Shown piece after piece: positions 1 to 64,000 of a stretch of DNA of 64,000 nt. How positions within the stretch are numbered: the stretch's first letter is position 1; each line of letters starts with the position of its first letter. The DNA comes from an uncultured Pelagibacteraceae bacterium. GTDB taxonomy: Bacteria > Pseudomonadota > Alphaproteobacteria > Pelagibacterales > AG-422-B15. The position numbers were made by a program, and so were the translations under genes. The stretch lies in NCBI GenBank assembly GCA_902517885.1, contig CABYDZ010000004.1, forward strand, positions 101,964 to 165,963. The letters run 5' to 3'. The notes under the pieces are model-generated. The model ran no database searches. It saw only the letters and a program-made list of their open reading frames with translations, and was not told the DNA's origin.

Positions 1-1217
1 AGCAAAATCCCTCTTGATAGACATGCAAAACAAAGTCTATTTGCTATTTCAACTCCCTTTTGTTCCCCAGGAGATCCAAAATGTACAGCTGCAAGAAGAC
101 CTTTCCCACAAACAAGAGAAATCACATTACTATATTTATTTTTTAATCTATTTAGTTCATCAAGTAAGACCTTGCCCATTTTTTCTGAATTCTCAATTAA
201 TCCTTCTTCAATTATTACTCGTAACGATGCCTCAGCTGCCGCGCATGCAATTGGGTTTCCTGAGTGAGTTGAGCTCATATTCCCTGCTCCAGGAAGATCA
301 ATAAGTTCAGCAGACGTTAATATAGCTGATAATGGCAGGCTTGAGCTTATCCCTTTTCCACAACAAATAATATCTGGAGTAACACTGTAATGCTCATACC
401 CAAATAATTTTCCTGTTCTTCCAAAGCCAGACTGCATCTCATCAAAGCACATGTAAATATCATTTTTCTTGGCTAACTTATCTAATGCTAGCATATACTC
501 AGATGGGTAAAAAATTGCCCCATAGCCCTGAAACGTTTCAATCATAAATCCAGCAATATCTTTATCTAATTCAATATTTTCCCTAGCGCAGAGTTCATTT
601 ATATCTTTCATAAATTGCTCTCCTGAATTTGAATTATATTTTTCTAACCATGGGTAAGGGAAAGGTAAAAAATGAATATTTGGGTCTTTAAATCCGAACC
701 ATGATTTTTGTTCTTCATTTCCAGACATGCCTTGTGCTCCTAAAGTTCTGCCGTGCCAGGCTCCTTGAAAGCATATAATGCCATTTCTTCTCTTATTTTT
801 TTTAATTCCACCTAGTCTCATTAGCTTTAATCCTGCTTCAGTAGCTTCAGAACCTGCTGAAGTTAAAAATGCTTTTTCAAAATTTGAAGGAGTAACTTTT
901 AGTAAATATTCTAAATAGGATACCCGATATTTATTTAAGTATGTATAGGTGTGTAATACTCCTTTAGTAGTCGCTTCAACAATTGCATTTACAACTCTTG
1001 GATGTGAATGACCAGCATTTGCTACAAAAATACCACTTGTAAAATCCGTATATACATTACCATATTCATCATAAACTTCCTCACCCACAGCATGATCCCA
1101 TACTAGAGGAAGTTGACCATGCATAGTACTTGCTTCTATTTTTGATAATTTATTCTGGAGTATATTAAAGTTATCCAGGTTTTTTTGATAAAGTGAACTA
1201 CTAAATTTATTACTCAT
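1..1217 (-). CDS. Class III PLP-dependent aminotransferase (GSA/acetylornithine/4-aminobutyrate type), 3' end truncated by window edge
   Basis: Not in ORF track because it is open at the window edge. Reverse-strand reading from ATG at 1217 gives MSNKFSSSLYQKNLDNFNILQ...EVYDEYGNVYTDFTSGIFVANAGHSHPRVVNAI...TSAGSEATEAGLKLMRL...FQGAWHGRT...FDEMQSGFGRTGKLFGYEHYSVTPDIICCGKGISS, typical class III motifs including the Schiff-base lysine region. Confidence 0.9.
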   Translation of the reverse strand, partial: MSNKFSSSLYQKNLDNFNILQNKLSKIEASTMHGQLPLVWDHAVGEEVYDEYGNVYTDFTSGIFVANAGHSHPRVVNAIVEATTKGVLHTYTYLNKYRVSYLEYLLKVTPSNFEKAFLTSAGSEATEAGLKLMRLGGIKKNKRRNGIICFQGAWHGRTLGAQGMSGNEEQKSWFGFKDPNIHFLPFPYPWLEKYNSNSGEQFMKDINELCARENIELDKDIAGFMIETFQGYGAIFYPSEYMLALDKLAKKNDIYMCFDEMQSGFGRTGKLFGYEHYSVTPDIICCGKGISSSLPLSAILTSAELIDLPGAGNMSSTHSGNPIACAAAEASLRVIIEEGLIENSEKMGKVLLDELNRLKNKYSNVISLVCGKGLLAAVHFGSPGEQKGVEIANRLCFACLSRGIL

Positions 1218-1244
1218 ACTTTATTTAATTTATATTTAATAAAA

Positions 1245-1679
1245 CTATATAATTTCAACCACTTCAACTCTGTATTTATCTGGATCAAAAATAAAAAAAA
1301 CATTTGCTATTCCTTCATTAGATCTGATTGGTTCGGAAAGGGTTTCAATTTCATTATTGATACAGTGTTCATAAAAATCTCTGGCATTTTTAACTTGAAT
1401 TGCTATATGTGCTTCGCCCACAGAATAGAGTTGTTCATAGTTTCTGGAATAAGATACACCATCACCATGATACTTTAAAAGTTCAATAACAGAACCATCA
1501 GGACTTTTCATTTTTACCATATGAACATTCATATCTTTTGTTCCAGCAAGATTGTTTATTCCTTCGCTTCCATCCCAAAAATCTTGAAGAACCTGGAAAC
1601 CAATTTTATTGACATAAAAATTAACAGATCTTTCCATATCACTTACAATTAATCCAGCGTGTCTTATACCTAATAACAT
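1245..1679 (-). CDS. VOC/glyoxalase family protein (lactoylglutathione lyase-like)
   Basis: 144 aa ORF: GIRHAGLIVSDMERSVNFYVNKIGFQV ... SPDGSVIELLKY ... FFIFDPDKYRVEVVEI. Confidence 0.85.
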   Translation of the reverse strand: MLLGIRHAGLIVSDMERSVNFYVNKIGFQVLQDFWDGSEGINNLAGTKDMNVHMVKMKSPDGSVIELLKYHGDGVSYSRNYEQLYSVGEAHIAIQVKNARDFYEHCINNEIETLSEPIRSNEGIANVFFIFDPDKYRVEVVEII

Positions 1680-1710
1680 TTTTTTAAAATTTTATTTAAT
1701 AATTTTCTAT

Positions 1711-3444
1711 TTATACCTTATTTTCTGAAAGTCTACCATTATTTAGGGAGTAAATATATTCACAATTTTCTATAATTGATTTTTTATGAGAGATAATGAT
1801 TATTGTTTTGTTATTTTGTAAGTTATAAATTTCTTTCATAAATTCTTTTTCCGTTTTTCCATCTAACGAATTAGTTGACTCATCAAAAACAAGTACTTCA
1901 GGTTCATTATAGATAGCTCTTGCAATACCAACTCTTTGTCTTTGACCCCCCGATAACCTTAATCCCCTTTCACCTAAATAAGTATCGTATCCATCTTTCA
2001 ACTCATTGAGTAACTCATTTAGCTGTGAGACTTTTATTGCTTTATCTAGAAGTTTATAATTAATATTTTCATCTTTAATTCCTAAAGCAATATTTCTTGC
2101 AAGCGTATCATCAGATAAATAAATAGTTTGGGGCACATAACCAATTAATTTTTGCCAGGAAGAAATATTATTGTTTATGTCAATGCCATCGACCATTATT
2201 TGACCTGAAGATGTTTTTAGTAGACCTAGAATAATATCAACTAGGGTACTTTTTCCTGCTCCACTTGGCCCTTCTATGCCAATTGTAGATCCCTTTGGGA
2301 TTTTAAGACTTACATTTGTCAATGCTTTTCTATCAGATCCACTATAAGAAAAATCTACATTTTTAATTTCAATTAAATTATTAAAATTGATTTGATTTTT
2401 ATTTATACTGTCATCTTTAGATTCTCTATATTGAATTATATTCCTATCTATACGATTTAAGATTGGAATAACAGGCTTGAAAAATCTTAGAGTTTGTACA
2501 TTTGCTACAATTCTTGTCACCAGTGGCATAAGCCTATAGCCAGCTGCACCAAAAATACTTAGAGTAAAAAGTGTACTATTTATTGAATGATTCATAGTTA
2601 TTGAAAATAATATCACTGAAATTATCAAAACTATTGCCAATGTCTCAAAAAAGAATTTAGGAACTTGCTGCACCACAGCTTGGTTTCTTGCTACTTCAGA
2701 GTAAAGTTTATTACTTTTTTCATATCTTTCTGTAGACTCATTTATTCTTCCTAAGAGAATTATATTCTTAATTGAACCCAGTCCTTCTTGAACATATTGG
2801 ATTCTTTTGCCTTCGTGCAGCTGTCTTTTCTCACCCCAAGAAGTATTGTATTTTTTAATATTTACATAAAATAAGTATCCAGAACCAGCTAAGAGACCAA
2901 GTACTATCGTTGCCATCCAAAAATCAACATAAGTAATAAGTATAATCAGCGCAACAAATATGATCGTATCTGCAATAATTAATACAGATGCATTTACTAC
3001 GGTAATAAAAGCAGTAACTTCAGTAGTTACATTTCTTATTAGTTGAGCAGAATTATTCAAAAGATGAAATTCATATTCTTGATTTAGATAGCCTCTAAAC
3101 ATTTTGAAAGAAAGATTAGCTTGAAGATCAAAAATAAATTTTTGTTGAAACCATAGCAGATAACTTAAAAAAATATTTTTTAAAAGAAAAACTAACGCCA
3201 TAAAAATTCCAGCAAAAATAATTTGAGAATTTTTTTCTTCATAACCCATTTCAACAAAAATTCTATCTAAAAAAAACCATTTTTCTTCAACACCCTGGTT
3301 AAAGACTGATGTTAGTACTGGTATGATTGCACCAATACTTATTGTTTCTAGGATCATCGAAATGAAAACAATTAGCATTAAATAATAGAATCTTGTCTTT
3401 TCAGTTTTATCTAAAAATTTAAATATATTTTTAATTAGAAGCAT
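1711..3444 (-). CDS. ABC transporter, fused permease/ATPase (MsbA/PglK-like; candidate lipid-linked glycan flippase)
   Basis: 577 aa; N-terminal TM domain, Walker A GPSGAGKSTL, signature LSGGQRQRVGIARAI, Walker B VLVFDESTNSLD. Confidence 0.9.
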   Translation of the reverse strand: MLLIKNIFKFLDKTEKTRFYYLMLIVFISMILETISIGAIIPVLTSVFNQGVEEKWFFLDRIFVEMGYEEKNSQIIFAGIFMALVFLLKNIFLSYLLWFQQKFIFDLQANLSFKMFRGYLNQEYEFHLLNNSAQLIRNVTTEVTAFITVVNASVLIIADTIIFVALIILITYVDFWMATIVLGLLAGSGYLFYVNIKKYNTSWGEKRQLHEGKRIQYVQEGLGSIKNIILLGRINESTERYEKSNKLYSEVARNQAVVQQVPKFFFETLAIVLIISVILFSITMNHSINSTLFTLSIFGAAGYRLMPLVTRIVANVQTLRFFKPVIPILNRIDRNIIQYRESKDDSINKNQINFNNLIEIKNVDFSYSGSDRKALTNVSLKIPKGSTIGIEGPSGAGKSTLVDIILGLLKTSSGQIMVDGIDINNNISSWQKLIGYVPQTIYLSDDTLARNIALGIKDENINYKLLDKAIKVSQLNELLNELKDGYDTYLGERGLRLSGGQRQRVGIARAIYNEPEVLVFDESTNSLDGKTEKEFMKEIYNLQNNKTIIIISHKKSIIENCEYIYSLNNGRLSENKV

Positions 3445-3514
3445 TTCTTTTGCTTTGGTTATGGAACTAAATATTTAGTTTACTCAAAGCTAGTTATATT
3501 ATAATTATCATTTT

Positions 3515-4543
3515 ATGAAACCATTATTTATTACAGGGGTTTACAGAAGTGGGACAACTTTAGTTAGTAACATATTAAGAAAGCATCCTGAATTAGATAT
3601 CACATATGATTCAGTGAACTATTTTAGATATGTCATAAAAAAAAATATTGAGGCAGCAAAATATATTGAGATTACAAAGTCTATTGAGAAAAGGATGAGT
3701 GATAGGTACTCAATTAAATTAAACAGTGAAAAAATCATAAATGATATTGAAAAGAGTAAAAAAGATATTGATCATGCGGTAATTTATTCTTGTATTATGA
3801 ATAATTTATTTAGCTACAGTAACAACCGATGGGGTGAAAAGAGTGTTTTAGAATGGACAAGTATTCCAAAGTTTTTGAAAATGTATGAAGATAGCCAAGC
3901 AATTCATATTATAAGAGATCCAAGAGATGTATTAGCATCTAGAAAATACATGACTATTGCTCCAGGCAAACAGTATTTGGATACAATTTTTAATTGTATG
4001 CATTCTATGCAATGTGCAATTAAATACAAAACTCAACTACCTAGTGATAGATACTTATTAATTTCGTATGAAGAGCTAATTTTGCAAAAAGAAAAAACTA
4101 CAAAAAAAATTTTTAAGTTTTTAAAGGAGGAATTTTATGATGATCTTATCGAATATGAGAATTTAATTGACAATAAAGGCGAAGCTCTAAGTGTGAATAC
4201 TCACTCTTCCTATTCAGATACTAATCCAAATAATTTAATTGGCAGATGGAGAGAAAAATTAGACTCAGAAGACATAATGCTTACACAACTATTATTAAAG
4301 AATTATATGAAAAATTTCCATTATGAAATTGATCAAAATTATAACAATTCTAATGACTCAAAAATAGCTGAAAAAGTTTTTGAGGATGATGCATTACTAA
4401 AAAAAAGATGGTTAAATTATAAGAAAACTGGTGAGGGAGTAGAAGACTTTACAAATGATCCAACAGATCCTGAAAACTGGGTTAAAAGATCAGGTATTGA
4501 TGGAAAAGGGGCCGGTAAGGGATATAAGAAATTCAAAACTTAA
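3515..4543 (+). CDS. Sulfotransferase family protein
   Basis: PAPS-binding-like N-terminus FITGVYRSGTTLVSNILRKHPEL; HIIRDPRDVLASR motif. Confidence 0.85.
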   Translation: MKPLFITGVYRSGTTLVSNILRKHPELDITYDSVNYFRYVIKKNIEAAKYIEITKSIEKRMSDRYSIKLNSEKIINDIEKSKKDIDHAVIYSCIMNNLFSYSNNRWGEKSVLEWTSIPKFLKMYEDSQAIHIIRDPRDVLASRKYMTIAPGKQYLDTIFNCMHSMQCAIKYKTQLPSDRYLLISYEELILQKEKTTKKIFKFLKEEFYDDLIEYENLIDNKGEALSVNTHSSYSDTNPNNLIGRWREKLDSEDIMLTQLLLKNYMKNFHYEIDQNYNNSNDSKIAEKVFEDDALLKKRWLNYKKTGEGVEDFTNDPTDPENWVKRSGIDGKGAGKGYKKFKT

Positions 4544-4548
4544 ATTAA

Positions 4549-5670
4549 ATGATAGGTCTAAAATTTATTAAAAGTTTTTTTATAATTTTTATAAACGCAA
4601 AAAAAAATTATTTATTTCCCACGTATAAAGATATTGTAATTTACCAAAAAGTTAACAGCGAGATTTTTGAAAGATATTTTTATCCTGATGATTTAGTGGT
4701 ACTCGATCGAAATTTTAGCCTAAATATACCTGTTTTGCTATTATCCTTTATTTCTTGTATTTGCCATAAAAGCTGGACACCATACTACCGTCTATTCATA
4801 AAGTTAACTAGAGCTAAATGTGTATTAACTTTTATGCACAACGATCCTGACTTTTATCAGCTTAAAGAATCTGATGATAAAGTCTTTATATCAATTCAGA
4901 ATGGAATTATTTTGGGTAAGCAAACCTGGCTAAAAGAAGATCGTATTTATAAATCAGATTATTTCTTATGTTTTGGAACTTCTACGCAACATGAGTTTAA
5001 AAATATAATTGACACAAAATTCAAATCTATAGGGTCATTTAAAAATAATATTTACTCAAAAAATAAAATAGAAGAAAAAGAAAATTGTATTACATTTATT
5101 TCACAATATAAGTTAAATAGATCTATCAAAGAATTTTTTACAATTGAAAAGAAAATTCTTCCATATTTAAACAATTATTGTAAAGAAAATAAATTTATAT
5201 TTAAGATTTGTGGAAGCAATTTAAATTTTGCGAAGGAAGAAAAAGAGTTCTACCAGGAAATTATTAAAGATGATTTTATTTTTCTTCCTAAGAAAAATGT
5301 AGATACAAGTTACAAATATTTAGAAAGTTCAGAAATTAATGTAGCTATTGATTCTACTTTAGGCTTAGAAAGTTTGGCATCTGGTCATAAGACAGCAATA
5401 TTTATGGTAAGAGGAAAAAAATTAAATTTAAATAATTGGTATTTCGGAAAACATATAAACAACATATCTGAAAATGGACCATTTTGGTGTATTGAAGATA
5501 AATTTTCTGAATATGATAGAATTCTTAATTATTTAAAAAACATAGATATAGAGAAATGGCAAAAGTATCATAGTGAATTAATTTCGAAAATTATTGGATT
5601 TGATAAAGATAATAGTATATTTAAGGATATTCTTCTTAAGAATAATGTGCCCCATAAGAATATAAGATAA
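4549..5670 (+). CDS. Putative surface-carbohydrate biosynthesis transferase (GT-B-like, LIC family-like)
   Basis: ISIQNGI ... FGTSTQHEFKN ... STLGLESLASGHKTAIF pattern resembling capsule/O-antigen GT-B proteins. Confidence 0.55.
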   Translation: MIGLKFIKSFFIIFINAKKNYLFPTYKDIVIYQKVNSEIFERYFYPDDLVVLDRNFSLNIPVLLLSFISCICHKSWTPYYRLFIKLTRAKCVLTFMHNDPDFYQLKESDDKVFISIQNGIILGKQTWLKEDRIYKSDYFLCFGTSTQHEFKNIIDTKFKSIGSFKNNIYSKNKIEEKENCITFISQYKLNRSIKEFFTIEKKILPYLNNYCKENKFIFKICGSNLNFAKEEKEFYQEIIKDDFIFLPKKNVDTSYKYLESSEINVAIDSTLGLESLASGHKTAIFMVRGKKLNLNNWYFGKHINNISENGPFWCIEDKFSEYDRILNYLKNIDIEKWQKYHSELISKIIGFDKDNSIFKDILLKNNVPHKNIR

Positions 5671-5719
5671 TATTGATCTAAATCAGAAAATTTTTGTTAT
5701 TAAACTAAATATTAAAATA

Positions 5720-6469
5720 ATGAAACTCTCAAAAGATAAAATTAATTTAATAAAAAAACATTATGATCTAAATGGATACATTGTAGTTAGAGGATTATTT
5801 GACAAAGAAACAATATTATCTGCTGAAAAATATCTATGGACCTATATAGAAGATAACATCAAAAATTTTGATAAGAAGGAAGTTAACTTTACGAAAAATG
5901 GAGATATTAATTCAATTCATAATTTTTCAAAATGGCCGTGGGTAAAAAAATTAAGAGATAACAAAAATCTAAAAAAAATTGTTAACAAACTAATCGGTAA
6001 TCAAGCAAAAAACTTTGGGGCAGAGCTTTTTGCAAAACCAGCAAAATCTGGAATGCCTGCGCCAATGCATCAAGATAATTATTACTGGTGCATAGATAAT
6101 GCATGTGCGCTTACAGTTTGGATATCTTTCGGGGCGTCAAATAAGAAAAATGGTGGAATATATTATTTAAAAAAAACCCATAAATTTGGTATTCTTGAGC
6201 ATAAAAGATCATATGCCCCTGGAAGTTCACAAACATTAAAATATCAGGAAAATCTTAAAAGTTTCAAAAAAATATATCCAAATTTACAAGCTGGAGATTG
6301 CGTAATACATCATTGTTTGTCTGTTCATGGAAGTGAGAAAAATAACAGTAATATTCCAAGAGTTGGCTGCACTCTTAGATATATCGGAAAAAATTCAAAG
6401 ATAGATTCTATTATGAAAATGAAGTATGAGAAGGATCTAAAAAAGCATTATAAAAAAATTATGAGATAG
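5720..6469 (+). CDS. Phytanoyl-CoA dioxygenase (PhyH)-like Fe(II)/2OG dioxygenase
   Basis: GYIVVRGLFDKETI; HQD metal motif (APMHQDNYYWCID), distal His (VIHHCLSVHGSEKN) and Arg (IPRVGCTLRY). Confidence 0.85.
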   Translation: MKLSKDKINLIKKHYDLNGYIVVRGLFDKETILSAEKYLWTYIEDNIKNFDKKEVNFTKNGDINSIHNFSKWPWVKKLRDNKNLKKIVNKLIGNQAKNFGAELFAKPAKSGMPAPMHQDNYYWCIDNACALTVWISFGASNKKNGGIYYLKKTHKFGILEHKRSYAPGSSQTLKYQENLKSFKKIYPNLQAGDCVIHHCLSVHGSEKNNSNIPRVGCTLRYIGKNSKIDSIMKMKYEKDLKKHYKKIMR

Positions 6470-6476
6470 GTTTTTA

Positions 6477-7577
6477 ATGAATGCTGATTATAAAAACTTA
6501 TTTTTAGATAAAAATCAATTTTTAATTGATAATACAACTAATTTTGCAGACCAAATCGTTAATATAGTTAATGTAATAAATGAGTTTACACATTTAAATA
6601 AAAATTGGGTTAAAAAAGATTGTCTTCAAAATTTGTCTGAGCAGGATCTGATAGAAATACAAGACTCCGTTTCAAACGATGCGCAAGAAGAATTAGTAAA
6701 AATAATTAAACCATATGTAGAGCCGAAAATAGTTGAATTATTTGGCAAAAAACAAGAAATCAATATTAGAGTAAGTGCACAAATAAAAAGTAGGTGGAAG
6801 AACGAAGTATTGAATGAAAATAGACGAGTTATATTAGGTAAGAATGGATTTAATGAACATGAAAATAAACCTAACATGGCATTTCCTACTAGGGCCCATC
6901 AAGATTTAGATAATAATGGAAATCGTAGTAGTCATGTAATAATTTTTTATTTTCAGATGACTGAAAATTATGAAAATTGTTCAATGCTTCAAATAGGAAA
7001 CATCGATAAAGATTTATGTATTATTGATAATGATATGAGAAATGGTTATCCAAATGAAATGACTTCAAGAGCTCAAAATGAGATAAATTGGTTAGCACCA
7101 AAAATTAAACCTGGTGATATTTCTCTAATGAGTCCACTAACTATTCACCGTAGCACTCCTATATCAGAAATACCAAGAATAGCACTGAATGTAAAATTTC
7201 AACCAACTACATTAGACTATATAAAGTTGATCTATAATGAGGACTTAGACAAAATAAAAAAAATTTCTGATCGAAATGAAAAATTAATTCTACTAAAATC
7301 AATGATAGACAAAAATATTAATAAAAATAGAGGTTTATCATTAGAAAAAGCTACGATTTCGTTGCTCTTAAATGATCGTAAAAGTTTTTATGATGATATA
7401 AGAAAGTTGTTCACTTATGAAATATCTCAAAAAAATTTGGATAAAATAGCTGCTGGATGTATTTTGCGAAAATCAGTTTATTTTGTAAATGATAATGATT
7501 TGAAATGTTTAAATAATCCAATTGAAAATTTTGTCGACAAGTCCTGTGCATCATCGATTTTAAAAACAATTAATTAG
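6477..7577 (+). CDS. Second PhyH-like Fe(II)/2OG dioxygenase, divergent
   Basis: TRAHQDLDNNGNRSSH (HxD), SPLTIHRSTPISEIPRIALNVKF (distal His and Arg). Confidence 0.65.
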   Translation: MNADYKNLFLDKNQFLIDNTTNFADQIVNIVNVINEFTHLNKNWVKKDCLQNLSEQDLIEIQDSVSNDAQEELVKIIKPYVEPKIVELFGKKQEINIRVSAQIKSRWKNEVLNENRRVILGKNGFNEHENKPNMAFPTRAHQDLDNNGNRSSHVIIFYFQMTENYENCSMLQIGNIDKDLCIIDNDMRNGYPNEMTSRAQNEINWLAPKIKPGDISLMSPLTIHRSTPISEIPRIALNVKFQPTTLDYIKLIYNEDLDKIKKISDRNEKLILLKSMIDKNINKNRGLSLEKATISLLLNDRKSFYDDIRKLFTYEISQKNLDKIAAGCILRKSVYFVNDNDLKCLNNPIENFVDKSCASSILKTIN

Positions 7578-7584
7578 AGTTTAA

Positions 7585-8103
7585 ATGTCAAATTATTCAA
7601 TTTATTTAGAAGAATTCACTGAACAACATGATTTTTCAGATTACTTAAAACTTGTAAATGATAAAAATAATACTTATGCGATTGAAGGGATAGATGAAAA
7701 AAGAATAACAAAAAAAGAATTAATTAAATTTATAAATGAATATGATGGAATTTTATACGGGATTTTTAACGAAAAAAAAAGACACATTGGAAATCTTAGT
7801 TTTAGCAAAATTGATGATCGAAAGAAAATTTGTAATACAGGCATACTTTTGTCTCAATCTTACCAAGGATGTGGCTACGCGTTTCAAGCAATGGTATTAG
7901 GGCTTGGAAATATTTTTGACAATTTTAATATTGATACTGTTCAATTATTTGTATTAGAGTCAAATCTCTCGGCAATCAGACTTTATGAGAAATTAGGTTT
8001 TCAGCTTCAAGGAGTTGCTCATAATCAGTTTTTTAAAAACGGACAATATAAAGACTCATTAGAATACAGAATTGAAAAAAGAAATTTTAAATATTACCCC
8101 TAG
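7585..8103 (+). CDS. GNAT family N-acetyltransferase
   Basis: GILLSQSYQGCGYAFQAMVLGLGNIFD...VLESNLSAIRLYEKLGFQLQG typical RimJ/PseH-type GNAT. Confidence 0.85.
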   Translation: MSNYSIYLEEFTEQHDFSDYLKLVNDKNNTYAIEGIDEKRITKKELIKFINEYDGILYGIFNEKKRHIGNLSFSKIDDRKKICNTGILLSQSYQGCGYAFQAMVLGLGNIFDNFNIDTVQLFVLESNLSAIRLYEKLGFQLQGVAHNQFFKNGQYKDSLEYRIEKRNFKYYP

Positions 8104-8169
8104 CTAAAATGAAACTTGGAAAACAATAGAAACTAGTATATTTGATTTGATAGATTAAAGGATAATTTT

Positions 8170-9978
8170 ATGAATATATTAGGTTTATCTCTTGGAATAC
8201 TGTCAACAGCAGCATTGTTTGTGAATGGAAAATTAAAATCCTGTATCAGTCAGGAGAGATACTCCAGAATTAAAAATGATGAGTCATTTCCAGTTGATGC
8301 GATAGAGCATGTGATGTCCGTAAATGCTATAGATGGTAAAGATTTAGATGCTGTAATTATTGCGGGCAACATGCTTAACCTAAGTACCCATTTAATGAAA
8401 AAATATAGTAAATGGTCACTAAAAGATCATTTTGATATTATGGAATTGTATTGGAAGCCAAAATTAATTGAAAATAAAGATTTGTCCTTTAATAAGATCT
8501 TCAAGCACAAAATTGATACAGGCCAGTTCCCGGGAAAGCCATCTTGGGAAGACCTGCTTAATAATACATCTGAAAACTATTCAGATCCAATGAATATGGA
8601 TGTGTATAAAAAGTTTATACATAAGATTATTTCTGACTTATTAAATATTGAAGAAAATAAAATTATTCACATTGATCATCATGAATGTCATGCAGCATAT
8701 GCATATTGGGCATCGCCTCTAAGGGGAGAAGAAACATTAATTTTGACTGCAGATGCATTTGGTGATGGATTGAGTTCAACAATATCAGACTTAGGAAAAA
8801 ATAATAATATAACACGTTTACATAGCGTAAAAGCTGATGATTTTCAGTTAGGTAGAATTTATAGAAGCATAACCCTATTAATGGCGATGATGCCAGATCA
8901 ACACGAGTTTAAAGTAATGGGTTTGGCTCCTTATGCAAAGAATCATGCTGTTGAGACTGCATATAATATTTTTAAAAATGGAATGTACGTTGATGGAATA
9001 AATTTTAAATATCATGAAAAGCCTAGTGATTTATTTTTTTATTATAAAGAAAGACTTCAATCATGCAGATTTGATGGGATAGCTGGTGGATTACAAAAAT
9101 ATACAGAGGAGATAATGTTGGAGTATATCTCCAATGCAATGAGAAAATTTAAGAAAGATAAATTTGTTTTTTCAGGTGGTATATCAATGAATGTGAAAGC
9201 AAACATGTTAATTAAAGATCTACCAGAAATTAAAGAAATGTTTGTAGCACCCTCTGGAGGTGACGAGTCATTAGCTATTGGTGGATGTTATGCGTATTTA
9301 GATAAAAACAATTTAATTGATGAAATTAAGCCTATGGAGCATGCTTATTTAGGAAGAAATATTTCCGCCTTAGAAGTTGAAGAATGCGTAGCCCATGCAC
9401 AAAATGAAGGCTTTCATACTTGTAACTATGATGATGATTTTCTAGCAAGACTTATTTCAGAAGGAAAAGTTGTTGGAAGATGTTCAGGAAGAGCAGAGTT
9501 TGGAGCAAGATCTTTAGGTAACAGAGCAATAATAGCTGATCCAAGAAATAGTATGATTGTTGAGATAATTAATGAGAAAATAAAAAATAGAGACTTTTGG
9601 ATGCCTTTTGCACCAAGTATATTATTTGAAATGAGTGAAAAATATATAATTAATAAAAAAAATATATTCTCTCCTTATATGACAGTAGGCTTTGAGTCAA
9701 CTCATGATGGATCTAAAGATCTCCAGGCAGCAATGCATCCTTCTGATAAAACTCTTAGACCACAAATGGTTACAAAAGAAATGAATCCTGAATATCATAG
9801 ATTGCTTACATCCTTTTATAATTTAACTGGAGTTGGAGGAGTTCTTAATACTTCATTTAATTTACATGGTTTTCCTATAGTAAACAGTGCGAAAGATGCT
9901 TATAATGTTTTCAAAAAATCTGGTATTGATATTTTAGCTTTTGATAAATTTTTAATATCAAAAAAAACTATTAAATAA
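8170..9978 (+). CDS. Carbamoyltransferase (NodU/CmcH family)
   Basis: MNILGLSLG...HIDHHECHAAYAYWASPLRGEETLILTADAFGDG...FSGGISMNVKANM...GRAEFGARSLGNRAIIADPR...LNTSFNLHGFPIV. Confidence 0.95.
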   Translation: MNILGLSLGILSTAALFVNGKLKSCISQERYSRIKNDESFPVDAIEHVMSVNAIDGKDLDAVIIAGNMLNLSTHLMKKYSKWSLKDHFDIMELYWKPKLIENKDLSFNKIFKHKIDTGQFPGKPSWEDLLNNTSENYSDPMNMDVYKKFIHKIISDLLNIEENKIIHIDHHECHAAYAYWASPLRGEETLILTADAFGDGLSSTISDLGKNNNITRLHSVKADDFQLGRIYRSITLLMAMMPDQHEFKVMGLAPYAKNHAVETAYNIFKNGMYVDGINFKYHEKPSDLFFYYKERLQSCRFDGIAGGLQKYTEEIMLEYISNAMRKFKKDKFVFSGGISMNVKANMLIKDLPEIKEMFVAPSGGDESLAIGGCYAYLDKNNLIDEIKPMEHAYLGRNISALEVEECVAHAQNEGFHTCNYDDDFLARLISEGKVVGRCSGRAEFGARSLGNRAIIADPRNSMIVEIINEKIKNRDFWMPFAPSILFEMSEKYIINKKNIFSPYMTVGFESTHDGSKDLQAAMHPSDKTLRPQMVTKEMNPEYHRLLTSFYNLTGVGGVLNTSFNLHGFPIVNSAKDAYNVFKKSGIDILAFDKFLISKKTIK

Positions 9979-9998
9979 ATTCTTACCAAATTTAAATT

Positions 9999-10715
9999 AT
10001 GGATGAATATAAAGAACTCTCTAGGAATTTTTCAACTTCTAACCTAAGTGTAGAAAAGAAATTGGAGAATTTTCCTGCTTATGTGCATCGTCGCGATGTC
10101 GCCATGTTCTTAAATAGATATGAAATTTTTAAAAATATATTAAATATTCATGGATCTATTATTGAATGTGGGGTTAATTTGGGTGCGGGACTTTTTTCTT
10201 GGTTTCATTTTTCAAGTATTCTCGAACCATACAATACATCAAGGTTTATATACGGCTTTGATACATTTGATGGGTTTAAGTCAGTTGATAATAAAGATTC
10301 AAAGGGAATATATGTAGACAAAAAAAGATTTCTAGAATTTACAAAAAGACAATCTGATGAAGAAATCCAAAAAACTATTAATATTCAAAATAATCACCGT
10401 CCCCTGAGTCAATTTGAGAAAGTTTCAATTATTAAAGGAGATGCAGTAAAAACAATTCCTAAGTTTATTAAAAATAATGAACATATAATAGTATCATTAT
10501 TGCACCTTGATTTTGATATTTATAAGCCTTCCAAAGTTGCAATTGACAATTTTTTACCAAGGATGTCAAAAGGATCGATAATTGCTTTAGATGGAACAAA
10601 TTGTCCAGAGGGGCCAGGAGAGGCAATTGCTGTTCTCGAAAGTTTAGATATCAATAAAATTTCAATTCAACGTAATAATTTTGACTCGTTTCTTTGTTAT
10701 GCAATTGTTGAATGA
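9999..10715 (+). CDS. TylF/macrocin O-methyltransferase family protein
   Basis: IIECGVNLGAGLFSW...YGFDTFDGFKSVDNKD...SLLHLDFDIYKPSKVAIDNFLPRMSKGSIIALDG. Confidence 0.85.
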   Translation: MDEYKELSRNFSTSNLSVEKKLENFPAYVHRRDVAMFLNRYEIFKNILNIHGSIIECGVNLGAGLFSWFHFSSILEPYNTSRFIYGFDTFDGFKSVDNKDSKGIYVDKKRFLEFTKRQSDEEIQKTINIQNNHRPLSQFEKVSIIKGDAVKTIPKFIKNNEHIIVSLLHLDFDIYKPSKVAIDNFLPRMSKGSIIALDGTNCPEGPGEAIAVLESLDINKISIQRNNFDSFLCYAIVE

Positions 10716-10726
10716 ATAAGTAACGA

Positions 10727-11422
10727 ATGAATGTTGTTGCCATAATTCAGGCGAGAATGGACTCAACTCGTTTTCCACAAAAAATGAAAGCTTTTCTTGG
10801 TGATCTAACGATAATTGAGTGGGTAATTTTGAGAGTAAAAAAAGCAAAATTATTGGATAATATAGTTTTGGCAACTAGTGATGAGAAAAGTGATGATTCC
10901 CTTATAGATTTAGCAAATAAGCATAAGATCAAAAATTTTAGAGGTAGTAAGGAAGATGTTTTAAATAGGTTTATAAAAGCTGCTTCCCAATTTAATGCCG
11001 ATCATGTAGTCAGAATCTGTGCTGACAACCCTTTTATTTGTTACGACTTAATAGATGATTTAATAAAATACTACTTATCAAACAATCATGATTTGGTATT
11101 TAATCATGGTCCTCAGTTAAATTCTAATTTTGCTGATGGTTTTGGGGCTGAAATATTGTCTTTTAATACTTTGTATAAAATATCTGAAGAGGCTAGTTTG
11201 GATGTTCATAAAGAGCATGTAACTAAATATATTTACGATAATTGTAACGAATACGACATTAGTGCTCCACCTTGTCCAAACGAACTTTCGTTTCCTCATC
11301 TCAGTTTTGATGTAGACGAAGTTAAAGATCTAGAAAAACTTAACAATATATTAAATTCTAATAATATTAACGTAGCTACTTCGGCAAAAGACATTTTGAA
11401 AATTTATTCAAAAAATTATTGA
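10727..11422 (+). CDS. SpsF-like cytidylyltransferase (CMP-nonulosonate/glycan type)
   Basis: VVAIIQARMDSTRFPQKMKAFLGDLTIIEWVILRVKKAKLLDNIVLATSD; EDVLNRFIKAA; VRICADNPFI. Confidence 0.85.
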   Translation: MNVVAIIQARMDSTRFPQKMKAFLGDLTIIEWVILRVKKAKLLDNIVLATSDEKSDDSLIDLANKHKIKNFRGSKEDVLNRFIKAASQFNADHVVRICADNPFICYDLIDDLIKYYLSNNHDLVFNHGPQLNSNFADGFGAEILSFNTLYKISEEASLDVHKEHVTKYIYDNCNEYDISAPPCPNELSFPHLSFDVDEVKDLEKLNNILNSNNINVATSAKDILKIYSKNY

Positions 11423-11455
11423 TAGTACCTAATATAGTTTGTATAGGATTTAAGA

Positions 11456-13228
11456 TTGCTTCAGAATAATAAAAAAAAAGTATTTTTTGCAACCTCAAAT
11501 ATTGAAGAATATTGGGACAAAGAATATCCAATATTATTTTCAGGACATTGGTGTTTAAACAATAAAGATTACTTTGTAAAATCTCAACTTGATATCATCC
11601 CATACCAATGGAATGATTCAAAAAAAGTAATTGAGGCTCAATTGTATTGTGAAAAAGTATTTGAAGAAATTTTAATTAAAATTACTGGCGAACTAAATAA
11701 GTTCCTTAATTTAAAGAATAGTTCAAAATATTATAGAATTCTTCTTGGCAATTGGCTTATTCATTACATACATCAATGTTATGATAAATATACCTGTATA
11801 AACAAAGCTAAAGAAAATTTTGATATCTTTACCCACTATATTGAAAAAAAAGAAGATGAAGACAATATCCCATACGATTTTGATGAATTTATTAGTTCTA
11901 GCTTAAATCCAGAATATCAAGTTCAATTATTTTCAGAACTATTTATGATAATGAACATTGAATTAAAAAAAATTAAAAACAATCCAAACAATATATATCT
12001 TCATAGCAATATTAAACCATCTTTATTTGGAAAAATTAGGAATTGGTTAATTTTTATAAAAAATAGCCTGTCTTATTTTATTCTTCTACTTTTGAAAAGA
12101 ATTCATAAATCTATAGTTATAATCAGTAATCCATATTTCAAATTTAATTCAGTTAAAAATAAAATTAATGTTTTTATAAGATCAAAAGGAAGAATCTTCT
12201 TTTATAATCCTATTTTAAGTAGGCCTTTTGTAAGAAAAAAAATAATGAAGAAATTTAGAAATTCAGAAGCAAACAAACCCAACAAATTTGAGGAAATTAT
12301 TTATAACCTAGTGAAAAAAAATATTCCCAAAGTTTATTTAGAACATCACAGTGATTATTATGAGCACGTAAAAAAATTCTATAACTTCAAAAATAATGAT
12401 ATTTCTTGGCTATCATTTCAATGGAGTGGGAATACAGTTTTTCAATATATCGCCGCTATAACTTACAATCATTCTAATATATTATTAGCTCAGCATGGAT
12501 CGGGGTATGGAATGGATAAAATTCATTCGCTTGAAAATAATGAGCGATCTATATCTAATAAATATTATACCTATGGTTGGAAAGATAGCAGTCAAACCAT
12601 TCCTTTGTCACTTCCTAATATTAAAGTTCATAAAAATATAGATTTAAGTAAGAAGGCAATATTATTTGTCAATACAACACGTCCGCTGCATTTGGTGAGG
12701 TTTCATAATGGATCAAATTCTAGTCAAAATTTAATTGACAATGTTGAATCGCCAATTATTTTTTTGAATCATTGCAAATTTACAAAATATGTAATCGGCA
12801 GATTCCATTCATCAGATTCTGAAAGATGGAATAATTATCAAAGAATTAATAAACATTTCCCACTTTTAAAAAGAGATAGAAATAAGAGTTTTTATAAATC
12901 TCTTAAAGAAATTAGGATGGTAGTCTCAGATCATTTAGGAACTACTTTCTATGAAAGTTTACAAGCTAATGTTCCCATAATTATTTTTATTAATCCACAA
13001 ACATATACTTTTAGAGACCAAGCAGAAAATTTGATTGAAAAATTAATCAAAAATAAAATTATTTTTTTTGATCCAAAGGAAGCTTCTTTGCATGTTAACG
13101 AAGTCTATCAAGATATAAACACCTGGTGGAGTTCAAGTAAAATTCAATCATTAAGAGAGGAAGTATTAAGAAAACATTGTTATACTTCGAATAATTGGAT
13201 TAATGATTGGTACAAAAAACTATTATGA
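11456..13228 (+). CDS. LIC12162-like putative surface carbohydrate transferase (TTG start in ORF track)
   Basis: Starts KKVFFATSNIEEYWDKEYPILFSGHWCL; ILLAQHGSGYGMDKIHSLENNERSISNKYYTYGW; VVSDHLGTTFYESLQANVPIIIF. Confidence 0.8.
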   Translation: MLQNNKKKVFFATSNIEEYWDKEYPILFSGHWCLNNKDYFVKSQLDIIPYQWNDSKKVIEAQLYCEKVFEEILIKITGELNKFLNLKNSSKYYRILLGNWLIHYIHQCYDKYTCINKAKENFDIFTHYIEKKEDEDNIPYDFDEFISSSLNPEYQVQLFSELFMIMNIELKKIKNNPNNIYLHSNIKPSLFGKIRNWLIFIKNSLSYFILLLLKRIHKSIVIISNPYFKFNSVKNKINVFIRSKGRIFFYNPILSRPFVRKKIMKKFRNSEANKPNKFEEIIYNLVKKNIPKVYLEHHSDYYEHVKKFYNFKNNDISWLSFQWSGNTVFQYIAAITYNHSNILLAQHGSGYGMDKIHSLENNERSISNKYYTYGWKDSSQTIPLSLPNIKVHKNIDLSKKAILFVNTTRPLHLVRFHNGSNSSQNLIDNVESPIIFLNHCKFTKYVIGRFHSSDSERWNNYQRINKHFPLLKRDRNKSFYKSLKEIRMVVSDHLGTTFYESLQANVPIIIFINPQTYTFRDQAENLIEKLIKNKIIFFDPKEASLHVNEVYQDINTWWSSSKIQSLREEVLRKHCYTSNNWINDWYKKLL

Positions 13229-13320
13229 TAATTCAATCACTTTATTACTCACGCTAGAATGCGACATAATAACTCGATGCATTGGTTAGGTATTAATTTA
13301 AATTAAACAGTAAACTTATT

Positions 13321-14592
13321 ATGATTTTTCAATTTATATCAAATGCAAGTTGCGTTATTGAAGGTAACTACGGTTCAAGAATATTAACTGACCCATGGTT
13401 TAATAACGGAGTTATGGAAGGAAGTTGGTGCAATCATCCTCCAATCGATACAAGAGCTGCTGATTTCCACAATGTTGATTTAATATATCTAAGTCACTTG
13501 CACCCTGATCATTATGACGCAAGATTTTTTGATTTTCCAAAATCTACACCTATTATAATTTTAGACCATGGTAACAATTACCTACAAAAAATTCTCAATA
13601 AAAATGGTCACTCTAATTTAATATTAGTTAAAGATGGATGTTCAACAACGTTCAATGAATTTAAGATTACAATGTTTGCACCATTTGTTAAACATGCATT
13701 TGAAGATTTTGAAAAAAATCAAATTGCCTCAGATGTAGGGAATTTAATTGACAGTGCAATGTTAGTCCAAACGAATGAATTCTCTATTATGAATTTTAAT
13801 GATAATAAACCTGATACAAACGCATGCAATGATTTAGTAAAAAAATATGGTCAGATCGATTTAGCTTTACTTAATTATAATGCAGCAAACTGTTACCCTG
13901 CTTGCTTCGAAAATTTGTCCGATAAAGAAAAAATCAACGAAAAAAAAAGAATAGTGACTCGTAATTATGATTACATGATTAACTTAATTAATGCGCTAAA
14001 TCCTAAAACAGTATTTCCATTTGCAGGCTCTTATGTACTTGGGGGCAAGGAACACATTAAGAATAAATACTTAGCAGTAGACTCCGCTGAGGAATGTAAA
14101 AACTATATTGCTAATCATGTGAAATCTTCAGTAATTAATTTAAGTGAAAAAAATCGTTTTGATTTAAAAAGCAATACACTCCTTGACAAGTTTATTGATT
14201 TCAGTGAAAAGCAAACAGAAATGCTAATTGAGAGTGAGCTAAAATACCTGCCTTATCCTTACGAAGGTGATCGAGATCCTGACCTTAATCTTTTAATAGA
14301 AGACACAAAAAAAGCATCAACTAAAATGACTAATAAAATGGCTAAATTAGGTTTTAAATGTAAAACAAAAGTTAGCATTTTAATTAATGACAAAAGTATA
14401 GAAGTTTATAACCCTTCAAATGATAACAAACTCACTTTGGAATGTTCAATGGATCCGCGCCTACTTAGAAGAATTCTTAACAGAGAGGCTAACTGGAATA
14501 ACGCAGAGATAGGTGCTCATATTAATTTTCGAAGGACACCTAATATAAATGAACCTGATGTTCATACTGCTCTTCAATTTTTACATTTATAG
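13321..14592 (+). CDS. MBL-fold metal-dependent protein resembling the C-terminal domain of CMP-N-acetylneuraminate hydroxylase
   Basis: ASCVIEGNYGSRILTDPWFNNGVMEGSW...LIYLSHLHPDHYD (HxHxDH); FSIMNFNDNKPD; PKTVFPFAGSYVLGG. Confidence 0.75.
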   Translation: MIFQFISNASCVIEGNYGSRILTDPWFNNGVMEGSWCNHPPIDTRAADFHNVDLIYLSHLHPDHYDARFFDFPKSTPIIILDHGNNYLQKILNKNGHSNLILVKDGCSTTFNEFKITMFAPFVKHAFEDFEKNQIASDVGNLIDSAMLVQTNEFSIMNFNDNKPDTNACNDLVKKYGQIDLALLNYNAANCYPACFENLSDKEKINEKKRIVTRNYDYMINLINALNPKTVFPFAGSYVLGGKEHIKNKYLAVDSAEECKNYIANHVKSSVINLSEKNRFDLKSNTLLDKFIDFSEKQTEMLIESELKYLPYPYEGDRDPDLNLLIEDTKKASTKMTNKMAKLGFKCKTKVSILINDKSIEVYNPSNDNKLTLECSMDPRLLRRILNREANWNNAEIGAHINFRRTPNINEPDVHTALQFLHL

Positions 14593-14677
14593 AATTTGCT
14601 TTAATTAAGTAGATAATTCAATATATTCATTTAAGTTATTATTAGATTTTACTAATCAATGACTTAAAATATTTAAT

Positions 14678-15328
14678 ATGTCAAAATTGAAAAAAATTTC
14701 TGTAATAATACCTGTTTACAATCAAGAAAGATATTTGGCTAGATGTCTTCACTCAATTTTATCGCAAACTTTTAATGATGATCATTTCGAAGTAATAGTT
14801 ATTAATGACGCAAGTACAGACAGTACACTTTTTGTTTTAGAGCAATTTAAAAAAAATATTAAAATTATTAATAATAAAAAAAATATTGGATTGCCTGGAA
14901 GTTTAAATCTTGGAATTAAAAATTCAAATGCACAATACATTGTTAGGTTAGACAGTGATGACTATGTTAATGATAAGTTTTTAGAAATTTTATATATGTT
15001 TGCAAACTATAATTCTAAAATAAATGCCTTTGCGTGTGACTATCACCTTATAGATGAGAATGAGCAAATAATAGAAACTGCTAACTGTATGGAAAAACCT
15101 ATCGGCTGCGGAATCATTTTTCGAAGACAAGATTTAATAAAAATCGGAATGTATGATGAAGAGTTTTTGATAAATGAGGAAAAAGATTTAAGGTCAAGGT
15201 TTGAAACTGAATTCTTAATAAATAGAATTGAATTACCACTTTATAGATATCGTAAACATGAAACAAATATGACAAATAATAAAAATGCAATGAGTCATTA
15301 CAATAAAAAACTTAAAGAAAAAAAATGA
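14678..15328 (+). CDS. Glycosyltransferase family 2
   Basis: KISVIIPVYNQERYLARCLHSILSQTF...VIVINDASTDST...YIVRLDSDDYV. Confidence 0.93.
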   Translation: MSKLKKISVIIPVYNQERYLARCLHSILSQTFNDDHFEVIVINDASTDSTLFVLEQFKKNIKIINNKKNIGLPGSLNLGIKNSNAQYIVRLDSDDYVNDKFLEILYMFANYNSKINAFACDYHLIDENEQIIETANCMEKPIGCGIIFRRQDLIKIGMYDEEFLINEEKDLRSRFETEFLINRIELPLYRYRKHETNMTNNKNAMSHYNKKLKEKK

Positions 15329-16392
15329 TTCAAAATTCTATTTTTTCCAGAAATGTATATAAACACTCTCCTTATATAATAGCTGAAATCGGTGTAAATC
15401 ACGAAAATTCATATGACACAGCTGTCAAGATTATTGATTTAGCAAAGGAAGGTGGTGCTGATGCAGTTAAATTTCAGAGTTACAAGGCTGATCTACTTGC
15501 GTCAAAAGACTCCCCCGCATATTGGGATACAAATAAAGAAAAAACATTAAATCAGAATGAACTATTCAAGAAATATGATAGTTTTAATGAAAACGAATAT
15601 ATAAAATTATCTGAATATTGTAAAAAAATTAATATTCAATTTCTTTCAACGCCATTCGATATACATTCAGTTGCTTATCTAGATCCAATTGTACCATTTT
15701 TCAAAATAGCTTCTGCTGACATAAATAATTTTCAGTTATTAGAGAGAGTTTCTAAGACTAATAAGCCAATAATATTATCAACTGGTGCATCCAATTTAGA
15801 TGAAATTGATCAAGCTATAAAAATATTAGAAAAAACTGCAAAAAAAGATATTTGCTTAATGCATTGCATCTTAAATTATCCTACAGAAAATATAAATGCT
15901 AACCTTTCGATGATTAAGAGTCTTCAAAAAAAATTTCCTGAAAGAGTAGTAGGATATTCTGACCATACATTGCCTGACGAAAAAATGAGATCAATAGTCT
16001 TGGCTTATTTGCTTGGAGCTACTGTTATTGAAAAACATTTCACTCATGACAAAAGTCTTCCTGGAAACGATCATTATCATGCAATGGATTTCAATGATTT
16101 AAAAATATTAAGATCGGAAATTAATCAAATTGAAGAACTTATAGGAAATGAGGATGAAAAAAAATCTATACCTAGTGAGGAATTATCAAGACTCAATGCA
16201 AGGAGAAGTATTGTTACTAGTAGAAAATTATCAAAAGGTCATGTAATTGACGAATTTGATATAGTTTGTAAAAGGCCTGGCTCAGGAATTACAGCAAATA
16301 ATTGGTATAAAGTTATTGGAAGTCACGTATTGGATGATTTACCTGAAGATTATTTAATAAAGTGGTCTGACTTAAAGATTGTTGGGGAATAA
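15325..16392 (+). CDS. N-acetylneuraminate/nonulosonate synthase family (NeuB/SpsE) with C-terminal SAF domain
   Basis: PYIIAEIGVNHENSYDTAVKIIDLAKEGGADAVKFQSYKADLLAS...VVGYSDHTLPDE...VIEKHFTHDKSLPGNDHYHAMDFNDL...NARRSIVTSRKLSKGHVID. Confidence 0.95.
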   Translation: MIQNSIFSRNVYKHSPYIIAEIGVNHENSYDTAVKIIDLAKEGGADAVKFQSYKADLLASKDSPAYWDTNKEKTLNQNELFKKYDSFNENEYIKLSEYCKKINIQFLSTPFDIHSVAYLDPIVPFFKIASADINNFQLLERVSKTNKPIILSTGASNLDEIDQAIKILEKTAKKDICLMHCILNYPTENINANLSMIKSLQKKFPERVVGYSDHTLPDEKMRSIVLAYLLGATVIEKHFTHDKSLPGNDHYHAMDFNDLKILRSEINQIEELIGNEDEKKSIPSEELSRLNARRSIVTSRKLSKGHVIDEFDIVCKRPGSGITANNWYKVIGSHVLDDLPEDYLIKWSDLKIVGE

Positions 16393-17227
16393 AGTGCTGA
16401 TAAAAATATTCAGAAATTCATTACTTTTATTTTATAATCCAATTAAATTTATTTCTAAGTTAGATGATTTTGTAAAAAGGAGCTTAATTCAGTATATCCT
16501 TAATAATAAACTACCAATATTTTATAAAAACAAAAAAATCTTTATGATTAGAAATTTTGGAGCAATTTCAAAAATGAGGGCAAGTTCTTTTGAAATTAAG
16601 GAACCTGAAACACTAAGATGGATACAAGGGTTTAAGGATAACTCTTCGCTTCTAGACATAGGTGCAAATATTGGAATTTATAGTCTTTTCGCCGCTTACA
16701 ACGGTCATTTAGTAAAGTCAATTGAGCCAGACGCTCTCAACTATGCTTTGCTTAATTTAAATATAAAAGATAATTCCTATCAAAATAAAATTACTGCCTA
16801 TCCGTACTCAATGCACTCAGAAACGGGCACAGCAAAATTAAATATTGGAGATTATGAATGGGGTGGAGCTATGTCATCTTTTGACCGGGAATTGGATTGG
16901 AAGGGAAGGGAAATGAATGTTCAATTTACTCAAGGAAGTGCTGGAATTAGTATTGATGATTTTTGTAATAATATAAATTTTGTTCCTAACCATATAAAGA
17001 TAGATGTAGATGGCAATGAACTTCTAGTTCTAAAGGGAGCAATGCAAACCTTACAAAATTTGGATCTTAAATCTATATTAATTGAACTCTACAAGGATCA
17101 TCATGAGTACAATGAATGTCTAAAAATTCTTAAAAATAATAATTTTATTTTATCTGAAGCTACTCACTCAGCTATTTATGATAAAGATGATTTAAGAACT
17201 GATAATTACATTTTTATTAGAGATTAA
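16379..17227 (+). CDS. FkbM family methyltransferase (start uncertain; GTG about 16394 also possible)
   Basis: LLDIGANIGIYSLFAAYNGHLVKSIEPDALNYALLNLNI ... GISIDDFCNNINFVPNHIKIDVDGNELLVLKGAMQTL. Confidence 0.88.
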   Translation: MLGNKVLIKIFRNSLLLFYNPIKFISKLDDFVKRSLIQYILNNKLPIFYKNKKIFMIRNFGAISKMRASSFEIKEPETLRWIQGFKDNSSLLDIGANIGIYSLFAAYNGHLVKSIEPDALNYALLNLNIKDNSYQNKITAYPYSMHSETGTAKLNIGDYEWGGAMSSFDRELDWKGREMNVQFTQGSAGISIDDFCNNINFVPNHIKIDVDGNELLVLKGAMQTLQNLDLKSILIELYKDHHEYNECLKILKNNNFILSEATHSAIYDKDDLRTDNYIFIRD

Positions 17228-17231
17228 TGTT

Positions 17232-17990
17232 ATGAAAAATATAGTTTATAAAGAAAAAGATATAAAAGAATATTTCTCAAAAGATCGAGTCAAATGGGAG
17301 CAGTTTTATGAATCGGAGAAGAAAGTTATTCAAAAAACTCTACATGGATTGGAGAATATATTAGAAAAAGTGTCAGTGTTAGATGTTGGATGCGCTTGTG
17401 GTGGTCTAGGAATCGCATTGAGAGAAAAATTTAATATAGTTAATTATACAGGCATAGAAATAAATCATCAAGCAGCTAAATACGCTAAACAAATAAATCC
17501 AGATTTTCAAATTATTGAAGGGGATTTTTTAGAAGTATCAAAAAAAGTAAAAGATAATTATTACGACCTCGCCTTTTCGTTTAGTTGTATCGACTGGCAA
17601 AATAATTTTAATCTTATGCTGAACGAACTTTTTGCTAAGGTTAAGCCTGGTGGCAATTTATTAGTAAGCCTGAGACTTACAACAGAAAAAAGTATTAATG
17701 ACATAAATAAATCATATCAATATATAAATTATGATGGGAACAAGATAGGTGAGAAAGCTCCTTATGTAATTTTTAATATTAATGATCTTTTGGGTAATTT
17801 CAAAATACTCAATATAAATGATTTATATGCGTATGGGTATAATGGAAGACCTAGTGAAACTTCTGTAACCCCATATAAGGAGCTTTGTTTTTGTGTTTTT
17901 TCTCTACAGAAATCAATTAATGGTATGAAAAATAATAAATTAAAAATGGAGATAGATTTACCAAATAATATAGTTAATGAAATTAAATAA
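17232..17990 (+). CDS. Class I SAM-dependent methyltransferase
   Basis: VLDVGCACGGLGIALREKF ... YTGIEINHQAAKYAKQ ... YDLAFSFSCIDWQNNFNLMLNELFAKVKPGGNLLVSLR. Confidence 0.85.
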   Translation: MKNIVYKEKDIKEYFSKDRVKWEQFYESEKKVIQKTLHGLENILEKVSVLDVGCACGGLGIALREKFNIVNYTGIEINHQAAKYAKQINPDFQIIEGDFLEVSKKVKDNYYDLAFSFSCIDWQNNFNLMLNELFAKVKPGGNLLVSLRLTTEKSINDINKSYQYINYDGNKIGEKAPYVIFNINDLLGNFKILNINDLYAYGYNGRPSETSVTPYKELCFCVFSLQKSINGMKNNKLKMEIDLPNNIVNEIK

Positions 17991-18008
17991 TAAATACATT
18001 TATAGAAT

Positions 18009-19088
18009 ATGGTAAAAGATTTACTTCGAAATGGATTGAATAATGAGTCTTTAAATAGGCCCTTTGGATGGGACTCTAAGCCCAGAGATAAAAGTCTTTT
18101 ATGGTTAGATAAAAATGAAAATGTTGATGTATTATATAATAATTTTATGTCTGAGATACCATCAACAATTTCAATAGATAATATTAATTGTTATCCAGAG
18201 CCAGCAAAACTTTATTATAAGTTATCTGAAATTGACGGTCTGAGTCCTGAATCGTTTATTTTAACACCTGGAAGTGATGGTGCAATTAGCAGTACCTTTA
18301 ATGTTTTTCTAAATAAAGATGACAAGGTACTTATAACAAAGCCAACTTTTGCTATGTATAGTATTTATTGTAAAGTTTATAATACAAAAGTGGATTATCT
18401 TGAATATGAGAGAGATCTAAATTGTCCATATATTAACCTTGATAAAATAATTAAAATATTGAATAAAACTAAGCCTAAATTATTTTGTCTTCCAAATCCA
18501 GATAGTCCAACAGGATCAATTTTGCACCCAGACGAACTTACTAAATTAATAAAATTATGCGATAAGCTAAATATTATTATTCTTATTGATGAAGCTTATT
18601 ATCCTTATTATGATGAATCAGTTATAGAAAAGACAAAACACTTCCAAAATTTAATTGTTGCACGAACATTTTCAAAAGCTTGGGGACTGGCTGGTCTTAG
18701 GCTTGGCTATGCTGTAGGTAATCCCAAAACTATTGAATACTTTCATAAAATTAAACCGATGTATGAAATTGGAAGTTACAGTATAGCTTTTATTGAAAAA
18801 GCAATTGACTTTGAATATAAAATGAGAGAGTCAGTGAAACGAATAATGATGGGCAAAGAATATTTTATAAATGAATTAAAAAAATTAGGTTTTCATACTT
18901 TGGTAACACAGGGTAATTTTCTACATGTAAATTTTGGTGATAGATCTAATTTGATACATAATTCATTAGAGAGCAAGGTACTATACAGGAAATCCTTTAA
19001 TGAAGAATGTTTAAGAGGTTTTTCAAGATTTACTGCTACCACAAAAGAAAATTTTATTCCAATTATCAAAATATTAAAAAATCTATGA
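18009..19088 (+). CDS. Class I/II PLP aminotransferase (HisC-like)
   Basis: CYPEPAKLYYKLSEIDGL...LTPGSDGAI...CLPNPDSPTGS...LIDEAYYPYY...RTFSKAWGLAGLRLGYAVGN. Confidence 0.9.
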   Translation: MVKDLLRNGLNNESLNRPFGWDSKPRDKSLLWLDKNENVDVLYNNFMSEIPSTISIDNINCYPEPAKLYYKLSEIDGLSPESFILTPGSDGAISSTFNVFLNKDDKVLITKPTFAMYSIYCKVYNTKVDYLEYERDLNCPYINLDKIIKILNKTKPKLFCLPNPDSPTGSILHPDELTKLIKLCDKLNIIILIDEAYYPYYDESVIEKTKHFQNLIVARTFSKAWGLAGLRLGYAVGNPKTIEYFHKIKPMYEIGSYSIAFIEKAIDFEYKMRESVKRIMMGKEYFINELKKLGFHTLVTQGNFLHVNFGDRSNLIHNSLESKVLYRKSFNEECLRGFSRFTATTKENFIPIIKILKNL

Positions 19089-19105
19089 AACGGTAAACTT
19101 TAATT

Positions 19106-20194
19106 ATGAAAAGTACGAATATAGGTCTAATAGGCTGTGGGCGCATAGCAGGACACCACTGCAGAGCTATTACTAAAAATAAAAATACTAATCTCATAGC
19201 AGTTTGCGATTTAGATTTAGATAAGGCTCAAAAATATGCTGATAAGTACAATGTCAGTGCATACACAAATTATAGAAAAATGCTTAGTGAAGAAAGTTTG
19301 ATAGATACTGTAGCAATAATAACACCGTCAGGCATGCACTATAAGCATGCACAAGAAATCATTAAAAACTATAAAAAAAATATTATTGTTGAGAAGCCAA
19401 CATTTTTAAAAATATCGCATTTTTATGAAATCCTAGAGCTTGCTAAAAGTTATAATTTAGAAGTTTTCCCAGTTTTCCAAAATAGACATAATTTAGCAGT
19501 TCAAAGAGTTAGGGACTCACTTTTAAAAAATGAGTTAGGTAAAATTAACTTAGTTTCGGTAAGAGTTAGGTGGTGTAGGCCGCAAAGATACTATGATCTT
19601 GCACCTTGGAGGGGAACTTTTGCTATGGACGGTGGTTGTTTAACCAACCAAGGAATCCATCATTTAGATCTTATGCGGTATCTCGGTGGAGAAATAAGTG
19701 ATGTTAATGCTACAATGAGAACATTCGAAGTAAATATTGAGGTTGAAGACGCTGTTGTTGGAACCGTTAGATACAAAAATGGATCAATTGGCACACTGGA
19801 GGTAACGACAGCTGCTAGACCTCAAGATTATGAAGCAAGTATATCAATTATTGGAAGCAAGGGCATGGCCCAAATTGGTGGTATTGCTGTAAATGAGCTT
19901 CAAATATTTACTCCTAATCCTGATGACTGCGCTAAGTTTTCAGAGGATTTTTCTGGATGCGTATATGGTAATGGCCATTACATTATATATGATGAGGTCA
20001 GTAATCATATGAACAAACTAAATAATTTTTCTGTAAATAATAATGATGCAATGAAAACTGTTGCATTACTTAATGCATTTTACAAAAGTCATGAAGAAAA
20101 TAGAAACATTGAATTATGTAATGATAAATTTATAGAAAGTACACATCTTGGAAAGTATGATAAAGATTTATCAGAACTTTATAGTTGTAAATGA
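19106..20194 (+). CDS. Gfo/Idh/MocA family oxidoreductase
   Basis: NIGLIGCGRIAGHHCRAI...VAIITPSGMHYKHAQEIIKN...IIVEKPTF...DGGCLTNQGIHHLDLMRYLGG. Confidence 0.93.
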   Translation: MKSTNIGLIGCGRIAGHHCRAITKNKNTNLIAVCDLDLDKAQKYADKYNVSAYTNYRKMLSEESLIDTVAIITPSGMHYKHAQEIIKNYKKNIIVEKPTFLKISHFYEILELAKSYNLEVFPVFQNRHNLAVQRVRDSLLKNELGKINLVSVRVRWCRPQRYYDLAPWRGTFAMDGGCLTNQGIHHLDLMRYLGGEISDVNATMRTFEVNIEVEDAVVGTVRYKNGSIGTLEVTTAARPQDYEASISIIGSKGMAQIGGIAVNELQIFTPNPDDCAKFSEDFSGCVYGNGHYIIYDEVSNHMNKLNNFSVNNNDAMKTVALLNAFYKSHEENRNIELCNDKFIESTHLGKYDKDLSELYSCK

Positions 20195-20961
20195 CAAAAA
20201 TAATCGGAATTGTTCCAGCAAGAATGAAGGCCTCAAGATTTTATGGCAAACCAATGCATAATATTTTAGATAGGCCAATGCTTGAACATGTTTACCTCAG
20301 AGCAAAAAAATTTAAAGATTGGACAAATATCACTATTGCAACTTGTGACGAAGAAATTGTCAAATTCTCTAATATTCACAATTTTCCCTCAATTTTAACA
20401 AGCCCAAATCATACAAGAGCATTGGATAGAGTTGCTGAGGCTGCCCCTAAAGTAGATGAAAGTCTAAATCCAAACGATATTGTTGTATGCGTTCAAGGAG
20501 ATGAGCCAATGCTTGAACCTGAAATGATAGAGACAGTAATTGATCCATTATTTAAATCAGAGAGTATTCCATGTACAGTTTTAGCAATGCACATAACTGA
20601 TGAGAAACAGTGGTTAAATAAAGACACAGTCAAAATAATTCATAATAATGAGGGAAAAGTTCTTTATACAACAAGAGTGCCAGTTCCATTTTCAAAAGAT
20701 CCATTTTCACCAGATTTACTAGCAAGAAGGATATATGGAATTTTTGCATTTCGTTATAAATACTTAGAAAAGTTCGTAAATCACCATGAAACGAGGCTTG
20801 AGAAAGTCGAAGCTTGCGATAGTAATAGAATTTTAGATATGAGCTTTGATCAATATATTGCCCCTTATCCATCAAGAAGATCTTTTTCGGTTGATAGTCC
20901 TGAAGATATTTCATTGGTAGAAATGCATATGAAAAACGATAAATATCACGGAACTTATTAG
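20191..20961 (+). CDS. KdsB-like CMP-sugar-acid cytidylyltransferase (substrate probably not Kdo)
   Basis: IIGIVPARMKASRFYGKPMHNILDRPMLEHVYLRAK; VCVQGDEPMLEPEMIE; GIFAFRYKYLEKF; canonical HxSGTERLAE region is replaced by HTRALDRVAEAA. Confidence 0.85.
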   Translation: MTKIIGIVPARMKASRFYGKPMHNILDRPMLEHVYLRAKKFKDWTNITIATCDEEIVKFSNIHNFPSILTSPNHTRALDRVAEAAPKVDESLNPNDIVVCVQGDEPMLEPEMIETVIDPLFKSESIPCTVLAMHITDEKQWLNKDTVKIIHNNEGKVLYTTRVPVPFSKDPFSPDLLARRIYGIFAFRYKYLEKFVNHHETRLEKVEACDSNRILDMSFDQYIAPYPSRRSFSVDSPEDISLVEMHMKNDKYHGTY

Positions 20962-20974
20962 TAATATTATTTTA

Positions 20975-21997
20975 ATGAAAAAATTAAGAGTAGGAATTGT
21001 TGGATATGGTATTGTTGGAAAAAGGAGAAGGGAATATATAGATAGAAATAAGTATTTAAAAACTATTGCTGTCAGTGATATAAATTTTAAGAAAGATGGA
21101 GCATATTCAAGTGGCCTATTATATTTCAATGATTACAAAAAAATATTTTCAGCTAATTTAGATATTTTATTTGTATGTCTTCCAAATCGTTATGCACCTA
21201 AGGCTACAATCGCTGGTCTAAATAATAATTTACATGTTTTTTGTGAAAAGCCTCCTGGTAGATCTGTAAATGACATAAAAGAGGTAATAAAAATAAAAAA
21301 AAAGAAAAAAAAACTTAAACTTAAATATGGATTTAATCATCGGTATCATGACTCGATTATTGATGCTAAAAAAATTATTGATTCCAATAAATTTGGAAAA
21401 ATAATAAATTTTAGAGGTGTCTATGGGAAGAGTGCGATTATACCATTTACAGGAGAATGGAGATCTAAAAGATCAGAGGCCGGAGGTGGTATATTATTAG
21501 ACCAAGGAATACACATGCTAGATATGATGCTCTATTTTTCAGACGAATTTGTCAAAGTTCATAGTTTTGTAAAAAATAACTTTTGGAACCATGATGTAGA
21601 AGATAATGCGTACACTATTATGGAGAGTAAAAAGGGAATCATAGGTATGCTTCATTCAACCGCTACAGAATGGAGACATAAGTTCAGATTAGAAATTACA
21701 CTAGAAAAAGCTCAACTAGAATTAAGTGGTATTCTGTCTGGCTCAAAGAGTTATGGTGAAGAAAAATTAATTATTACGAAGAAAAAAAATTCTCGAAACA
21801 ATAAAATACCTAAAGAAAAAGTTCACAGATATTTAACGGATAAATCATGGAAGCGAGAGATTGATGAATTTGCATCTTGTATAATAAACAATAAAGTTAT
21901 AGAAAATGGGAATAGTAATGATGCATTAAATGTTATGAAGCTAATTCAAAAAATTTATAAATCAGATTCTATTTGGAAAAAAAAGTTCACCATATGA
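20975..21997 (+). CDS. Gfo/Idh/MocA family oxidoreductase (second copy)
   Basis: LRVGIVGYGIVGKRRREYID...LFVCLPNRYAPKATIAGLNNNLHVFCEKPPGRS...AGGGILLDQGIHMLDMMLYF. Confidence 0.92.
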   Translation: MKKLRVGIVGYGIVGKRRREYIDRNKYLKTIAVSDINFKKDGAYSSGLLYFNDYKKIFSANLDILFVCLPNRYAPKATIAGLNNNLHVFCEKPPGRSVNDIKEVIKIKKKKKKLKLKYGFNHRYHDSIIDAKKIIDSNKFGKIINFRGVYGKSAIIPFTGEWRSKRSEAGGGILLDQGIHMLDMMLYFSDEFVKVHSFVKNNFWNHDVEDNAYTIMESKKGIIGMLHSTATEWRHKFRLEITLEKAQLELSGILSGSKSYGEEKLIITKKKNSRNNKIPKEKVHRYLTDKSWKREIDEFASCIINNKVIENGNSNDALNVMKLIQKIYKSDSIWKKKFTI

Positions 21998-22605
21998 AAA
22001 GTATAAAAACTATTTCCAGTCAATCAAATTCACCAAGTGAATTCATGAGTCAATATATTAGCTATCTAAAAGATGTATTATCTAACATTGATGTAAAACA
22101 AGTTGATAAATTAGCCTTGTCTCTAGAAAAGGCGAGAAGAAATGGAAATACAATCTTTATTATTGGAAATGGAGGCTCAGCAACTACTGCTAGTTCTATG
22201 GCTAACGATTTAGGATTTGATATAATCAAAAAAACGAAAACAAAAAAACCATTTAAATTTTTATCACTTACAGACAACAATTCTGTAATAACAGCGATAG
22301 CCAATGATGTTGGATATGAAGAAGTATTCGTAAATCAATTAAAGATTCATTATAGAAAAGGTGATCAGCTTATAATAATATCTGCAAGTGGTAATTCGCC
22401 TAACTTAGTCAGTGCTGCAAAATGGTTTAAATCTCAAAAAGGAAAAGTAATCTCATTCTTAGGGTTTGATGGTGGCAAACTAAAAAGAATCTCTGATATA
22501 ATATTACATGCTAAGACCGAAAAAGGTGATTATGGTCCAGTTGAAGACTCACATCTTATTATTAACCATGTATTAGCTCATTGGTTTCAGGCATCAATTA
22601 AATAA
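21973..22605 (+). CDS. SIS-domain sugar isomerase (GmhA-like)
   Basis: ARRNGNTIFIIGNGGSATTASSMANDLG...DQLIIISASGNSPNLVSAAKWFKSQKGKVISFLGFDGG...VEDSHLIINHVLAHWF. Confidence 0.9.
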   Translation: MEKKVHHMKSIKTISSQSNSPSEFMSQYISYLKDVLSNIDVKQVDKLALSLEKARRNGNTIFIIGNGGSATTASSMANDLGFDIIKKTKTKKPFKFLSLTDNNSVITAIANDVGYEEVFVNQLKIHYRKGDQLIIISASGNSPNLVSAAKWFKSQKGKVISFLGFDGGKLKRISDIILHAKTEKGDYGPVEDSHLIINHVLAHWFQASIK

Positions 22606-22620
22606 ATTAAGTAAAACTTA

Positions 22621-23532
22621 ATGTCAAAAAAAGTACTCATAGGCCCTTCTTCATTTGGTGAAGTTAGTTCCGAGCCATTAAAAAAACTGGTAGAGGCTGG
22701 TTTTGAGGTTGTAAACAACCCTTTTAAAAGAAAGTTATCAAAAAAAGAAGTTAAAGAGTTACTAAAAGATAGGGACATAGTTGGTTTATTGGCTGGACTA
22801 GAGACCTTAGATGATGAAGTTCTATCATTTTCAAATCTCAAAATAATTTCAAGGGTTGGATCTGGTACATCTAATGTGAACAAACAAGCCGTAGATAAGA
22901 ATAAAATAAAACTTTATTCAGTGCCTAACGGACCAGCAAATTCAGTTGCAGAGTTAACAATTGGCAACATAGTAAATTTATTTAGGAATATAATACCTAT
23001 GAACAATAGCTTGCATAACGACAATTGGAAACGACAAATAGGACGTGAGATTAATGGAAAATCTTTTTTAATAATTGGGTTAGGAAGGATAGGTAAAAAA
23101 GTTGCCAGCTTGTTGAAGACTTTAGGTGGAAAAATATATGTTTATGACCCCTTTGTTGATCAAAAAGAATTCATAGAGCAGTATAGTTTTATTGACTTAT
23201 ATCAAGGTTTATCTCTTGCTGATTTAATTACCATTCATGTAAGTGGAGAAGAGTGTATGATCTCAAATAAAGAGTTTTCAAGCATGAAACAAGGAGTGCT
23301 TGTATGCAATGCATCAAGGGGTGGAGTAATTGATGAGAACGAATTAATAAACGCTATAAATAATAAAATTGTAGCTGGCGCCTGGATAGATGCTTTTGTT
23401 GAGGAGCCTTACTATGGTAAAATGAAAGACCTTAAAGAAATAATTCTCACTCCCCATGTAGGCTCATATACAATCGAGTGCAGGCAAAACATGGAAATGG
23501 AAGCAACATTAAATTTAATTAAAAATATATGA
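22621..23532 (+). CDS. D-isomer-specific 2-hydroxyacid dehydrogenase (phosphoglycerate dehydrogenase-like)
   Basis: KIISRVGSGTSNVN...VAELTIGNIVNLFRNI...SFLIIGLGRIGKKVA...GVLVCNASRGGVIDENEL...LTPHVGSYT. Confidence 0.92.
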   Translation: MSKKVLIGPSSFGEVSSEPLKKLVEAGFEVVNNPFKRKLSKKEVKELLKDRDIVGLLAGLETLDDEVLSFSNLKIISRVGSGTSNVNKQAVDKNKIKLYSVPNGPANSVAELTIGNIVNLFRNIIPMNNSLHNDNWKRQIGREINGKSFLIIGLGRIGKKVASLLKTLGGKIYVYDPFVDQKEFIEQYSFIDLYQGLSLADLITIHVSGEECMISNKEFSSMKQGVLVCNASRGGVIDENELINAINNKIVAGAWIDAFVEEPYYGKMKDLKEIILTPHVGSYTIECRQNMEMEATLNLIKNI

Positions 23533-24266
23533 AAATTGATTTCAATAATAAAACTGTACTTATTACGGGTGCAAGTAGAGGTATAGGAAAGGAAATTGCA
23601 AAAGAATTTTTTAGATTAGGTGCAAACATAATATCAACTAGCACTAAACCTATCAAAATAAGAATTCCTAAAAATAAAAGAAATAGATGGAAGCATATTG
23701 TTGTAGATTTTGCTGATGAAATAGCCCTTAAAGGTTTTTTTAAAGAATTAATTAATATAAAGAGAATTGATATTTTAATAAATAATGCTGGAATAAATGA
23801 AATTAATACATTTACAGAAGTAAAAAAAAATGACTTTCTTAGGATAAATAAAGTAAATTTATCCACTCCTTTTTTGATATCACAAAAAATTGCGCAAAAA
23901 ATGATACGAAATAAAAGTGGAAAAATAATTAATGTATCTTCAATATTTGGCATAATCAGCAAAAAAAAAAGAGCATCTTATTCAACTTCAAAGGCAGGAT
24001 TAATTGGACTAACCAAAGCTATGGCATTAGATCTTGCTAGTCATAATATTCTGGTAAATTCTGTATCACCTGGTTTTGTATCCACTGAATTAACAAAAAG
24101 AATACTTAATAAAAATGAAAAAAATGAATTAAGAAAAAATGTTCCAATCAGTAGATTTGCTGAAAGTTCAGAAATTGTTTATTTAGTATTATATCTTTGC
24201 AGTAAATATAATACTTACCTCACTGGACAAAATATTGTTATTGATGGTGGCTATACAATTCAATAA
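23529..24266 (+). CDS. Short-chain dehydrogenase/reductase (FabG-like)
   Basis: KTVLITGASRGIGKEIAKEF...DILINNAGINE...YSTSKAGLIGLTKAMALDLASHNILVNSVSPGFVSTEL. Confidence 0.95.
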   Translation: MKIDFNNKTVLITGASRGIGKEIAKEFFRLGANIISTSTKPIKIRIPKNKRNRWKHIVVDFADEIALKGFFKELINIKRIDILINNAGINEINTFTEVKKNDFLRINKVNLSTPFLISQKIAQKMIRNKSGKIINVSSIFGIISKKKRASYSTSKAGLIGLTKAMALDLASHNILVNSVSPGFVSTELTKRILNKNEKNELRKNVPISRFAESSEIVYLVLYLCSKYNTYLTGQNIVIDGGYTIQ

Positions 24267-24267
24267 G

Positions 24268-25344
24268 ATGACACTCCCAAAAAAAATAACTATTAATTCT
24301 AGATCTTCGAATTATTTTATTGAGTTTAAAAAAGCCAATAGAAGAAATTTTATTGATAATATAGAGATTGGTGACATCATAATTATTGATAAAAAGGTGC
24401 AGAGTATGCATAAATTAAATTCAATATTACCAAAAAATAGTATTATCAAAATCTCTGCAAATGAAAAAAGTAAATCATTTGAAAACTTAGACAAAGTTAT
24501 CAGAAAAATTTTGTTCTATGGTTTTAAGAAAAATAATAAATTAATTATAATTGGCGGAGGAATTTCGCAAGATATAGGAAGTTTTATTTCCTCAATAATT
24601 TTTAGAGGAGTAGACTGGATATTCTATCCAACCTCATTTTTATCTCAATGTGATAGTTGTATAGGGGGTAAAACATCCATAAATTTTCATGAATACAAAA
24701 ATCAGTTAGGTAACTTTAACCCACCCAAGAAAATAATTATTGATATTAATTTTTTAAAATCTCAATCAAATAAAGAAATACGGTCTGGAGTGGGAGAGAT
24801 GGCGCATTATTTTCTTGTCTCAGGGAATGATGATACGAATTATTTTTTGAAAAATTTCAAAAGAGTTATTGTTGGGGAAAAAAAGATTTCAGAAACTATG
24901 ATTAATAAGTCTTTAAAAATTAAAAAGTACTTTATTGAAAAAGATGAGTTCGATAGAAAGGAAAGATTATTACTTAATTATGGTCATACTTATGGTCATG
25001 CACTAGAGGCATTAACTAAATATCATATACCTCACGGTATTGCTGTTGCACATGGAATTAATATAGCAAATTATATTTCATATAAAAAAAGATTCATAAA
25101 AGAAAATTATTTTTTAAAAATTAAAGAATGTATGGATTATATTATTGATAACAATAATCCAAAAATATTTGATATTAACAAATACTTGAGCTTTCTTAAG
25201 AAGGATAAAAAAAATATTAACAGTAACTTAAGATGTATATTAACTAAGGGGCCAGGAAAAATGTTTATTCATGAAATTAAGTTTGACGAAAATTTAATTA
25301 GTTACCTTAAAGAATACTTTAATAATTTTTTGATAAAGAATTAA
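24268..25344 (+). CDS. 3-dehydroquinate synthase-like sugar-phosphate cyclase (AroB superfamily); likely start ATG 24268 (MTLPKK) rather than ORF-track 24235
   Basis: IIGGGISQDIGSFISSIIFRGVDWIFYPTSFLSQCDSCIGGKTSIN...SGVGEMAHYF...LLNYGHTYGHALEALTKYHIPHGIAVAHGI; metal-ligand E/H/H positions present. Confidence 0.88.
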   Translation: MTLPKKITINSRSSNYFIEFKKANRRNFIDNIEIGDIIIIDKKVQSMHKLNSILPKNSIIKISANEKSKSFENLDKVIRKILFYGFKKNNKLIIIGGGISQDIGSFISSIIFRGVDWIFYPTSFLSQCDSCIGGKTSINFHEYKNQLGNFNPPKKIIIDINFLKSQSNKEIRSGVGEMAHYFLVSGNDDTNYFLKNFKRVIVGEKKISETMINKSLKIKKYFIEKDEFDRKERLLLNYGHTYGHALEALTKYHIPHGIAVAHGINIANYISYKKRFIKENYFLKIKECMDYIIDNNNPKIFDINKYLSFLKKDKKNINSNLRCILTKGPGKMFIHEIKFDENLISYLKEYFNNFLIKN

Positions 25345-25347
25345 ATT

Positions 25348-26457
25348 ATGAAACCTCAGTTATCCAATTTTCAAAATATTTTTAAAGGCAAAAAAGTTAT
25401 TATTACAGGACATACAGGATTTAAAGGAACATGGCTTACAATGTGGCTTTTAATGTTGGGAGCAAAAGTGAAGGGTATTGCCTTAAATCCATATTCTAAT
25501 CCATCCCATTATAAAAAGTTAAAACTTTCTAAAATGATAATTGATAAAAGATTTAATATTCTAGATAGAAAACGTCTCACAAAAGAGATAATCCAATTTA
25601 AGCCTGACTTTGTTTTTCACTTAGCTGCACAAGCTTTAGTTAAATCTTCCTACACTGATCCAATTTCCACTTGGGATACCAATTTAAGTGGGACCATAAA
25701 TGTTATTAGTGCTTTGAGAAAACTAAAGAGTAAGTGTGCAGCTGTAATAGTCACTAGCGATAAGTGTTATAAGAATAAAGAAATTAAAAGAGGGTATAGG
25801 GAAAATGACGAGCTAGGAGGTTATGATCCCTACAGTGCTTCAAAAGGGGCTGCTGAAATTGCAATTCAATCGTATATAAAATCATTCTTCAACAGAAACA
25901 CCAATACAAAAGTATCAATTGCTATTGGTAGGGCAGGAAATGTTATCGGTGGCGGTGACTGGTCCAAAGACAGGATACTTCCAGATTGTATAAGATCCTG
26001 GTCAAAAAACAAAAAAGTAATAATGAGAAGTCCATATTCAACAAGACCATGGCAACATGTACTCGAGCCGTTGAGTGGCTACTTAACCTTAGCACAAAAT
26101 CTTGAATATAATTATAAGCTTCATGGCGAGGCATTTAATTTCGGCCCTAAAGAGACATTAAGCAGATCTGTAATGGATCTTGTAAAAGAAATGTCTTTAT
26201 ACTGGCAGAATGTTAAATGGAAAATAGTTCATGATAAAAAAATAAAGGAGGCAGGGTTACTAAAGCTTAATTGTAAAAAAGCTAGGGACTTACTGCAATG
26301 GAAATCAAATATGAATTTTTCTCAAACAGTAAAATTAACTGCAAACTGGTATAAAGATTTTTATAATAAAAATTCTGATGTTCCCCATATAACAAAACAG
26401 CAAATAATATTATTCGTTAGCCTTGCAAAAAAAAATAAACTTATTTGGAGTAAATAG
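25348..26457 (+). CDS. rfbG: CDP-glucose 4,6-dehydratase (RfbG-like)
   Basis: KKVIITGHTGFKGTWLTMWLLMLGAKVKGIAL...VFHLAAQALVKSSYTDPISTWDTNLSGTINV...GYDPYSASKGAAEIA...RAGNVIGGGDWSKDRILPDCIRSW. Confidence 0.93.
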   Translation: MKPQLSNFQNIFKGKKVIITGHTGFKGTWLTMWLLMLGAKVKGIALNPYSNPSHYKKLKLSKMIIDKRFNILDRKRLTKEIIQFKPDFVFHLAAQALVKSSYTDPISTWDTNLSGTINVISALRKLKSKCAAVIVTSDKCYKNKEIKRGYRENDELGGYDPYSASKGAAEIAIQSYIKSFFNRNTNTKVSIAIGRAGNVIGGGDWSKDRILPDCIRSWSKNKKVIMRSPYSTRPWQHVLEPLSGYLTLAQNLEYNYKLHGEAFNFGPKETLSRSVMDLVKEMSLYWQNVKWKIVHDKKIKEAGLLKLNCKKARDLLQWKSNMNFSQTVKLTANWYKDFYNKNSDVPHITKQQIILFVSLAKKNKLIWSK

Positions 26458-26879
26458 TGTTAGATCAAATTAAATTACATAATCTTAAAAATATCAAGCT
26501 TCAAAATGGTAATGTCATGCATGCACTAAAAAAAAGTGATAACGACTTTATTAAATTTGGAGAAATATATTTTTCATGGATAAAAAAAAATAAAATTAAG
26601 GCATGGAAATATCATTTAAAAATGAATATAAATTTTATAGTTCCAGTAGGGGAAGTACTATTTGTTTTTCACGACTACAAAAATAATAGGTTTAGAGAAA
26701 TAGTAATTGGAACAAAAAATTATGCCAGAGTCTTTGTACCTCCTAAAATATGGTTTGGATTTAAAAATATATCTCCCTCAGATAGTTTAGTTGTTAACGT
26801 AGCAAGTATTGAACATAATGACAATGAAGTGCGAACCAAAAACATAGAAGATATTAATTTTGATTGGAAAAATTTTTAA
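26457..26879 (+). CDS. RmlC-like cupin (dTDP-4-dehydrorhamnose 3,5-epimerase-related)
   Basis: GEIYFSWIKKNKIKAWKYHLKMNINFIVPVGEVLFVFHDYKNNRFREIVIGTKNYARVFVPPKIWFGFKNIS. Confidence 0.8.
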   Translation: MLDQIKLHNLKNIKLQNGNVMHALKKSDNDFIKFGEIYFSWIKKNKIKAWKYHLKMNINFIVPVGEVLFVFHDYKNNRFREIVIGTKNYARVFVPPKIWFGFKNISPSDSLVVNVASIEHNDNEVRTKNIEDINFDWKNF

Positions 26880-27583
26880 TGAAAGTAGTTATCCTTGCAG
26901 GTGGCTTAGGTACAAGATTAGCAGAATACACACATCGTATCCCAAAGCCAATGGTTGAGATTGGTGGAATACCTATTTTAGTTCACATAATGGAGTTTTA
27001 TTCTAGTTTTGGGCATAATGATTTTTATATTGCTTTAGGTTACAAAGGAGACATGATTAAAGATTACTTTAAAAGCTATAAAAGAAGTGATTGGCATATC
27101 AATTTAATAGACACAGGCCAAAATACTTTAACTGGAGGTAGGTTAAAACGGTTAGAGGAATTTTTAGCTCAAGAAACTTTTTTTCTGACATATGGAGATG
27201 GATTGAGTAATGTTAATTTAGACTCCCTTTTAAGATTTCATAATAATTCTAAAAAGCTTATTACAATGTCAGCCGTGAGACCCCCTGCAAGGTTTGGTGA
27301 ATTAGAATTTAATGGCGATGAAGTAATTGGATTTGATGAAAAACCTCAAATGCAGAGAGGATGGATTAATGGTGGGTTTTTTGTGGTAGAGTCAGGTTTT
27401 ATTAAATATATAGATGGTGATAACACAATGCTTGAGAGAGAACCTCTTAGTACAGCACTTAATAACTCTCAGATGGGAGCTTATAAACATAATGGACTTT
27501 GGCAGTGTATGGATACGAAGAGAGAGCATGAAAAACTTATTTCTATTTGGGAGTCTGGTAGCGCTTTCTGGAAAATGAAATAG
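26864..27583 (+). CDS. rfbF: Glucose-1-phosphate cytidylyltransferase (RfbF-like)
   Basis: MKVVILAGGLGTRLAEYTHRIPKPMVEIGGIPILVHIMEFY...NLIDTGQNTLTGGRLKRL...YGDGLSNVNLDSLLRFH...ERPxxLW-like NGLWQCMDTKRE. Probable real start ATG 26879 (MKVVI). Confidence 0.93.
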   Translation: MEKFLMKVVILAGGLGTRLAEYTHRIPKPMVEIGGIPILVHIMEFYSSFGHNDFYIALGYKGDMIKDYFKSYKRSDWHINLIDTGQNTLTGGRLKRLEEFLAQETFFLTYGDGLSNVNLDSLLRFHNNSKKLITMSAVRPPARFGELEFNGDEVIGFDEKPQMQRGWINGGFFVVESGFIKYIDGDNTMLEREPLSTALNNSQMGAYKHNGLWQCMDTKREHEKLISIWESGSAFWKMK

Positions 27584-28513
27584 ATGAATGTACTCATTTT
27601 AGGTGGATCAGGATACATTGGAGAAAGATTAACCGAGCTGCTTATTAGTAAAAAATATAACGTTTCAGTTGCAACAAGAAAAAGTCGCAAAATACTTAAC
27701 CCAAAAATCAATAAATTATTTGAGATCGATTGGAATAATCTATCCTCTTTACGAGATGCTTGTGAGGGCAATGAAATAATCATTAATGCAGCTGGTGCAA
27801 GTTCCAAAGAATCTGAAGAAAACTATGAAGAAGTAATTAATTTTTCAAAAATAGGCACTACTAATTTGATTAAGGCTGCAACAATGCAATCTGTAAAAAA
27901 GATTTTTTATCTATCTACAGCACATGTTTATTCTAGTCAAATGACTGGTAAAATTAATGAAAACGCAAAATTAAAAAATAATTCTCCATATGCACTTGCT
28001 CATTCCATTGCTGAAAAAATAACTCTAGAAGCACAATATAAGAGTATCATTGAGACAAAAGTATTAAGGTTAGCCAATTGTTTTGGTGCACCAGTAAGTA
28101 TAAATTCAAACTGTTGGTACATTTTAATAAATGAAATTTGTAAGCAGGCTATTATAGAGAAGAAAATTAATATCAGATCTAAAGTAAATAATGTAAGAAA
28201 TTTTGTACCTATCACTACAGTTATTAATTTCATTGAGTATCTAATTGAATTTGACAAATTTGAGCTTCCTCAATTAATAAATGTAGGTGAAAGATATTCT
28301 TTATCAATTGAAGACGTAGTTAGCAGGGTTATTGCGCGATTAGAGGCAAAACTGAATATCACCCCTGAAGTGGAATTTCATTTTGAAAAACAAAATGCTC
28401 AATTCTTAGATTATGAGACACTTATTTTAAAACAAATGGGCTTCGATAAGTATTTTTCCTTTGAAAATGAAATTGATAACTTGATTATTTATTGCAATGA
28501 GCATTTTAAGTAA
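27584..28513 (+). CDS. NAD-dependent epimerase/dehydratase (extended SDR)
   Basis: NVLILGGSGYIGERLTELLISKK...IIINAAGASS...YLSTAHVYSS...YALAHSIAEKITLEAQ. Confidence 0.88.
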   Translation: MNVLILGGSGYIGERLTELLISKKYNVSVATRKSRKILNPKINKLFEIDWNNLSSLRDACEGNEIIINAAGASSKESEENYEEVINFSKIGTTNLIKAATMQSVKKIFYLSTAHVYSSQMTGKINENAKLKNNSPYALAHSIAEKITLEAQYKSIIETKVLRLANCFGAPVSINSNCWYILINEICKQAIIEKKINIRSKVNNVRNFVPITTVINFIEYLIEFDKFELPQLINVGERYSLSIEDVVSRVIARLEAKLNITPEVEFHFEKQNAQFLDYETLILKQMGFDKYFSFENEIDNLIIYCNEHFK

Positions 28514-29150
28514 AAAAAGAAATATATTAATTTTTATTTTTTTCCTAATATTGATCTTTGTTTTGAATTTTAAGTATATAATGATTAAATATGCTTATTT
28601 TTTTACAGTAAATCAATATGAAGTGGGTGCAGATGCTATAGTTGTATTATCTGGCAGTCCATCTACAAGAATACCATTAGCATTTGATCTTACAGAAGAA
28701 AAGTTTAGCAATCAAATATTATTGACTGACACGATGCCTCTCAATAAGAACTTTGGATTTAAATTATATAATAGTTTAGATATATCAAAAAAAATACGAG
28801 ATGATAGAAAATCTAATGAAGATATTTTAAAAGTTCCATCTCTAACTGGTGGAGCTAAGTCGACTTTTGATGAGGCACAAGATATACTTAGATTTTCAAA
28901 GGAGCAAAATTATAAGCATATAATCATAGTTACTGATTTTTATCATACTAGAAGAGCTCTTCTAGCATTTAATAAAATATTTAAGGATAGTAATATTAGA
29001 ATAGACTCTGCTGCAGCATACAATGATATTTTTAATGAAAAAGATTGGTGGGAAAGTGATTTAGGTATTTCTACTTATATTATTGAACCAGTTAAATTAA
29101 TAGTTTACTTTTTCACATCTGGTAACAGCAAGTACATAAAAAATTATTAA
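28497..29150 (+). CDS. YdcF/SanA family (DUF218) membrane-anchored protein
   Basis: N-terminal TM segment; ADAIVVLSGSPSTRIPLAFDL...GGAKSTFDEAQDIL...HIIIVTDFYHTRRALLAF. Confidence 0.85.
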   Translation: MSILSKKRNILIFIFFLILIFVLNFKYIMIKYAYFFTVNQYEVGADAIVVLSGSPSTRIPLAFDLTEEKFSNQILLTDTMPLNKNFGFKLYNSLDISKKIRDDRKSNEDILKVPSLTGGAKSTFDEAQDILRFSKEQNYKHIIIVTDFYHTRRALLAFNKIFKDSNIRIDSAAAYNDIFNEKDWWESDLGISTYIIEPVKLIVYFFTSGNSKYIKNY

Positions 29151-29156
29151 ATACCA

Positions 29157-30410
29157 ATGAATATCCTAAAATTACTTGAAAATACTAATTATACCATAGC
29201 CTATCTCTTGCCAATATCTATTATCGCAGGTTCATTTATAGCTGATCTATCCATATCACTCATAGGAATAATCTTTGTAATTATAAGTATCGTAAAGAAA
29301 AATTTTCAATATTTTTTCTCAACCCCAGTTATTTTTTTTTGGATTTGGTGCGCTTATCTATTGGTTAATTCTCTATTTTCAAACAATATTTTGCTATCTT
29401 TAGAAAGTAGTCTTTTTTATTTTCGTTTTGGATTTTTCACCTTAGGGATCTGGTATATTCTAGATAATAACCATAACTTTAAAAAAAATTTTCTTTTCAT
29501 ATTAATTTGCATTTTCATTATCTTATTTTTTGATGGTTTTCTTGAATTTTTTTACGGAACTAACCTTCTAAACCATGAATACAACAATCTTAGAATTCAA
29601 AGTTTTTTTGGCGATAATCAAGTAATCGGCTCCTATCTTGCAAGATTGTTGCCATTAATGTTTGCTTTATTTTACTCAGAATTCCCAAAGACAAATAAGT
29701 CTATTCTTTTCTTTATGTTTCTTTTAATAGGAACAGATTTGCTAGTTTACTTGAGTGGAGAAAGAACATCCTTTTTCATAGTTGGCATGGTTAGCATTTG
29801 CATAATAGTTCTTACGTCAAAATATAGGCTAATCAGGTTGGCAACTTTTTTTATATCTGCATCTCTAATTTTACTTGTGACATACAATAAAGATAATATT
29901 AAAGAACGAATGATTGATCACACAATTCAACAAACTAATATTTTAGAAGAAGATTCAAATATCTTCAGTGAGAGGCATGAGTCCTTTTATCGAACTTCAT
30001 TTAATATATTTATAGACAATCCACTTTTTGGAATTGGTCCAAAATTGTATAGAGAGTACTGTGATGATAAGGATTATTCTGTTGGTAAAAGTTGTTCATC
30101 ACATCCACACAACACATATATGCAGTTACTTGCTGAAACAGGTATTATAGGAACATTACCTGTAATCTTTTTATTTTTCTATATTTGCTATGTATTTATA
30201 AGACAAATATACTCAAATTTTTTTACTAAACATAAGTTTTATAACGATCATTTAATATGTCTATATATTGCACTTTTTGTTACATTATGGCCATTCATGC
30301 CAAGCCAAAATGTTTTTAATAACTGGACTTCAATACTATACTATTTGCCAATTGGATTCATACTTTATGAGCACTCAAAACAATCGAAAGAGGATAATGG
30401 AAAAGATTAA
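29157..30410 (+). CDS. O-antigen ligase/polymerase-like membrane protein (WaaL/Wzy)
   Basis: Polytopic; NIFIDNPLFGIGPKLYREYC...SSHPHNTYMQLLAETGIIGTLPVIFLF, hallmark O-antigen ligase loop. Confidence 0.88.
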   Translation: MNILKLLENTNYTIAYLLPISIIAGSFIADLSISLIGIIFVIISIVKKNFQYFFSTPVIFFWIWCAYLLVNSLFSNNILLSLESSLFYFRFGFFTLGIWYILDNNHNFKKNFLFILICIFIILFFDGFLEFFYGTNLLNHEYNNLRIQSFFGDNQVIGSYLARLLPLMFALFYSEFPKTNKSILFFMFLLIGTDLLVYLSGERTSFFIVGMVSICIIVLTSKYRLIRLATFFISASLILLVTYNKDNIKERMIDHTIQQTNILEEDSNIFSERHESFYRTSFNIFIDNPLFGIGPKLYREYCDDKDYSVGKSCSSHPHNTYMQLLAETGIIGTLPVIFLFFYICYVFIRQIYSNFFTKHKFYNDHLICLYIALFVTLWPFMPSQNVFNNWTSILYYLPIGFILYEHSKQSKEDNGKD

Positions 30411-31353
30411 GTGTGATTTTTGTAACAGTGAAAATAGTACTCTTTTCGCACAACAGAAAGATCTTTTACACAGACAAACAAGTAAAATTTTTAATGTTGT
30501 CAAATGTAATAATTGTGGTTTGGTTTACACTAATCCTAGACCAACTATAGACGAAATTACAGAATATTATTCCGATGAATATTATGCTCACGAGCAGAAA
30601 AATGGTAATAATATTTTATTTTTGTTTCTAAAAAAATTTTTGATTAATGATTTCACTTTAAAAATCTTTGCTCATATTCCCATTTTAAATTCTAAGCTCA
30701 AATTAAATATTTTGCCAAAATTAAGGTATCCTATTGAAAAAAAGAAAAATATGGCTTTTTTAGATATTGGTTGTGGAAATGGAAATAATACTCATATCTG
30801 GGGTGCTCAGCACACATTGAGGAGCTATCAAAAAGTTTCTACTTCTTTATATGGAGTTGAGCCAAATTTACATGCTTATAATCAATTAAAATATCTTTGT
30901 AATGCTTATCAAGATATTGATCAAATTCCTAAAGAAATTAAGTTTGATGTAATAAGATTAAACTGGTCTCTTGAGCATGTTCACTCACCAAGTAAATATT
31001 TTCAATTTCTATATGAAAGATTGAGAGATGATGGGCGAGCAATAATATGTGTTCCGAATATTGATGGAAATATTTACAAAGAGGATTCTTCAATGCTAGA
31101 GTTGCCAATACATCTATTTCATTTTAATTTCCAATCAATAAATAATTATTGCAATAAGTTTAATTTGTGTATCGAAGATCACATGACTTTTTCTTATGCT
31201 TCAATGTATTATTACGCATCAACAATAAATAGTAATTTTGATAAATATAGAAATATGAGTCTTGCAGGCCTTCTGGAAATGCAAACAGAATTTGATAATA
31301 TTAATGATCTAAGTGGCAATGACATTGTATTTAAAATAAAAAAAAATGGATAA
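30397..31353 (+). CDS. Class I SAM methyltransferase with N-terminal zinc-binding-like CxxC..CxxC segment; start ATG 30397
   Basis: MEKIKCDFCNSENSTLFAQQKD...VVKCNNCGLVYTNPRPT...FLDIGCGNGNNTHIW...LNWSLEHVHSPSKYFQFLYERLRDDGRAIICVPN; ORF-track start 30268 lies inside the upstream membrane protein gene. Confidence 0.88.
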   Translation: MEKIKCDFCNSENSTLFAQQKDLLHRQTSKIFNVVKCNNCGLVYTNPRPTIDEITEYYSDEYYAHEQKNGNNILFLFLKKFLINDFTLKIFAHIPILNSKLKLNILPKLRYPIEKKKNMAFLDIGCGNGNNTHIWGAQHTLRSYQKVSTSLYGVEPNLHAYNQLKYLCNAYQDIDQIPKEIKFDVIRLNWSLEHVHSPSKYFQFLYERLRDDGRAIICVPNIDGNIYKEDSSMLELPIHLFHFNFQSINNYCNKFNLCIEDHMTFSYASMYYYASTINSNFDKYRNMSLAGLLEMQTEFDNINDLSGNDIVFKIKKNG

Positions 31354-33205
31354 AAAATTTGTACTTAATTGGGATCAAAATACTCAAATTAAGGATGAGA
31401 TTTCGATAATAAAATTTGTAGAAGAAAATGATAATATCATAAGAGATCGATACAATGAATTTATCGATGATGTAGGTCTAAAAAATTTTAAAAATAAAAA
31501 ATTCTACAAATATTTTAATTTCTTTAAAGGTTATAATTTGTGGTGGATGTCACTTATTTTTGAAAAAAGTAATTATAAATCTGATGGACCTAATAATTCA
31601 ATTAAGCTTATCGCGATTGAAGAAATTATAAAAAAAAATAATCCAAAAAAAATACACTTTGTATGTAGTGACCTTAATATTATAGGTATAGTAAGGACAC
31701 TTTGTAAAAAATACAACATTATTTTGTTAATAGTTAAAAATAACGTACAGGTAAATTATAATTTAAGTAAGAATTTTTTACCTAATTTTTTAAAAGTGAT
31801 TTTATATGCTATATCTTTTTACTTCTATAGACGTCCATTAATCAAAATATCAAAATCAAAAGAAATTTTAAAAAAATATGATATTATTTTTTTTTCATAT
31901 TTTAATAAAGCTTCAGAGAATAATAGTAAATTAAAAATTGATTATAGTAGTCAATTTGGCAATCTACCAGATTTAATCAAAGATCAGGGTTTCACTTCTT
32001 ATTGGATGAGTCATTACGTATCTGACTTTGATAATCAAAACCCAAAGATTACATCTAGTATCATTAATGGCACAAATTTAAATGAAAATTTCGACTTTCA
32101 TGATTGTTTAGATAGTTTTTTAAGTATTAAATTAATTATACAATCCATAATTATATATTTTAAAATTTATTTAAGATTTATTTTTAAAAGAAATATAAAA
32201 AAGTTATTTGAGCCTGTGGGATCGAATCTCTCGTTGTGGAAAGTTCTAAGAGATGATTTTAATAAGTCAATTTATGGAGTAATTTGCTTTAAAAATATAT
32301 TATGGTCATTACAAATTGATAAATTTTTGTCTGAGTTACCAACCCAAAAATTAATGATTTATCTTATGGAAAATCAGGGATGGGAAAGAGCCCTACTTCA
32401 TGGATGGAGAAAACATGGACACAAGACGATAATTGGATATCAATATGGGATTCTACGTTATTGGGATCTTCGATATTACACATCGTTTATAAACAAAAAT
32501 AAACATGAATTTATAGATTTCCTTCAGCCAAATTACGTAGCTACTTCTAGTGAGGTCGCACATAAATTATTTCTTGAAATGGGTTATAATAGAAATGATT
32601 TAATTAAAGTAGAAAATTTAAGATATAATCATTTATTTGATAAAAATAAAGTATCAATGGTAAGCAGAAAACAGCTACAACAACCTGTTTCTGATCAAAC
32701 AGCGCAATACAATGATAGAATTAAAATTCTGATACTTTTCGATATTGACATGGCTATAAATAAACAGCTGATTCAAATTATTAATAAGATCGGAAATACC
32801 AAGAAACATATTGAATGGCATGTAAAATTTCATTCTGGCAAATATTTTGCTCATAAAGATATGATTAACCATAAAGTAAAAATAGTTAATGGTTTATTAA
32901 TTAATATTTTAAAAAATTACGATCTTGCTCTTACAGTTTCCAATTCAGGTGCATCAATTGACGCATACATTTTGCAAATTCCATTAATAATCTTTAAAAG
33001 TAATTCTAATATTGATTTTTCGCCCTTTAAAAAATTTTCTAATTCTGTTTTATTTGTTAATAATGAAAACGAATTGCGGGAATATTTAATTTCCTTCAAA
33101 ATAGATCAAAAAAATAATATTTATAAGAATAACTTAATTTGGCATGATCCTGGTCTGACAAAATGGAAAAATTTTTTAATAAAAGTACAAAATAAGCTTT
33201 TATGA
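31346..33205 (+). CDS. Putative surface carbohydrate biosynthesis transferase (LIC13510-like)
   Basis: 619 aa; YLMENQGWERALLHGWRKHGHKTIIGYQYGILRYWDLRYYTS...PNYVATSSEVAHKLFLEMGY...TVSNSGASIDAYILQIPLIIF. Confidence 0.6.
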   Translation: MDKKFVLNWDQNTQIKDEISIIKFVEENDNIIRDRYNEFIDDVGLKNFKNKKFYKYFNFFKGYNLWWMSLIFEKSNYKSDGPNNSIKLIAIEEIIKKNNPKKIHFVCSDLNIIGIVRTLCKKYNIILLIVKNNVQVNYNLSKNFLPNFLKVILYAISFYFYRRPLIKISKSKEILKKYDIIFFSYFNKASENNSKLKIDYSSQFGNLPDLIKDQGFTSYWMSHYVSDFDNQNPKITSSIINGTNLNENFDFHDCLDSFLSIKLIIQSIIIYFKIYLRFIFKRNIKKLFEPVGSNLSLWKVLRDDFNKSIYGVICFKNILWSLQIDKFLSELPTQKLMIYLMENQGWERALLHGWRKHGHKTIIGYQYGILRYWDLRYYTSFINKNKHEFIDFLQPNYVATSSEVAHKLFLEMGYNRNDLIKVENLRYNHLFDKNKVSMVSRKQLQQPVSDQTAQYNDRIKILILFDIDMAINKQLIQIINKIGNTKKHIEWHVKFHSGKYFAHKDMINHKVKIVNGLLINILKNYDLALTVSNSGASIDAYILQIPLIIFKSNSNIDFSPFKKFSNSVLFVNNENELREYLISFKIDQKNNIYKNNLIWHDPGLTKWKNFLIKVQNKLL

Positions 33206-34101
33206 ATTTTGAACCTTTAATTTCTATAATTACCCCTAATTACAACATGGGTAAACTTCTCGATCAAGCTATATCATCTATAATTAATCAAACATATCGT
33301 AACTGGGAATTAATAATAATTGATAACTTTTCTGATGATAATACTAAGCATGTTATTAATAAGTATAAAGATAATAGAATTAAATTTATTCAATTCAGAA
33401 ATTGTGGTGTTATAGGAGCTTCACGAAACCAAGGTATCAAATATTCGAGTGGCAGGTGGATTGCTTTCTTGGATGCTGATGATATATGGTATCCGAAAAG
33501 GCTTGAAATTTTTATAAGTCAATTTTATAAAAAACCTTATCATGATGTATACACAACTGACGAATTTCTAATAAATTTACCCCATAGACAAAAAAAAAGT
33601 CTTATATATGGAAGAAATCTGGTCAAAGATGTTTATAGATCTTTACTTATTTATGGTAACCATTTTTCGCCATCAGCAACAATCGTGAGTAAGGATTATA
33701 TTGCTAAACAAAAAATTTTATTTAGTGAGAATAAAAATTTTATAACTGCAGAAGATTATGATTTTTGGCTAAAAATATTTAGATCTGGAGCAAGGTGTCA
33801 CTCAATTCGACAATTTTTAGGGGAATTTAGACTACATAGTAATAATAATTCTAAGAATAATAGCCTGCATAGAAAGAACATAAGAAATGTTATTATGTGC
33901 CACATACAATCACTTGATTTGGATTTAGAAAAAAAAGAAAAATTAAGATTTGATATTGAGACACGACTAAAATTAACTAATTCAAAATCTTTATTGGCAA
34001 GAAAAGATATTTTTAATTTTTTTAAAACGCTGTGCATGTTATTTCTGAATAATCCAAAATTTGTATCAAAATACATAATCCTAAAATTATTAATTAAGTA
34101 A
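33202..34101 (+). CDS. Glycosyltransferase family 2
   Basis: ISIITPNYNMGKLLDQAISSIINQTYRNWELIIIDNFSDDNT...ASRNQGIKYSSGRWIAFLDADDIWYPKRLE. Confidence 0.95.
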   Translation: MNFEPLISIITPNYNMGKLLDQAISSIINQTYRNWELIIIDNFSDDNTKHVINKYKDNRIKFIQFRNCGVIGASRNQGIKYSSGRWIAFLDADDIWYPKRLEIFISQFYKKPYHDVYTTDEFLINLPHRQKKSLIYGRNLVKDVYRSLLIYGNHFSPSATIVSKDYIAKQKILFSENKNFITAEDYDFWLKIFRSGARCHSIRQFLGEFRLHSNNNSKNNSLHRKNIRNVIMCHIQSLDLDLEKKEKLRFDIETRLKLTNSKSLLARKDIFNFFKTLCMLFLNNPKFVSKYIILKLLIK

Positions 34102-35220
34102 CGTTGTATCTCTATTATACGCCTTGACTTGCTTCATTGTTGACTCCTCAATATTTACTGGTTTCGCAATTTTTTCATAAGCGTTATTACCTAATTTCTT
34201 AATTAATTTTTTATTATTTACTAGCTTGAGTAGCGATTTATATGCAAGGTCAACATTCCTTGCTTTTGATGTAAACCCTGTTTTGCCATTTATAATTAAA
34301 TCTTTTACACCAATAGCATCAGATCCGATTGTTGGCATTTTTGCAGCTGATGCTTCAACAATTACACTAGGAGCGCCCTCACGATAAGAATGTAAGAATA
34401 AAATATCACTTTTGTGTAAAAGCTTCTTAATATTTTTTGTAAAGCCAACTCTATCAATTATTTTTTTATTTACAGCATTATTTATGAATTCTTCGGAAAT
34501 TCTATCGTCATGCGTATATTCAAACTCACCAACTAACAAAAATATTACTTTTCTCTTTTTCTTATCTTCTTTATATCTTTTAGCTACCTCAATAAATTCA
34601 ATCACACCCTTTTGCTTTAGGAGTCTGGAAATGCATATTACGCGTATAAAATCTTTTTTATTTCTATCTTTCTTTAAAAAGAAATCTTTGACGTTAACAT
34701 ATGGTCCTACATAAATTATTTTTTTTGTTGATATCAAATTATTGGATCGTAAAAATTTAGCGTCAAATTTATTATAAAAAAAAACGCTAGACGATCTGTC
34801 ATTCACAGATTTTAGTAATTTAAAAATAATTGGAAATAAGAACTTATTTTTAGTAAACAAATTACCCATACCTGTTTGAGAGGAAAAAAATTTAATTTTT
34901 TTAAAAAATGTTATTGCAAAATAAGTGATCATAATTGGTTTTGGATTAAATGAATGGATTACTTTAGGTTTAAATTTTAATATCAAGTAAACTATTTTTG
35001 CTATATCTAAAAAATCTGATAAAAATGAAAAATAAGAAGATTTAATACGCAATTCGTGAAAGATAGTATTTTCTGTTTTATATTTATCATATAAATTGTC
35101 TTTTCTTCCTAAAACATGGATATCATAATTATTTTTTATAATAATTTTTCTTAAAAGCTCAGTATTTTTAAGAACACCGAACCATCTTGTTGCAATAAAA
35201 AAAATAGTCTTATTTTCCAT
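34090..35220 (-). CDS. Glycosyltransferase family 4 (group 1)
   Basis: RVICISRLLKQKGVIEFIEVAKRY...VGFTKNIKKLLHKSDILFLHSYREGAPSVIVEASAAKMPTIGSDAIGVKDLIINGKTGF. Confidence 0.92.
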   Translation of the reverse strand: MENKTIFFIATRWFGVLKNTELLRKIIIKNNYDIHVLGRKDNLYDKYKTENTIFHELRIKSSYFSFLSDFLDIAKIVYLILKFKPKVIHSFNPKPIMITYFAITFFKKIKFFSSQTGMGNLFTKNKFLFPIIFKLLKSVNDRSSSVFFYNKFDAKFLRSNNLISTKKIIYVGPYVNVKDFFLKKDRNKKDFIRVICISRLLKQKGVIEFIEVAKRYKEDKKKRKVIFLLVGEFEYTHDDRISEEFINNAVNKKIIDRVGFTKNIKKLLHKSDILFLHSYREGAPSVIVEASAAKMPTIGSDAIGVKDLIINGKTGFTSKARNVDLAYKSLLKLVNNKKLIKKLGNNAYEKIAKPVNIEESTMKQVKAYNRDTTLLN

Positions 35221-36145
35221 AAATATTTAATAAATTCCTTATAGTTCCGAGTGCTTTTCCCATATCAATAATAATTGCAGTAATAATTAAATTATACAAA
35301 AAATCAACTTTAGCCATTTCACTTTTAATTATGTGCGACTTAATTACTGGTAAAATAAATGACCTAAAAGTAAAATAAGCACTAGTTGTAAAAATGCTGA
35401 ATAGTGGAGAAAAAAATAACATCACTATAATGATCAAAAATAATAAAAGTAATAAACTATTTTTTGAGTTCATAAATGCTTCTTCAGACGTATATGTATA
35501 CATAAATGTCTTTCTAAATAAGTGTGTGTAACTGTCTGAGTAGTTTATATTCATATAATGCACTATTGGCTCATATGGTGTATGAAAGTTATTGTTAACT
35601 TTTTTTAGTTTATTTCGCCACAATACATCATAGCCACTTCTATGTTCTTTGAACTTTCCAATTTTGTGGAATAAAGATTTTTTTAATATACTTCCTGGAA
35701 TACATTCTTTTATCGAATAGTATCCATAAGTATGTGCAACTGCACATTTATCAATAATATTCATGCCACTCAATTGCACACTTCCAAATACAATATCTTT
35801 TTGATATTTAATTAACCTATTGTATTGGTTTTCAATCCAACACTTTCCAAACTCTAATTCGCAATCCATGAATGCAATATATTCTGTGTTTGTATTATCC
35901 AAGCCTACATTTTTTGAAGATGAGGGAAGTTTGGTTTCTTTATAAAGATTAATATATTTAATTAGCTCATCATTATTTCCATTTATCCATTCATCTATAA
36001 TATTTGATGTATTGTCAGTGCTAGAAGAATTAACTAATATTACATTTTTTGGTTTAAATGTCTGAATTGATATTTGATTTAAAGTTTTTATTATCGTTTC
36101 AGATTCGTTATAATAGGGAATTATAACTGTCAGATCCAAAATCAT
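35210..36145 (-). CDS. Glycosyltransferase family 2 with C-terminal TM segments; likely start 36145 (MILDLTVIIPYYNE)
   Basis: LTVIIPYYNESETIIKTLNQISIQTFKPKNVILVNSSSTDNTSNII...YIAFMDCELEFGKCWIE. Confidence 0.88.
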   Translation of the reverse strand: MILDLTVIIPYYNESETIIKTLNQISIQTFKPKNVILVNSSSTDNTSNIIDEWINGNNDELIKYINLYKETKLPSSSKNVGLDNTNTEYIAFMDCELEFGKCWIENQYNRLIKYQKDIVFGSVQLSGMNIIDKCAVAHTYGYYSIKECIPGSILKKSLFHKIGKFKEHRSGYDVLWRNKLKKVNNNFHTPYEPIVHYMNINYSDSYTHLFRKTFMYTYTSEEAFMNSKNSLLLLLFLIIIVMLFFSPLFSIFTTSAYFTFRSFILPVIKSHIIKSEMAKVDFLYNLIITAIIIDMGKALGTIRNLLNIYGK

Positions 36146-36207
36146 TCTTTCTATATTATATAATATGTAAAATTTTACTAATCTAATGTTCAAATCTATA
36201 ATATTAA

Positions 36208-37203
36208 ATGCAAAATAAAGCGTATAAAAATTCTGAAATCTACTACTATAGTTGCGCTCGACATGCATTTAAAGCTTCTCTTGAAATTCTAAAATTAAAA
36301 GAGAGAGATATAATTTTATTGCCAGGTTTTATATGTCGTGATCTCCTATCTTCTATAAATGAATTAAATTTGAGGTACAAATTTTATGAGGTTGATAGAA
36401 ATCTGCAACCAAAGTCATTTCCATCACATCCTAATATTAAGGTAGTTTTGGCTGTAAATTTTTTTGGATTCCCCTCACCTTTAAAAAAGTTTCATGAATA
36501 TTGTAGTAAAATAGGTAGCATACTAATTGAAGACAATGCTCATGGATATTTAAGTCATGATGAAAATGGCAATGAATTGGGCATGAGAGCTTCATTGGGT
36601 TTTACGAGTCTGAGAAAAATAATTCCTGTTTATGATGGTGCAATTTTGTATATAAATAATAATAATGGCTATTTGAAACCTGATGTGATTAAGCCTATTA
36701 AGTCTAATTTGCCTATAAGATTTATCATTAAAAATACTTCAAGGTATTTAGAAAAAAGATTACACTTACCAATATCCTCATATCTTGAAGATTTATCAAG
36801 ACTTATTCGTTATGTTCTGACTGGTAATGTCATTCCAAAACCACACCCATATGCTGAAGAGAGAATTGGAAAAATAAAAAATATACATGCCTCATCATTG
36901 CGTGACCTTAAAAAATTTGAAAAAATAAGAGTAGATGAGCAAAAAAGACGAAGAAATTTATTTTCTAAATTCTCTAAGTTATTAAACAATCATAATATAG
37001 AGCCAATATTCAACCAACTTCCAGAATATACTTCACCATATGGTTTTCCATTTATAGCTACAAACCATAATGCAAAACTCGTTATGAAAATAGCAAGAAA
37101 ATATAGATTGACTTGTGTTAAATGGCCAGATCTGCCTAAAGAAATTGAGTTTTCATGTCCAAATTTTTATAAAGAAATTTATTTTATTGATTTTTTAATA
37201 TGA
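36208..37203 (+). CDS. DegT/DnrJ/EryC1-like aminotransferase-fold protein
   Basis: IILLPGFICRDLLSSINELNLRYKFYEVD...ILIEDNAHGYLSHDENGNELGMRASLGFTSLRKIIPVYDGAILY. Confidence 0.7.
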   Translation: MQNKAYKNSEIYYYSCARHAFKASLEILKLKERDIILLPGFICRDLLSSINELNLRYKFYEVDRNLQPKSFPSHPNIKVVLAVNFFGFPSPLKKFHEYCSKIGSILIEDNAHGYLSHDENGNELGMRASLGFTSLRKIIPVYDGAILYINNNNGYLKPDVIKPIKSNLPIRFIIKNTSRYLEKRLHLPISSYLEDLSRLIRYVLTGNVIPKPHPYAEERIGKIKNIHASSLRDLKKFEKIRVDEQKRRRNLFSKFSKLLNNHNIEPIFNQLPEYTSPYGFPFIATNHNAKLVMKIARKYRLTCVKWPDLPKEIEFSCPNFYKEIYFIDFLI

Positions 37204-38174
37204 AATTTAAGATTTGGAAAGGAAGTAAAGAAGATTGGGACAATCATTTGTTATCCTCAGGCAATCATAGTATGCATCAAACTTTTCTTTGGGGAGAATA
37301 TATAAAAAATTCAAATTGGAAAGTTTATAGGTTGATTGAGCCTGGTCATAAAAGTGAAAGATTAAATTTTACTATTTTAATAAGGTATTTACCTTTTGGC
37401 TTTGCTGTGGCTTGGTGTCAGGGACTAAATTTTAGAAATCATGAAATTATTAGAGATAATTTACAAAAAGAAATAAAGGAGGCCTTAAATATTAAATTTG
37501 TATATCTAAGGATAAAGTTTTTATTCAATGAAAATTATTTAATAAAAAACCTACTGATGGAAAATGATTGGAAAGAGTGCACTACTACTTTATCTAGCAA
37601 TGAAACACTAAGTTTTGATTTTCAGAAGGATGTACTATTGAGTAAAAATTGGAGTAAGAATCTTAGAAGATTTAATAGAAAAAAGCTTAATATTTATAGA
37701 TGGAATAATCCTAATCCAAATAAAATATTTAATCTGTATCGCAAATTAGAAAATTTTAAAAAAATTAAAAAACAATTTAGTCTACATCAAATAAAATCGC
37801 TAATAAATATTTTTCAAGATGACCTCATGGTGTATGTCTGTGAAAATGACAAAAAAAAAATAATATCGCTGCGAGCAATAATAATTAATAAGCAGCTTGC
37901 ATATGACATATTTTCCATTTCAACTTTTGAAGGAAGAAAATATTATGCAGGGTACGGTTTATTATGGAGAATATATCAGGAATGTAAAAATCTTAATATA
38001 AAGTTTTATGATTTAGGTGGTGTTGATAGAATAAACAATAAAACAGTGTACAATTTTAAAAAGGGAACGGGAGCTTCAAATATCAATTACGTGGGCGAGT
38101 TTAGTTGGTCTAATTTTCCACTTATGAGAGATTTTACTGATTTTCTAATTAAAGTTATGATTAAATGGTCCTGA
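37200..38174 (+). CDS. FemAB/GNAT-like peptidoglycan-bridge or polysaccharide-associated acyltransferase
   Basis: HSMHQTFLWGEYIKNSNWKVYRL...WSKNLRRFNRKKLNIYRW...GYGLLWRIYQECKNLNIKFYDLGGVDRINNKTVYNFKKGTGAS. Confidence 0.8.
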   Translation: MKFKIWKGSKEDWDNHLLSSGNHSMHQTFLWGEYIKNSNWKVYRLIEPGHKSERLNFTILIRYLPFGFAVAWCQGLNFRNHEIIRDNLQKEIKEALNIKFVYLRIKFLFNENYLIKNLLMENDWKECTTTLSSNETLSFDFQKDVLLSKNWSKNLRRFNRKKLNIYRWNNPNPNKIFNLYRKLENFKKIKKQFSLHQIKSLINIFQDDLMVYVCENDKKKIISLRAIIINKQLAYDIFSISTFEGRKYYAGYGLLWRIYQECKNLNIKFYDLGGVDRINNKTVYNFKKGTGASNINYVGEFSWSNFPLMRDFTDFLIKVMIKWS

Positions 38175-38947
38175 ATTTTAAACACAAATATTTAATATAT
38201 AGAATTATTTCTATGATATTTTATGCTTTCTCCCAGAAAAAAAGTGGGTTAAGAGTCTTAATGTATCATTCAATAAACCGCAAAGTTGAGGATGATATTT
38301 ATGACATTTATAATATGCCCAATGATCTATTCGAAAAACACATAAAAATTATTAAAGACTATAACTTGGTTTCCCTAAAAGAAGAAAACCTTTTGAAAAT
38401 ACCTACAGGCTTATCCATTACTTTTGACGACGGTTTTGCTAATAACTACTATATCGCAGAAAAGTTATGTTCTTTATTTGAGATTCCTTTTTCTGTTTTC
38501 GTAACTGCAAACAATGTTAAACAAAAAAAAGAAGGATTTTTGAATAAAAAAGAATTAATTGACTTGTCAAATTGCAAAAATGTTAATATTGGATCTCATT
38601 CATTTAATCATATTAACTTGGCAGAGCATGACGAAAAAAAAATAAGAAATGAATTATATAATAGTAAAGCTTATCTAGAGGATCTTCTAGGTAAAGAAAT
38701 AAACACTATTTCTTATCCAAATGGTTCAGTTAATCGAGTAGTGAGAGACTGTGCAGCGGATATAGGTTATAAAATTGGTTTCACTAGCATTAATCAAATT
38801 AATGATGATCATTCTGATCTTTTACTTTTATCAAGGACGCCTATTTACTCACTTGACAATGAAAATATACTAAAACAAAAGATTAGAGGGCAGTGGGACT
38901 GGATGAGACACCGACGTAAGATATTTAAAAAAATTAAATTTTATTAA
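38165..38947 (+). CDS. Polysaccharide deacetylase (NodB domain)
   Basis: RVLMYHSINRK...LSITFDDGFANNYYIAEKL...NIGSHSFNHINLAE. Confidence 0.92.
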   Translation: MVLNFKHKYLIYRIISMIFYAFSQKKSGLRVLMYHSINRKVEDDIYDIYNMPNDLFEKHIKIIKDYNLVSLKEENLLKIPTGLSITFDDGFANNYYIAEKLCSLFEIPFSVFVTANNVKQKKEGFLNKKELIDLSNCKNVNIGSHSFNHINLAEHDEKKIRNELYNSKAYLEDLLGKEINTISYPNGSVNRVVRDCAADIGYKIGFTSINQINDDHSDLLLLSRTPIYSLDNENILKQKIRGQWDWMRHRRKIFKKIKFY

Positions 38948-38956
38948 CTAGTATTT

Positions 38957-40087
38957 ATGACAACTATTAGAATTTACGAGTCATATCCTACACTATTAAA
39001 TTCACTTTTGTTTCTAGTTTTTTATACTGGTATATTCTCTGCATATATAAATACATCTTTAGCCTCACTTATATTAGCCATAGGGATTTTAATAATTTAT
39101 ATTTCAAAAATTAACTTGAGCTTGCGTGAGTTAATTATAATACCTTTACTATTGATTTACCTTCTAATCTCAATTTTTATGGCGGATAATTCAATTGTAC
39201 CAATGCAAAATTTTAGGTTTTGGCTTGGAATTTTTATATACCTCTATTTATTTAGATTATTTAATGTTCAAAATTTAATAAATATTTTTCTTTTTCGTAT
39301 TCTAGTTTTCTTTGTTATAGGTGAAGTAATTTTAATTAATATATTTATTGACCCATGGGAAATTTATACTGGACCTGGAAGTGAAAACTTTCTTTTTTAT
39401 AATTTCTATTATAGGCCAATGTCTTTTGCAGGCAATGCTACATTATCAGTATCGATATTAATTGTAATTTTTGCTTCAATTAATCTAAATAATTATCGTA
39501 CTCATTGGTTTGATTGGCTATTAATTACATTTTCTGTAATACTTTTTTACTCCACAACTGGATTTATTTTGTATTTTACTTTTTTAATTTTTAAATTAAT
39601 TAAACTCAAAGTTATAAAATCACTTTACATATTTTATATTTTTTTTATTTCAATATTTATTTTTATAATTACATTTGTATATATAAATTTTACCATAAAT
39701 TTAGACACAACAGTATTTCAAAAAATTCATATCAATTATCTCACTAGATTATTCTTTTCTAAATTAGAAAGTTATATGTCCTATTTTTATCAATTAAATG
39801 AGATAACCATGTTACTTGGAGGTCAAATTAATTCAAACTCTCCAGCAACAACAGGCGATCATGGATGGTTTATTATGCTTAGTACGATTGGTATTTTAGG
39901 TATGGTTATATATTTTTTAAATTTAATTTTGTATTTATCAAAAGGTAATAATCAATTGTTTTCAATATTTCTCTTATTTCTTGCTACCTTTCATTACCCA
40001 GTAGCAATGACTGCTGCAGGTCAAATAATTCTAGCAATAATGCTAAACAACAAAGGTAAAGATGATTCAAAAAAAATTAAATCATAA
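38957..40087 (+). CDS. Polytopic membrane protein, O-antigen polymerase (Wzy)-like
   Basis: Multiple hydrophobic segments; late loop LGGQINSNSPATTGDHGWFIMLSTIGILGMVIYFLNL reminiscent of Wzy/WaaL proteins. Confidence 0.65.
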   Translation: MTTIRIYESYPTLLNSLLFLVFYTGIFSAYINTSLASLILAIGILIIYISKINLSLRELIIIPLLLIYLLISIFMADNSIVPMQNFRFWLGIFIYLYLFRLFNVQNLINIFLFRILVFFVIGEVILINIFIDPWEIYTGPGSENFLFYNFYYRPMSFAGNATLSVSILIVIFASINLNNYRTHWFDWLLITFSVILFYSTTGFILYFTFLIFKLIKLKVIKSLYIFYIFFISIFIFIITFVYINFTINLDTTVFQKIHINYLTRLFFSKLESYMSYFYQLNEITMLLGGQINSNSPATTGDHGWFIMLSTIGILGMVIYFLNLILYLSKGNNQLFSIFLLFLATFHYPVAMTAAGQIILAIMLNNKGKDDSKKIKS

Positions 40088-40913
40088 GCCAGTTATAATA
40101 ATTGGCGCACCAAGATCAGGCACAAAAATGTTAAGAAATATAATTACCTCATTCGATAATGTTTCAACATGGCCATTTGATGAAATAAATTTTATGTGGA
40201 GACATGGACACGAAAAAAATAAATCAGACAAATTCTCAGCAAATGATATAGATGAAAATAAAAGAAATTATATGAGAGAACAATTCAATAAATTATCAAA
40301 CATTAAAAAGTCACAATTTATTGTTGAAAAAACGTGTGCAAATTCATTAAGAGTTCCTTACGTAAACAAAGTACTTCCTGAAGCAAAGTTTATTTATATT
40401 TATCGTAATAAGTATGATGTTATTGAATCAATTTTTAGATGCTGGAAAAATGGTCATAATAAAAAAAACTTTATAAAAAAAATCTCCTGGTATAATCGAT
40501 ATGATCTATTAGAAGATATTTATAATATTTTTATTTCTTTGATGTATGAGTTTGTTACAGGTAGAAAAAAATTGGAGTGGGGTCCAAAGCTTGAGGATGG
40601 AAAAAATATAATAGAAGAAAAGGATCTCCTCAAAAAATCTATCTATCAATGGTTTGAATGTGTAAGTCAATCAAAAAAATCTGAAGAAAATATTAGTGAT
40701 AATCAAAAACTAGTCATTAAATATGAGGATCTGGTTACGCACCCATACAAGTTTGTTTCAGAGATATCTCGTTTTTTAGAAATTCCAATGGAGAGATATA
40801 ATAAAAATGATACAAAAAATATAACCTCAATGAACATCGGAAAAGGAAAAAAAGAACTTGATCCTAAAGAAGTTAAATATATTGAAAATACTATTGCTTA
40901 TTTAGAAAATTAA
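40062..40913 (+). CDS. Sulfotransferase family protein (second copy)
   Basis: PVIIIGAPRSGTKMLRNIITSF...KFIYIYRNKYDVIESIFRCWKNG...LVIKYEDLVTHPYKFVSEISRFL. Confidence 0.88.
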   Translation: MIQKKLNHKPVIIIGAPRSGTKMLRNIITSFDNVSTWPFDEINFMWRHGHEKNKSDKFSANDIDENKRNYMREQFNKLSNIKKSQFIVEKTCANSLRVPYVNKVLPEAKFIYIYRNKYDVIESIFRCWKNGHNKKNFIKKISWYNRYDLLEDIYNIFISLMYEFVTGRKKLEWGPKLEDGKNIIEEKDLLKKSIYQWFECVSQSKKSEENISDNQKLVIKYEDLVTHPYKFVSEISRFLEIPMERYNKNDTKNITSMNIGKGKKELDPKEVKYIENTIAYLEN

Positions 40914-40917
40914 AAAA

Positions 40918-41514
40918 ATGAAACTATCATTAATTAATAGATTTATAAAAAGATCATTCGATTTATTAATGGCATTGTTTGGTATATCTATATTTATTTG
41001 GATAATTATTTTGGCATGGATGTTGTCAACTATTTTTCATCGCAAAAACGGTTTTTTTCTTCAAGATAGAGTCGGCATGAATGGAAAAAAATTTAAAATT
41101 ATTAAAATTAGGACAATGTATGAAGATAAATTTATATTTTCTACTACTACATCATTGAATGATCCACGAATTTCTATTATAGGAAGATTTTTTAGAGATT
41201 ATAAAATTGATGAGTTGCCGCAATTATTTAATGTTTTAAACGGCTCCATGAGTTTTGTAGGACCGCGCCCAGATGTAGAAGGCTTTGCTGATATGTTAAA
41301 GGGAGATGAAAAAGTAATCTTATCATTAAGACCAGGCATAACTGGTCCGGCAACTCTTAAATATAAAAATGAGGAGCACTTACTTTCAAAAGCCACAGAT
41401 GTTGAAGAAGAAAATAAAAAAATTTATAGGGACAAAGTAAGAATAAATTTACAATATCTTAATAATTGGTCATTAATGTCAGATATTTTTTATATTTTTA
41501 AAACATTTATATAA
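40918..41514 (+). CDS. Phosphoglycosyl transferase / undecaprenyl-phosphate sugar transferase (PglC/WcaJ family, short form)
   Basis: RFIKRSFDLLMALFGISIF...FKIIKIRTMYED...DELPQLFNVLNGSMSFVGPRPDVEGFADM...LRPGITGPATLKYKNEE. Confidence 0.95.
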   Translation: MKLSLINRFIKRSFDLLMALFGISIFIWIIILAWMLSTIFHRKNGFFLQDRVGMNGKKFKIIKIRTMYEDKFIFSTTTSLNDPRISIIGRFFRDYKIDELPQLFNVLNGSMSFVGPRPDVEGFADMLKGDEKVILSLRPGITGPATLKYKNEEHLLSKATDVEEENKKIYRDKVRINLQYLNNWSLMSDIFYIFKTFI

Positions 41515-41517
41515 GTA

Positions 41518-43407
41518 ATGCCTATATTCAAAAGATTAATAACACGACTTATTAGATTAGAGCGTTTGTATAAGCAATTAATAGTTTACTTAAATGACTG
41601 TATTATATCACTTCTATGTTTATGGTTTGCTTACTCAATACGTTATGAACTTTTTAGATTACCTCTCGAAAATGAAATAATCACATACTTTATTGCGGTA
41701 TTAATATTCACAATTGTATTTTTATATTTCAAAATATATCAGGTAATTCATCAATATTTAGGACTATCAACCCTAAGAAAGATTATAATTGCAACACTGA
41801 TTAGTGGTGTATTTTTCACTATTACTTTATTTATTTTTCAATTTGACTTAGTTCCAAGATCTGTAGGCATCATATATTGTGTTTTATTTTTAATAACAAT
41901 CCTTTTATCCAGAATAATTACTATTTATTTAGTTAGTGAGTTTGTGAATGTTGTTAATGTGAAAAATGTGTTAATTTATGGTTTAGGTGAAAATGCTATA
42001 AATGCATCAAAAGTACTTGAAAGATCAATTAAATATAATTTAAGAGGCTTCATTGATTACAAAAGTACTAACCATGGAAAATTAATAAATAATGTTTCAA
42101 TTTATAGACCGGAACAGCTAGAAAGTTTAATTGAAAGACATAATATCAATTCTATTATTATTGCATTAGAAAATACAAGTTCAGAATTAATAAATGAGGT
42201 AATTCAAGAAGTTGAGAGCTTTAACGTAGAAATTAAAAAAATACCAAAAAATTTTAGTGTATTAGGTGAAGCAGCTTCTTTAAGTGACTTTAAAGAACTT
42301 GATATAGGAGATTTAATTGATCGAAAAATAAGTATTAGGAATGATAAGCTGGATAATATATCAAAAAAGATTGTATTTGTAAGTGGTGCTGGGGGATCAA
42401 TCGGAAGTGAAATATGTAGGGAAATAATTTTTCATGAACCTTCAGTAATCATTCTTTTTGATCACAGCGAATTTAATTTATACACAATTGAAGGTGAATT
42501 ATTAGAAAGAATAAGTAATAAAAATTTAAAAATTAAAATAATTTCATGCCTTGGTGACATTAGAGATAAGAAAACCGTCGAAAACACATTCACGAAGCAT
42601 AATCCTGACATTATATTCCATGTAGCAGCATATAAACACGTGCCTATAGTTGAAAACAATATTACGGAGGCCATTACTAATAACGTTCTAGGAACTAAAA
42701 ACTTAGTAACATTAGCTTTAAAATTCAAAATACAAAATTTTACTCTCATTTCAACTGATAAAGCTGTCAGACCTACAAATATAATGGGCGCCACAAAGCG
42801 GCTGGCCGAACTACTTATACATGCTATATCTAAGTCAAAAGAATTAAATACTAATAATATAAATTTCTCAATTATTCGATTTGGTAATGTTCTTGGCTCA
42901 TCAGGATCAGTTGTTCCACTTTTTTACAAGCAAATTAATGAAGGCGGTCCAATTACTCTTACTGATGAAAAGATGACAAGGTATTTTATGACAATAAGGG
43001 AAGCCGCAATATTAGTTTTACAATCCACATTGCTTCAGAGTGATAATGAAATTTTTGTTTTAGATATGGGTATGCCAATTAAAATATTAGATTTAGCTAA
43101 AAAAATGATAAAACTTTCAGGACTAACTGAAAAAAATAAAGACAATCCTAATGGAAATATTGAAATAAAAATAACTGGCTTGAGGCCAGGTGAGAAACTT
43201 TATGAAGAGTTGATAGTTGATAATAATATGAAGAAAACTGATAGGCCTCATATACTCAAGGCTAGAGAAAAAATAGTTAAATATAACGAAATTATTGAAT
43301 TGATTGATGAAATAAGTAATTTCGCTGAATCATCAGATATAAGAAAAATTAAATCTATTCTAATGAATGAAATTATAGGTTATAGGCCTAAAGATAATGA
43401 AGTCTAA
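41518..43407 (+). CDS. Nucleotide-sugar 4,6-dehydratase, CapD/PglF/WbpM family
   Basis: N-terminal TM region; KIVFVSGAGGSIGSEICREIIFHEP...HVAAYKHVPIVENNITEAITNNVLGTKNLV...VRPTNIMGATKRLAE...RFGNVLGSSGSVVPLF. Confidence 0.96.
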   Translation: MPIFKRLITRLIRLERLYKQLIVYLNDCIISLLCLWFAYSIRYELFRLPLENEIITYFIAVLIFTIVFLYFKIYQVIHQYLGLSTLRKIIIATLISGVFFTITLFIFQFDLVPRSVGIIYCVLFLITILLSRIITIYLVSEFVNVVNVKNVLIYGLGENAINASKVLERSIKYNLRGFIDYKSTNHGKLINNVSIYRPEQLESLIERHNINSIIIALENTSSELINEVIQEVESFNVEIKKIPKNFSVLGEAASLSDFKELDIGDLIDRKISIRNDKLDNISKKIVFVSGAGGSIGSEICREIIFHEPSVIILFDHSEFNLYTIEGELLERISNKNLKIKIISCLGDIRDKKTVENTFTKHNPDIIFHVAAYKHVPIVENNITEAITNNVLGTKNLVTLALKFKIQNFTLISTDKAVRPTNIMGATKRLAELLIHAISKSKELNTNNINFSIIRFGNVLGSSGSVVPLFYKQINEGGPITLTDEKMTRYFMTIREAAILVLQSTLLQSDNEIFVLDMGMPIKILDLAKKMIKLSGLTEKNKDNPNGNIEIKITGLRPGEKLYEELIVDNNMKKTDRPHILKAREKIVKYNEIIELIDEISNFAESSDIRKIKSILMNEIIGYRPKDNEV

Positions 43408-44413
43408 TATTCTCATAACAGGTGGATTAGGATACATAGGAAGTCACTTATATATTGCCCTAGCCAAGAAGGGCCTTAGTCCAGTTATCGTAGATGACTT
43501 ATCACGAAGTCATCTAAACGTTTTGAGGAATTTAGAAAAAATTATAAATAACAAAGTTTTTTTTTACAAAGCTAAGGTTCAGGAAAAGAAAAAGATAGCA
43601 AGTATTATAGAGAAACATAGCATTGATAGCGTTTTTCATCTAGCAGGATTTAAGTCTATTGAGGAATCAACAAAACACCCCCTTGAGTATTATGATAATA
43701 ATATCAATACAACATTATCTTTGCTGGATACAATTAAAGGTAGCAACTGTAATAAAATAATATTTAGCAGCAGTGCGAGTGTATACGGAGAGACAAGTAG
43801 TAAACCTGTGAAAGAAACTGATAAGTTAAGACCTCTAAATACTTACGCTCAGACGAAAGTTATATGTGAAAAAATTATAGAAAATATGTGTGGATTAAAT
43901 CAATCTATTAAATTTGCAAATTTGAGATATTTTAATCCAGCAGGAGCACATGAAAGTGGTATAATTGGTGAGCATGCTAAAGAAATTTCAAATAATTTAT
44001 TTCCTGTGATAACTAATCTTGCAAAAAAGAGTGGTCATGAATTAAGTATATATGGTTCAGATTATGATACACCAGATGGAACACCTATTAGAGACTATAT
44101 TCATGTTATGGATTTGGTAGAAGGACACATAAAGGCACTCAACTATATTAGTGAAAATAAAAAAAGTATTACAATTAATTTGGGTACTGGCAAAGGCATA
44201 AGTGTGCTTGAAGTAATTAATTCATATAATCAATTTGCAGAAACGAAACTAAATTATGTTTTCAAAGAAAGAAGGCCGGGTGACGCAGAGTGTTGCTTTG
44301 CAGATACCTCGCTAGCAAATGAGTTAATTAATTGGAGTGCAAAAAGAAATCTAGAACAAATTTGGAACTCTATATTTAAATGGAATCGCGAATACCCGAA
44401 TGGATATGATTAA
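43397..44413 (+). CDS. galE: UDP-glucose 4-epimerase
   Basis: NILITGGLGYIGSHLYIAL...VDDLSRSH...FHLAGFKSIEESTKHPLEYYDNN...FSSSASVYGE...YAQTKVICE...LRYFNPAGAHESGIIGE...GTPIRDYIHVMDLVEGH. Confidence 0.95.
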   Translation: MKSNILITGGLGYIGSHLYIALAKKGLSPVIVDDLSRSHLNVLRNLEKIINNKVFFYKAKVQEKKKIASIIEKHSIDSVFHLAGFKSIEESTKHPLEYYDNNINTTLSLLDTIKGSNCNKIIFSSSASVYGETSSKPVKETDKLRPLNTYAQTKVICEKIIENMCGLNQSIKFANLRYFNPAGAHESGIIGEHAKEISNNLFPVITNLAKKSGHELSIYGSDYDTPDGTPIRDYIHVMDLVEGHIKALNYISENKKSITINLGTGKGISVLEVINSYNQFAETKLNYVFKERRPGDAECCFADTSLANELINWSAKRNLEQIWNSIFKWNREYPNGYD

Positions 44414-45107
44414 TAAAAAGAAATTAAGGGCAATTATTTTGTGTGGAGGTGAAGGTTCAAGATTAAGGCCTCTTACAAATAAAATTCCTAAACCGCTAGT
44501 AAAAATAAATTCAAAACCAATTTTAGGTTACTTATTAGAACATTTAGAACAAAGTAGCATAGATGAATATTATATTGCGACGGGATACAGGTCTAAAAAA
44601 ATAGAAGAATATTTTAAAATTAATAAAAAATTGAAGAAAAAAGTAACAATTATTAATTCCGGAAATGTAGATATTGTTATGAGAATAAAAGAATGTATTA
44701 AGCATTTTAATCGAAAAGATGACTTTATGGTATTTTATGGAGACACTCTGTCAAATATTAGAGTAAATAATATAGTTAGATTTCATAAGACTCACAAGGG
44801 TCTAGCTAGTATAGCAATATGGAGGCTTAGATCAACATTTGGATTAATGAACTCAGATACAAAAAATAAAATAGTTTCATACAAAGAGAAGCCAATTTTA
44901 GATAGCTGGATAAATATTGGTTACTTTTATTTTTCAAGTAATTTGATTGATGTAATTAAAAAATATCGAAAGTTTGAGAGATTTCTCTCATATTTAATAA
45001 AATCAAACTTAATGTATGGCTATAAACACAAGGGATTACATTATACAGTTAATACTGAAGAGGAGCTTAATAAACTTACAAGGAATATACATAGATTAGC
45101 AAAATGA
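44400..45107 (+). CDS. Sugar-1-phosphate nucleotidyltransferase
   Basis: LRAIILCGGEGSRLRPLTNKIPKPLVKINSKPILGYLLEHL...FMVFYGDTLSNIRVNNIVRFHK...DSWINIGYFYFS. Confidence 0.93.
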   Translation: MDMINKKKLRAIILCGGEGSRLRPLTNKIPKPLVKINSKPILGYLLEHLEQSSIDEYYIATGYRSKKIEEYFKINKKLKKKVTIINSGNVDIVMRIKECIKHFNRKDDFMVFYGDTLSNIRVNNIVRFHKTHKGLASIAIWRLRSTFGLMNSDTKNKIVSYKEKPILDSWINIGYFYFSSNLIDVIKKYRKFERFLSYLIKSNLMYGYKHKGLHYTVNTEEELNKLTRNIHRLAK

Positions 45108-46120
45108 AAAATTTTTGGAAAAATAAAAATGTTTTTATAACTGGTATCAATGGTTTCATTGGTGGCAATTTAGCTAAAAATCTCATTAATCATAAGGCAA
45201 ATGTATTTGGTTTAATTCGTGATGAGAAAAAAAATACTTTTATTTATTATGAGAATTTAGTTGAAAAAATTACCCTTATTAATGGCGATTTGAATGACCA
45301 AGTTTTAATACAAAGAGTAATTGATGAATATAGTATTAGTATTGTTTTTCATTTTGCGGCCCAAGTAGAAGTTGGTATAGGATTAGCTAATCCCTTTTAT
45401 ACATTCGAAACAAATATAAGGGGGACATATTCACTACTAGAGTCCATCAAAAAATCTAAACAAAAAGTAAGATCAATAGTTGTTGCTTCTTCTGATAAAG
45501 CATACGGTTCTTATCCTAAATCTGCAATGCCTTATAAAGAATATTATCCTCTCATACCTCAGTTTCCTTATGATGTCTCAAAAGCTTGTGCAGATATGAT
45601 TTCAAAAAGCTACTCTAATGAGCCATTTAAAATGCCAATTATGGTCACCCGATTTTGCAACATTTATGGCCCAGGGCAACTTAATTTTTCTGCAGTTATA
45701 CCCGATGGGATAAGGTCGGCATTAAATTATAGTTCTTTTATTCCCAGAGGAAATGGAACCCAAGTTAGGGATTTTATTTATGTTCAAGATGTAGCTGAAC
45801 TATATATGAAAATTGCTGAAGAAATATTTATTAAACCTGAAAAAATGAGAGGACAAGTTTTTAATGCTGGCACAAATAAAGGATATAATGTGAGAGAAAT
45901 TTTAGAACTTATTTTTAAGTTATGTGATAATAAAAAAGACTTCAATCTTATATTAAAAAAAATGAAAAATAAAAAGACTACAGGTGAAATTAATTTACAA
46001 ATAATGGACCACAAAAAGATAAAAAAGTATATTGGTTGGCAGCCAAGATATAATTTAAATACTGGTCTTACTGAAACAATATCTTGGTTTTCTGATTATT
46101 TAAAAAAAAATAATCTATAG
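45104..46120 (+). CDS. NAD-dependent epimerase/dehydratase (nucleotide-sugar 4,6-dehydratase-like)
   Basis: KNVFITGINGFIGGNLAKNLINHKANVFGLIRD...VFHFAAQVEVGIGLANPFYTFETNIRGTYSLLE...VASSDKAYG...YDVSKACADMI...RFCNIYGPGQ. Confidence 0.93.
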   Translation: MKNFWKNKNVFITGINGFIGGNLAKNLINHKANVFGLIRDEKKNTFIYYENLVEKITLINGDLNDQVLIQRVIDEYSISIVFHFAAQVEVGIGLANPFYTFETNIRGTYSLLESIKKSKQKVRSIVVASSDKAYGSYPKSAMPYKEYYPLIPQFPYDVSKACADMISKSYSNEPFKMPIMVTRFCNIYGPGQLNFSAVIPDGIRSALNYSSFIPRGNGTQVRDFIYVQDVAELYMKIAEEIFIKPEKMRGQVFNAGTNKGYNVREILELIFKLCDNKKDFNLILKKMKNKKTTGEINLQIMDHKKIKKYIGWQPRYNLNTGLTETISWFSDYLKKNNL

Positions 46121-46126
46121 AGTTAT

Positions 46127-47476
46127 TTATATACTCTTTAGATCAAGATTTTTTTCTACGTTTTTTAGTCTCTCTAAAAAAAGTAAAATTACATTGTAAT
46201 TTATAAATATTTTAATATTAAACATGATGCCCATGTTATTTAAGTTTTCAAGTGCAAGAGATTTTGTTGCTTTTGCAAACCCACCTTTATTATATTCTTC
46301 AAAGCATCCATTTACAGTCAAAGTATCAAAGCCAAACGGATTATTTAACATAAAGTTTAGAGATTCAGATGACATTATTAAATCTGGACTTTCATTATTA
46401 AAGATTAAAGTTTCACTAAATAAGTCTAGGACAACCGTTTTTTTAATATCATCAAGGTATATTGTAATATTCTTAAATATTTTTATTGGGCTTAGAAATT
46501 TTGCAAAATATAATAAAAATTTACTATTTTTAGAAAATATTCTTTTTCTATATGCTTTAAAAGAGTTTTTTAATTCATCTTCTGAACACATCACATAATC
46601 ATAAATCTTTTTTTTATTTATATTTTTAAAATGAAAATCCCAATATTTCAGAGCTTCAAATATTTGATTTTTGTCAATCGTTCCATCAAACTCATCAAAT
46701 GGCTTCATCACATTTAAATGTACATTATTTTCTTTCAGCTCCTCAAGTAATTGATTAGGTGTATTTACGCAATCATTTAAGTATTTATTTCTTGTATTTG
46801 AAAAATAAATATAACTAGCAAAAGGAATTAAAACTTTAGGTTTAAATACCCTACTTTGAACATTCAAGGATTGTATTTTTTCATTAGCAGCTTTTTTTCT
46901 CCAAAGAATATTGTCTTTTCCACCTTTCCATGCTGCATAACTAAATTGAGATAATAGAATATCACATGATCCCGTAATCTTTCTAATTTGTTCTGCTCTC
47001 TTAATGTTTCTAATCTCGCAATCATTTAGATTTAATATTTTCTTGTCACGGGTACTAATTAATAAAGCTGAATCATAGAAACCATCTTTAATGCATTTAA
47101 CTTTGTAATTTGGGCCTAAAGCATGATCTTTATTAAAATCTATCTCTGTGACATCCAACTTTAATTGTTTTAAAAAATTAAATACTCTTTTGTCATTAGT
47201 TCTTTGAAATAAAATATTAATTTTTTGGGCAGTGATTTTTTCTTTAAAGTCTATAAAAAATTTCACAGAAAAATGATCGGGGTGCTCGTGTGATATCCAT
47301 ATGTGAGTTACCTCATCTAATATTAAACTAATTTCTTCTTTGCTTTGTTGAACTAAAAGATTCCAACCTTTATGAAATGAGTCGCCGTAATACCAGGGAT
47401 CTGATAAAAGCGAAGTATTCTCACTCTTAACTAAAACAGAGGCGTGATTAATAAATTTGATTGTTGTAGAGCTCAT
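46127..47476 (-). CDS. MBL-fold protein, CMP-Neu5Ac hydroxylase C-terminal-domain-like (second copy)
   Basis: IKFINHASVLVKSENTSLLSDPWYYGDSFHKGWNLL...WISHEHPDHFS; KILNLNDCE; KVLIPFASYIYFS. Confidence 0.78.
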   Translation of the reverse strand: MSSTTIKFINHASVLVKSENTSLLSDPWYYGDSFHKGWNLLVQQSKEEISLILDEVTHIWISHEHPDHFSVKFFIDFKEKITAQKINILFQRTNDKRVFNFLKQLKLDVTEIDFNKDHALGPNYKVKCIKDGFYDSALLISTRDKKILNLNDCEIRNIKRAEQIRKITGSCDILLSQFSYAAWKGGKDNILWRKKAANEKIQSLNVQSRVFKPKVLIPFASYIYFSNTRNKYLNDCVNTPNQLLEELKENNVHLNVMKPFDEFDGTIDKNQIFEALKYWDFHFKNINKKKIYDYVMCSEDELKNSFKAYRKRIFSKNSKFLLYFAKFLSPIKIFKNITIYLDDIKKTVVLDLFSETLIFNNESPDLIMSSESLNFMLNNPFGFDTLTVNGCFEEYNKGGFAKATKSLALENLNNMGIMFNIKIFINYNVILLFLERLKNVEKNLDLKSI

Positions 47477-47586
47477 AATAATTCATCTATATTCTAATTA
47501 TTATTGAAAATTATAATAGTATAAGTAAGTTATATGTTATTGAATTTTAAAAAGTCAAAACTAATATTATCCTTATTGCTTAAATT

Positions 47587-48096
47587 ATGTGGAAAGTTAA
47601 GAAATCAAAAATGCATGGGTCAGGACTATTTGCGTCTGAAAATATAACTAAGGGCACTAAGATAATTGAGTACATCGGCGAAAAGGTATCTAAAGCCGAG
47701 GGTGACAGGCGCTCAGAAAAAAGGATAAGAAGATATCTAAAATCTAAAGAAACTGGTTCTGTTTATATTTTTGAATTAAATAAGAAATATGACATTGACG
47801 GTTCTCCAAAGTACAATAAAGCAAGGTATATCAATCATTCCTGTAATCCTAATTGTGAGGTAACAATAAATCGAGGCAAAATATGGATTGTCTCAATAAA
47901 GAATATCAAGATGGGAAATGAGTTATCCTATGACTATGGATATGAATATGATAAAGATGATTATAAGGATCATGTTTGTAAATGTGGATCTAAAAAATGT
48001 ATTGGTTATATTATTTCATCAGATGACTGGCCAAAGTTTAAAAAACATCAAAAAGGTTTAAAAAAAAATGGACGATACAGAGCAAATAGTAATTAA
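47587..48096 (+). CDS. SET-domain lysine methyltransferase-like protein with post-SET-like cysteine cluster
   Basis: KSKMHGSGLFASENITKGTKIIEYIGE...YDIDGSPKYNKARYINHSCNPNCE...NELSYDYGYEY...HVCKCGSKKCIGYI. Confidence 0.93.
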   Translation: MWKVKKSKMHGSGLFASENITKGTKIIEYIGEKVSKAEGDRRSEKRIRRYLKSKETGSVYIFELNKKYDIDGSPKYNKARYINHSCNPNCEVTINRGKIWIVSIKNIKMGNELSYDYGYEYDKDDYKDHVCKCGSKKCIGYIISSDDWPKFKKHQKGLKKNGRYRANSN

Positions 48097-49234
48097 AGAT
48101 CTTTTTATCGAAATATTCAATTTACGATATTATTTTGTAGTTCTATTATTGCTAATTACTAGTTCCGCTTTTTATTTTATTTTTAACAGCAAGCCAATTT
48201 ATGAAGGATCACTTAACTTAAAAAAAATCAACATTAAACAAAATGAAAAATATAATAATTTTAAATTAATATCTAGCAATTCAGATCGTGCTGAAATATT
48301 AGAAGAAGAAGAAATAATTTCTATTACACCTGAATATTTACAGGAACTTGTCATAGATGAAATATTAGATAGACAAGAAGTGAAAAATGGGATTGCTAAA
48401 ATAATTTTAAACACTGGCTACAATTTTACTAACGAGCAAGAACGTGAAAACTATATAATAACTAAATCAAATAAATTTCAGGTTTTTAAAGGCTCTGAAA
48501 TAAAAAATACTAAATTAGAAAATATTGATGTAGGCGATTACACTGTCATATATTCATCAGAAGATACTAGTGAAATTTTTAATATAATTGAATATGTATT
48601 AGATGAAGCAAACAAAAATACAAAAGAATTCTTAATAAATAAATTTAATAATTTTTATAATAGCTATAATTTTGTTCGTCTTAATCGACTGGAGGATATA
48701 GATCGCTTAATAAAATCATCAATTGATGATTATAATTATGAAATAGAAAAAAGAATTGCCTATCTTAGTGAACAGGCGGAAATAGCGCAAAATTTAAATA
48801 TAGTAGACAATACTTTTAAGGTGAGTGACATAAATGATCCCGCGGTTGAAGCCGTTGATGAAGAATTATCTTTAATTTTCAGACAAAATTTAAGACCATT
48901 TTATATGAATGGTGTGAAGGCAATAAACACAGAAATTGACTTACTTAAGAATCGTAAAAACATAGAGCCTTTTGTGACAAATTTATATGAATTAAGAAAA
49001 GAAAAGAGTACGTTAGAAGAAAACGTATTCTTAAAAAGGCTATCTAGAGCTTTTGAAGAAACCCCTATAGCCCAGGAAAACTTTTACACTCTAAATTATG
49101 ATATTACTAAAATAAAATTTAAGCAAATTAATACGTCTACTATTCAAGTTATAATTTATTCTATTTTATTATTTATTGTTTTGTCAATTTTGATTTTGTT
49201 TATACGTATTATAAGCAATATAATTAAATCTTAA
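48068..49234 (+). CDS. Wzz-like chain-length determinant / polysaccharide co-polymerase candidate
   Basis: N-terminal TM IKDLFIEIFNLRYYFVVLLLLITSSAFYFIF, long charged periplasmic segment, C-terminal TM IQVIIYSILLFIVLSILILFIRII. Confidence 0.65.
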   Translation: MDDTEQIVIKDLFIEIFNLRYYFVVLLLLITSSAFYFIFNSKPIYEGSLNLKKINIKQNEKYNNFKLISSNSDRAEILEEEEIISITPEYLQELVIDEILDRQEVKNGIAKIILNTGYNFTNEQERENYIITKSNKFQVFKGSEIKNTKLENIDVGDYTVIYSSEDTSEIFNIIEYVLDEANKNTKEFLINKFNNFYNSYNFVRLNRLEDIDRLIKSSIDDYNYEIEKRIAYLSEQAEIAQNLNIVDNTFKVSDINDPAVEAVDEELSLIFRQNLRPFYMNGVKAINTEIDLLKNRKNIEPFVTNLYELRKEKSTLEENVFLKRLSRAFEETPIAQENFYTLNYDITKIKFKQINTSTIQVIIYSILLFIVLSILILFIRIISNIIKS

Positions 49235-49243
49235 ATTACTTAA

Positions 49244-50149
49244 TCAACCTTTTCTTAATTTTGATAATTCTATCTGCTTTTGTCTCATTAAAGATTTTTT
49301 CTTTTGCTTATCTGATCTTAAATCTACACATTTTGGACAATGAACACCCTTTAAGTAATATTCAGATTTAAGGTCTTTTTTGGATATAGGACTTCTACAT
49401 CCATAGCATTGATAATATTTACCTTTTAACAAATATTTATTAATTGAAACTCTATTATCAAATACAAAGCAATCGCCAGTCCACTGCGAACTATTTTTTG
49501 AATTATTTTTAAAATCTAAATAATTAATTATACCCCCATCTAATTGATGTATATTTTTATATCCTTTTTTTTTCAAATATGATGAAGCTTTTTCACAACG
49601 AATACCTCCGGTACAATACATGGCAATTTTTTGAGACTTTGGTAGATTGAGATCTTTAAATCTTTTTGGGAAATCCCTGAAACTTTTTGTTTTAGGATTG
49701 ATTGAATTTTTAAATTTACCTATATTAATTTCGTAGATATTCCTTGTATCAATTAATTTTATATTTTTTTGTGATATAAATTTATCCCATTTCTTAGGAC
49801 TTATATATTTACCTGTTAACTTATTAATTTCAAGTGAGCCTACACCTAATGAAACGATTTCATTTTTAATTCTCACTTTTAATTTATTAAAAGAATGTGA
49901 ATTTGTTTCCCCCACTTTAATTTGCAACTTTCTTATATTCAATATTTTTTTTATTATCATGATGGAGGAATTTAGTTCTGACTCTTCTCCTGAGAGTGAG
50001 GCATTTATTCCCTCATTAGCAATCAGAAATGTACCTCTAATTGATGTTTTTTTTAGAAAATTGAGAACCTGTAATTTAATCAACTTTCTATTTTTAATTT
50101 TTATAAATCTATAAAAGGAGTAAACAAAAATATTTTTTTTTTCTATCAT
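49244..50149 (-). CDS. trhO: tRNA uridine(34) hydroxylase / rhodanese-domain protein (TrhO/YceA)
   Basis: GTFLIANEGINASLSGEE...KLIDTRNIYEINIGKFKNSINPKTKSFRDFP...IAMYCTGGIRCEKASSYLKKKGYKNIHQLDGGIINYL...CYGCRSPISKKDL. Confidence 0.93.
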   Translation of the reverse strand: MIEKKNIFVYSFYRFIKIKNRKLIKLQVLNFLKKTSIRGTFLIANEGINASLSGEESELNSSIMIIKKILNIRKLQIKVGETNSHSFNKLKVRIKNEIVSLGVGSLEINKLTGKYISPKKWDKFISQKNIKLIDTRNIYEINIGKFKNSINPKTKSFRDFPKRFKDLNLPKSQKIAMYCTGGIRCEKASSYLKKKGYKNIHQLDGGIINYLDFKNNSKNSSQWTGDCFVFDNRVSINKYLLKGKYYQCYGCRSPISKKDLKSEYYLKGVHCPKCVDLRSDKQKKKSLMRQKQIELSKLRKG

Positions 50150-50971
50150 TTATATTAATTTTAGTTTGTAAGTCTCCCTTTTTAGAAAGTCAGTTAATTC
50201 TGCTCTATCTTTTTTACCTTTTAGGTCTGTGTAATGAATTATTTCTCCGCCATAAATAGTTACTTCTTTTCCAATCTTTTTTCTTGTTTCGTGTATATAT
50301 GAAGAGTATTTAAGCGTTTGATTTTTTAATTTCGAGGCAAATAGGTGAAATAAAAAACCATTTTTTCCATCAAAATATATTGGCAATACATCCGTCTTGG
50401 TCTGATGAATTAGTTTGGCAGGAAATAATTTCCAATTATCATCAATAGCTTCTGATTTGAGGCTGCTTGCAACAGAAACTCCGCCCGACGGGAAAATAAT
50501 AACGATTCCATTATTTTCTAGATGACTTTTTGCGTCTTTAGCTGTTTTAATGTTTAGAATCTTTGATTCTTTCTTCTTTCCTCTAAAATCGACTGGCAAT
50601 ATGAATTTTTGCATTTGTGGTAAAAATTGAAGTGTCTCATGTGTCATTATTTTAAAATCATCCCTTACTTTTGACGTTAAGGCACACAGAATAAGACCGT
50701 CTATAATTCCGAAAGGATGATTTGCAATAATCAAAAGAGATCCATTTTTTGGAATCATTAATTTATGTTTTGATTTATTTATGACTTTTATATTCATTAT
50801 ATCCAATATATCAGTCCAGAAATTCTTCGGATCCCTAATATCTAAGGAATAATTTTTGTATAAATTTTCCAACTTCTTTTTGCCAGAAATTGACTCAATC
50901 GTTTTGATAATTAGGCGTTGAGCAAAATTATGCTCAACCTTTGATGCGTATGAAAAATCAATTTTATTCAT
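50150..50971 (-). CDS. Lysophospholipid acyltransferase family (PlsC-like)
   Basis: GSLLIIANHPFGIIDGLILCALTSKVRDDFKIMTHETL...NNGIVIIFPSGGVSVAS. Confidence 0.85.
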   Translation of the reverse strand: MNKIDFSYASKVEHNFAQRLIIKTIESISGKKKLENLYKNYSLDIRDPKNFWTDILDIMNIKVINKSKHKLMIPKNGSLLIIANHPFGIIDGLILCALTSKVRDDFKIMTHETLQFLPQMQKFILPVDFRGKKKESKILNIKTAKDAKSHLENNGIVIIFPSGGVSVASSLKSEAIDDNWKLFPAKLIHQTKTDVLPIYFDGKNGFLFHLFASKLKNQTLKYSSYIHETRKKIGKEVTIYGGEIIHYTDLKGKKDRAELTDFLKRETYKLKLI

Positions 50972-50972
50972 T

Positions 50973-51602
50973 TTAATATTCTACAGGAATAGGGTCTAAA
51001 CTTCTCCAGAAATACCAAGTGGCAACTGATCTGTATGGAGCCCATTTTTCTGACATACTTATAGCAGCCTCTTTTTTTATTGGATATTCTAAATTATAGC
51101 AGGTACATATCCCCTTAATAACGCCCAAATCATCCGCAGGAAAAATATCTGGCCTGCAAAGATTAAATATAAGGAACATCTCAGCAGTCCATCTACCTAC
51201 CCCTTTTATTTGTACTAATTCATTAATGATTTCTTCATCTGAATATTGCTTCCATTTTTTTGGATTTATTTTCTTTAATATAAATGCATCTGACAGCGAT
51301 TTTAAATAAGAAATCTTTTGCCTGGATAGACCACATGATTTCATGCTCATAAAATGCATATCAGAAGTATTCTTTGGATTAACTTTTTTTACTTTACTCT
51401 CAAACCTATTCCAGACTGCTTGTGCGGCTTTTACTGAAATCTGTTGTCCAATAATAGACCTTGCTAAGGTATAAAATGGATCAGATTTAGAAAATAGAAA
51501 ATCTTTAGGATAATTTTTAATTATGACCCCTAATTTTTTATCTTTCTTAATTAAGTCCTTTTTTGCTTTTTCCCAGAAAATAGGTTTTTTCATATTTAAC
51601 AT
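50973..51602 (-). CDS. DNA-3-methyladenine glycosylase II (AlkA-like, HhH-GPD)
   Basis: SDPFYTLARSIIGQQISVKAAQAVWNRF...ELVQIKGVGRWTAEMFLIFNLCRPDIFPADDLGV. Confidence 0.92.
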   Translation of the reverse strand: MLNMKKPIFWEKAKKDLIKKDKKLGVIIKNYPKDFLFSKSDPFYTLARSIIGQQISVKAAQAVWNRFESKVKKVNPKNTSDMHFMSMKSCGLSRQKISYLKSLSDAFILKKINPKKWKQYSDEEIINELVQIKGVGRWTAEMFLIFNLCRPDIFPADDLGVIKGICTCYNLEYPIKKEAAISMSEKWAPYRSVATWYFWRSLDPIPVEY

Positions 51603-51675
51603 ATAAATTTGATGTTGACATATATAAAGTAAATTGTTTCTATTGCCATTCTTAATTAACTAATGGAGTAAAATT

Positions 51676-51990
51676 ATGACTGACGTAGCAAGTCTTTTAG
51701 CAGAGTTCCAAAAAGGTATTGAAGGTAAAGATACTGGCTTGGGTGCAACAGTTAAGTTTGATTTTGAGGGAGCTGGATGTATTTTTCTTGATGGCAAATC
51801 AAATCCTAATACTGTTACAGATCAAGACCAAGACGCAGACTGTACTCTTTCAATGTCAATGGAAACATTTGAGCAAATGAGATCAGGTGAAGTTGATGGA
51901 ACGTCTGCTTTTATGCAGGGAAAATTGAAAGTATCTGGAGATATGTCTATTGCAATGAAATTACAATCAGTAATGGATGCCCTAGGATAA
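51676..51990 (+). CDS. SCP2 sterol-binding domain protein
   Basis: 104 aa; GATVKFDFEGAGCIFLDG...DCTLSMSMETFEQMRSGEVDGTSAFMQGKLKVSGDMSIAMKLQSVM. Confidence 0.93.
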   Translation: MTDVASLLAEFQKGIEGKDTGLGATVKFDFEGAGCIFLDGKSNPNTVTDQDQDADCTLSMSMETFEQMRSGEVDGTSAFMQGKLKVSGDMSIAMKLQSVMDALG

Positions 51991-52014
51991 TATATTGCCA
52001 AAATATTTTAATTT

Positions 52015-52048
52015 AAAACCCAGTTATATTTAACTGGGTTTTTTTTTA
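52015..52048. terminator. Rho-independent terminator (probably bidirectional) between SCP2 and hisN-like genes
   Basis: AAAACCCAGTTA-TATT-TAACTGGGTTTTTTTTTT: perfect CCCAGTTA/TAACTGGG stem, flanking A/T tracts. Confidence 0.9.
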
Positions 52049-52827
52049 TTCATTTCGCTTTTAACTTTTTTAAAAAGTTTATTATTTGTTGCTGCAATAA
52101 TCCTTCCCCCATGAAATATACCATTACCCTCCCAGGTTTTTATTATTCCACCTGCATTTATAATTATGGGTTCTAGCGCTCTGATATCCCATGGCTTAAG
52201 ACCACTTTCTATTACTAAATCAATATGACCATCCGCTAGTAGACAATAACTATAGCAATCTCCACCAAGTCTTACAGTTTTTACTTCATTCGCTATTTTT
52301 TCAAAAATTTTTTGATCTTTTTTATTTGCAAATACATAGGGAGAGGTTGTATTTAAAATACTTTCTTTGATTTTATCTGTATTTCTAGCGCTAAGCTTTG
52401 TCTTCTTACCATTTTTAATCTTGTAAGATAGTTTTGAGTACCCGACGTAACGCTCATCAAGTGCGGGTATATCTGCTATACCAAGAATAATTTCTTTTTT
52501 TCGTGATAATGAAATCAGAGTTCCCCAGATAGGAAATCCTTGAATGAATGATTTAGTTCCATCAATTGGATCTATGCACCATTGATAATCACTAATATTT
52601 TCGAGACTGGCCTCTTCTCCTAAAATTGAATGTTTTGGAAAACATTTTTTAATAGTTTCATTAATTTTTTTTTGAACTTTGATATCTGCAATAGTAACTG
52701 GATCAAAGTTCTCTTTATCTTTTGATTTAATTTTTAATTTTTTCTTAAAATACTTTAAAGAAATTTTTCTAGCGTCATCAGCTATATAGTTTGCAACTTT
52801 AACAAAATTCCGAATACTTTCTTTCAT
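52030..52827 (-). CDS. Inositol monophosphatase family, histidinol-phosphatase-like; likely start 52827 (MKESIRN)
   Basis: DPVTIADIKVQKKINETIKKCFPKHSILGEEASL...QWCIDPIDGTKSFIQGFPIWGTLISL...ESGLKPWDIRALEPIIINAGG. Confidence 0.93.
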   Translation of the reverse strand: MKESIRNFVKVANYIADDARKISLKYFKKKLKIKSKDKENFDPVTIADIKVQKKINETIKKCFPKHSILGEEASLENISDYQWCIDPIDGTKSFIQGFPIWGTLISLSRKKEIILGIADIPALDERYVGYSKLSYKIKNGKKTKLSARNTDKIKESILNTTSPYVFANKKDQKIFEKIANEVKTVRLGGDCYSYCLLADGHIDLVIESGLKPWDIRALEPIIINAGGIIKTWEGNGIFHGGRIIAATNNKLFKKVKSEMNKKKPS

Positions 52828-52879
52828 ATATATGTTAAATATTACTATTGATTTGAATTTTTGAACTCTTATCATAGTT

Positions 52880-54163
52880 ATGATGATTAGAAAAATTAAT
52901 ATTTTAATTATAGTCGTACTTACGCCATTTTATGTGATTGCAGATCCAATTTTTTCTAGTGAAACCATTGGAGAAAGAGAGCCGATTACAAGCCCTCTTT
53001 CTGAATTTGACCCTGAATTAGACTCTTACCCCGATCCATTTCCTTCGGATCAGATAATATTTACTATAAATGCCGATAACTATATCACATTCAAAGAGAC
53101 TCTCCTGACTCCTGGTCAAATTAAAATGTTTGAGACATACCCTAAGACATTCAAAATGAATATTTATCGATCACGACGAAGTTGTGCGGTTCCTCCTGAA
53201 GTTTTGGAACTCACAAAAAAAAATGCGCTATTGATTGATGCTGGAGAAGGAGTTGAAGGAATAGTTGGAAGTATACCTTTTCCAAATCCGTCTGAAGCGC
53301 TCCATCATGTTTGGAATCATATTTTAAGATATAGAGGTGTTGAAATATATGGCGCATCTCCATTCTTTATAATTAATCCAGATGGAACCCAAACTTATGG
53401 TGCTGGTGAAGCTATTGCTAAAAATTTTTGGAATCCATATGTTAGAAGTGAAGAAGCAGGTTTACAAGGCATGTTGATGACAAAAGTTACGCATCCACCT
53501 CGTTTAGCAGACGCTTCTACTTTAGTAATCGAATCACTTAATGCTTTCAAGGCTCCTCGTAAAGCATGGGTTTATAATCCAGGAACAAGAAGAGTGCGTA
53601 GAGCTCCAGATATCAGTTATGATTATATGCCAAGCTCTGCTCAGGGATTGACAACCGTTGATCAATTCGACGGTTTTAACGGAGCTAAGGATAGATATTA
53701 TTGGTCAGATCTTGGCGAACAATTGAGATTAATGCCTTACAATGCATACAAGTTTCATGAAACTAAAATTGAAGAAATATTAACACCTTATCATGTAAAT
53801 CAAGATTTCTTAAGATACGAGCTAGTAAAAGTAAATGTTGTAGAAGCAATACTTAAAGAAGATAAACGTCACATCATTCCAAAAAGAATAATGTACTTTG
53901 ATACTGATAGTCATAATATGCTATCTGAAGAAACATTTGATGATATGGATCTTTTGATGGCATATCGAGAGTTTCCTATTATTAACTTTTATGATCAGCC
54001 CATGTGCTTATCTATACATTCTGCCACTTATGACTTTGCGACTAGGCGCTATCAATTGCAAAGTGTTAGATCTGCTGATATACCTAAAGTACAGTGGAAA
54101 TTAAATGAGCCCCATGACGAAAGAATGTTCACTCCAGAAGGTTTAAAAAGATTTGCCCGATAG
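52880..54163 (+). CDS. DUF1329 family secreted/outer-membrane-associated protein
   Basis: Signal-peptide-like N-terminus; LTPGQIKMFETYPKTFKMNIYRSRRSCAVPPEV...YNPGTRRVRRAPDISYDYMPSSAQGLTTVDQFDGFNGAKDRYYW. Confidence 0.85.
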   Translation: MMIRKINILIIVVLTPFYVIADPIFSSETIGEREPITSPLSEFDPELDSYPDPFPSDQIIFTINADNYITFKETLLTPGQIKMFETYPKTFKMNIYRSRRSCAVPPEVLELTKKNALLIDAGEGVEGIVGSIPFPNPSEALHHVWNHILRYRGVEIYGASPFFIINPDGTQTYGAGEAIAKNFWNPYVRSEEAGLQGMLMTKVTHPPRLADASTLVIESLNAFKAPRKAWVYNPGTRRVRRAPDISYDYMPSSAQGLTTVDQFDGFNGAKDRYYWSDLGEQLRLMPYNAYKFHETKIEEILTPYHVNQDFLRYELVKVNVVEAILKEDKRHIIPKRIMYFDTDSHNMLSEETFDDMDLLMAYREFPIINFYDQPMCLSIHSATYDFATRRYQLQSVRSADIPKVQWKLNEPHDERMFTPEGLKRFAR

Positions 54164-54209
54164 GTATAGATAGCTAATAAATAATGCTATATATAGTCTC
54201 ATTTACATA

Positions 54210-54284
54210 GGGCACGTAGCTCAGTGGTAGAGCATCACGTTGACATCGTGGGGGTTGTTGGTTCGATCCCAACCGTGCCCACCA
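54210..54284 (+). tRNA. tRNA-Val (anticodon GAC), CCA encoded
   Basis: GGGCACG...GCTCAGTGGTAGAGC...TCACG-TTGACAT-CGTGG...GTTGGTTCGATCCCAAC...CGTGCCCACCA; acceptor, D, anticodon (GAC) and T arms fold by eye. Confidence 0.95.
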
Positions 54285-54337
54285 GAGAAATAATATGTTG
54301 TTTTTTTCGACACTTTATATAAAAGATCGCAATAGAT

Positions 54338-54472
54338 ATGAAAAAGCCAAATAAAATTAGAGAAGCCCGACTAAATAAAAAGCGTTCTAAAAAGAATAAT
54401 ATTCGTAAAGAAAAAGTTAGACTTAAAAGAATTGAAGAGGCTAATGCAACTCAGGTTGAGCAGCAATCATGA
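54338..54472 (+). CDS. Small basic protein (44 aa) of unknown function, overlapping the start of rpmJ
   Basis: Not in ORF track (below length cutoff). [44 protein letters not shown]; its stop overlaps the rpmJ start (ATGA). Confidence 0.6.
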
Positions 54473-54594
54473 AAGTAAGAAGTTCACTCAAAAATCTCAA
54501 AACTAGAGACCGAAATAATAAGCTTATAAAACGTAAGGGCCGTCTTTATGTGATTAATAAGAAAAATCCAAGAATGAAAGCTCGCCAAGGTTAA
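54469..54594 (+). CDS. rpmJ: 50S ribosomal protein L36 (type B/YkgO-like)
   Basis: [41 protein letters not shown] (41 aa), below the ORF-track cutoff. Confidence 0.95.
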
Positions 54595-54601
54595 TAAACA
54601 T

Positions 54602-55306
54602 TTGGTTGCATACCCTGAAAATCAAATTCTAATAATTGCGGACCATGCATCTAACTACGTTTCAAAAGAAAACAATAAATTAGGTTTACCAGACTCTTTT
54701 TTAAATCAACACATCGCCTTCGATCTTGGTGTTAAAGAACTCAGTTCAGATTTATCAAATAGATTAAAATGTAAAGTCATTCAAGGTAAATATTCAAGAC
54801 TACTAATTGATTTAAATAGAGATTTAACTGACCCAACTGTTATTCCAGAAATAGTAGATAGAAAAATAATTCCTGGGAATATTGGACTTAGTAAAAGTGA
54901 GGTAAAATTAAGGGTTAAAAAAATTTATAACAAATATCATCAAGAAATAGATCGAACCATAAAAAATGAACAAGTTAAAGTCATCTTGTCTTTACATTCC
55001 TTTAATCCAATATTTAAAGATAAAAAAAGGCTTTTAGAATTTGGGATACTTTCAAATGAAGACAAAACTTTAAGCAGTATAATTATTGACCAACTCAGAT
55101 TGCAAAAAATAAATGTTGGAGACAATAAGCCTTATAAAGGTGATTTGATCGGCGACAGTATGTATAGGCATGGTTTGAGAAATAAGCTTCCACATGCGCT
55201 GATAGAAGTCAGAAATGATTTACTTTCAAACACAACTAAGATAAAAAGAGTTTCAAGGCTATTACATAAAATAATAGTTAAATCATTAGAAAAACTCGCT
55301 TCATGA
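54602..55306 (+). CDS. N-formylglutamate amidohydrolase family protein (TTG start in ORF track)
   Basis: ILIIADHASNYVSKENNKLGLP...HIAFDLGVKELSSDLSNRLKCKVIQGKYSRLLIDLNRDLTDPTVIPEI...LSLHSFNPIF...ALIEVRNDLL. Confidence 0.92.
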   Translation: MVAYPENQILIIADHASNYVSKENNKLGLPDSFLNQHIAFDLGVKELSSDLSNRLKCKVIQGKYSRLLIDLNRDLTDPTVIPEIVDRKIIPGNIGLSKSEVKLRVKKIYNKYHQEIDRTIKNEQVKVILSLHSFNPIFKDKKRLLEFGILSNEDKTLSSIIIDQLRLQKINVGDNKPYKGDLIGDSMYRHGLRNKLPHALIEVRNDLLSNTTKIKRVSRLLHKIIVKSLEKLAS

Positions 55307-56205
55307 ATACAAATACACCTCAATGGTTCAAAGACTCAATCGCGAATAATCCAGAAATATGTTCTACTAAAGTTAAGGGTACAAAAATTGTCTATAATAC
55401 TTGGGGTGACAAAAAAAATCCTGGACTAATATTTGTTCACGGTGGAATGGCTCACGCCGAATGGTGGAATTTTATTGGACCGTATTTCGCAAAAACACAT
55501 AGAGTAATTGCCATGAATTTAGGTGGTATGGGTGAGAGTGATTGGAAGAAAACATATTCAATAGAATCTTGGGGAGATGAAATTGTAGGCGTATGTAGAA
55601 AAGAAAAACTCAAGAAGCCAATTTTAGTTGGTCACAGTTTAGGAGGTATGTGCAGTGTAATTGCTGCTTCATCTATGAAAAAAACTCTTTATGGCCTTGT
55701 AATTGTAGATACAGCAATAATGCCACCGTCAGAAAAGCCACCTAAATTTGACTTAAAAATAAGAGCTAATAAAATTTATAAAAAACAATCGGATATAAGA
55801 AAAAGGTTTAGACTTGTCCCTTCACAAAATGATGCACTTGATTACGTAATGAATTATATCGCAGAAAAATCTATTAAAAAAGTTAGAGGCGGATGGACAT
55901 GGAAATTTGATCCAAACTATATGAAAATTTTTAATAGCGAAAGTTTTGCTGAAAGGCAAGCGATGTATCGTAACAAGCTCAAGGGTTTAAAGTGTAGAGT
56001 TGCGATATTTAGAGGTGAGAAGTCACTTCTTTTTCCTGGTCGAAGTGCAAAATATATGCATGAGCTTATGGACAAAAAATCTCCGATCATAAATATTCCT
56101 GAGGCCCACCATCATATTATGGTAGACCAACCTTTAGCATTAGTAGCAGCCTTAAGATCTCTCGTCATAGATTGGGATCATTCGAAGCCCTCTAAAGCAT
56201 TGTAA
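55303..56205 (+). CDS. Alpha/beta hydrolase
   Basis: NPGLIFVHGGMAHAEWWNFIGPYF...KPILVGHSLGGMCSVIAASS (nucleophile elbow GHSLGG)...IPEAHHHIMVDQP. Confidence 0.92.
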   Translation: MNTNTPQWFKDSIANNPEICSTKVKGTKIVYNTWGDKKNPGLIFVHGGMAHAEWWNFIGPYFAKTHRVIAMNLGGMGESDWKKTYSIESWGDEIVGVCRKEKLKKPILVGHSLGGMCSVIAASSMKKTLYGLVIVDTAIMPPSEKPPKFDLKIRANKIYKKQSDIRKRFRLVPSQNDALDYVMNYIAEKSIKKVRGGWTWKFDPNYMKIFNSESFAERQAMYRNKLKGLKCRVAIFRGEKSLLFPGRSAKYMHELMDKKSPIINIPEAHHHIMVDQPLALVAALRSLVIDWDHSKPSKAL

Positions 56206-56294
56206 AAATTCAATAAAATGAATTTTTATACTAAAAGTTATATAAAAATAATGCTGTTAAATTATAAATTAAGAAATATATTACATTGAATATT

Positions 56295-56405
56295 ATGGAC
56301 ATTTCAGAACAAAAAAAAACCTATTCATTTTTTGGAAAGCTGATTGTTTGGGGATCAATAGGTGTAGTTTTAGTCCTAGTATTTATGGCAATTTTCTTAT
56401 TATAA
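56295..56405 (+). CDS. aa3-type cytochrome c oxidase subunit IV-like small membrane protein
   Basis: Not in ORF track. MDISEQKKTYSFFGKLIVWGSIGVVLVLVFMAIFLL* (36 aa), one TM helix after the MDIS..(E/Q)KT motif; immediately precedes pntAA, a position I recall from other alphaproteobacteria. Confidence 0.75.
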   Translation: MDISEQKKTYSFFGKLIVWGSIGVVLVLVFMAIFLL

Positions 56406-56417
56406 ATTCTAATCATT

Positions 56418-57539
56418 ATGCAAGTTTATATTCTTAAAGAAAGTAATTCTGACTCTAGAGTGGCAGCCTCTCCAGACACTGTTAAGAAGATGAAGGACTG
56501 GGGTCTTAATGTAGTTATACAGGACAATGCTGGATTAAAATCAAATTTTTCTAATGAAGAATATATTAAAAGTGGAGCAATAATATCGAATGAAATTACT
56601 GACATAAGTAAATCTGATCTGATACTTAAGATTAATAAACCAAATGACGATGAAATTACACTTATGAATGAGGGATCAGTACTAATAGCATCGCTCGACC
56701 CATATAATAATAGTGAAACACTAAATAAGTTAAAAGATAAAGGTGTAACATCTTTTGCAATGGAATTAATGCCTAGAATAACTAGAGCTCAATCTATGGA
56801 TATTTTGTCGTCACAATCAAATTTAGCAGGATATAAAGCTGTGATTGATGCTACTTATCTCTTTAATAAAGCAATGCCCATGATGATGACAGCAGCAGGA
56901 ACAATAGCTCCTGCCAAGGTCATGGTATTTGGTGCTGGTGTTGCAGGACTGCAAGCTATTGCTACAGCAAAAAGATTAGGAGCAATTGTTTCGGCAACTG
57001 ACGTAAGAATGGCAGCAAAAGAGCAGGTTGAAAGCTTAGGCGGTAAATTTGTAATGGTTGAAGATGATGAAACTCAAGATGCTGAAACATCTGGAGGATA
57101 TGCAAAAGAAATGAGTGAAGAATTCAAGTTAAAGCAGGCAAATCTAATTTCTGAAACTTTAGCATCTCAAGATATTGCTATATGTACAGCTTTAATACCA
57201 GGTAAGAAAGCTCCATTATTAATTTCGAAAGAGCAAGTTAATTCTATGAAGCCAGGATCAATAATTATTGATTTAGCCGCAGAAAGTGGAGGCAATTGTG
57301 AATGCTCAGTCGCCGGTGAAACAAATAATGTGAACGGGGTAACAGTTGTAGGTGTAAATAATATTACTTCAACTATTTCTCAAGATGCCTCATCTCTTTT
57401 TTCTAAAAATATTTTGAATTTTTTAGATTTATTGATTGATAGTGAGACAAAAGAATTAAGCATTGATTGGGAAGATGAGATTGTCAAAGGTATACTTGTC
57501 ACTAAGAATAAAGAAATAACCAATGAGGAGTTTATATAA
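56418..57539 (+). CDS. pntAA: NAD(P) transhydrogenase subunit alpha part 1
   Basis: VYILKESNSDSRVAASPDTVKKM...PRITRAQSMDILSSQSNLAGYKAV...VMVFGAGVAGLQAIATAKRLGAIVSATDVR...CTALIPGKKAPLLI. Confidence 0.97.
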   Translation: MQVYILKESNSDSRVAASPDTVKKMKDWGLNVVIQDNAGLKSNFSNEEYIKSGAIISNEITDISKSDLILKINKPNDDEITLMNEGSVLIASLDPYNNSETLNKLKDKGVTSFAMELMPRITRAQSMDILSSQSNLAGYKAVIDATYLFNKAMPMMMTAAGTIAPAKVMVFGAGVAGLQAIATAKRLGAIVSATDVRMAAKEQVESLGGKFVMVEDDETQDAETSGGYAKEMSEEFKLKQANLISETLASQDIAICTALIPGKKAPLLISKEQVNSMKPGSIIIDLAAESGGNCECSVAGETNNVNGVTVVGVNNITSTISQDASSLFSKNILNFLDLLIDSETKELSIDWEDEIVKGILVTKNKEITNEEFI

Positions 57540-57862
57540 TGGAATTAGTTGATCCAAATATTTTTAGACTAACAATATTTGTTTTATCGATTTTTATAGG
57601 ATACTACGTCGTATGGAGTGTTACACCTGCTTTACACACACCTTTGATGGCAGTCACTAATGCAATATCATCAGTTATAATTGTTGGTGGATTATTTGCT
57701 CTAGTTCTCAGCAATGATCTATCACTTTTAGGAAATCTTTCTAAAGGCTTTGGCTTCCTTGCTGTGCTTTTAGCCGCTGTGAATATATTTGGGGGGTTTC
57801 TGGTAACGCAAAGAATGCTAGCGATGTACAAGAAAAAACCAAAGAAAGAGGATAAAGAATAA
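57539..57862 (+). CDS. pntAB: NAD(P) transhydrogenase subunit alpha part 2
   Basis: LSIFIGYYVVWSVTPALHTPLMAVTNAISSVIIVGG...GFGFLAVLLAAVNIFGGFLVTQRMLAMYKKK. Confidence 0.97.
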   Translation: MELVDPNIFRLTIFVLSIFIGYYVVWSVTPALHTPLMAVTNAISSVIIVGGLFALVLSNDLSLLGNLSKGFGFLAVLLAAVNIFGGFLVTQRMLAMYKKKPKKEDKE

Positions 57863-59263
57863 ATGCTCACAAACCTAGTTGCCATTGCGTATGTTGTATC
57901 TGGTGTATTTTTCATAATTGCCTTAAGAGGGCTTTCTTCTCCAGAAAGCTCTAGAAGGGGAAATATCTTTGGAATCTTAGGAATGGTAATAGCTATTTTA
58001 GCAACTTTATTTTCGGTTAATTTTTTTACTTCAGATATTCAAACAGTTATATTCGTTATAGTTGCAATTGCTATTGGTGGAATAGTAGGGGCAATTATTG
58101 CGAAAAGAATTGCTATGACAGACATGCCACAATTAGTTGCAGGTTTTCATAGCCTTGTTGGTTTAGCTGCTGTATTTGTTGCGCTTGCTGCATTTTATGC
58201 ACCTGAGGCATTTAAAATTGGGACCTTGGGAAATATAAAAACTCTAAGTTTAGTTGAAATGTCTTTGGGAGCAGTGATAGGTGCAATCACTTTTTCAGGC
58301 TCTGTCATTGCATTTGGTAAACTTCAAGGAATAATGTCTGGTTCTCCGATAGTATTTAAAGGCCAACACATGCTCAATTTACTTATTGGAATTATAATCG
58401 TCGCAGGTATTGTTTATTTTTGCTTCAACCAAGACCAAAAGATTTATTTAACAATTATTGCACTATCATTTTTAATTGGCTTCTTAATTATTATCCCGAT
58501 TGGTGGTGCTGATATGCCAGTGGTTGTATCTATGCTTAATTCATATTCAGGATGGGCTGCAGCGGGTATCGGGTTTACACTTGGGAATACAGCTTTAATA
58601 ATTACTGGCGCATTAGTTGGATCGTCTGGGGCCATACTCTCATATATAATGTGTGCCGCAATGAATAGATCATTCATAAGTGTAATACTAGGTGGTTTTG
58701 GGGGTGATGATATTGCTGTTAATAAGGATGTTGAGCAACGACCAGTAAAAGAAGGTGGCTTTGATGATGCAGCATTTATTATGAAGAATGCAGGATCTGT
58801 AATAATCGTACCAGGTTATGGAATGGCAGTAGCTCAAGCTCAGCACGTACTAAAAGAGATGACTGATGCCTTGAAAAAAAATGGTGTTAAAGTAACTTTT
58901 GCAATTCACCCCGTTGCAGGAAGAATGCCGGGCCATATGAATGTTTTGTTAGCAGAGGCTAATGTTCCATATGATGATGTTTTTGAATTGGAAGATATTA
59001 ATTCAGAATTTTCTCAAGCAGATGTAGCATTTGTAATTGGAGCGAATGACGTAACTAATCCTATAGCTAAAACTGACCCATCCTCACCAATTTATGGAAT
59101 GCCAATACTTGATGTAGAAAATGCAAATACAGTTTTATTTGTTAAGAGGGGTAGAGGCTTAGGTTACGCAGGGGTAGATAATGAACTGTTTTACAGAGAT
59201 AATACAATGATGCTTTTCTCTGATGCTAAAAAAATGGTTGAGGGTATCGTTAAGGCTTTATAG
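57863..59263 (+). CDS. pntB: NAD(P) transhydrogenase subunit beta
   Basis: [24 protein letters not shown]...[51 protein letters not shown]...[16 protein letters not shown]...[18 protein letters not shown]. Confidence 0.98.
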
Positions 59264-59269
59264 CTATTC

Positions 59270-59467
59270 TTAGCTGTATAATTTTCTTCTAGCCATTTTT
59301 CGAGAACGACGAATGTTTTCCGCTTTTTCTCTTAATTTTTTCTGGCTAGGCTTTTCGAAGTAAGTTCTCATTTTCATTTCTTTAAAAATACCTTCTCTTT
59401 GCATTTTTTTCTTGAGGATGCGTAAAGCTCCTTCAACGTTATTATCTTTTACACTTACTTCAACTAT
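59270..59467 (-). CDS. rpsU: 30S ribosomal protein S21 with apparent AUA start codon
   Basis: Not in ORF track. Reverse-strand AAGGAGGGCAGAACA ATA GTT GAA GTA AGT... = (M)[64 protein letters not shown]. No ATG/GTG/TTG lies in frame between the upstream TGA and ATA. Confidence 0.88.
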
Positions 59468-59555
59468 TGTTCTGCCCTCCTTAAGAGCGTTTCAAATTTG
59501 GGGAGTTTTTAACATCTTGGAATTCCTTTGTCTAGCCAAATAAAATTAAATTCAG

Positions 59556-60629
59556 TTATGAGATAAAATTAATGTGACCCATTTTCCGGCCACCTTTTAC
59601 GATCTTTTTGCCATAGTCATACTTAATACTTTTTTTGAAGCCTTTATACCTCCTCATATATTTTATTCTACTTACTTTTTTTATTTCATTACCTATGAGA
59701 TTTCTCATAAGTCCTTTTTTAAGTATTTTGGGTTTAAGAATTTTTTTTCCTGTAATGGCTCTTATATGCAACTCAAATTGACTTATGTTTGCATTATCCA
59801 GTGTTATATGACCAGAATTGTGAACTCTTGGAGCAATTTCATTAACAAAAATATTATTTTCTTTATCAAGAAAAAATTCAATCGTTAATAATCCAATATA
59901 ATTTAGCTTTGTAATAATTCTTCTTGATATTTTTAATAACTCTCCTTCAATTTTCGCATCTATGTTACTAGGTGATGTTGTTTCAAAAAGTATATGATCT
60001 TTGTGCACATTAGCGAATGTCGGATAAAAATAAAAATTTTGCTTAATGTCTCTCGCACATATAACTGAAACTTCTTCTTTAAGATTTATCTTTCTTTCTA
60101 TAATACAGTCCTGATATTTATTTTCTTTCCATTGTCTTTTTAAATTTTTAGTATTTTGTACCAACGCTTGTCCTTTGCCATCGTAGCCAAATCTAGTTGT
60201 TTTTATTATTACGGGATACTGAATTAAAGATTCTAGTTTTTTCAAATTTTGCTTTTTATTTAGAAGGCCAATTCCTGCGTGATTAATTTTATTTTTTGAG
60301 AAGAATTGCTTCTCTTTTTTTCTATCCTGACTAATAGTCAGCGCAGAAATAGGTGGATATATTTTCTTTCTCTTTAATTTCTTAAGAGCTTCAGTTGACA
60401 CATTTTCAAATTCATAGGTTATAAGATCTACTTCACTACTAAAAATTTTCAAACTTTCAATATCTTCAAAGGAGCCATAGAACATCTTATCAGCATATTT
60501 TTCTGCAGGAACTTTCTTGCTGTCTGAGTAAACGAACACTCTAAGTCCTAACTTACTACAGGAATGTGCTAAGAACATGCCTAGTTGTCCACCACCAATG
60601 ATGCCAACGGTGGAAACTTTTAAACTCAT
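59556..60629 (-). CDS. purK: 5-(carboxyamino)imidazole ribonucleotide synthase; likely start 60629 ([17 protein letters not shown])
   Basis: [29 protein letters not shown]...[10 protein letters not shown]...[15 protein letters not shown]...[17 protein letters not shown]. Confidence 0.96.
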
Positions 60630-61117
60630 TTTTTGGGTTTGATATTTACTGACTGGGTTTGCTTTAAACGCCAACTCTTATATTTGTGTTTAAGAATCTT
60701 ATCTTCGCCACTTAATATTGAAACTGCTAATAAGGCAGCATTTTTTGCTCCTGATTCACCCACAGCAAGTGATCCCACAGGAACTCCCGCTGGCATTTGA
60801 GCTATTGATAACAAGCTATCCAATCCTTTTAATTTTTTAGATTCAACGGGAACACCTAGCACAGGTAAATTACTTATTGATGCAGTCATACCAGGAAGAT
60901 GAGCAGCCCCTCCAGCTCCTGCAATAATTACTTTTATGCCCCTTTTGTCAGCCTCTTCCGCGTATTTGAACAATCTTTTGGGAGTGCGGTGGGCTGAAAT
61001 AATCTTTACTTCATATTTGATTTTAAAAGTGTTTAGAATTTTTGATGCATGTTTCATTGTTGGCCAATCAGATTGGCTTCCCATTATTATGCTAACGAGT
61101 GGCAAACTTTTCATCAC
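60626..61117 (-). CDS. purE: N5-carboxyaminoimidazole ribonucleotide mutase
   Basis: [21 protein letters not shown]...[40 protein letters not shown]...[36 protein letters not shown]. Confidence 0.98.
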
Positions 61118-61123
61118 TAAAAC

Positions 61124-61765
61124 TTATTCGTCTATAGTTGTATTTGCAGAGGAGAGACTCTCATCATTTTGAATATTCATTTCCTCTAACTTTAGCTTTT
61201 CTTCTTTTGCTTTTTTCTTTTCAGCGCGCTTGATTGAGCGTTCAGCTTTTTCAAGAGCTTCATCTAATTCTATTTGCCTGCATAGACCAAGACCGATTGG
61301 GTCTTGAGGTCTGATGTTTGCCATATTCCAATGCGTTCTCTTTCTTATACCGTCTATAGTATTTTTTGTACTTCCTACTAAACGAGCTACCTGAGAGTCC
61401 TTCAACTCGGGGTGATTTCTAATTAACCAATACACAGCATCTGGGCGATCTTGTCTTTTAGATAGTGGTGTATATTTCTTTTTTTTCTTAGATTGTTCTG
61501 TTTTTTCAGAGATTTCATTTTCAATGATTTGAAGTTCTTCTTCTTCGGATGCTACACATCTATCTATTTCTTCTTTAGTTAATTGGCCACTAGTGATTGG
61601 ATTTAATCCTTTAATTCCTGCGCCTACTTCGCCGTCAGCTATACCTTTGATTTCTAGTTCGTGCATGCCACAAAAATCTCCAATTTGCCTGAAAGAGAGA
61701 GAAGTGTTATCTACAAGCCAAATTGCAGTAGCCTTTGGCATAAGTGGTAGTTTAATTGTTTTCAT
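61124..61765 (-). CDS. DUF1013 family / TrcR-like transcriptional regulator
   Basis: PLMPKATAIWLVDNTSLSFRQIGDFCGMHELEIKGIADGEV...GLNPITSGQLTKEEIDRCVA...KRQDRPDAVYWLIRNHPELKDSQVARLVGSTKNTIDGIRKRTHWNMANIRPQDPIGLGLC. Confidence 0.95.
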   Translation of the reverse strand: MKTIKLPLMPKATAIWLVDNTSLSFRQIGDFCGMHELEIKGIADGEVGAGIKGLNPITSGQLTKEEIDRCVASEEEELQIIENEISEKTEQSKKKKKYTPLSKRQDRPDAVYWLIRNHPELKDSQVARLVGSTKNTIDGIRKRTHWNMANIRPQDPIGLGLCRQIELDEALEKAERSIKRAEKKKAKEEKLKLEEMNIQNDESLSSANTTIDE

Positions 61766-61817
61766 ATTCTGTAATTAAAAAAGTCCTTATATGTTAGTTT
61801 ATCACTTTTTCAAAGCT

Positions 61818-62795
61818 TTACTCAAAATTTAGCATTAATTTGCCTATATTTTTGTTATTTTCCATGTATTGGTGAGCTTTTGAGACATCATCGATATCAA
61901 ATTTTTTATCAATATGAAGTTTAATATTGTTATTTTCTATCAAGGGCCAAATATTCTTTTTAAGATTTTCAGCTATTTCACCCTTTTCTTTGTTTGTCCT
62001 TGTTCTTAGAGTAGATCCTGAAATGACTAATCTTTTTAGCATAATTGGAAGAAGATTAGCTTCAATCTTTGAGCCCTGAAGATAAGCAATATTAATTAGT
62101 CTTCCAAAACGATTCATTATATTTAGATTTTTTTGGAAGTAATTTCCTCCTACCATATCCAGAATTACATCAATACCTTTATACTCGTTGAGAATTATTT
62201 TTTCAAAATCATCAGTCTTATAATTAATTACTCGTTCTATATTTAGAGAATTTAAATAATTTTCTTTTTCATTAGATCCTACTGTAACAATGCATTTCAC
62301 TCCAAAGGCCATTGCCATTGAAACAGCGGTTAAACCAATACCGCTAGCACCACCGTGAATAAGCAGTGTTTCATTCCTTTTAAGTTTCGCAAGGTCAAAT
62401 AAATTTGTCCATACTGTAAAAAAAGTTTCAGGGATAGCGCAAGCATCACTAAGCGAAATTCCTTTGGGAACAGGTAGTATCGTTGATTTATGGCATTTCA
62501 CATATTCTGCATATCCACCACCTGTTACTAGAGCGCAAACATTTTTGTTTAGAAATTCTTTATCAATACCTTTACCACAATCTACAATGCTACCCGAAAC
62601 CTCTAGTCCAAGTATCTCCGAAGCGCCTTTAGGAGGTGGATATTGCCCCATGCGTTGCAATATGTCTGGTCTATTTATCCCTGCCGAATGAACTTTGATT
62701 AATACTTCTTCATCACTAACTATTGGTGTCTCTATATTGTCAGATACATATAGGACTTCAGGGCCCCCAAATTTGTCAAAAGTAATTGCTTTCAT
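61818..62795 (-). CDS. NAD(P)H quinone oxidoreductase (zinc-independent MDR family, PIG3-like)
   Basis: MKAITFDKFGGPEVLYVSD...VHSAGINRPDILQRMGQYPPPKGASEILGLEVSG...LIHGGASGIGLTAVSMA. Confidence 0.94.
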   Translation of the reverse strand: MKAITFDKFGGPEVLYVSDNIETPIVSDEEVLIKVHSAGINRPDILQRMGQYPPPKGASEILGLEVSGSIVDCGKGIDKEFLNKNVCALVTGGGYAEYVKCHKSTILPVPKGISLSDACAIPETFFTVWTNLFDLAKLKRNETLLIHGGASGIGLTAVSMAMAFGVKCIVTVGSNEKENYLNSLNIERVINYKTDDFEKIILNEYKGIDVILDMVGGNYFQKNLNIMNRFGRLINIAYLQGSKIEANLLPIMLKRLVISGSTLRTRTNKEKGEIAENLKKNIWPLIENNNIKLHIDKKFDIDDVSKAHQYMENNKNIGKLMLNFE

Positions 62796-62807
62796 AAAAA
62801 TATAGAT

Positions 62808-62833
62808 GAGCTGCTAAATATTATTAGCAGCTC
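62808..62833 (-). terminator. Possible terminator hairpin downstream of hsp20
   Basis: GAGCTGCTAA-ATATTA-TTAGCAGCTC perfect 10-bp inverted repeat between hsp20 stop and the next gene; only a weak T-tract follows. Confidence 0.5.
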
Positions 62834-62843
62834 CTTATTAATA

Positions 62844-63272
62844 TTAATTAATTTTACTATTAATTTCTATTTTTCTTGGTTTCTGATGTTCTGGAATTTC
62901 CCTTTCAAGAAATACATGCAATAAACCATTTTCATAGTTTGCATCAGATACTTTGATAGTCTCAGCTAGTCTAAATTTTCTTTCAAAGCTTCTCCCAGCA
63001 ATACCTTTATGCAAAAACTCAATGTTTTTTTCAGAATCATTGGTCTTGCCACTGATTATTAGCTCATTTTCTTGAACAGAAATGTCTAAGTCAGACATTG
63101 AAAAACCAGCTACTGCTAGTGTGATAGTATAATTATTTCCTGATTTCACAATATTGTAAGGCGGGTAAGCACTTCCAGTCTCATTCATGTTAAAGACCGA
63201 GTCAAAAATATTGTCAAATGCATCAAAACCTACGCTTGAGCGCAGTAATGGTGATAAGTCAAATGTAGTCAT
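62844..63272 (-). CDS. Hsp20/IbpA small heat-shock protein
   Basis: SPLLRSSVGFDAFDNIFDSVFN...YPPYNIVKSGNNYTITLAVAGFSMSDLDISVQENELIISGK...FLHKGIAGRSFERKFRLAETIKVSDANYENGLLHVFLEREIPE. Confidence 0.97.
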   Translation of the reverse strand: MTTFDLSPLLRSSVGFDAFDNIFDSVFNMNETGSAYPPYNIVKSGNNYTITLAVAGFSMSDLDISVQENELIISGKTNDSEKNIEFLHKGIAGRSFERKFRLAETIKVSDANYENGLLHVFLEREIPEHQKPRKIEINSKIN

Positions 63273-63275
63273 AGT

Positions 63276-63357
63276 TTAATCCTCCTTAAGCGATTAAAAA
63301 TTTAAGCCTACTTAAATTAAGCTAGGCAATTTTCGCTGATGCATTATTGCCATCAGC
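63276..63357 (-). promoter_or_regulatory. ROSE-like RNA thermometer candidate in the hsp20 5' UTR (three hairpins; SD in the last)
   Basis: Minus strand: SL3 UUAAUC(G)CU-UAAGG-AGGAUUAA (63276-63297) pairs UCGCU to the SD AGGA with a bulged G; SL2 GCCUA..UAGGC (63306-63327); SL1 GCUGAUG..CAUCAGC (63335-63357). Confidence 0.6.
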
Positions 63358-63363
63358 AAAAAG

Positions 63364-63393
63364 ATATATTGTGATGATTATCTTAATTTCAAG
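63364..63393 (-). promoter_or_regulatory. Putative RpoH (sigma-32)-type promoter for hsp20
   Basis: Minus strand CTTGAA-N16-CAATATAT (CTTG-N18-CAATAT), close to the alphaproteobacterial RpoH pattern; sits just after the rpmE stop codon. Confidence 0.55.
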
Positions 63394-63402
63394 GTTTGTA
63401 GT

Positions 63403-63621
63403 CTAAGTTTTAAGATTGCTAAACCTTTTCTTAAATCTGCTTACCTGACCTTTATCTTGAATTTTTTGCTGCCCACCAGTCCATGCAGGGTGTGATAAAG
63501 GATCTATATCAAGAGACATTGTATCTCCTTCTTTTCCCCATGTGGACTTGGTTTCAAACTTCGTACCATCTGTCATTACAACGTTAATTGTGTGATAATT
63601 TGGATGTTTATTTTTTTTCAT
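63403..63621 (-). CDS. rpmE: 50S ribosomal protein L31
   Basis: [70 protein letters not shown]. Confidence 0.96.
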
Positions 63622-63692
63622 TTTAAATAGTTAATTTTGTGGTTAATTAACCTATATAATAATTCTGATCAATATTTATTTAGTGAATTTCT

Positions 63693-63995
63693 ATGAGAAT
63701 AGTTAATGCAATGATGAAAAGGCTTAATATTATGAGTTTTTGGCAGTTTACATTGATAATGATAGTATTTGCAATCACTGGATCTTTATCACTTTATTTA
63801 ACAGTTGAATTTTTTGACCTCATCGGCTTGAAAGAAGAAAACTTTAACCCAATTATATTTTGGCCAATTAGAATTATTCTTTTATTTTTCATATACCAAA
63901 TATTATTGTTATTAGTTGCCCTTCCTTTTGGACAATTTCAATATTTTTGGAAATTTGAAAAGAAAATTTTAAACAGGTTTGGTCTAAAAATTTAA
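63693..63995 (+). CDS. Small membrane protein of unknown function (DUF6787-like)
   Basis: 100 aa, two TM segments; FWQFTLIMIVFAITGSLSLYLTVEFFDLIGL...WPIRIILLFFIYQILLLLVALPFGQFQYFWKFEKKILNRFG. Confidence 0.6.
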   Translation: MRIVNAMMKRLNIMSFWQFTLIMIVFAITGSLSLYLTVEFFDLIGLKEENFNPIIFWPIRIILLFFIYQILLLLVALPFGQFQYFWKFEKKILNRFGLKI

Positions 63996-64000
63996 TTAAA

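Follow-up and report, generated by a model that had tools for sequence, protein, structure and literature searches.

Gene content and conservation of the locus

The window (the whole 64,000-nucleotide stretch analysed here, from an uncultured Pelagibacteraceae bacterium) contains at 18009-25344 eight open reading frames that all lie on the plus strand, neighbours being separated or overlapping by no more than about 25 bases. Pfam and NCBIfam matches assign these genes to a HisC-like aminotransferase (Aminotran_1_2; AT), two Gfo/Idh/MocA dehydrogenases (GFO_IDH_MocA; MocA1 and MocA2), a KdsB-like cytidylyltransferase (CTP_transf_3), a GmhA-like isomerase (SIS_2), a hydroxyacid dehydrogenase (2-Hacid_dh), a short-chain dehydrogenase/reductase (SDR) and an AroB-like enzyme (DHQ_synthase and DHQS_C; CYC), in agreement with the co-directional, nearly gapless set of families named in the original prediction. 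The run goes on gaplessly at 25348-28513 with genes for RfbG, a 140-aa protein, RfbF and an epimerase (Table 1). A promoter scan gave a signal at background level.

Table 1. Features of the gene block and its flanks in the window
Feature	Coordinates	Strand	Evidence
NeuB-family synthase	15325..16392	+	TIGR03569 315 bits, PF03102
SAM methyltransferase, probable accessory gene	17232..17990	+	Pfam Methyltransf; homologues adjoin the block in L023, L045, L026, L030, L041
AT, HisC-like PLP aminotransferase	18009..19088	+	TIGR01141 214 bits, cut-off 276.6
MocA1, Gfo/Idh/MocA dehydrogenase 1	19106..20194	+	Pfam/NCBIfam; 8/35 related loci, 0/11 AroB loci
KdsB-like cytidylyltransferase	20191..20961	+	TIGR00466 136.8 bits, cut-off 155.2
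MocA2, Gfo/Idh/MocA dehydrogenase 2, core gene	20975..21997	+	Pfam/NCBIfam; 19/35 related loci, 0/11 AroB loci
GmhA-like SIS-domain sugar-phosphate isomerase, core gene	21994..22605	+	SIS_2; 15/35 related loci, 0/11 AroB loci
D-2-hydroxyacid dehydrogenase (PGDH-like)	22621..23532	+	2-Hacid_dh; 14/35 related loci, 0/11 AroB loci
SDR reductase directly upstream of AroB-like gene	23529..24266	+	adh_short; 34/35 related loci, 0/11 AroB loci
CYC, AroB-like putative sugar phosphate phospholyase, TIGR04425 clade	24268..25344	+	TIGR04425 382 bits vs TIGR01357 (aroB) 246
RfbG, CDP-glucose 4,6-dehydratase, co-linear	25348..26457	+	TIGR02622 464 bits
RfbF, glucose-1-phosphate cytidylyltransferase, co-linear	26864..27583	+	TIGR02623 290 bits, cut-off 300

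A comparison of gene content across 35 related loci and 11 AroB control loci revealed that the core set recurs among the former, while the SDR, MocA1, MocA2, SIS isomerase and hydroxyacid dehydrogenase genes are missing from all of the latter. Three loci of the genome scan, L057, L058 and L068, are ordinary AroB or look like it and served as controls. The genome AG-895-F07 (locus L023) shares the gene order of this run and the core is present in many further genomes, so the block lies far beyond chance; assembly by chance is ruled out by the finding of the same set across many phyla. The SDR-CYC-RfbG order is conserved in L023 and L032, both of which also keep RfbF. The NeuB-family gene lies upstream of the block in the window and L023 and is absent there in most other loci. 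The predicted surface-glycan context is supported. The genes of the block are specialised paralogues, with an aroK-aroB pair (G000:C4:65416-66432), a canonical kdsB and a hisC located elsewhere in the same genome. Our literature search found no account of the conserved CMP pathway of these loci.

The AroB-like enzyme forms a distinct clade and retains most of the DHQS pocket

CYC scores just under the curated cut-off of its best-matching family, TIGR04425 (382 versus 400 bits). Scores of 434-473 bits, above this cut-off, were obtained for its homologues in the conserved loci, including those of Magnetospirillum, Zetaproteobacteria, Coxiellaceae and Cyclobacteriaceae. TIGR04425, whose full name is 'AroB-related putative sugar phosphate phospholyase (cyclizing)', is an uncharacterised, hypothetical equivalog, and no paper in our literature search matched its accession or name phrases. 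Against the AroB family TIGR01357, CYC reaches 245.8 bits, below the cut-off of 305. In a tree of 36 CYC-clade and 28 AroB-side rows, CYC groups with above-cut-off TIGR04425 members, apart from AroB (UFBoot 97 / SH-aLRT 85), and the clade was found in nine phyla in this analysis. The separate aroK-aroB pair rules out CYC as the sole AroB of the genome, and, as originally noted, no shikimate gene flanks it. AroB-type matches in a phage collection were all distant (<60% identical).

CYC carries Q101, D229 and H180 in place of the G, E and K of AroB; the G-to-Q and E-to-D changes are clade-wide, and the K197-to-H change is that of CYC's own subclade. We compared 14 dehydroquinate synthase (DHQS) pocket residues in A. 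nidulans numbering, using a list that was checked against aligned DHQS sequences. Twelve are identical in CYC, with the carboxylate and phosphate side fully conserved, and the exceptions are E260D and K197H. K250, R264, N268 and H275 are kept, whereas the alignment places M, D, D/A and S/P at these positions in EEVS/DDGS. An AlphaFold2 model of CYC (pLDDT 88.8) has DHQS as its best PDB matches. Profile scores were 217 bits for the best DHQS, 125 for DOIS (2d2x; compared by score alone) and 83 for ValA.

These residues speak to the choice of substrate. The original prediction considered sedoheptulose-7-phosphate, which is unlikely because CYC retains the DHQS carboxylate- and phosphate-side residues that are lost in EEVS/DDGS, and an EEVS/DDGS-like cyclase acting on this sugar is accordingly disfavoured. 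Because K250, R264, N268 and H275 are kept, a carboxylated substrate, probably a 3-deoxy-2-ulosonate phosphate, would fit the pocket better.

The predicted amination and CMP-activation enzymes depart from their canonical families

AT falls below the HisC cut-off, and the true HisC of the genome (C4:17962) scores 322 bits. AT adjoins MocA1 in the window, L023, L026, L041 and L045. A DegT aminotransferase takes its place in L028, L031 and L035, and DegT and a formyltransferase substitute for AT at the same position next to MocA1 in related loci, which lends support to the predicted amination step. We propose that MocA1 is the ketone-forming partner of AT.

The KdsB-like protein departs from KdsB in both score and signature, with HTRALDR instead of HxSGTxR and CDSNR instead of xEQLR; the corresponding segments of the genome's canonical KdsB (182.6 bits) read HTSGTDR and LEQLR. 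In the block's protein, the motif replacement had been correctly noted and is common to most KdsB-like proteins of related loci. The GmhA-like protein is likewise below its family cut-off (TIGR00441, 92 versus 209 bits).

The CYC family occurs in two separate genomic settings

CYC and the SDR are found with a CMP-transferase of the KdsB/NeuA family in 19 of the 35 loci and with a ThDP enzyme and CDP-3,6-dideoxyhexose genes in 13, with zero overlap; the second setting also includes a pyruvate aldolase. MocA2 accompanies CYC in 18 of the 19 CMP-transferase loci. An HpcH/HpaI-type aldolase lies nearby in 21 of the 35 loci. As candidates for a pyruvate- or PEP-dependent synthase or aldolase, the window and L023 have the upstream NeuB-family gene and eight of the 19 CMP-transferase loci have HpaI, whereas the rest showed neither. 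Loci that combine a KdsB-like transferase with an aminotransferase mostly lack an aldolase within 10 kb. The NeuB-family synthase could possibly provide the 3-deoxy-ulosonate-forming step in this genome. In L029, CYC co-occurs with two further proteins, a NanQ-like anomerase that scores 75 bits against a cut-off of 160 and a member of the MptE-like Pfam family, which is related to Maf-type transferases of nonulosonates.

An example of the second setting is provided by a Mycobacterium genome (G407), in which an RfbF-ThDP-aldolase-SDR-CYC-FGGY kinase cluster adjoins a PKS-FadD-MmpL lipooligosaccharide locus. Judging from this locus, the genome appears to be akin to M. marinum, whose lipooligosaccharide contains caryophyllose bearing a 1,3,4,5-tetrahydroxyhexyl branch (PMC5706390), and the ThDP enzyme MMAR_2332 has been assigned to caryophyllose (PMC12247030). 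This branch is the acyl unit of 4,5,6-trihydroxy-2-oxoheptanoate (3,7-dideoxyheptulosonate); it ends in a methyl group and caryophyllose has no carbocycle. Transfer of function between subclades is risky, as the window and mycobacterial CYC proteins are only ~30% identical.

A free 2-keto acid is an established requirement of CMP-ulosonate synthetases as well as of YerE/ErwE-type ThDP enzymes (PMC12247030). The prediction of a dedicated, uncharacterised CMP-activated sugar pathway is supported, but its (amino)cyclitol product is doubtful, because DHQS-type ring closure would use up the 2-keto acid that these partner enzymes need and one family member lies in a mycobacterial caryophyllose-type locus with a known product that lacks a carbocycle.

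A tentative pathway to a CMP-activated amino ulosonic acid and its alternatives

It seems probable that the gene set makes an unusual CMP-activated amino sugar acid for the cell surface, and that CYC removes a phosphate to leave a methyl end seems likelier than that it closes a carbon ring. Our leading reading, held tentatively and possible rather than probable, is that the product of this surface-glycan pathway is a CMP-activated, amino-substituted 3-deoxy-2-ulosonic acid whose end is deoxy (methyl), and that CYC acts in the pathway as a non-cyclising phospholyase. Such a route would be distantly related to those for Kdo and nonulosonates. The SIS isomerase would provide an aldose phosphate, to which pyruvate or PEP would be added by the HpcH/HpaI aldolase in relatives and perhaps by the NeuB-like enzyme here, unless DAHP itself is used. 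CYC would then carry out the NAD+/metal oxidation, phosphate elimination and re-reduction part of the DHQS mechanism and quench the product before ring closure, so that a 2,6-diketo acid with a terminal methyl results. The SDR would reduce the newly formed ketone, MocA1 and AT would put on the amino group and the KdsB-like enzyme would form the CMP-sugar. The analysis establishes the gene content, its conserved association, the distinct clade and the retention of the pocket; the substrate, the absence of ring closure, the sequence of steps and the roles of MocA2 and the hydroxyacid dehydrogenase are inferred, and these two enzymes have no firm place in this route. Because the DHQS ring is generally considered to close largely spontaneously after enol formation, a non-cyclising CYC must actively quench the enol; no residue of known quenching role was identified in CYC. 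The more general proposal, which we advance with slightly greater reserve, is that a subgroup of the DHQS superfamily consists of non-ring-closing phospholyases that use the oxidation-elimination-reduction half of the mechanism to convert the CH2-O-phosphate end of a 3-deoxy-2-ulosonate to a methyl group, feeding terminal-deoxy 2-keto acids into CMP-sugar pathways, as here, and into ThDP branching, as for caryophyllose.

The retained pocket and the DHQS nature of the nearest solved structures are what would be expected if CYC did cyclise a 3-deoxy-2-ulosonate-7-phosphate to a DHQ-like ring, and this quinate-type carbocyclic analogue of an ulosonic acid were then reduced, aminated and CMP-activated. 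Quinate is a geometric carba-analogue of a 3-deoxy-ulosonate, and a KdsB-like enzyme might accept it. We nevertheless regard a true carbocycle as unlikely, though worth serious consideration, since a tertiary alcohol that lacks an anomeric oxygen would, as its CMP ester, be a poor glycosyl donor and since the ThDP setting calls for a free 2-keto acid and the caryophyllose-type product has no carbocycle. Formation of ordinary 3-dehydroquinate for a shikimate- or quinate-derived decoration would also account for the pocket, and aminoDHQS pathways of the AHBA type likewise join a Gfo/Idh/MocA enzyme, an aminotransferase and an AroB paralogue. The separate clade with its Q101 and D229 changes, the score under the AroB cut-off, the block's lack of a dehydratase or shikimate-type gene and the canonical aroK-aroB pair nonetheless make a second DHQS improbable.

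Only a little less improbable is a division of the genes into two adjacent pathways, with AT-MocA1-KdsB leading to a Kdo8N-like CMP-amino-ulosonate and MocA2-SIS-hydroxyacid dehydrogenase-SDR-CYC-RfbG-RfbF to another, CDP-linked sugar. SDR-CYC is contiguous with RfbG-RfbF in the window, L023 and L032, and AT-MocA1 is missing from some CYC loci; against such a split, MocA2 keeps company with CYC in 18 of the 19 CMP-transferase loci, mostly without RfbG, and a CMP-transferase and a ThDP enzyme never occur together in one CYC locus. The originally suggested EEVS- or DOIS-like conversion of sedoheptulose-7-phosphate or glucose-6-phosphate to an (amino)cyclitol, followed by CMP activation, draws on the GmhA-like isomerase, the aminotransferase and the shared superfamily, but the pocket residues, compared for EEVS/DDGS, and the ValA and DOIS scores, both below that of the best DHQS, make it very unlikely.

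If the non-cyclising phospholyase reading is true, an orphan NCBIfam family that spans many phyla would gain a reaction, and the unusual branch of caryophyllose, with its six carbons and methyl end, a possible source. The reading would further predict that SAR11, Magnetospirillum and other bacteria carry a new class of CMP-activated amino ulosonic acids on their surfaces. It would also caution against taking every 'AroB-like' gene of a surface-glycan cluster for a shikimate enzyme or a cyclitol synthase, as some may be neither.

Comparison with known systems

The gene set of the Ebo-type cyclase (PMC5133447) differs from that of the block, and the paper on the bradyrhizose cluster names no dehydroquinate synthase homologue. 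CYC shares its fold, its metal ligands and almost all of the substrate pocket with AroB (TIGR01357), but it differs in the Q/D/H changes, its own clade and its neighbours. EEVS/DDGS belong to the same superfamily, with the carboxylate- and phosphate-side residues replaced that CYC keeps. The block resembles the Kdo and Kdo8N pathways in its KdsB-family CMP activation, SIS isomerase and pairing of an aminotransferase with a dehydrogenase, whereas it has altered sugar-facing motifs, no KdsA or KdsC and an extra AroB-like enzyme. Caryophyllose, erwiniose and yersiniose pathways, which join a CDP-3,6-dideoxy-4-ketohexose to a YerE/ErwE-like ThDP enzyme, have clusters that also contain an AroB-like enzyme and an SDR (with an aldolase), but they rely on CDP-sugars and ThDP branching in place of a CMP-transferase and their AroB-like subclade is more distant.

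A divergent AroB-like enzyme within a conserved gene block

The eight open reading frames read from the window match the original prediction in families and layout: all lie on the + strand, with overlaps or gaps of at most about 25 bases. The same run continues downstream with genes for a CDP-glucose 4,6-dehydratase, a 140-aa protein, a glucose-1-phosphate cytidylyltransferase, and an epimerase. None of the HisC-, KdsB-, GmhA-, and AroB-like block proteins reaches the cut-off curated for its housekeeping family. Canonical counterparts of three of the four (HisC-, KdsB-, and AroB-like) lie elsewhere in the genome, including a separate aroB beside aroK. The KdsB-like protein has a changed motif relative to canonical KdsB. 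The genome is 1.28 Mb in size at 85% completeness, with the window on a single contig. The window's best syntenic match is the Pelagibacteraceae genome AG-895-F07. The module is infrequent among relatives (3 of 59 genomes, its own counted).

Carbamoyltransferase, LIC12162, TIGR04326, and sulfotransferase genes identify the region as a large surface-polysaccharide island, in which SpsF-like and NeuB-family genes suggest an additional nonulosonate pathway near the block. The genes directly before the window probably represent another CMP-sugar pathway.

Coordinates of the block and associated features (C1 and C4, contigs of the window's genome, G000)
Feature	Location	Detail
Eight-gene block	window 18009-25344	HisC-like aminotransferase; two Gfo/Idh/MocA dehydrogenases; KdsB-like cytidylyltransferase; GmhA-like SIS isomerase; 2-hydroxyacid dehydrogenase; SDR; AroB-like enzyme
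aroK-aroB	C4:65-67 kb	canonical copy
kdsB	C1:15 kb	canonical copy, motif HTSGTDR
hisC	C4:18 kb	canonical copy
Carbamoyltransferase	window 8170-9978	
SpsF-like cytidylyltransferase	window 10727-11422	
LIC12162-family transferase	window 11456-13228	
NeuB-family synthase	window 15325-16392	
TIGR04326-family surface carbohydrate protein	window 31346-33205	
Sulfotransferase	window 40062-40913	
Genes directly before window	G000:C4:98672-100627	second GmhA-like SIS gene, SDR, partial cytidylyltransferase match
B12-binding radical SAM protein	L045:1613-3415	Zetaproteobacterium

The AroB-like enzyme retains most of the DHQS pocket

In profile searches, the AroB-like enzyme matches TIGR04425 best (382 bits, vs 246 for AroB), a hypothetical equivalog named 'AroB-related putative sugar phosphate phospholyase (cyclizing)' (NCBIfam). 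In a maximum-likelihood tree, the 36 sequences of its clade group apart from 28 AroB-side ones (support 97/85), and a confident AlphaFold2 model (pLDDT 88.8) has DHQS as its nearest solved structures. An additional AroB-range match is present in 10 of 15 clade genomes checked, and several of the other five are incomplete. Many AroB-range matches in same-genus relatives (G033, G027, G014, and others) are flagged with one in-frame TAG, which may only reflect a match overrunning the gene end.

Clade members are marked by GGGxxQD (most AroB: GGGVxGD) and KDEFD, the latter corresponding to E260 to D in A. nidulans DHQS numbering, and K197 is H in SAR11, Actinomycetota, and Bacteroidota members. The other 12 of 14 DHQS pocket positions are the same in the AroB-like enzyme, including K250 and R264, which grip the substrate carboxylate in DHQS structures. 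Positions 250, 264, 268, and 275 are M, D, D/A, and S/P in the sedoheptulose-7-P cyclases EEVS and DDGS, as judged from one of each from actinobacterial genomes, identified via closest PDB relative or gene neighbor. Because these residues are lost in EEVS/DDGS and the DHQS pocket is retained here, the sequence suggests that a carboxylated 3-deoxy-2-ulosonate phosphate is a more likely substrate than sedoheptulose-7-P. The EEVS-like substrate originally considered is disfavored. The proposed cyclitol product is doubtful.

Clade genes occur in two mutually exclusive settings

A genome scan yielded 46 loci, comprising 35 clade loci and 11 AroB controls. Genes for an SDR (34 of 35 clade loci), the Gfo/Idh/MocA dehydrogenase MocA2 (19), an SIS isomerase (15), and a hydroxyacid dehydrogenase (14) accompany the clade genes, vs none of the 11 controls in each case. 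Two settings can be told apart, one with a CMP-transferase and the other with a ThDP enzyme, and no clade locus has both. The former setting (19 loci, the window's kind) features a KdsB-like or PseF-like CMP-transferase, nearly always with MocA2, and the latter (13 loci) an acetolactate-synthase-like ThDP enzyme, mostly with CDP-3,6-dideoxyhexose genes. HpcH/HpaI-type aldolases lie close to the AroB-like gene in 21 of 35 clade loci, across both settings. Three SAR11 loci have a DegT aminotransferase and a formyltransferase in place of the HisC-like aminotransferase, a substitution that supports an amination role for the latter. The radical SAM protein adjoining the Zetaproteobacterial block possibly modifies the same sugar.

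An example of the ThDP setting is provided by Mycobacterium genome G407 (6.45 Mb chromosome), inferred to belong to the M. marinum group, which encodes RfbF, a ThDP enzyme, an aldolase, an SDR, the AroB-like enzyme, and an FGGY kinase. RfbH and RfbG are encoded beside them. This gene set adjoins a PKS-FadD-MmpL lipooligosaccharide locus of the caryophyllose type. Caryophyllose, 3,6-dideoxy-4-C-[D-altro-1,3,4,5-tetrahydroxyhexyl]-D-xylo-hexopyranose, is a constituent of M. marinum lipooligosaccharide (PMC5706390), and the ThDP enzyme MMAR_2332 has been assigned to this sugar (PMC12247030). Caryophyllose lacks a carbocycle, and its branch is identical to the acyl portion of 4,5,6-trihydroxy-2-oxoheptanoate, which is the 7-deoxy form of a DAHP-like acid.

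At >80% identity, the AroB-like gene occurs in 6 of 249 Mycobacterium genomes. Mycobacterial loci L100-L103 (G407), L101 (G331), and L092 (G200) pair it with ThDP enzyme, aldolase, SDR, and FGGY kinase genes, and one of them is a lipooligosaccharide locus. Elsewhere (L047, L051, L053, L066 (Prochlorococcus), L038, L042, L048-L050, L052, L054-L056), the AroB-like enzyme and SDR accompany an acetolactate-synthase-like ThDP enzyme, an HpcH/HpaI-like aldolase, and RfbF/RfbG/RfbH. Such clusters suggest that Prochlorococcus and other bacteria carry branched CDP-3,6-dideoxy sugars.

A proposed route to a terminal-deoxy ulosonic acid

A free 2-keto acid is the substrate of both CMP-ulosonate synthetases and YerE/ErwE-type ThDP enzymes, and canonical DHQS ring closure uses up the 2-keto group. 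The ThDP setting provides a partial test of the mechanism: given a caryophyllose branch that matches the acyl part of a 7-deoxy acid, and a sugar without a carbocycle, the AroB-like enzyme and SDR would most simply serve to convert a 3-deoxyheptulosonate-7-phosphate to the 7-deoxy acid. We infer that the AroB-like enzyme would act without ring closure, with steps presumably ordered as oxidation, phosphate elimination, re-reduction, protonation at C7, and ketone reduction. The chief chemical objection to a non-cyclizing enzyme is that the DHQS enol intermediate closes its ring largely spontaneously. Applied to the window by analogy with the ThDP setting, this scheme would yield a CMP-activated, amino-bearing, terminal-deoxy ulosonic acid, with the keto acid possibly supplied by the NeuB-family synthase or as DAHP.

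The originally proposed CMP-linked, uncharacterized pathway around an AroB paralog is borne out. Its AroB-like enzyme belongs to a family known in name only, and we rate the pathway as a variant of CMP-ulosonate biosynthesis.
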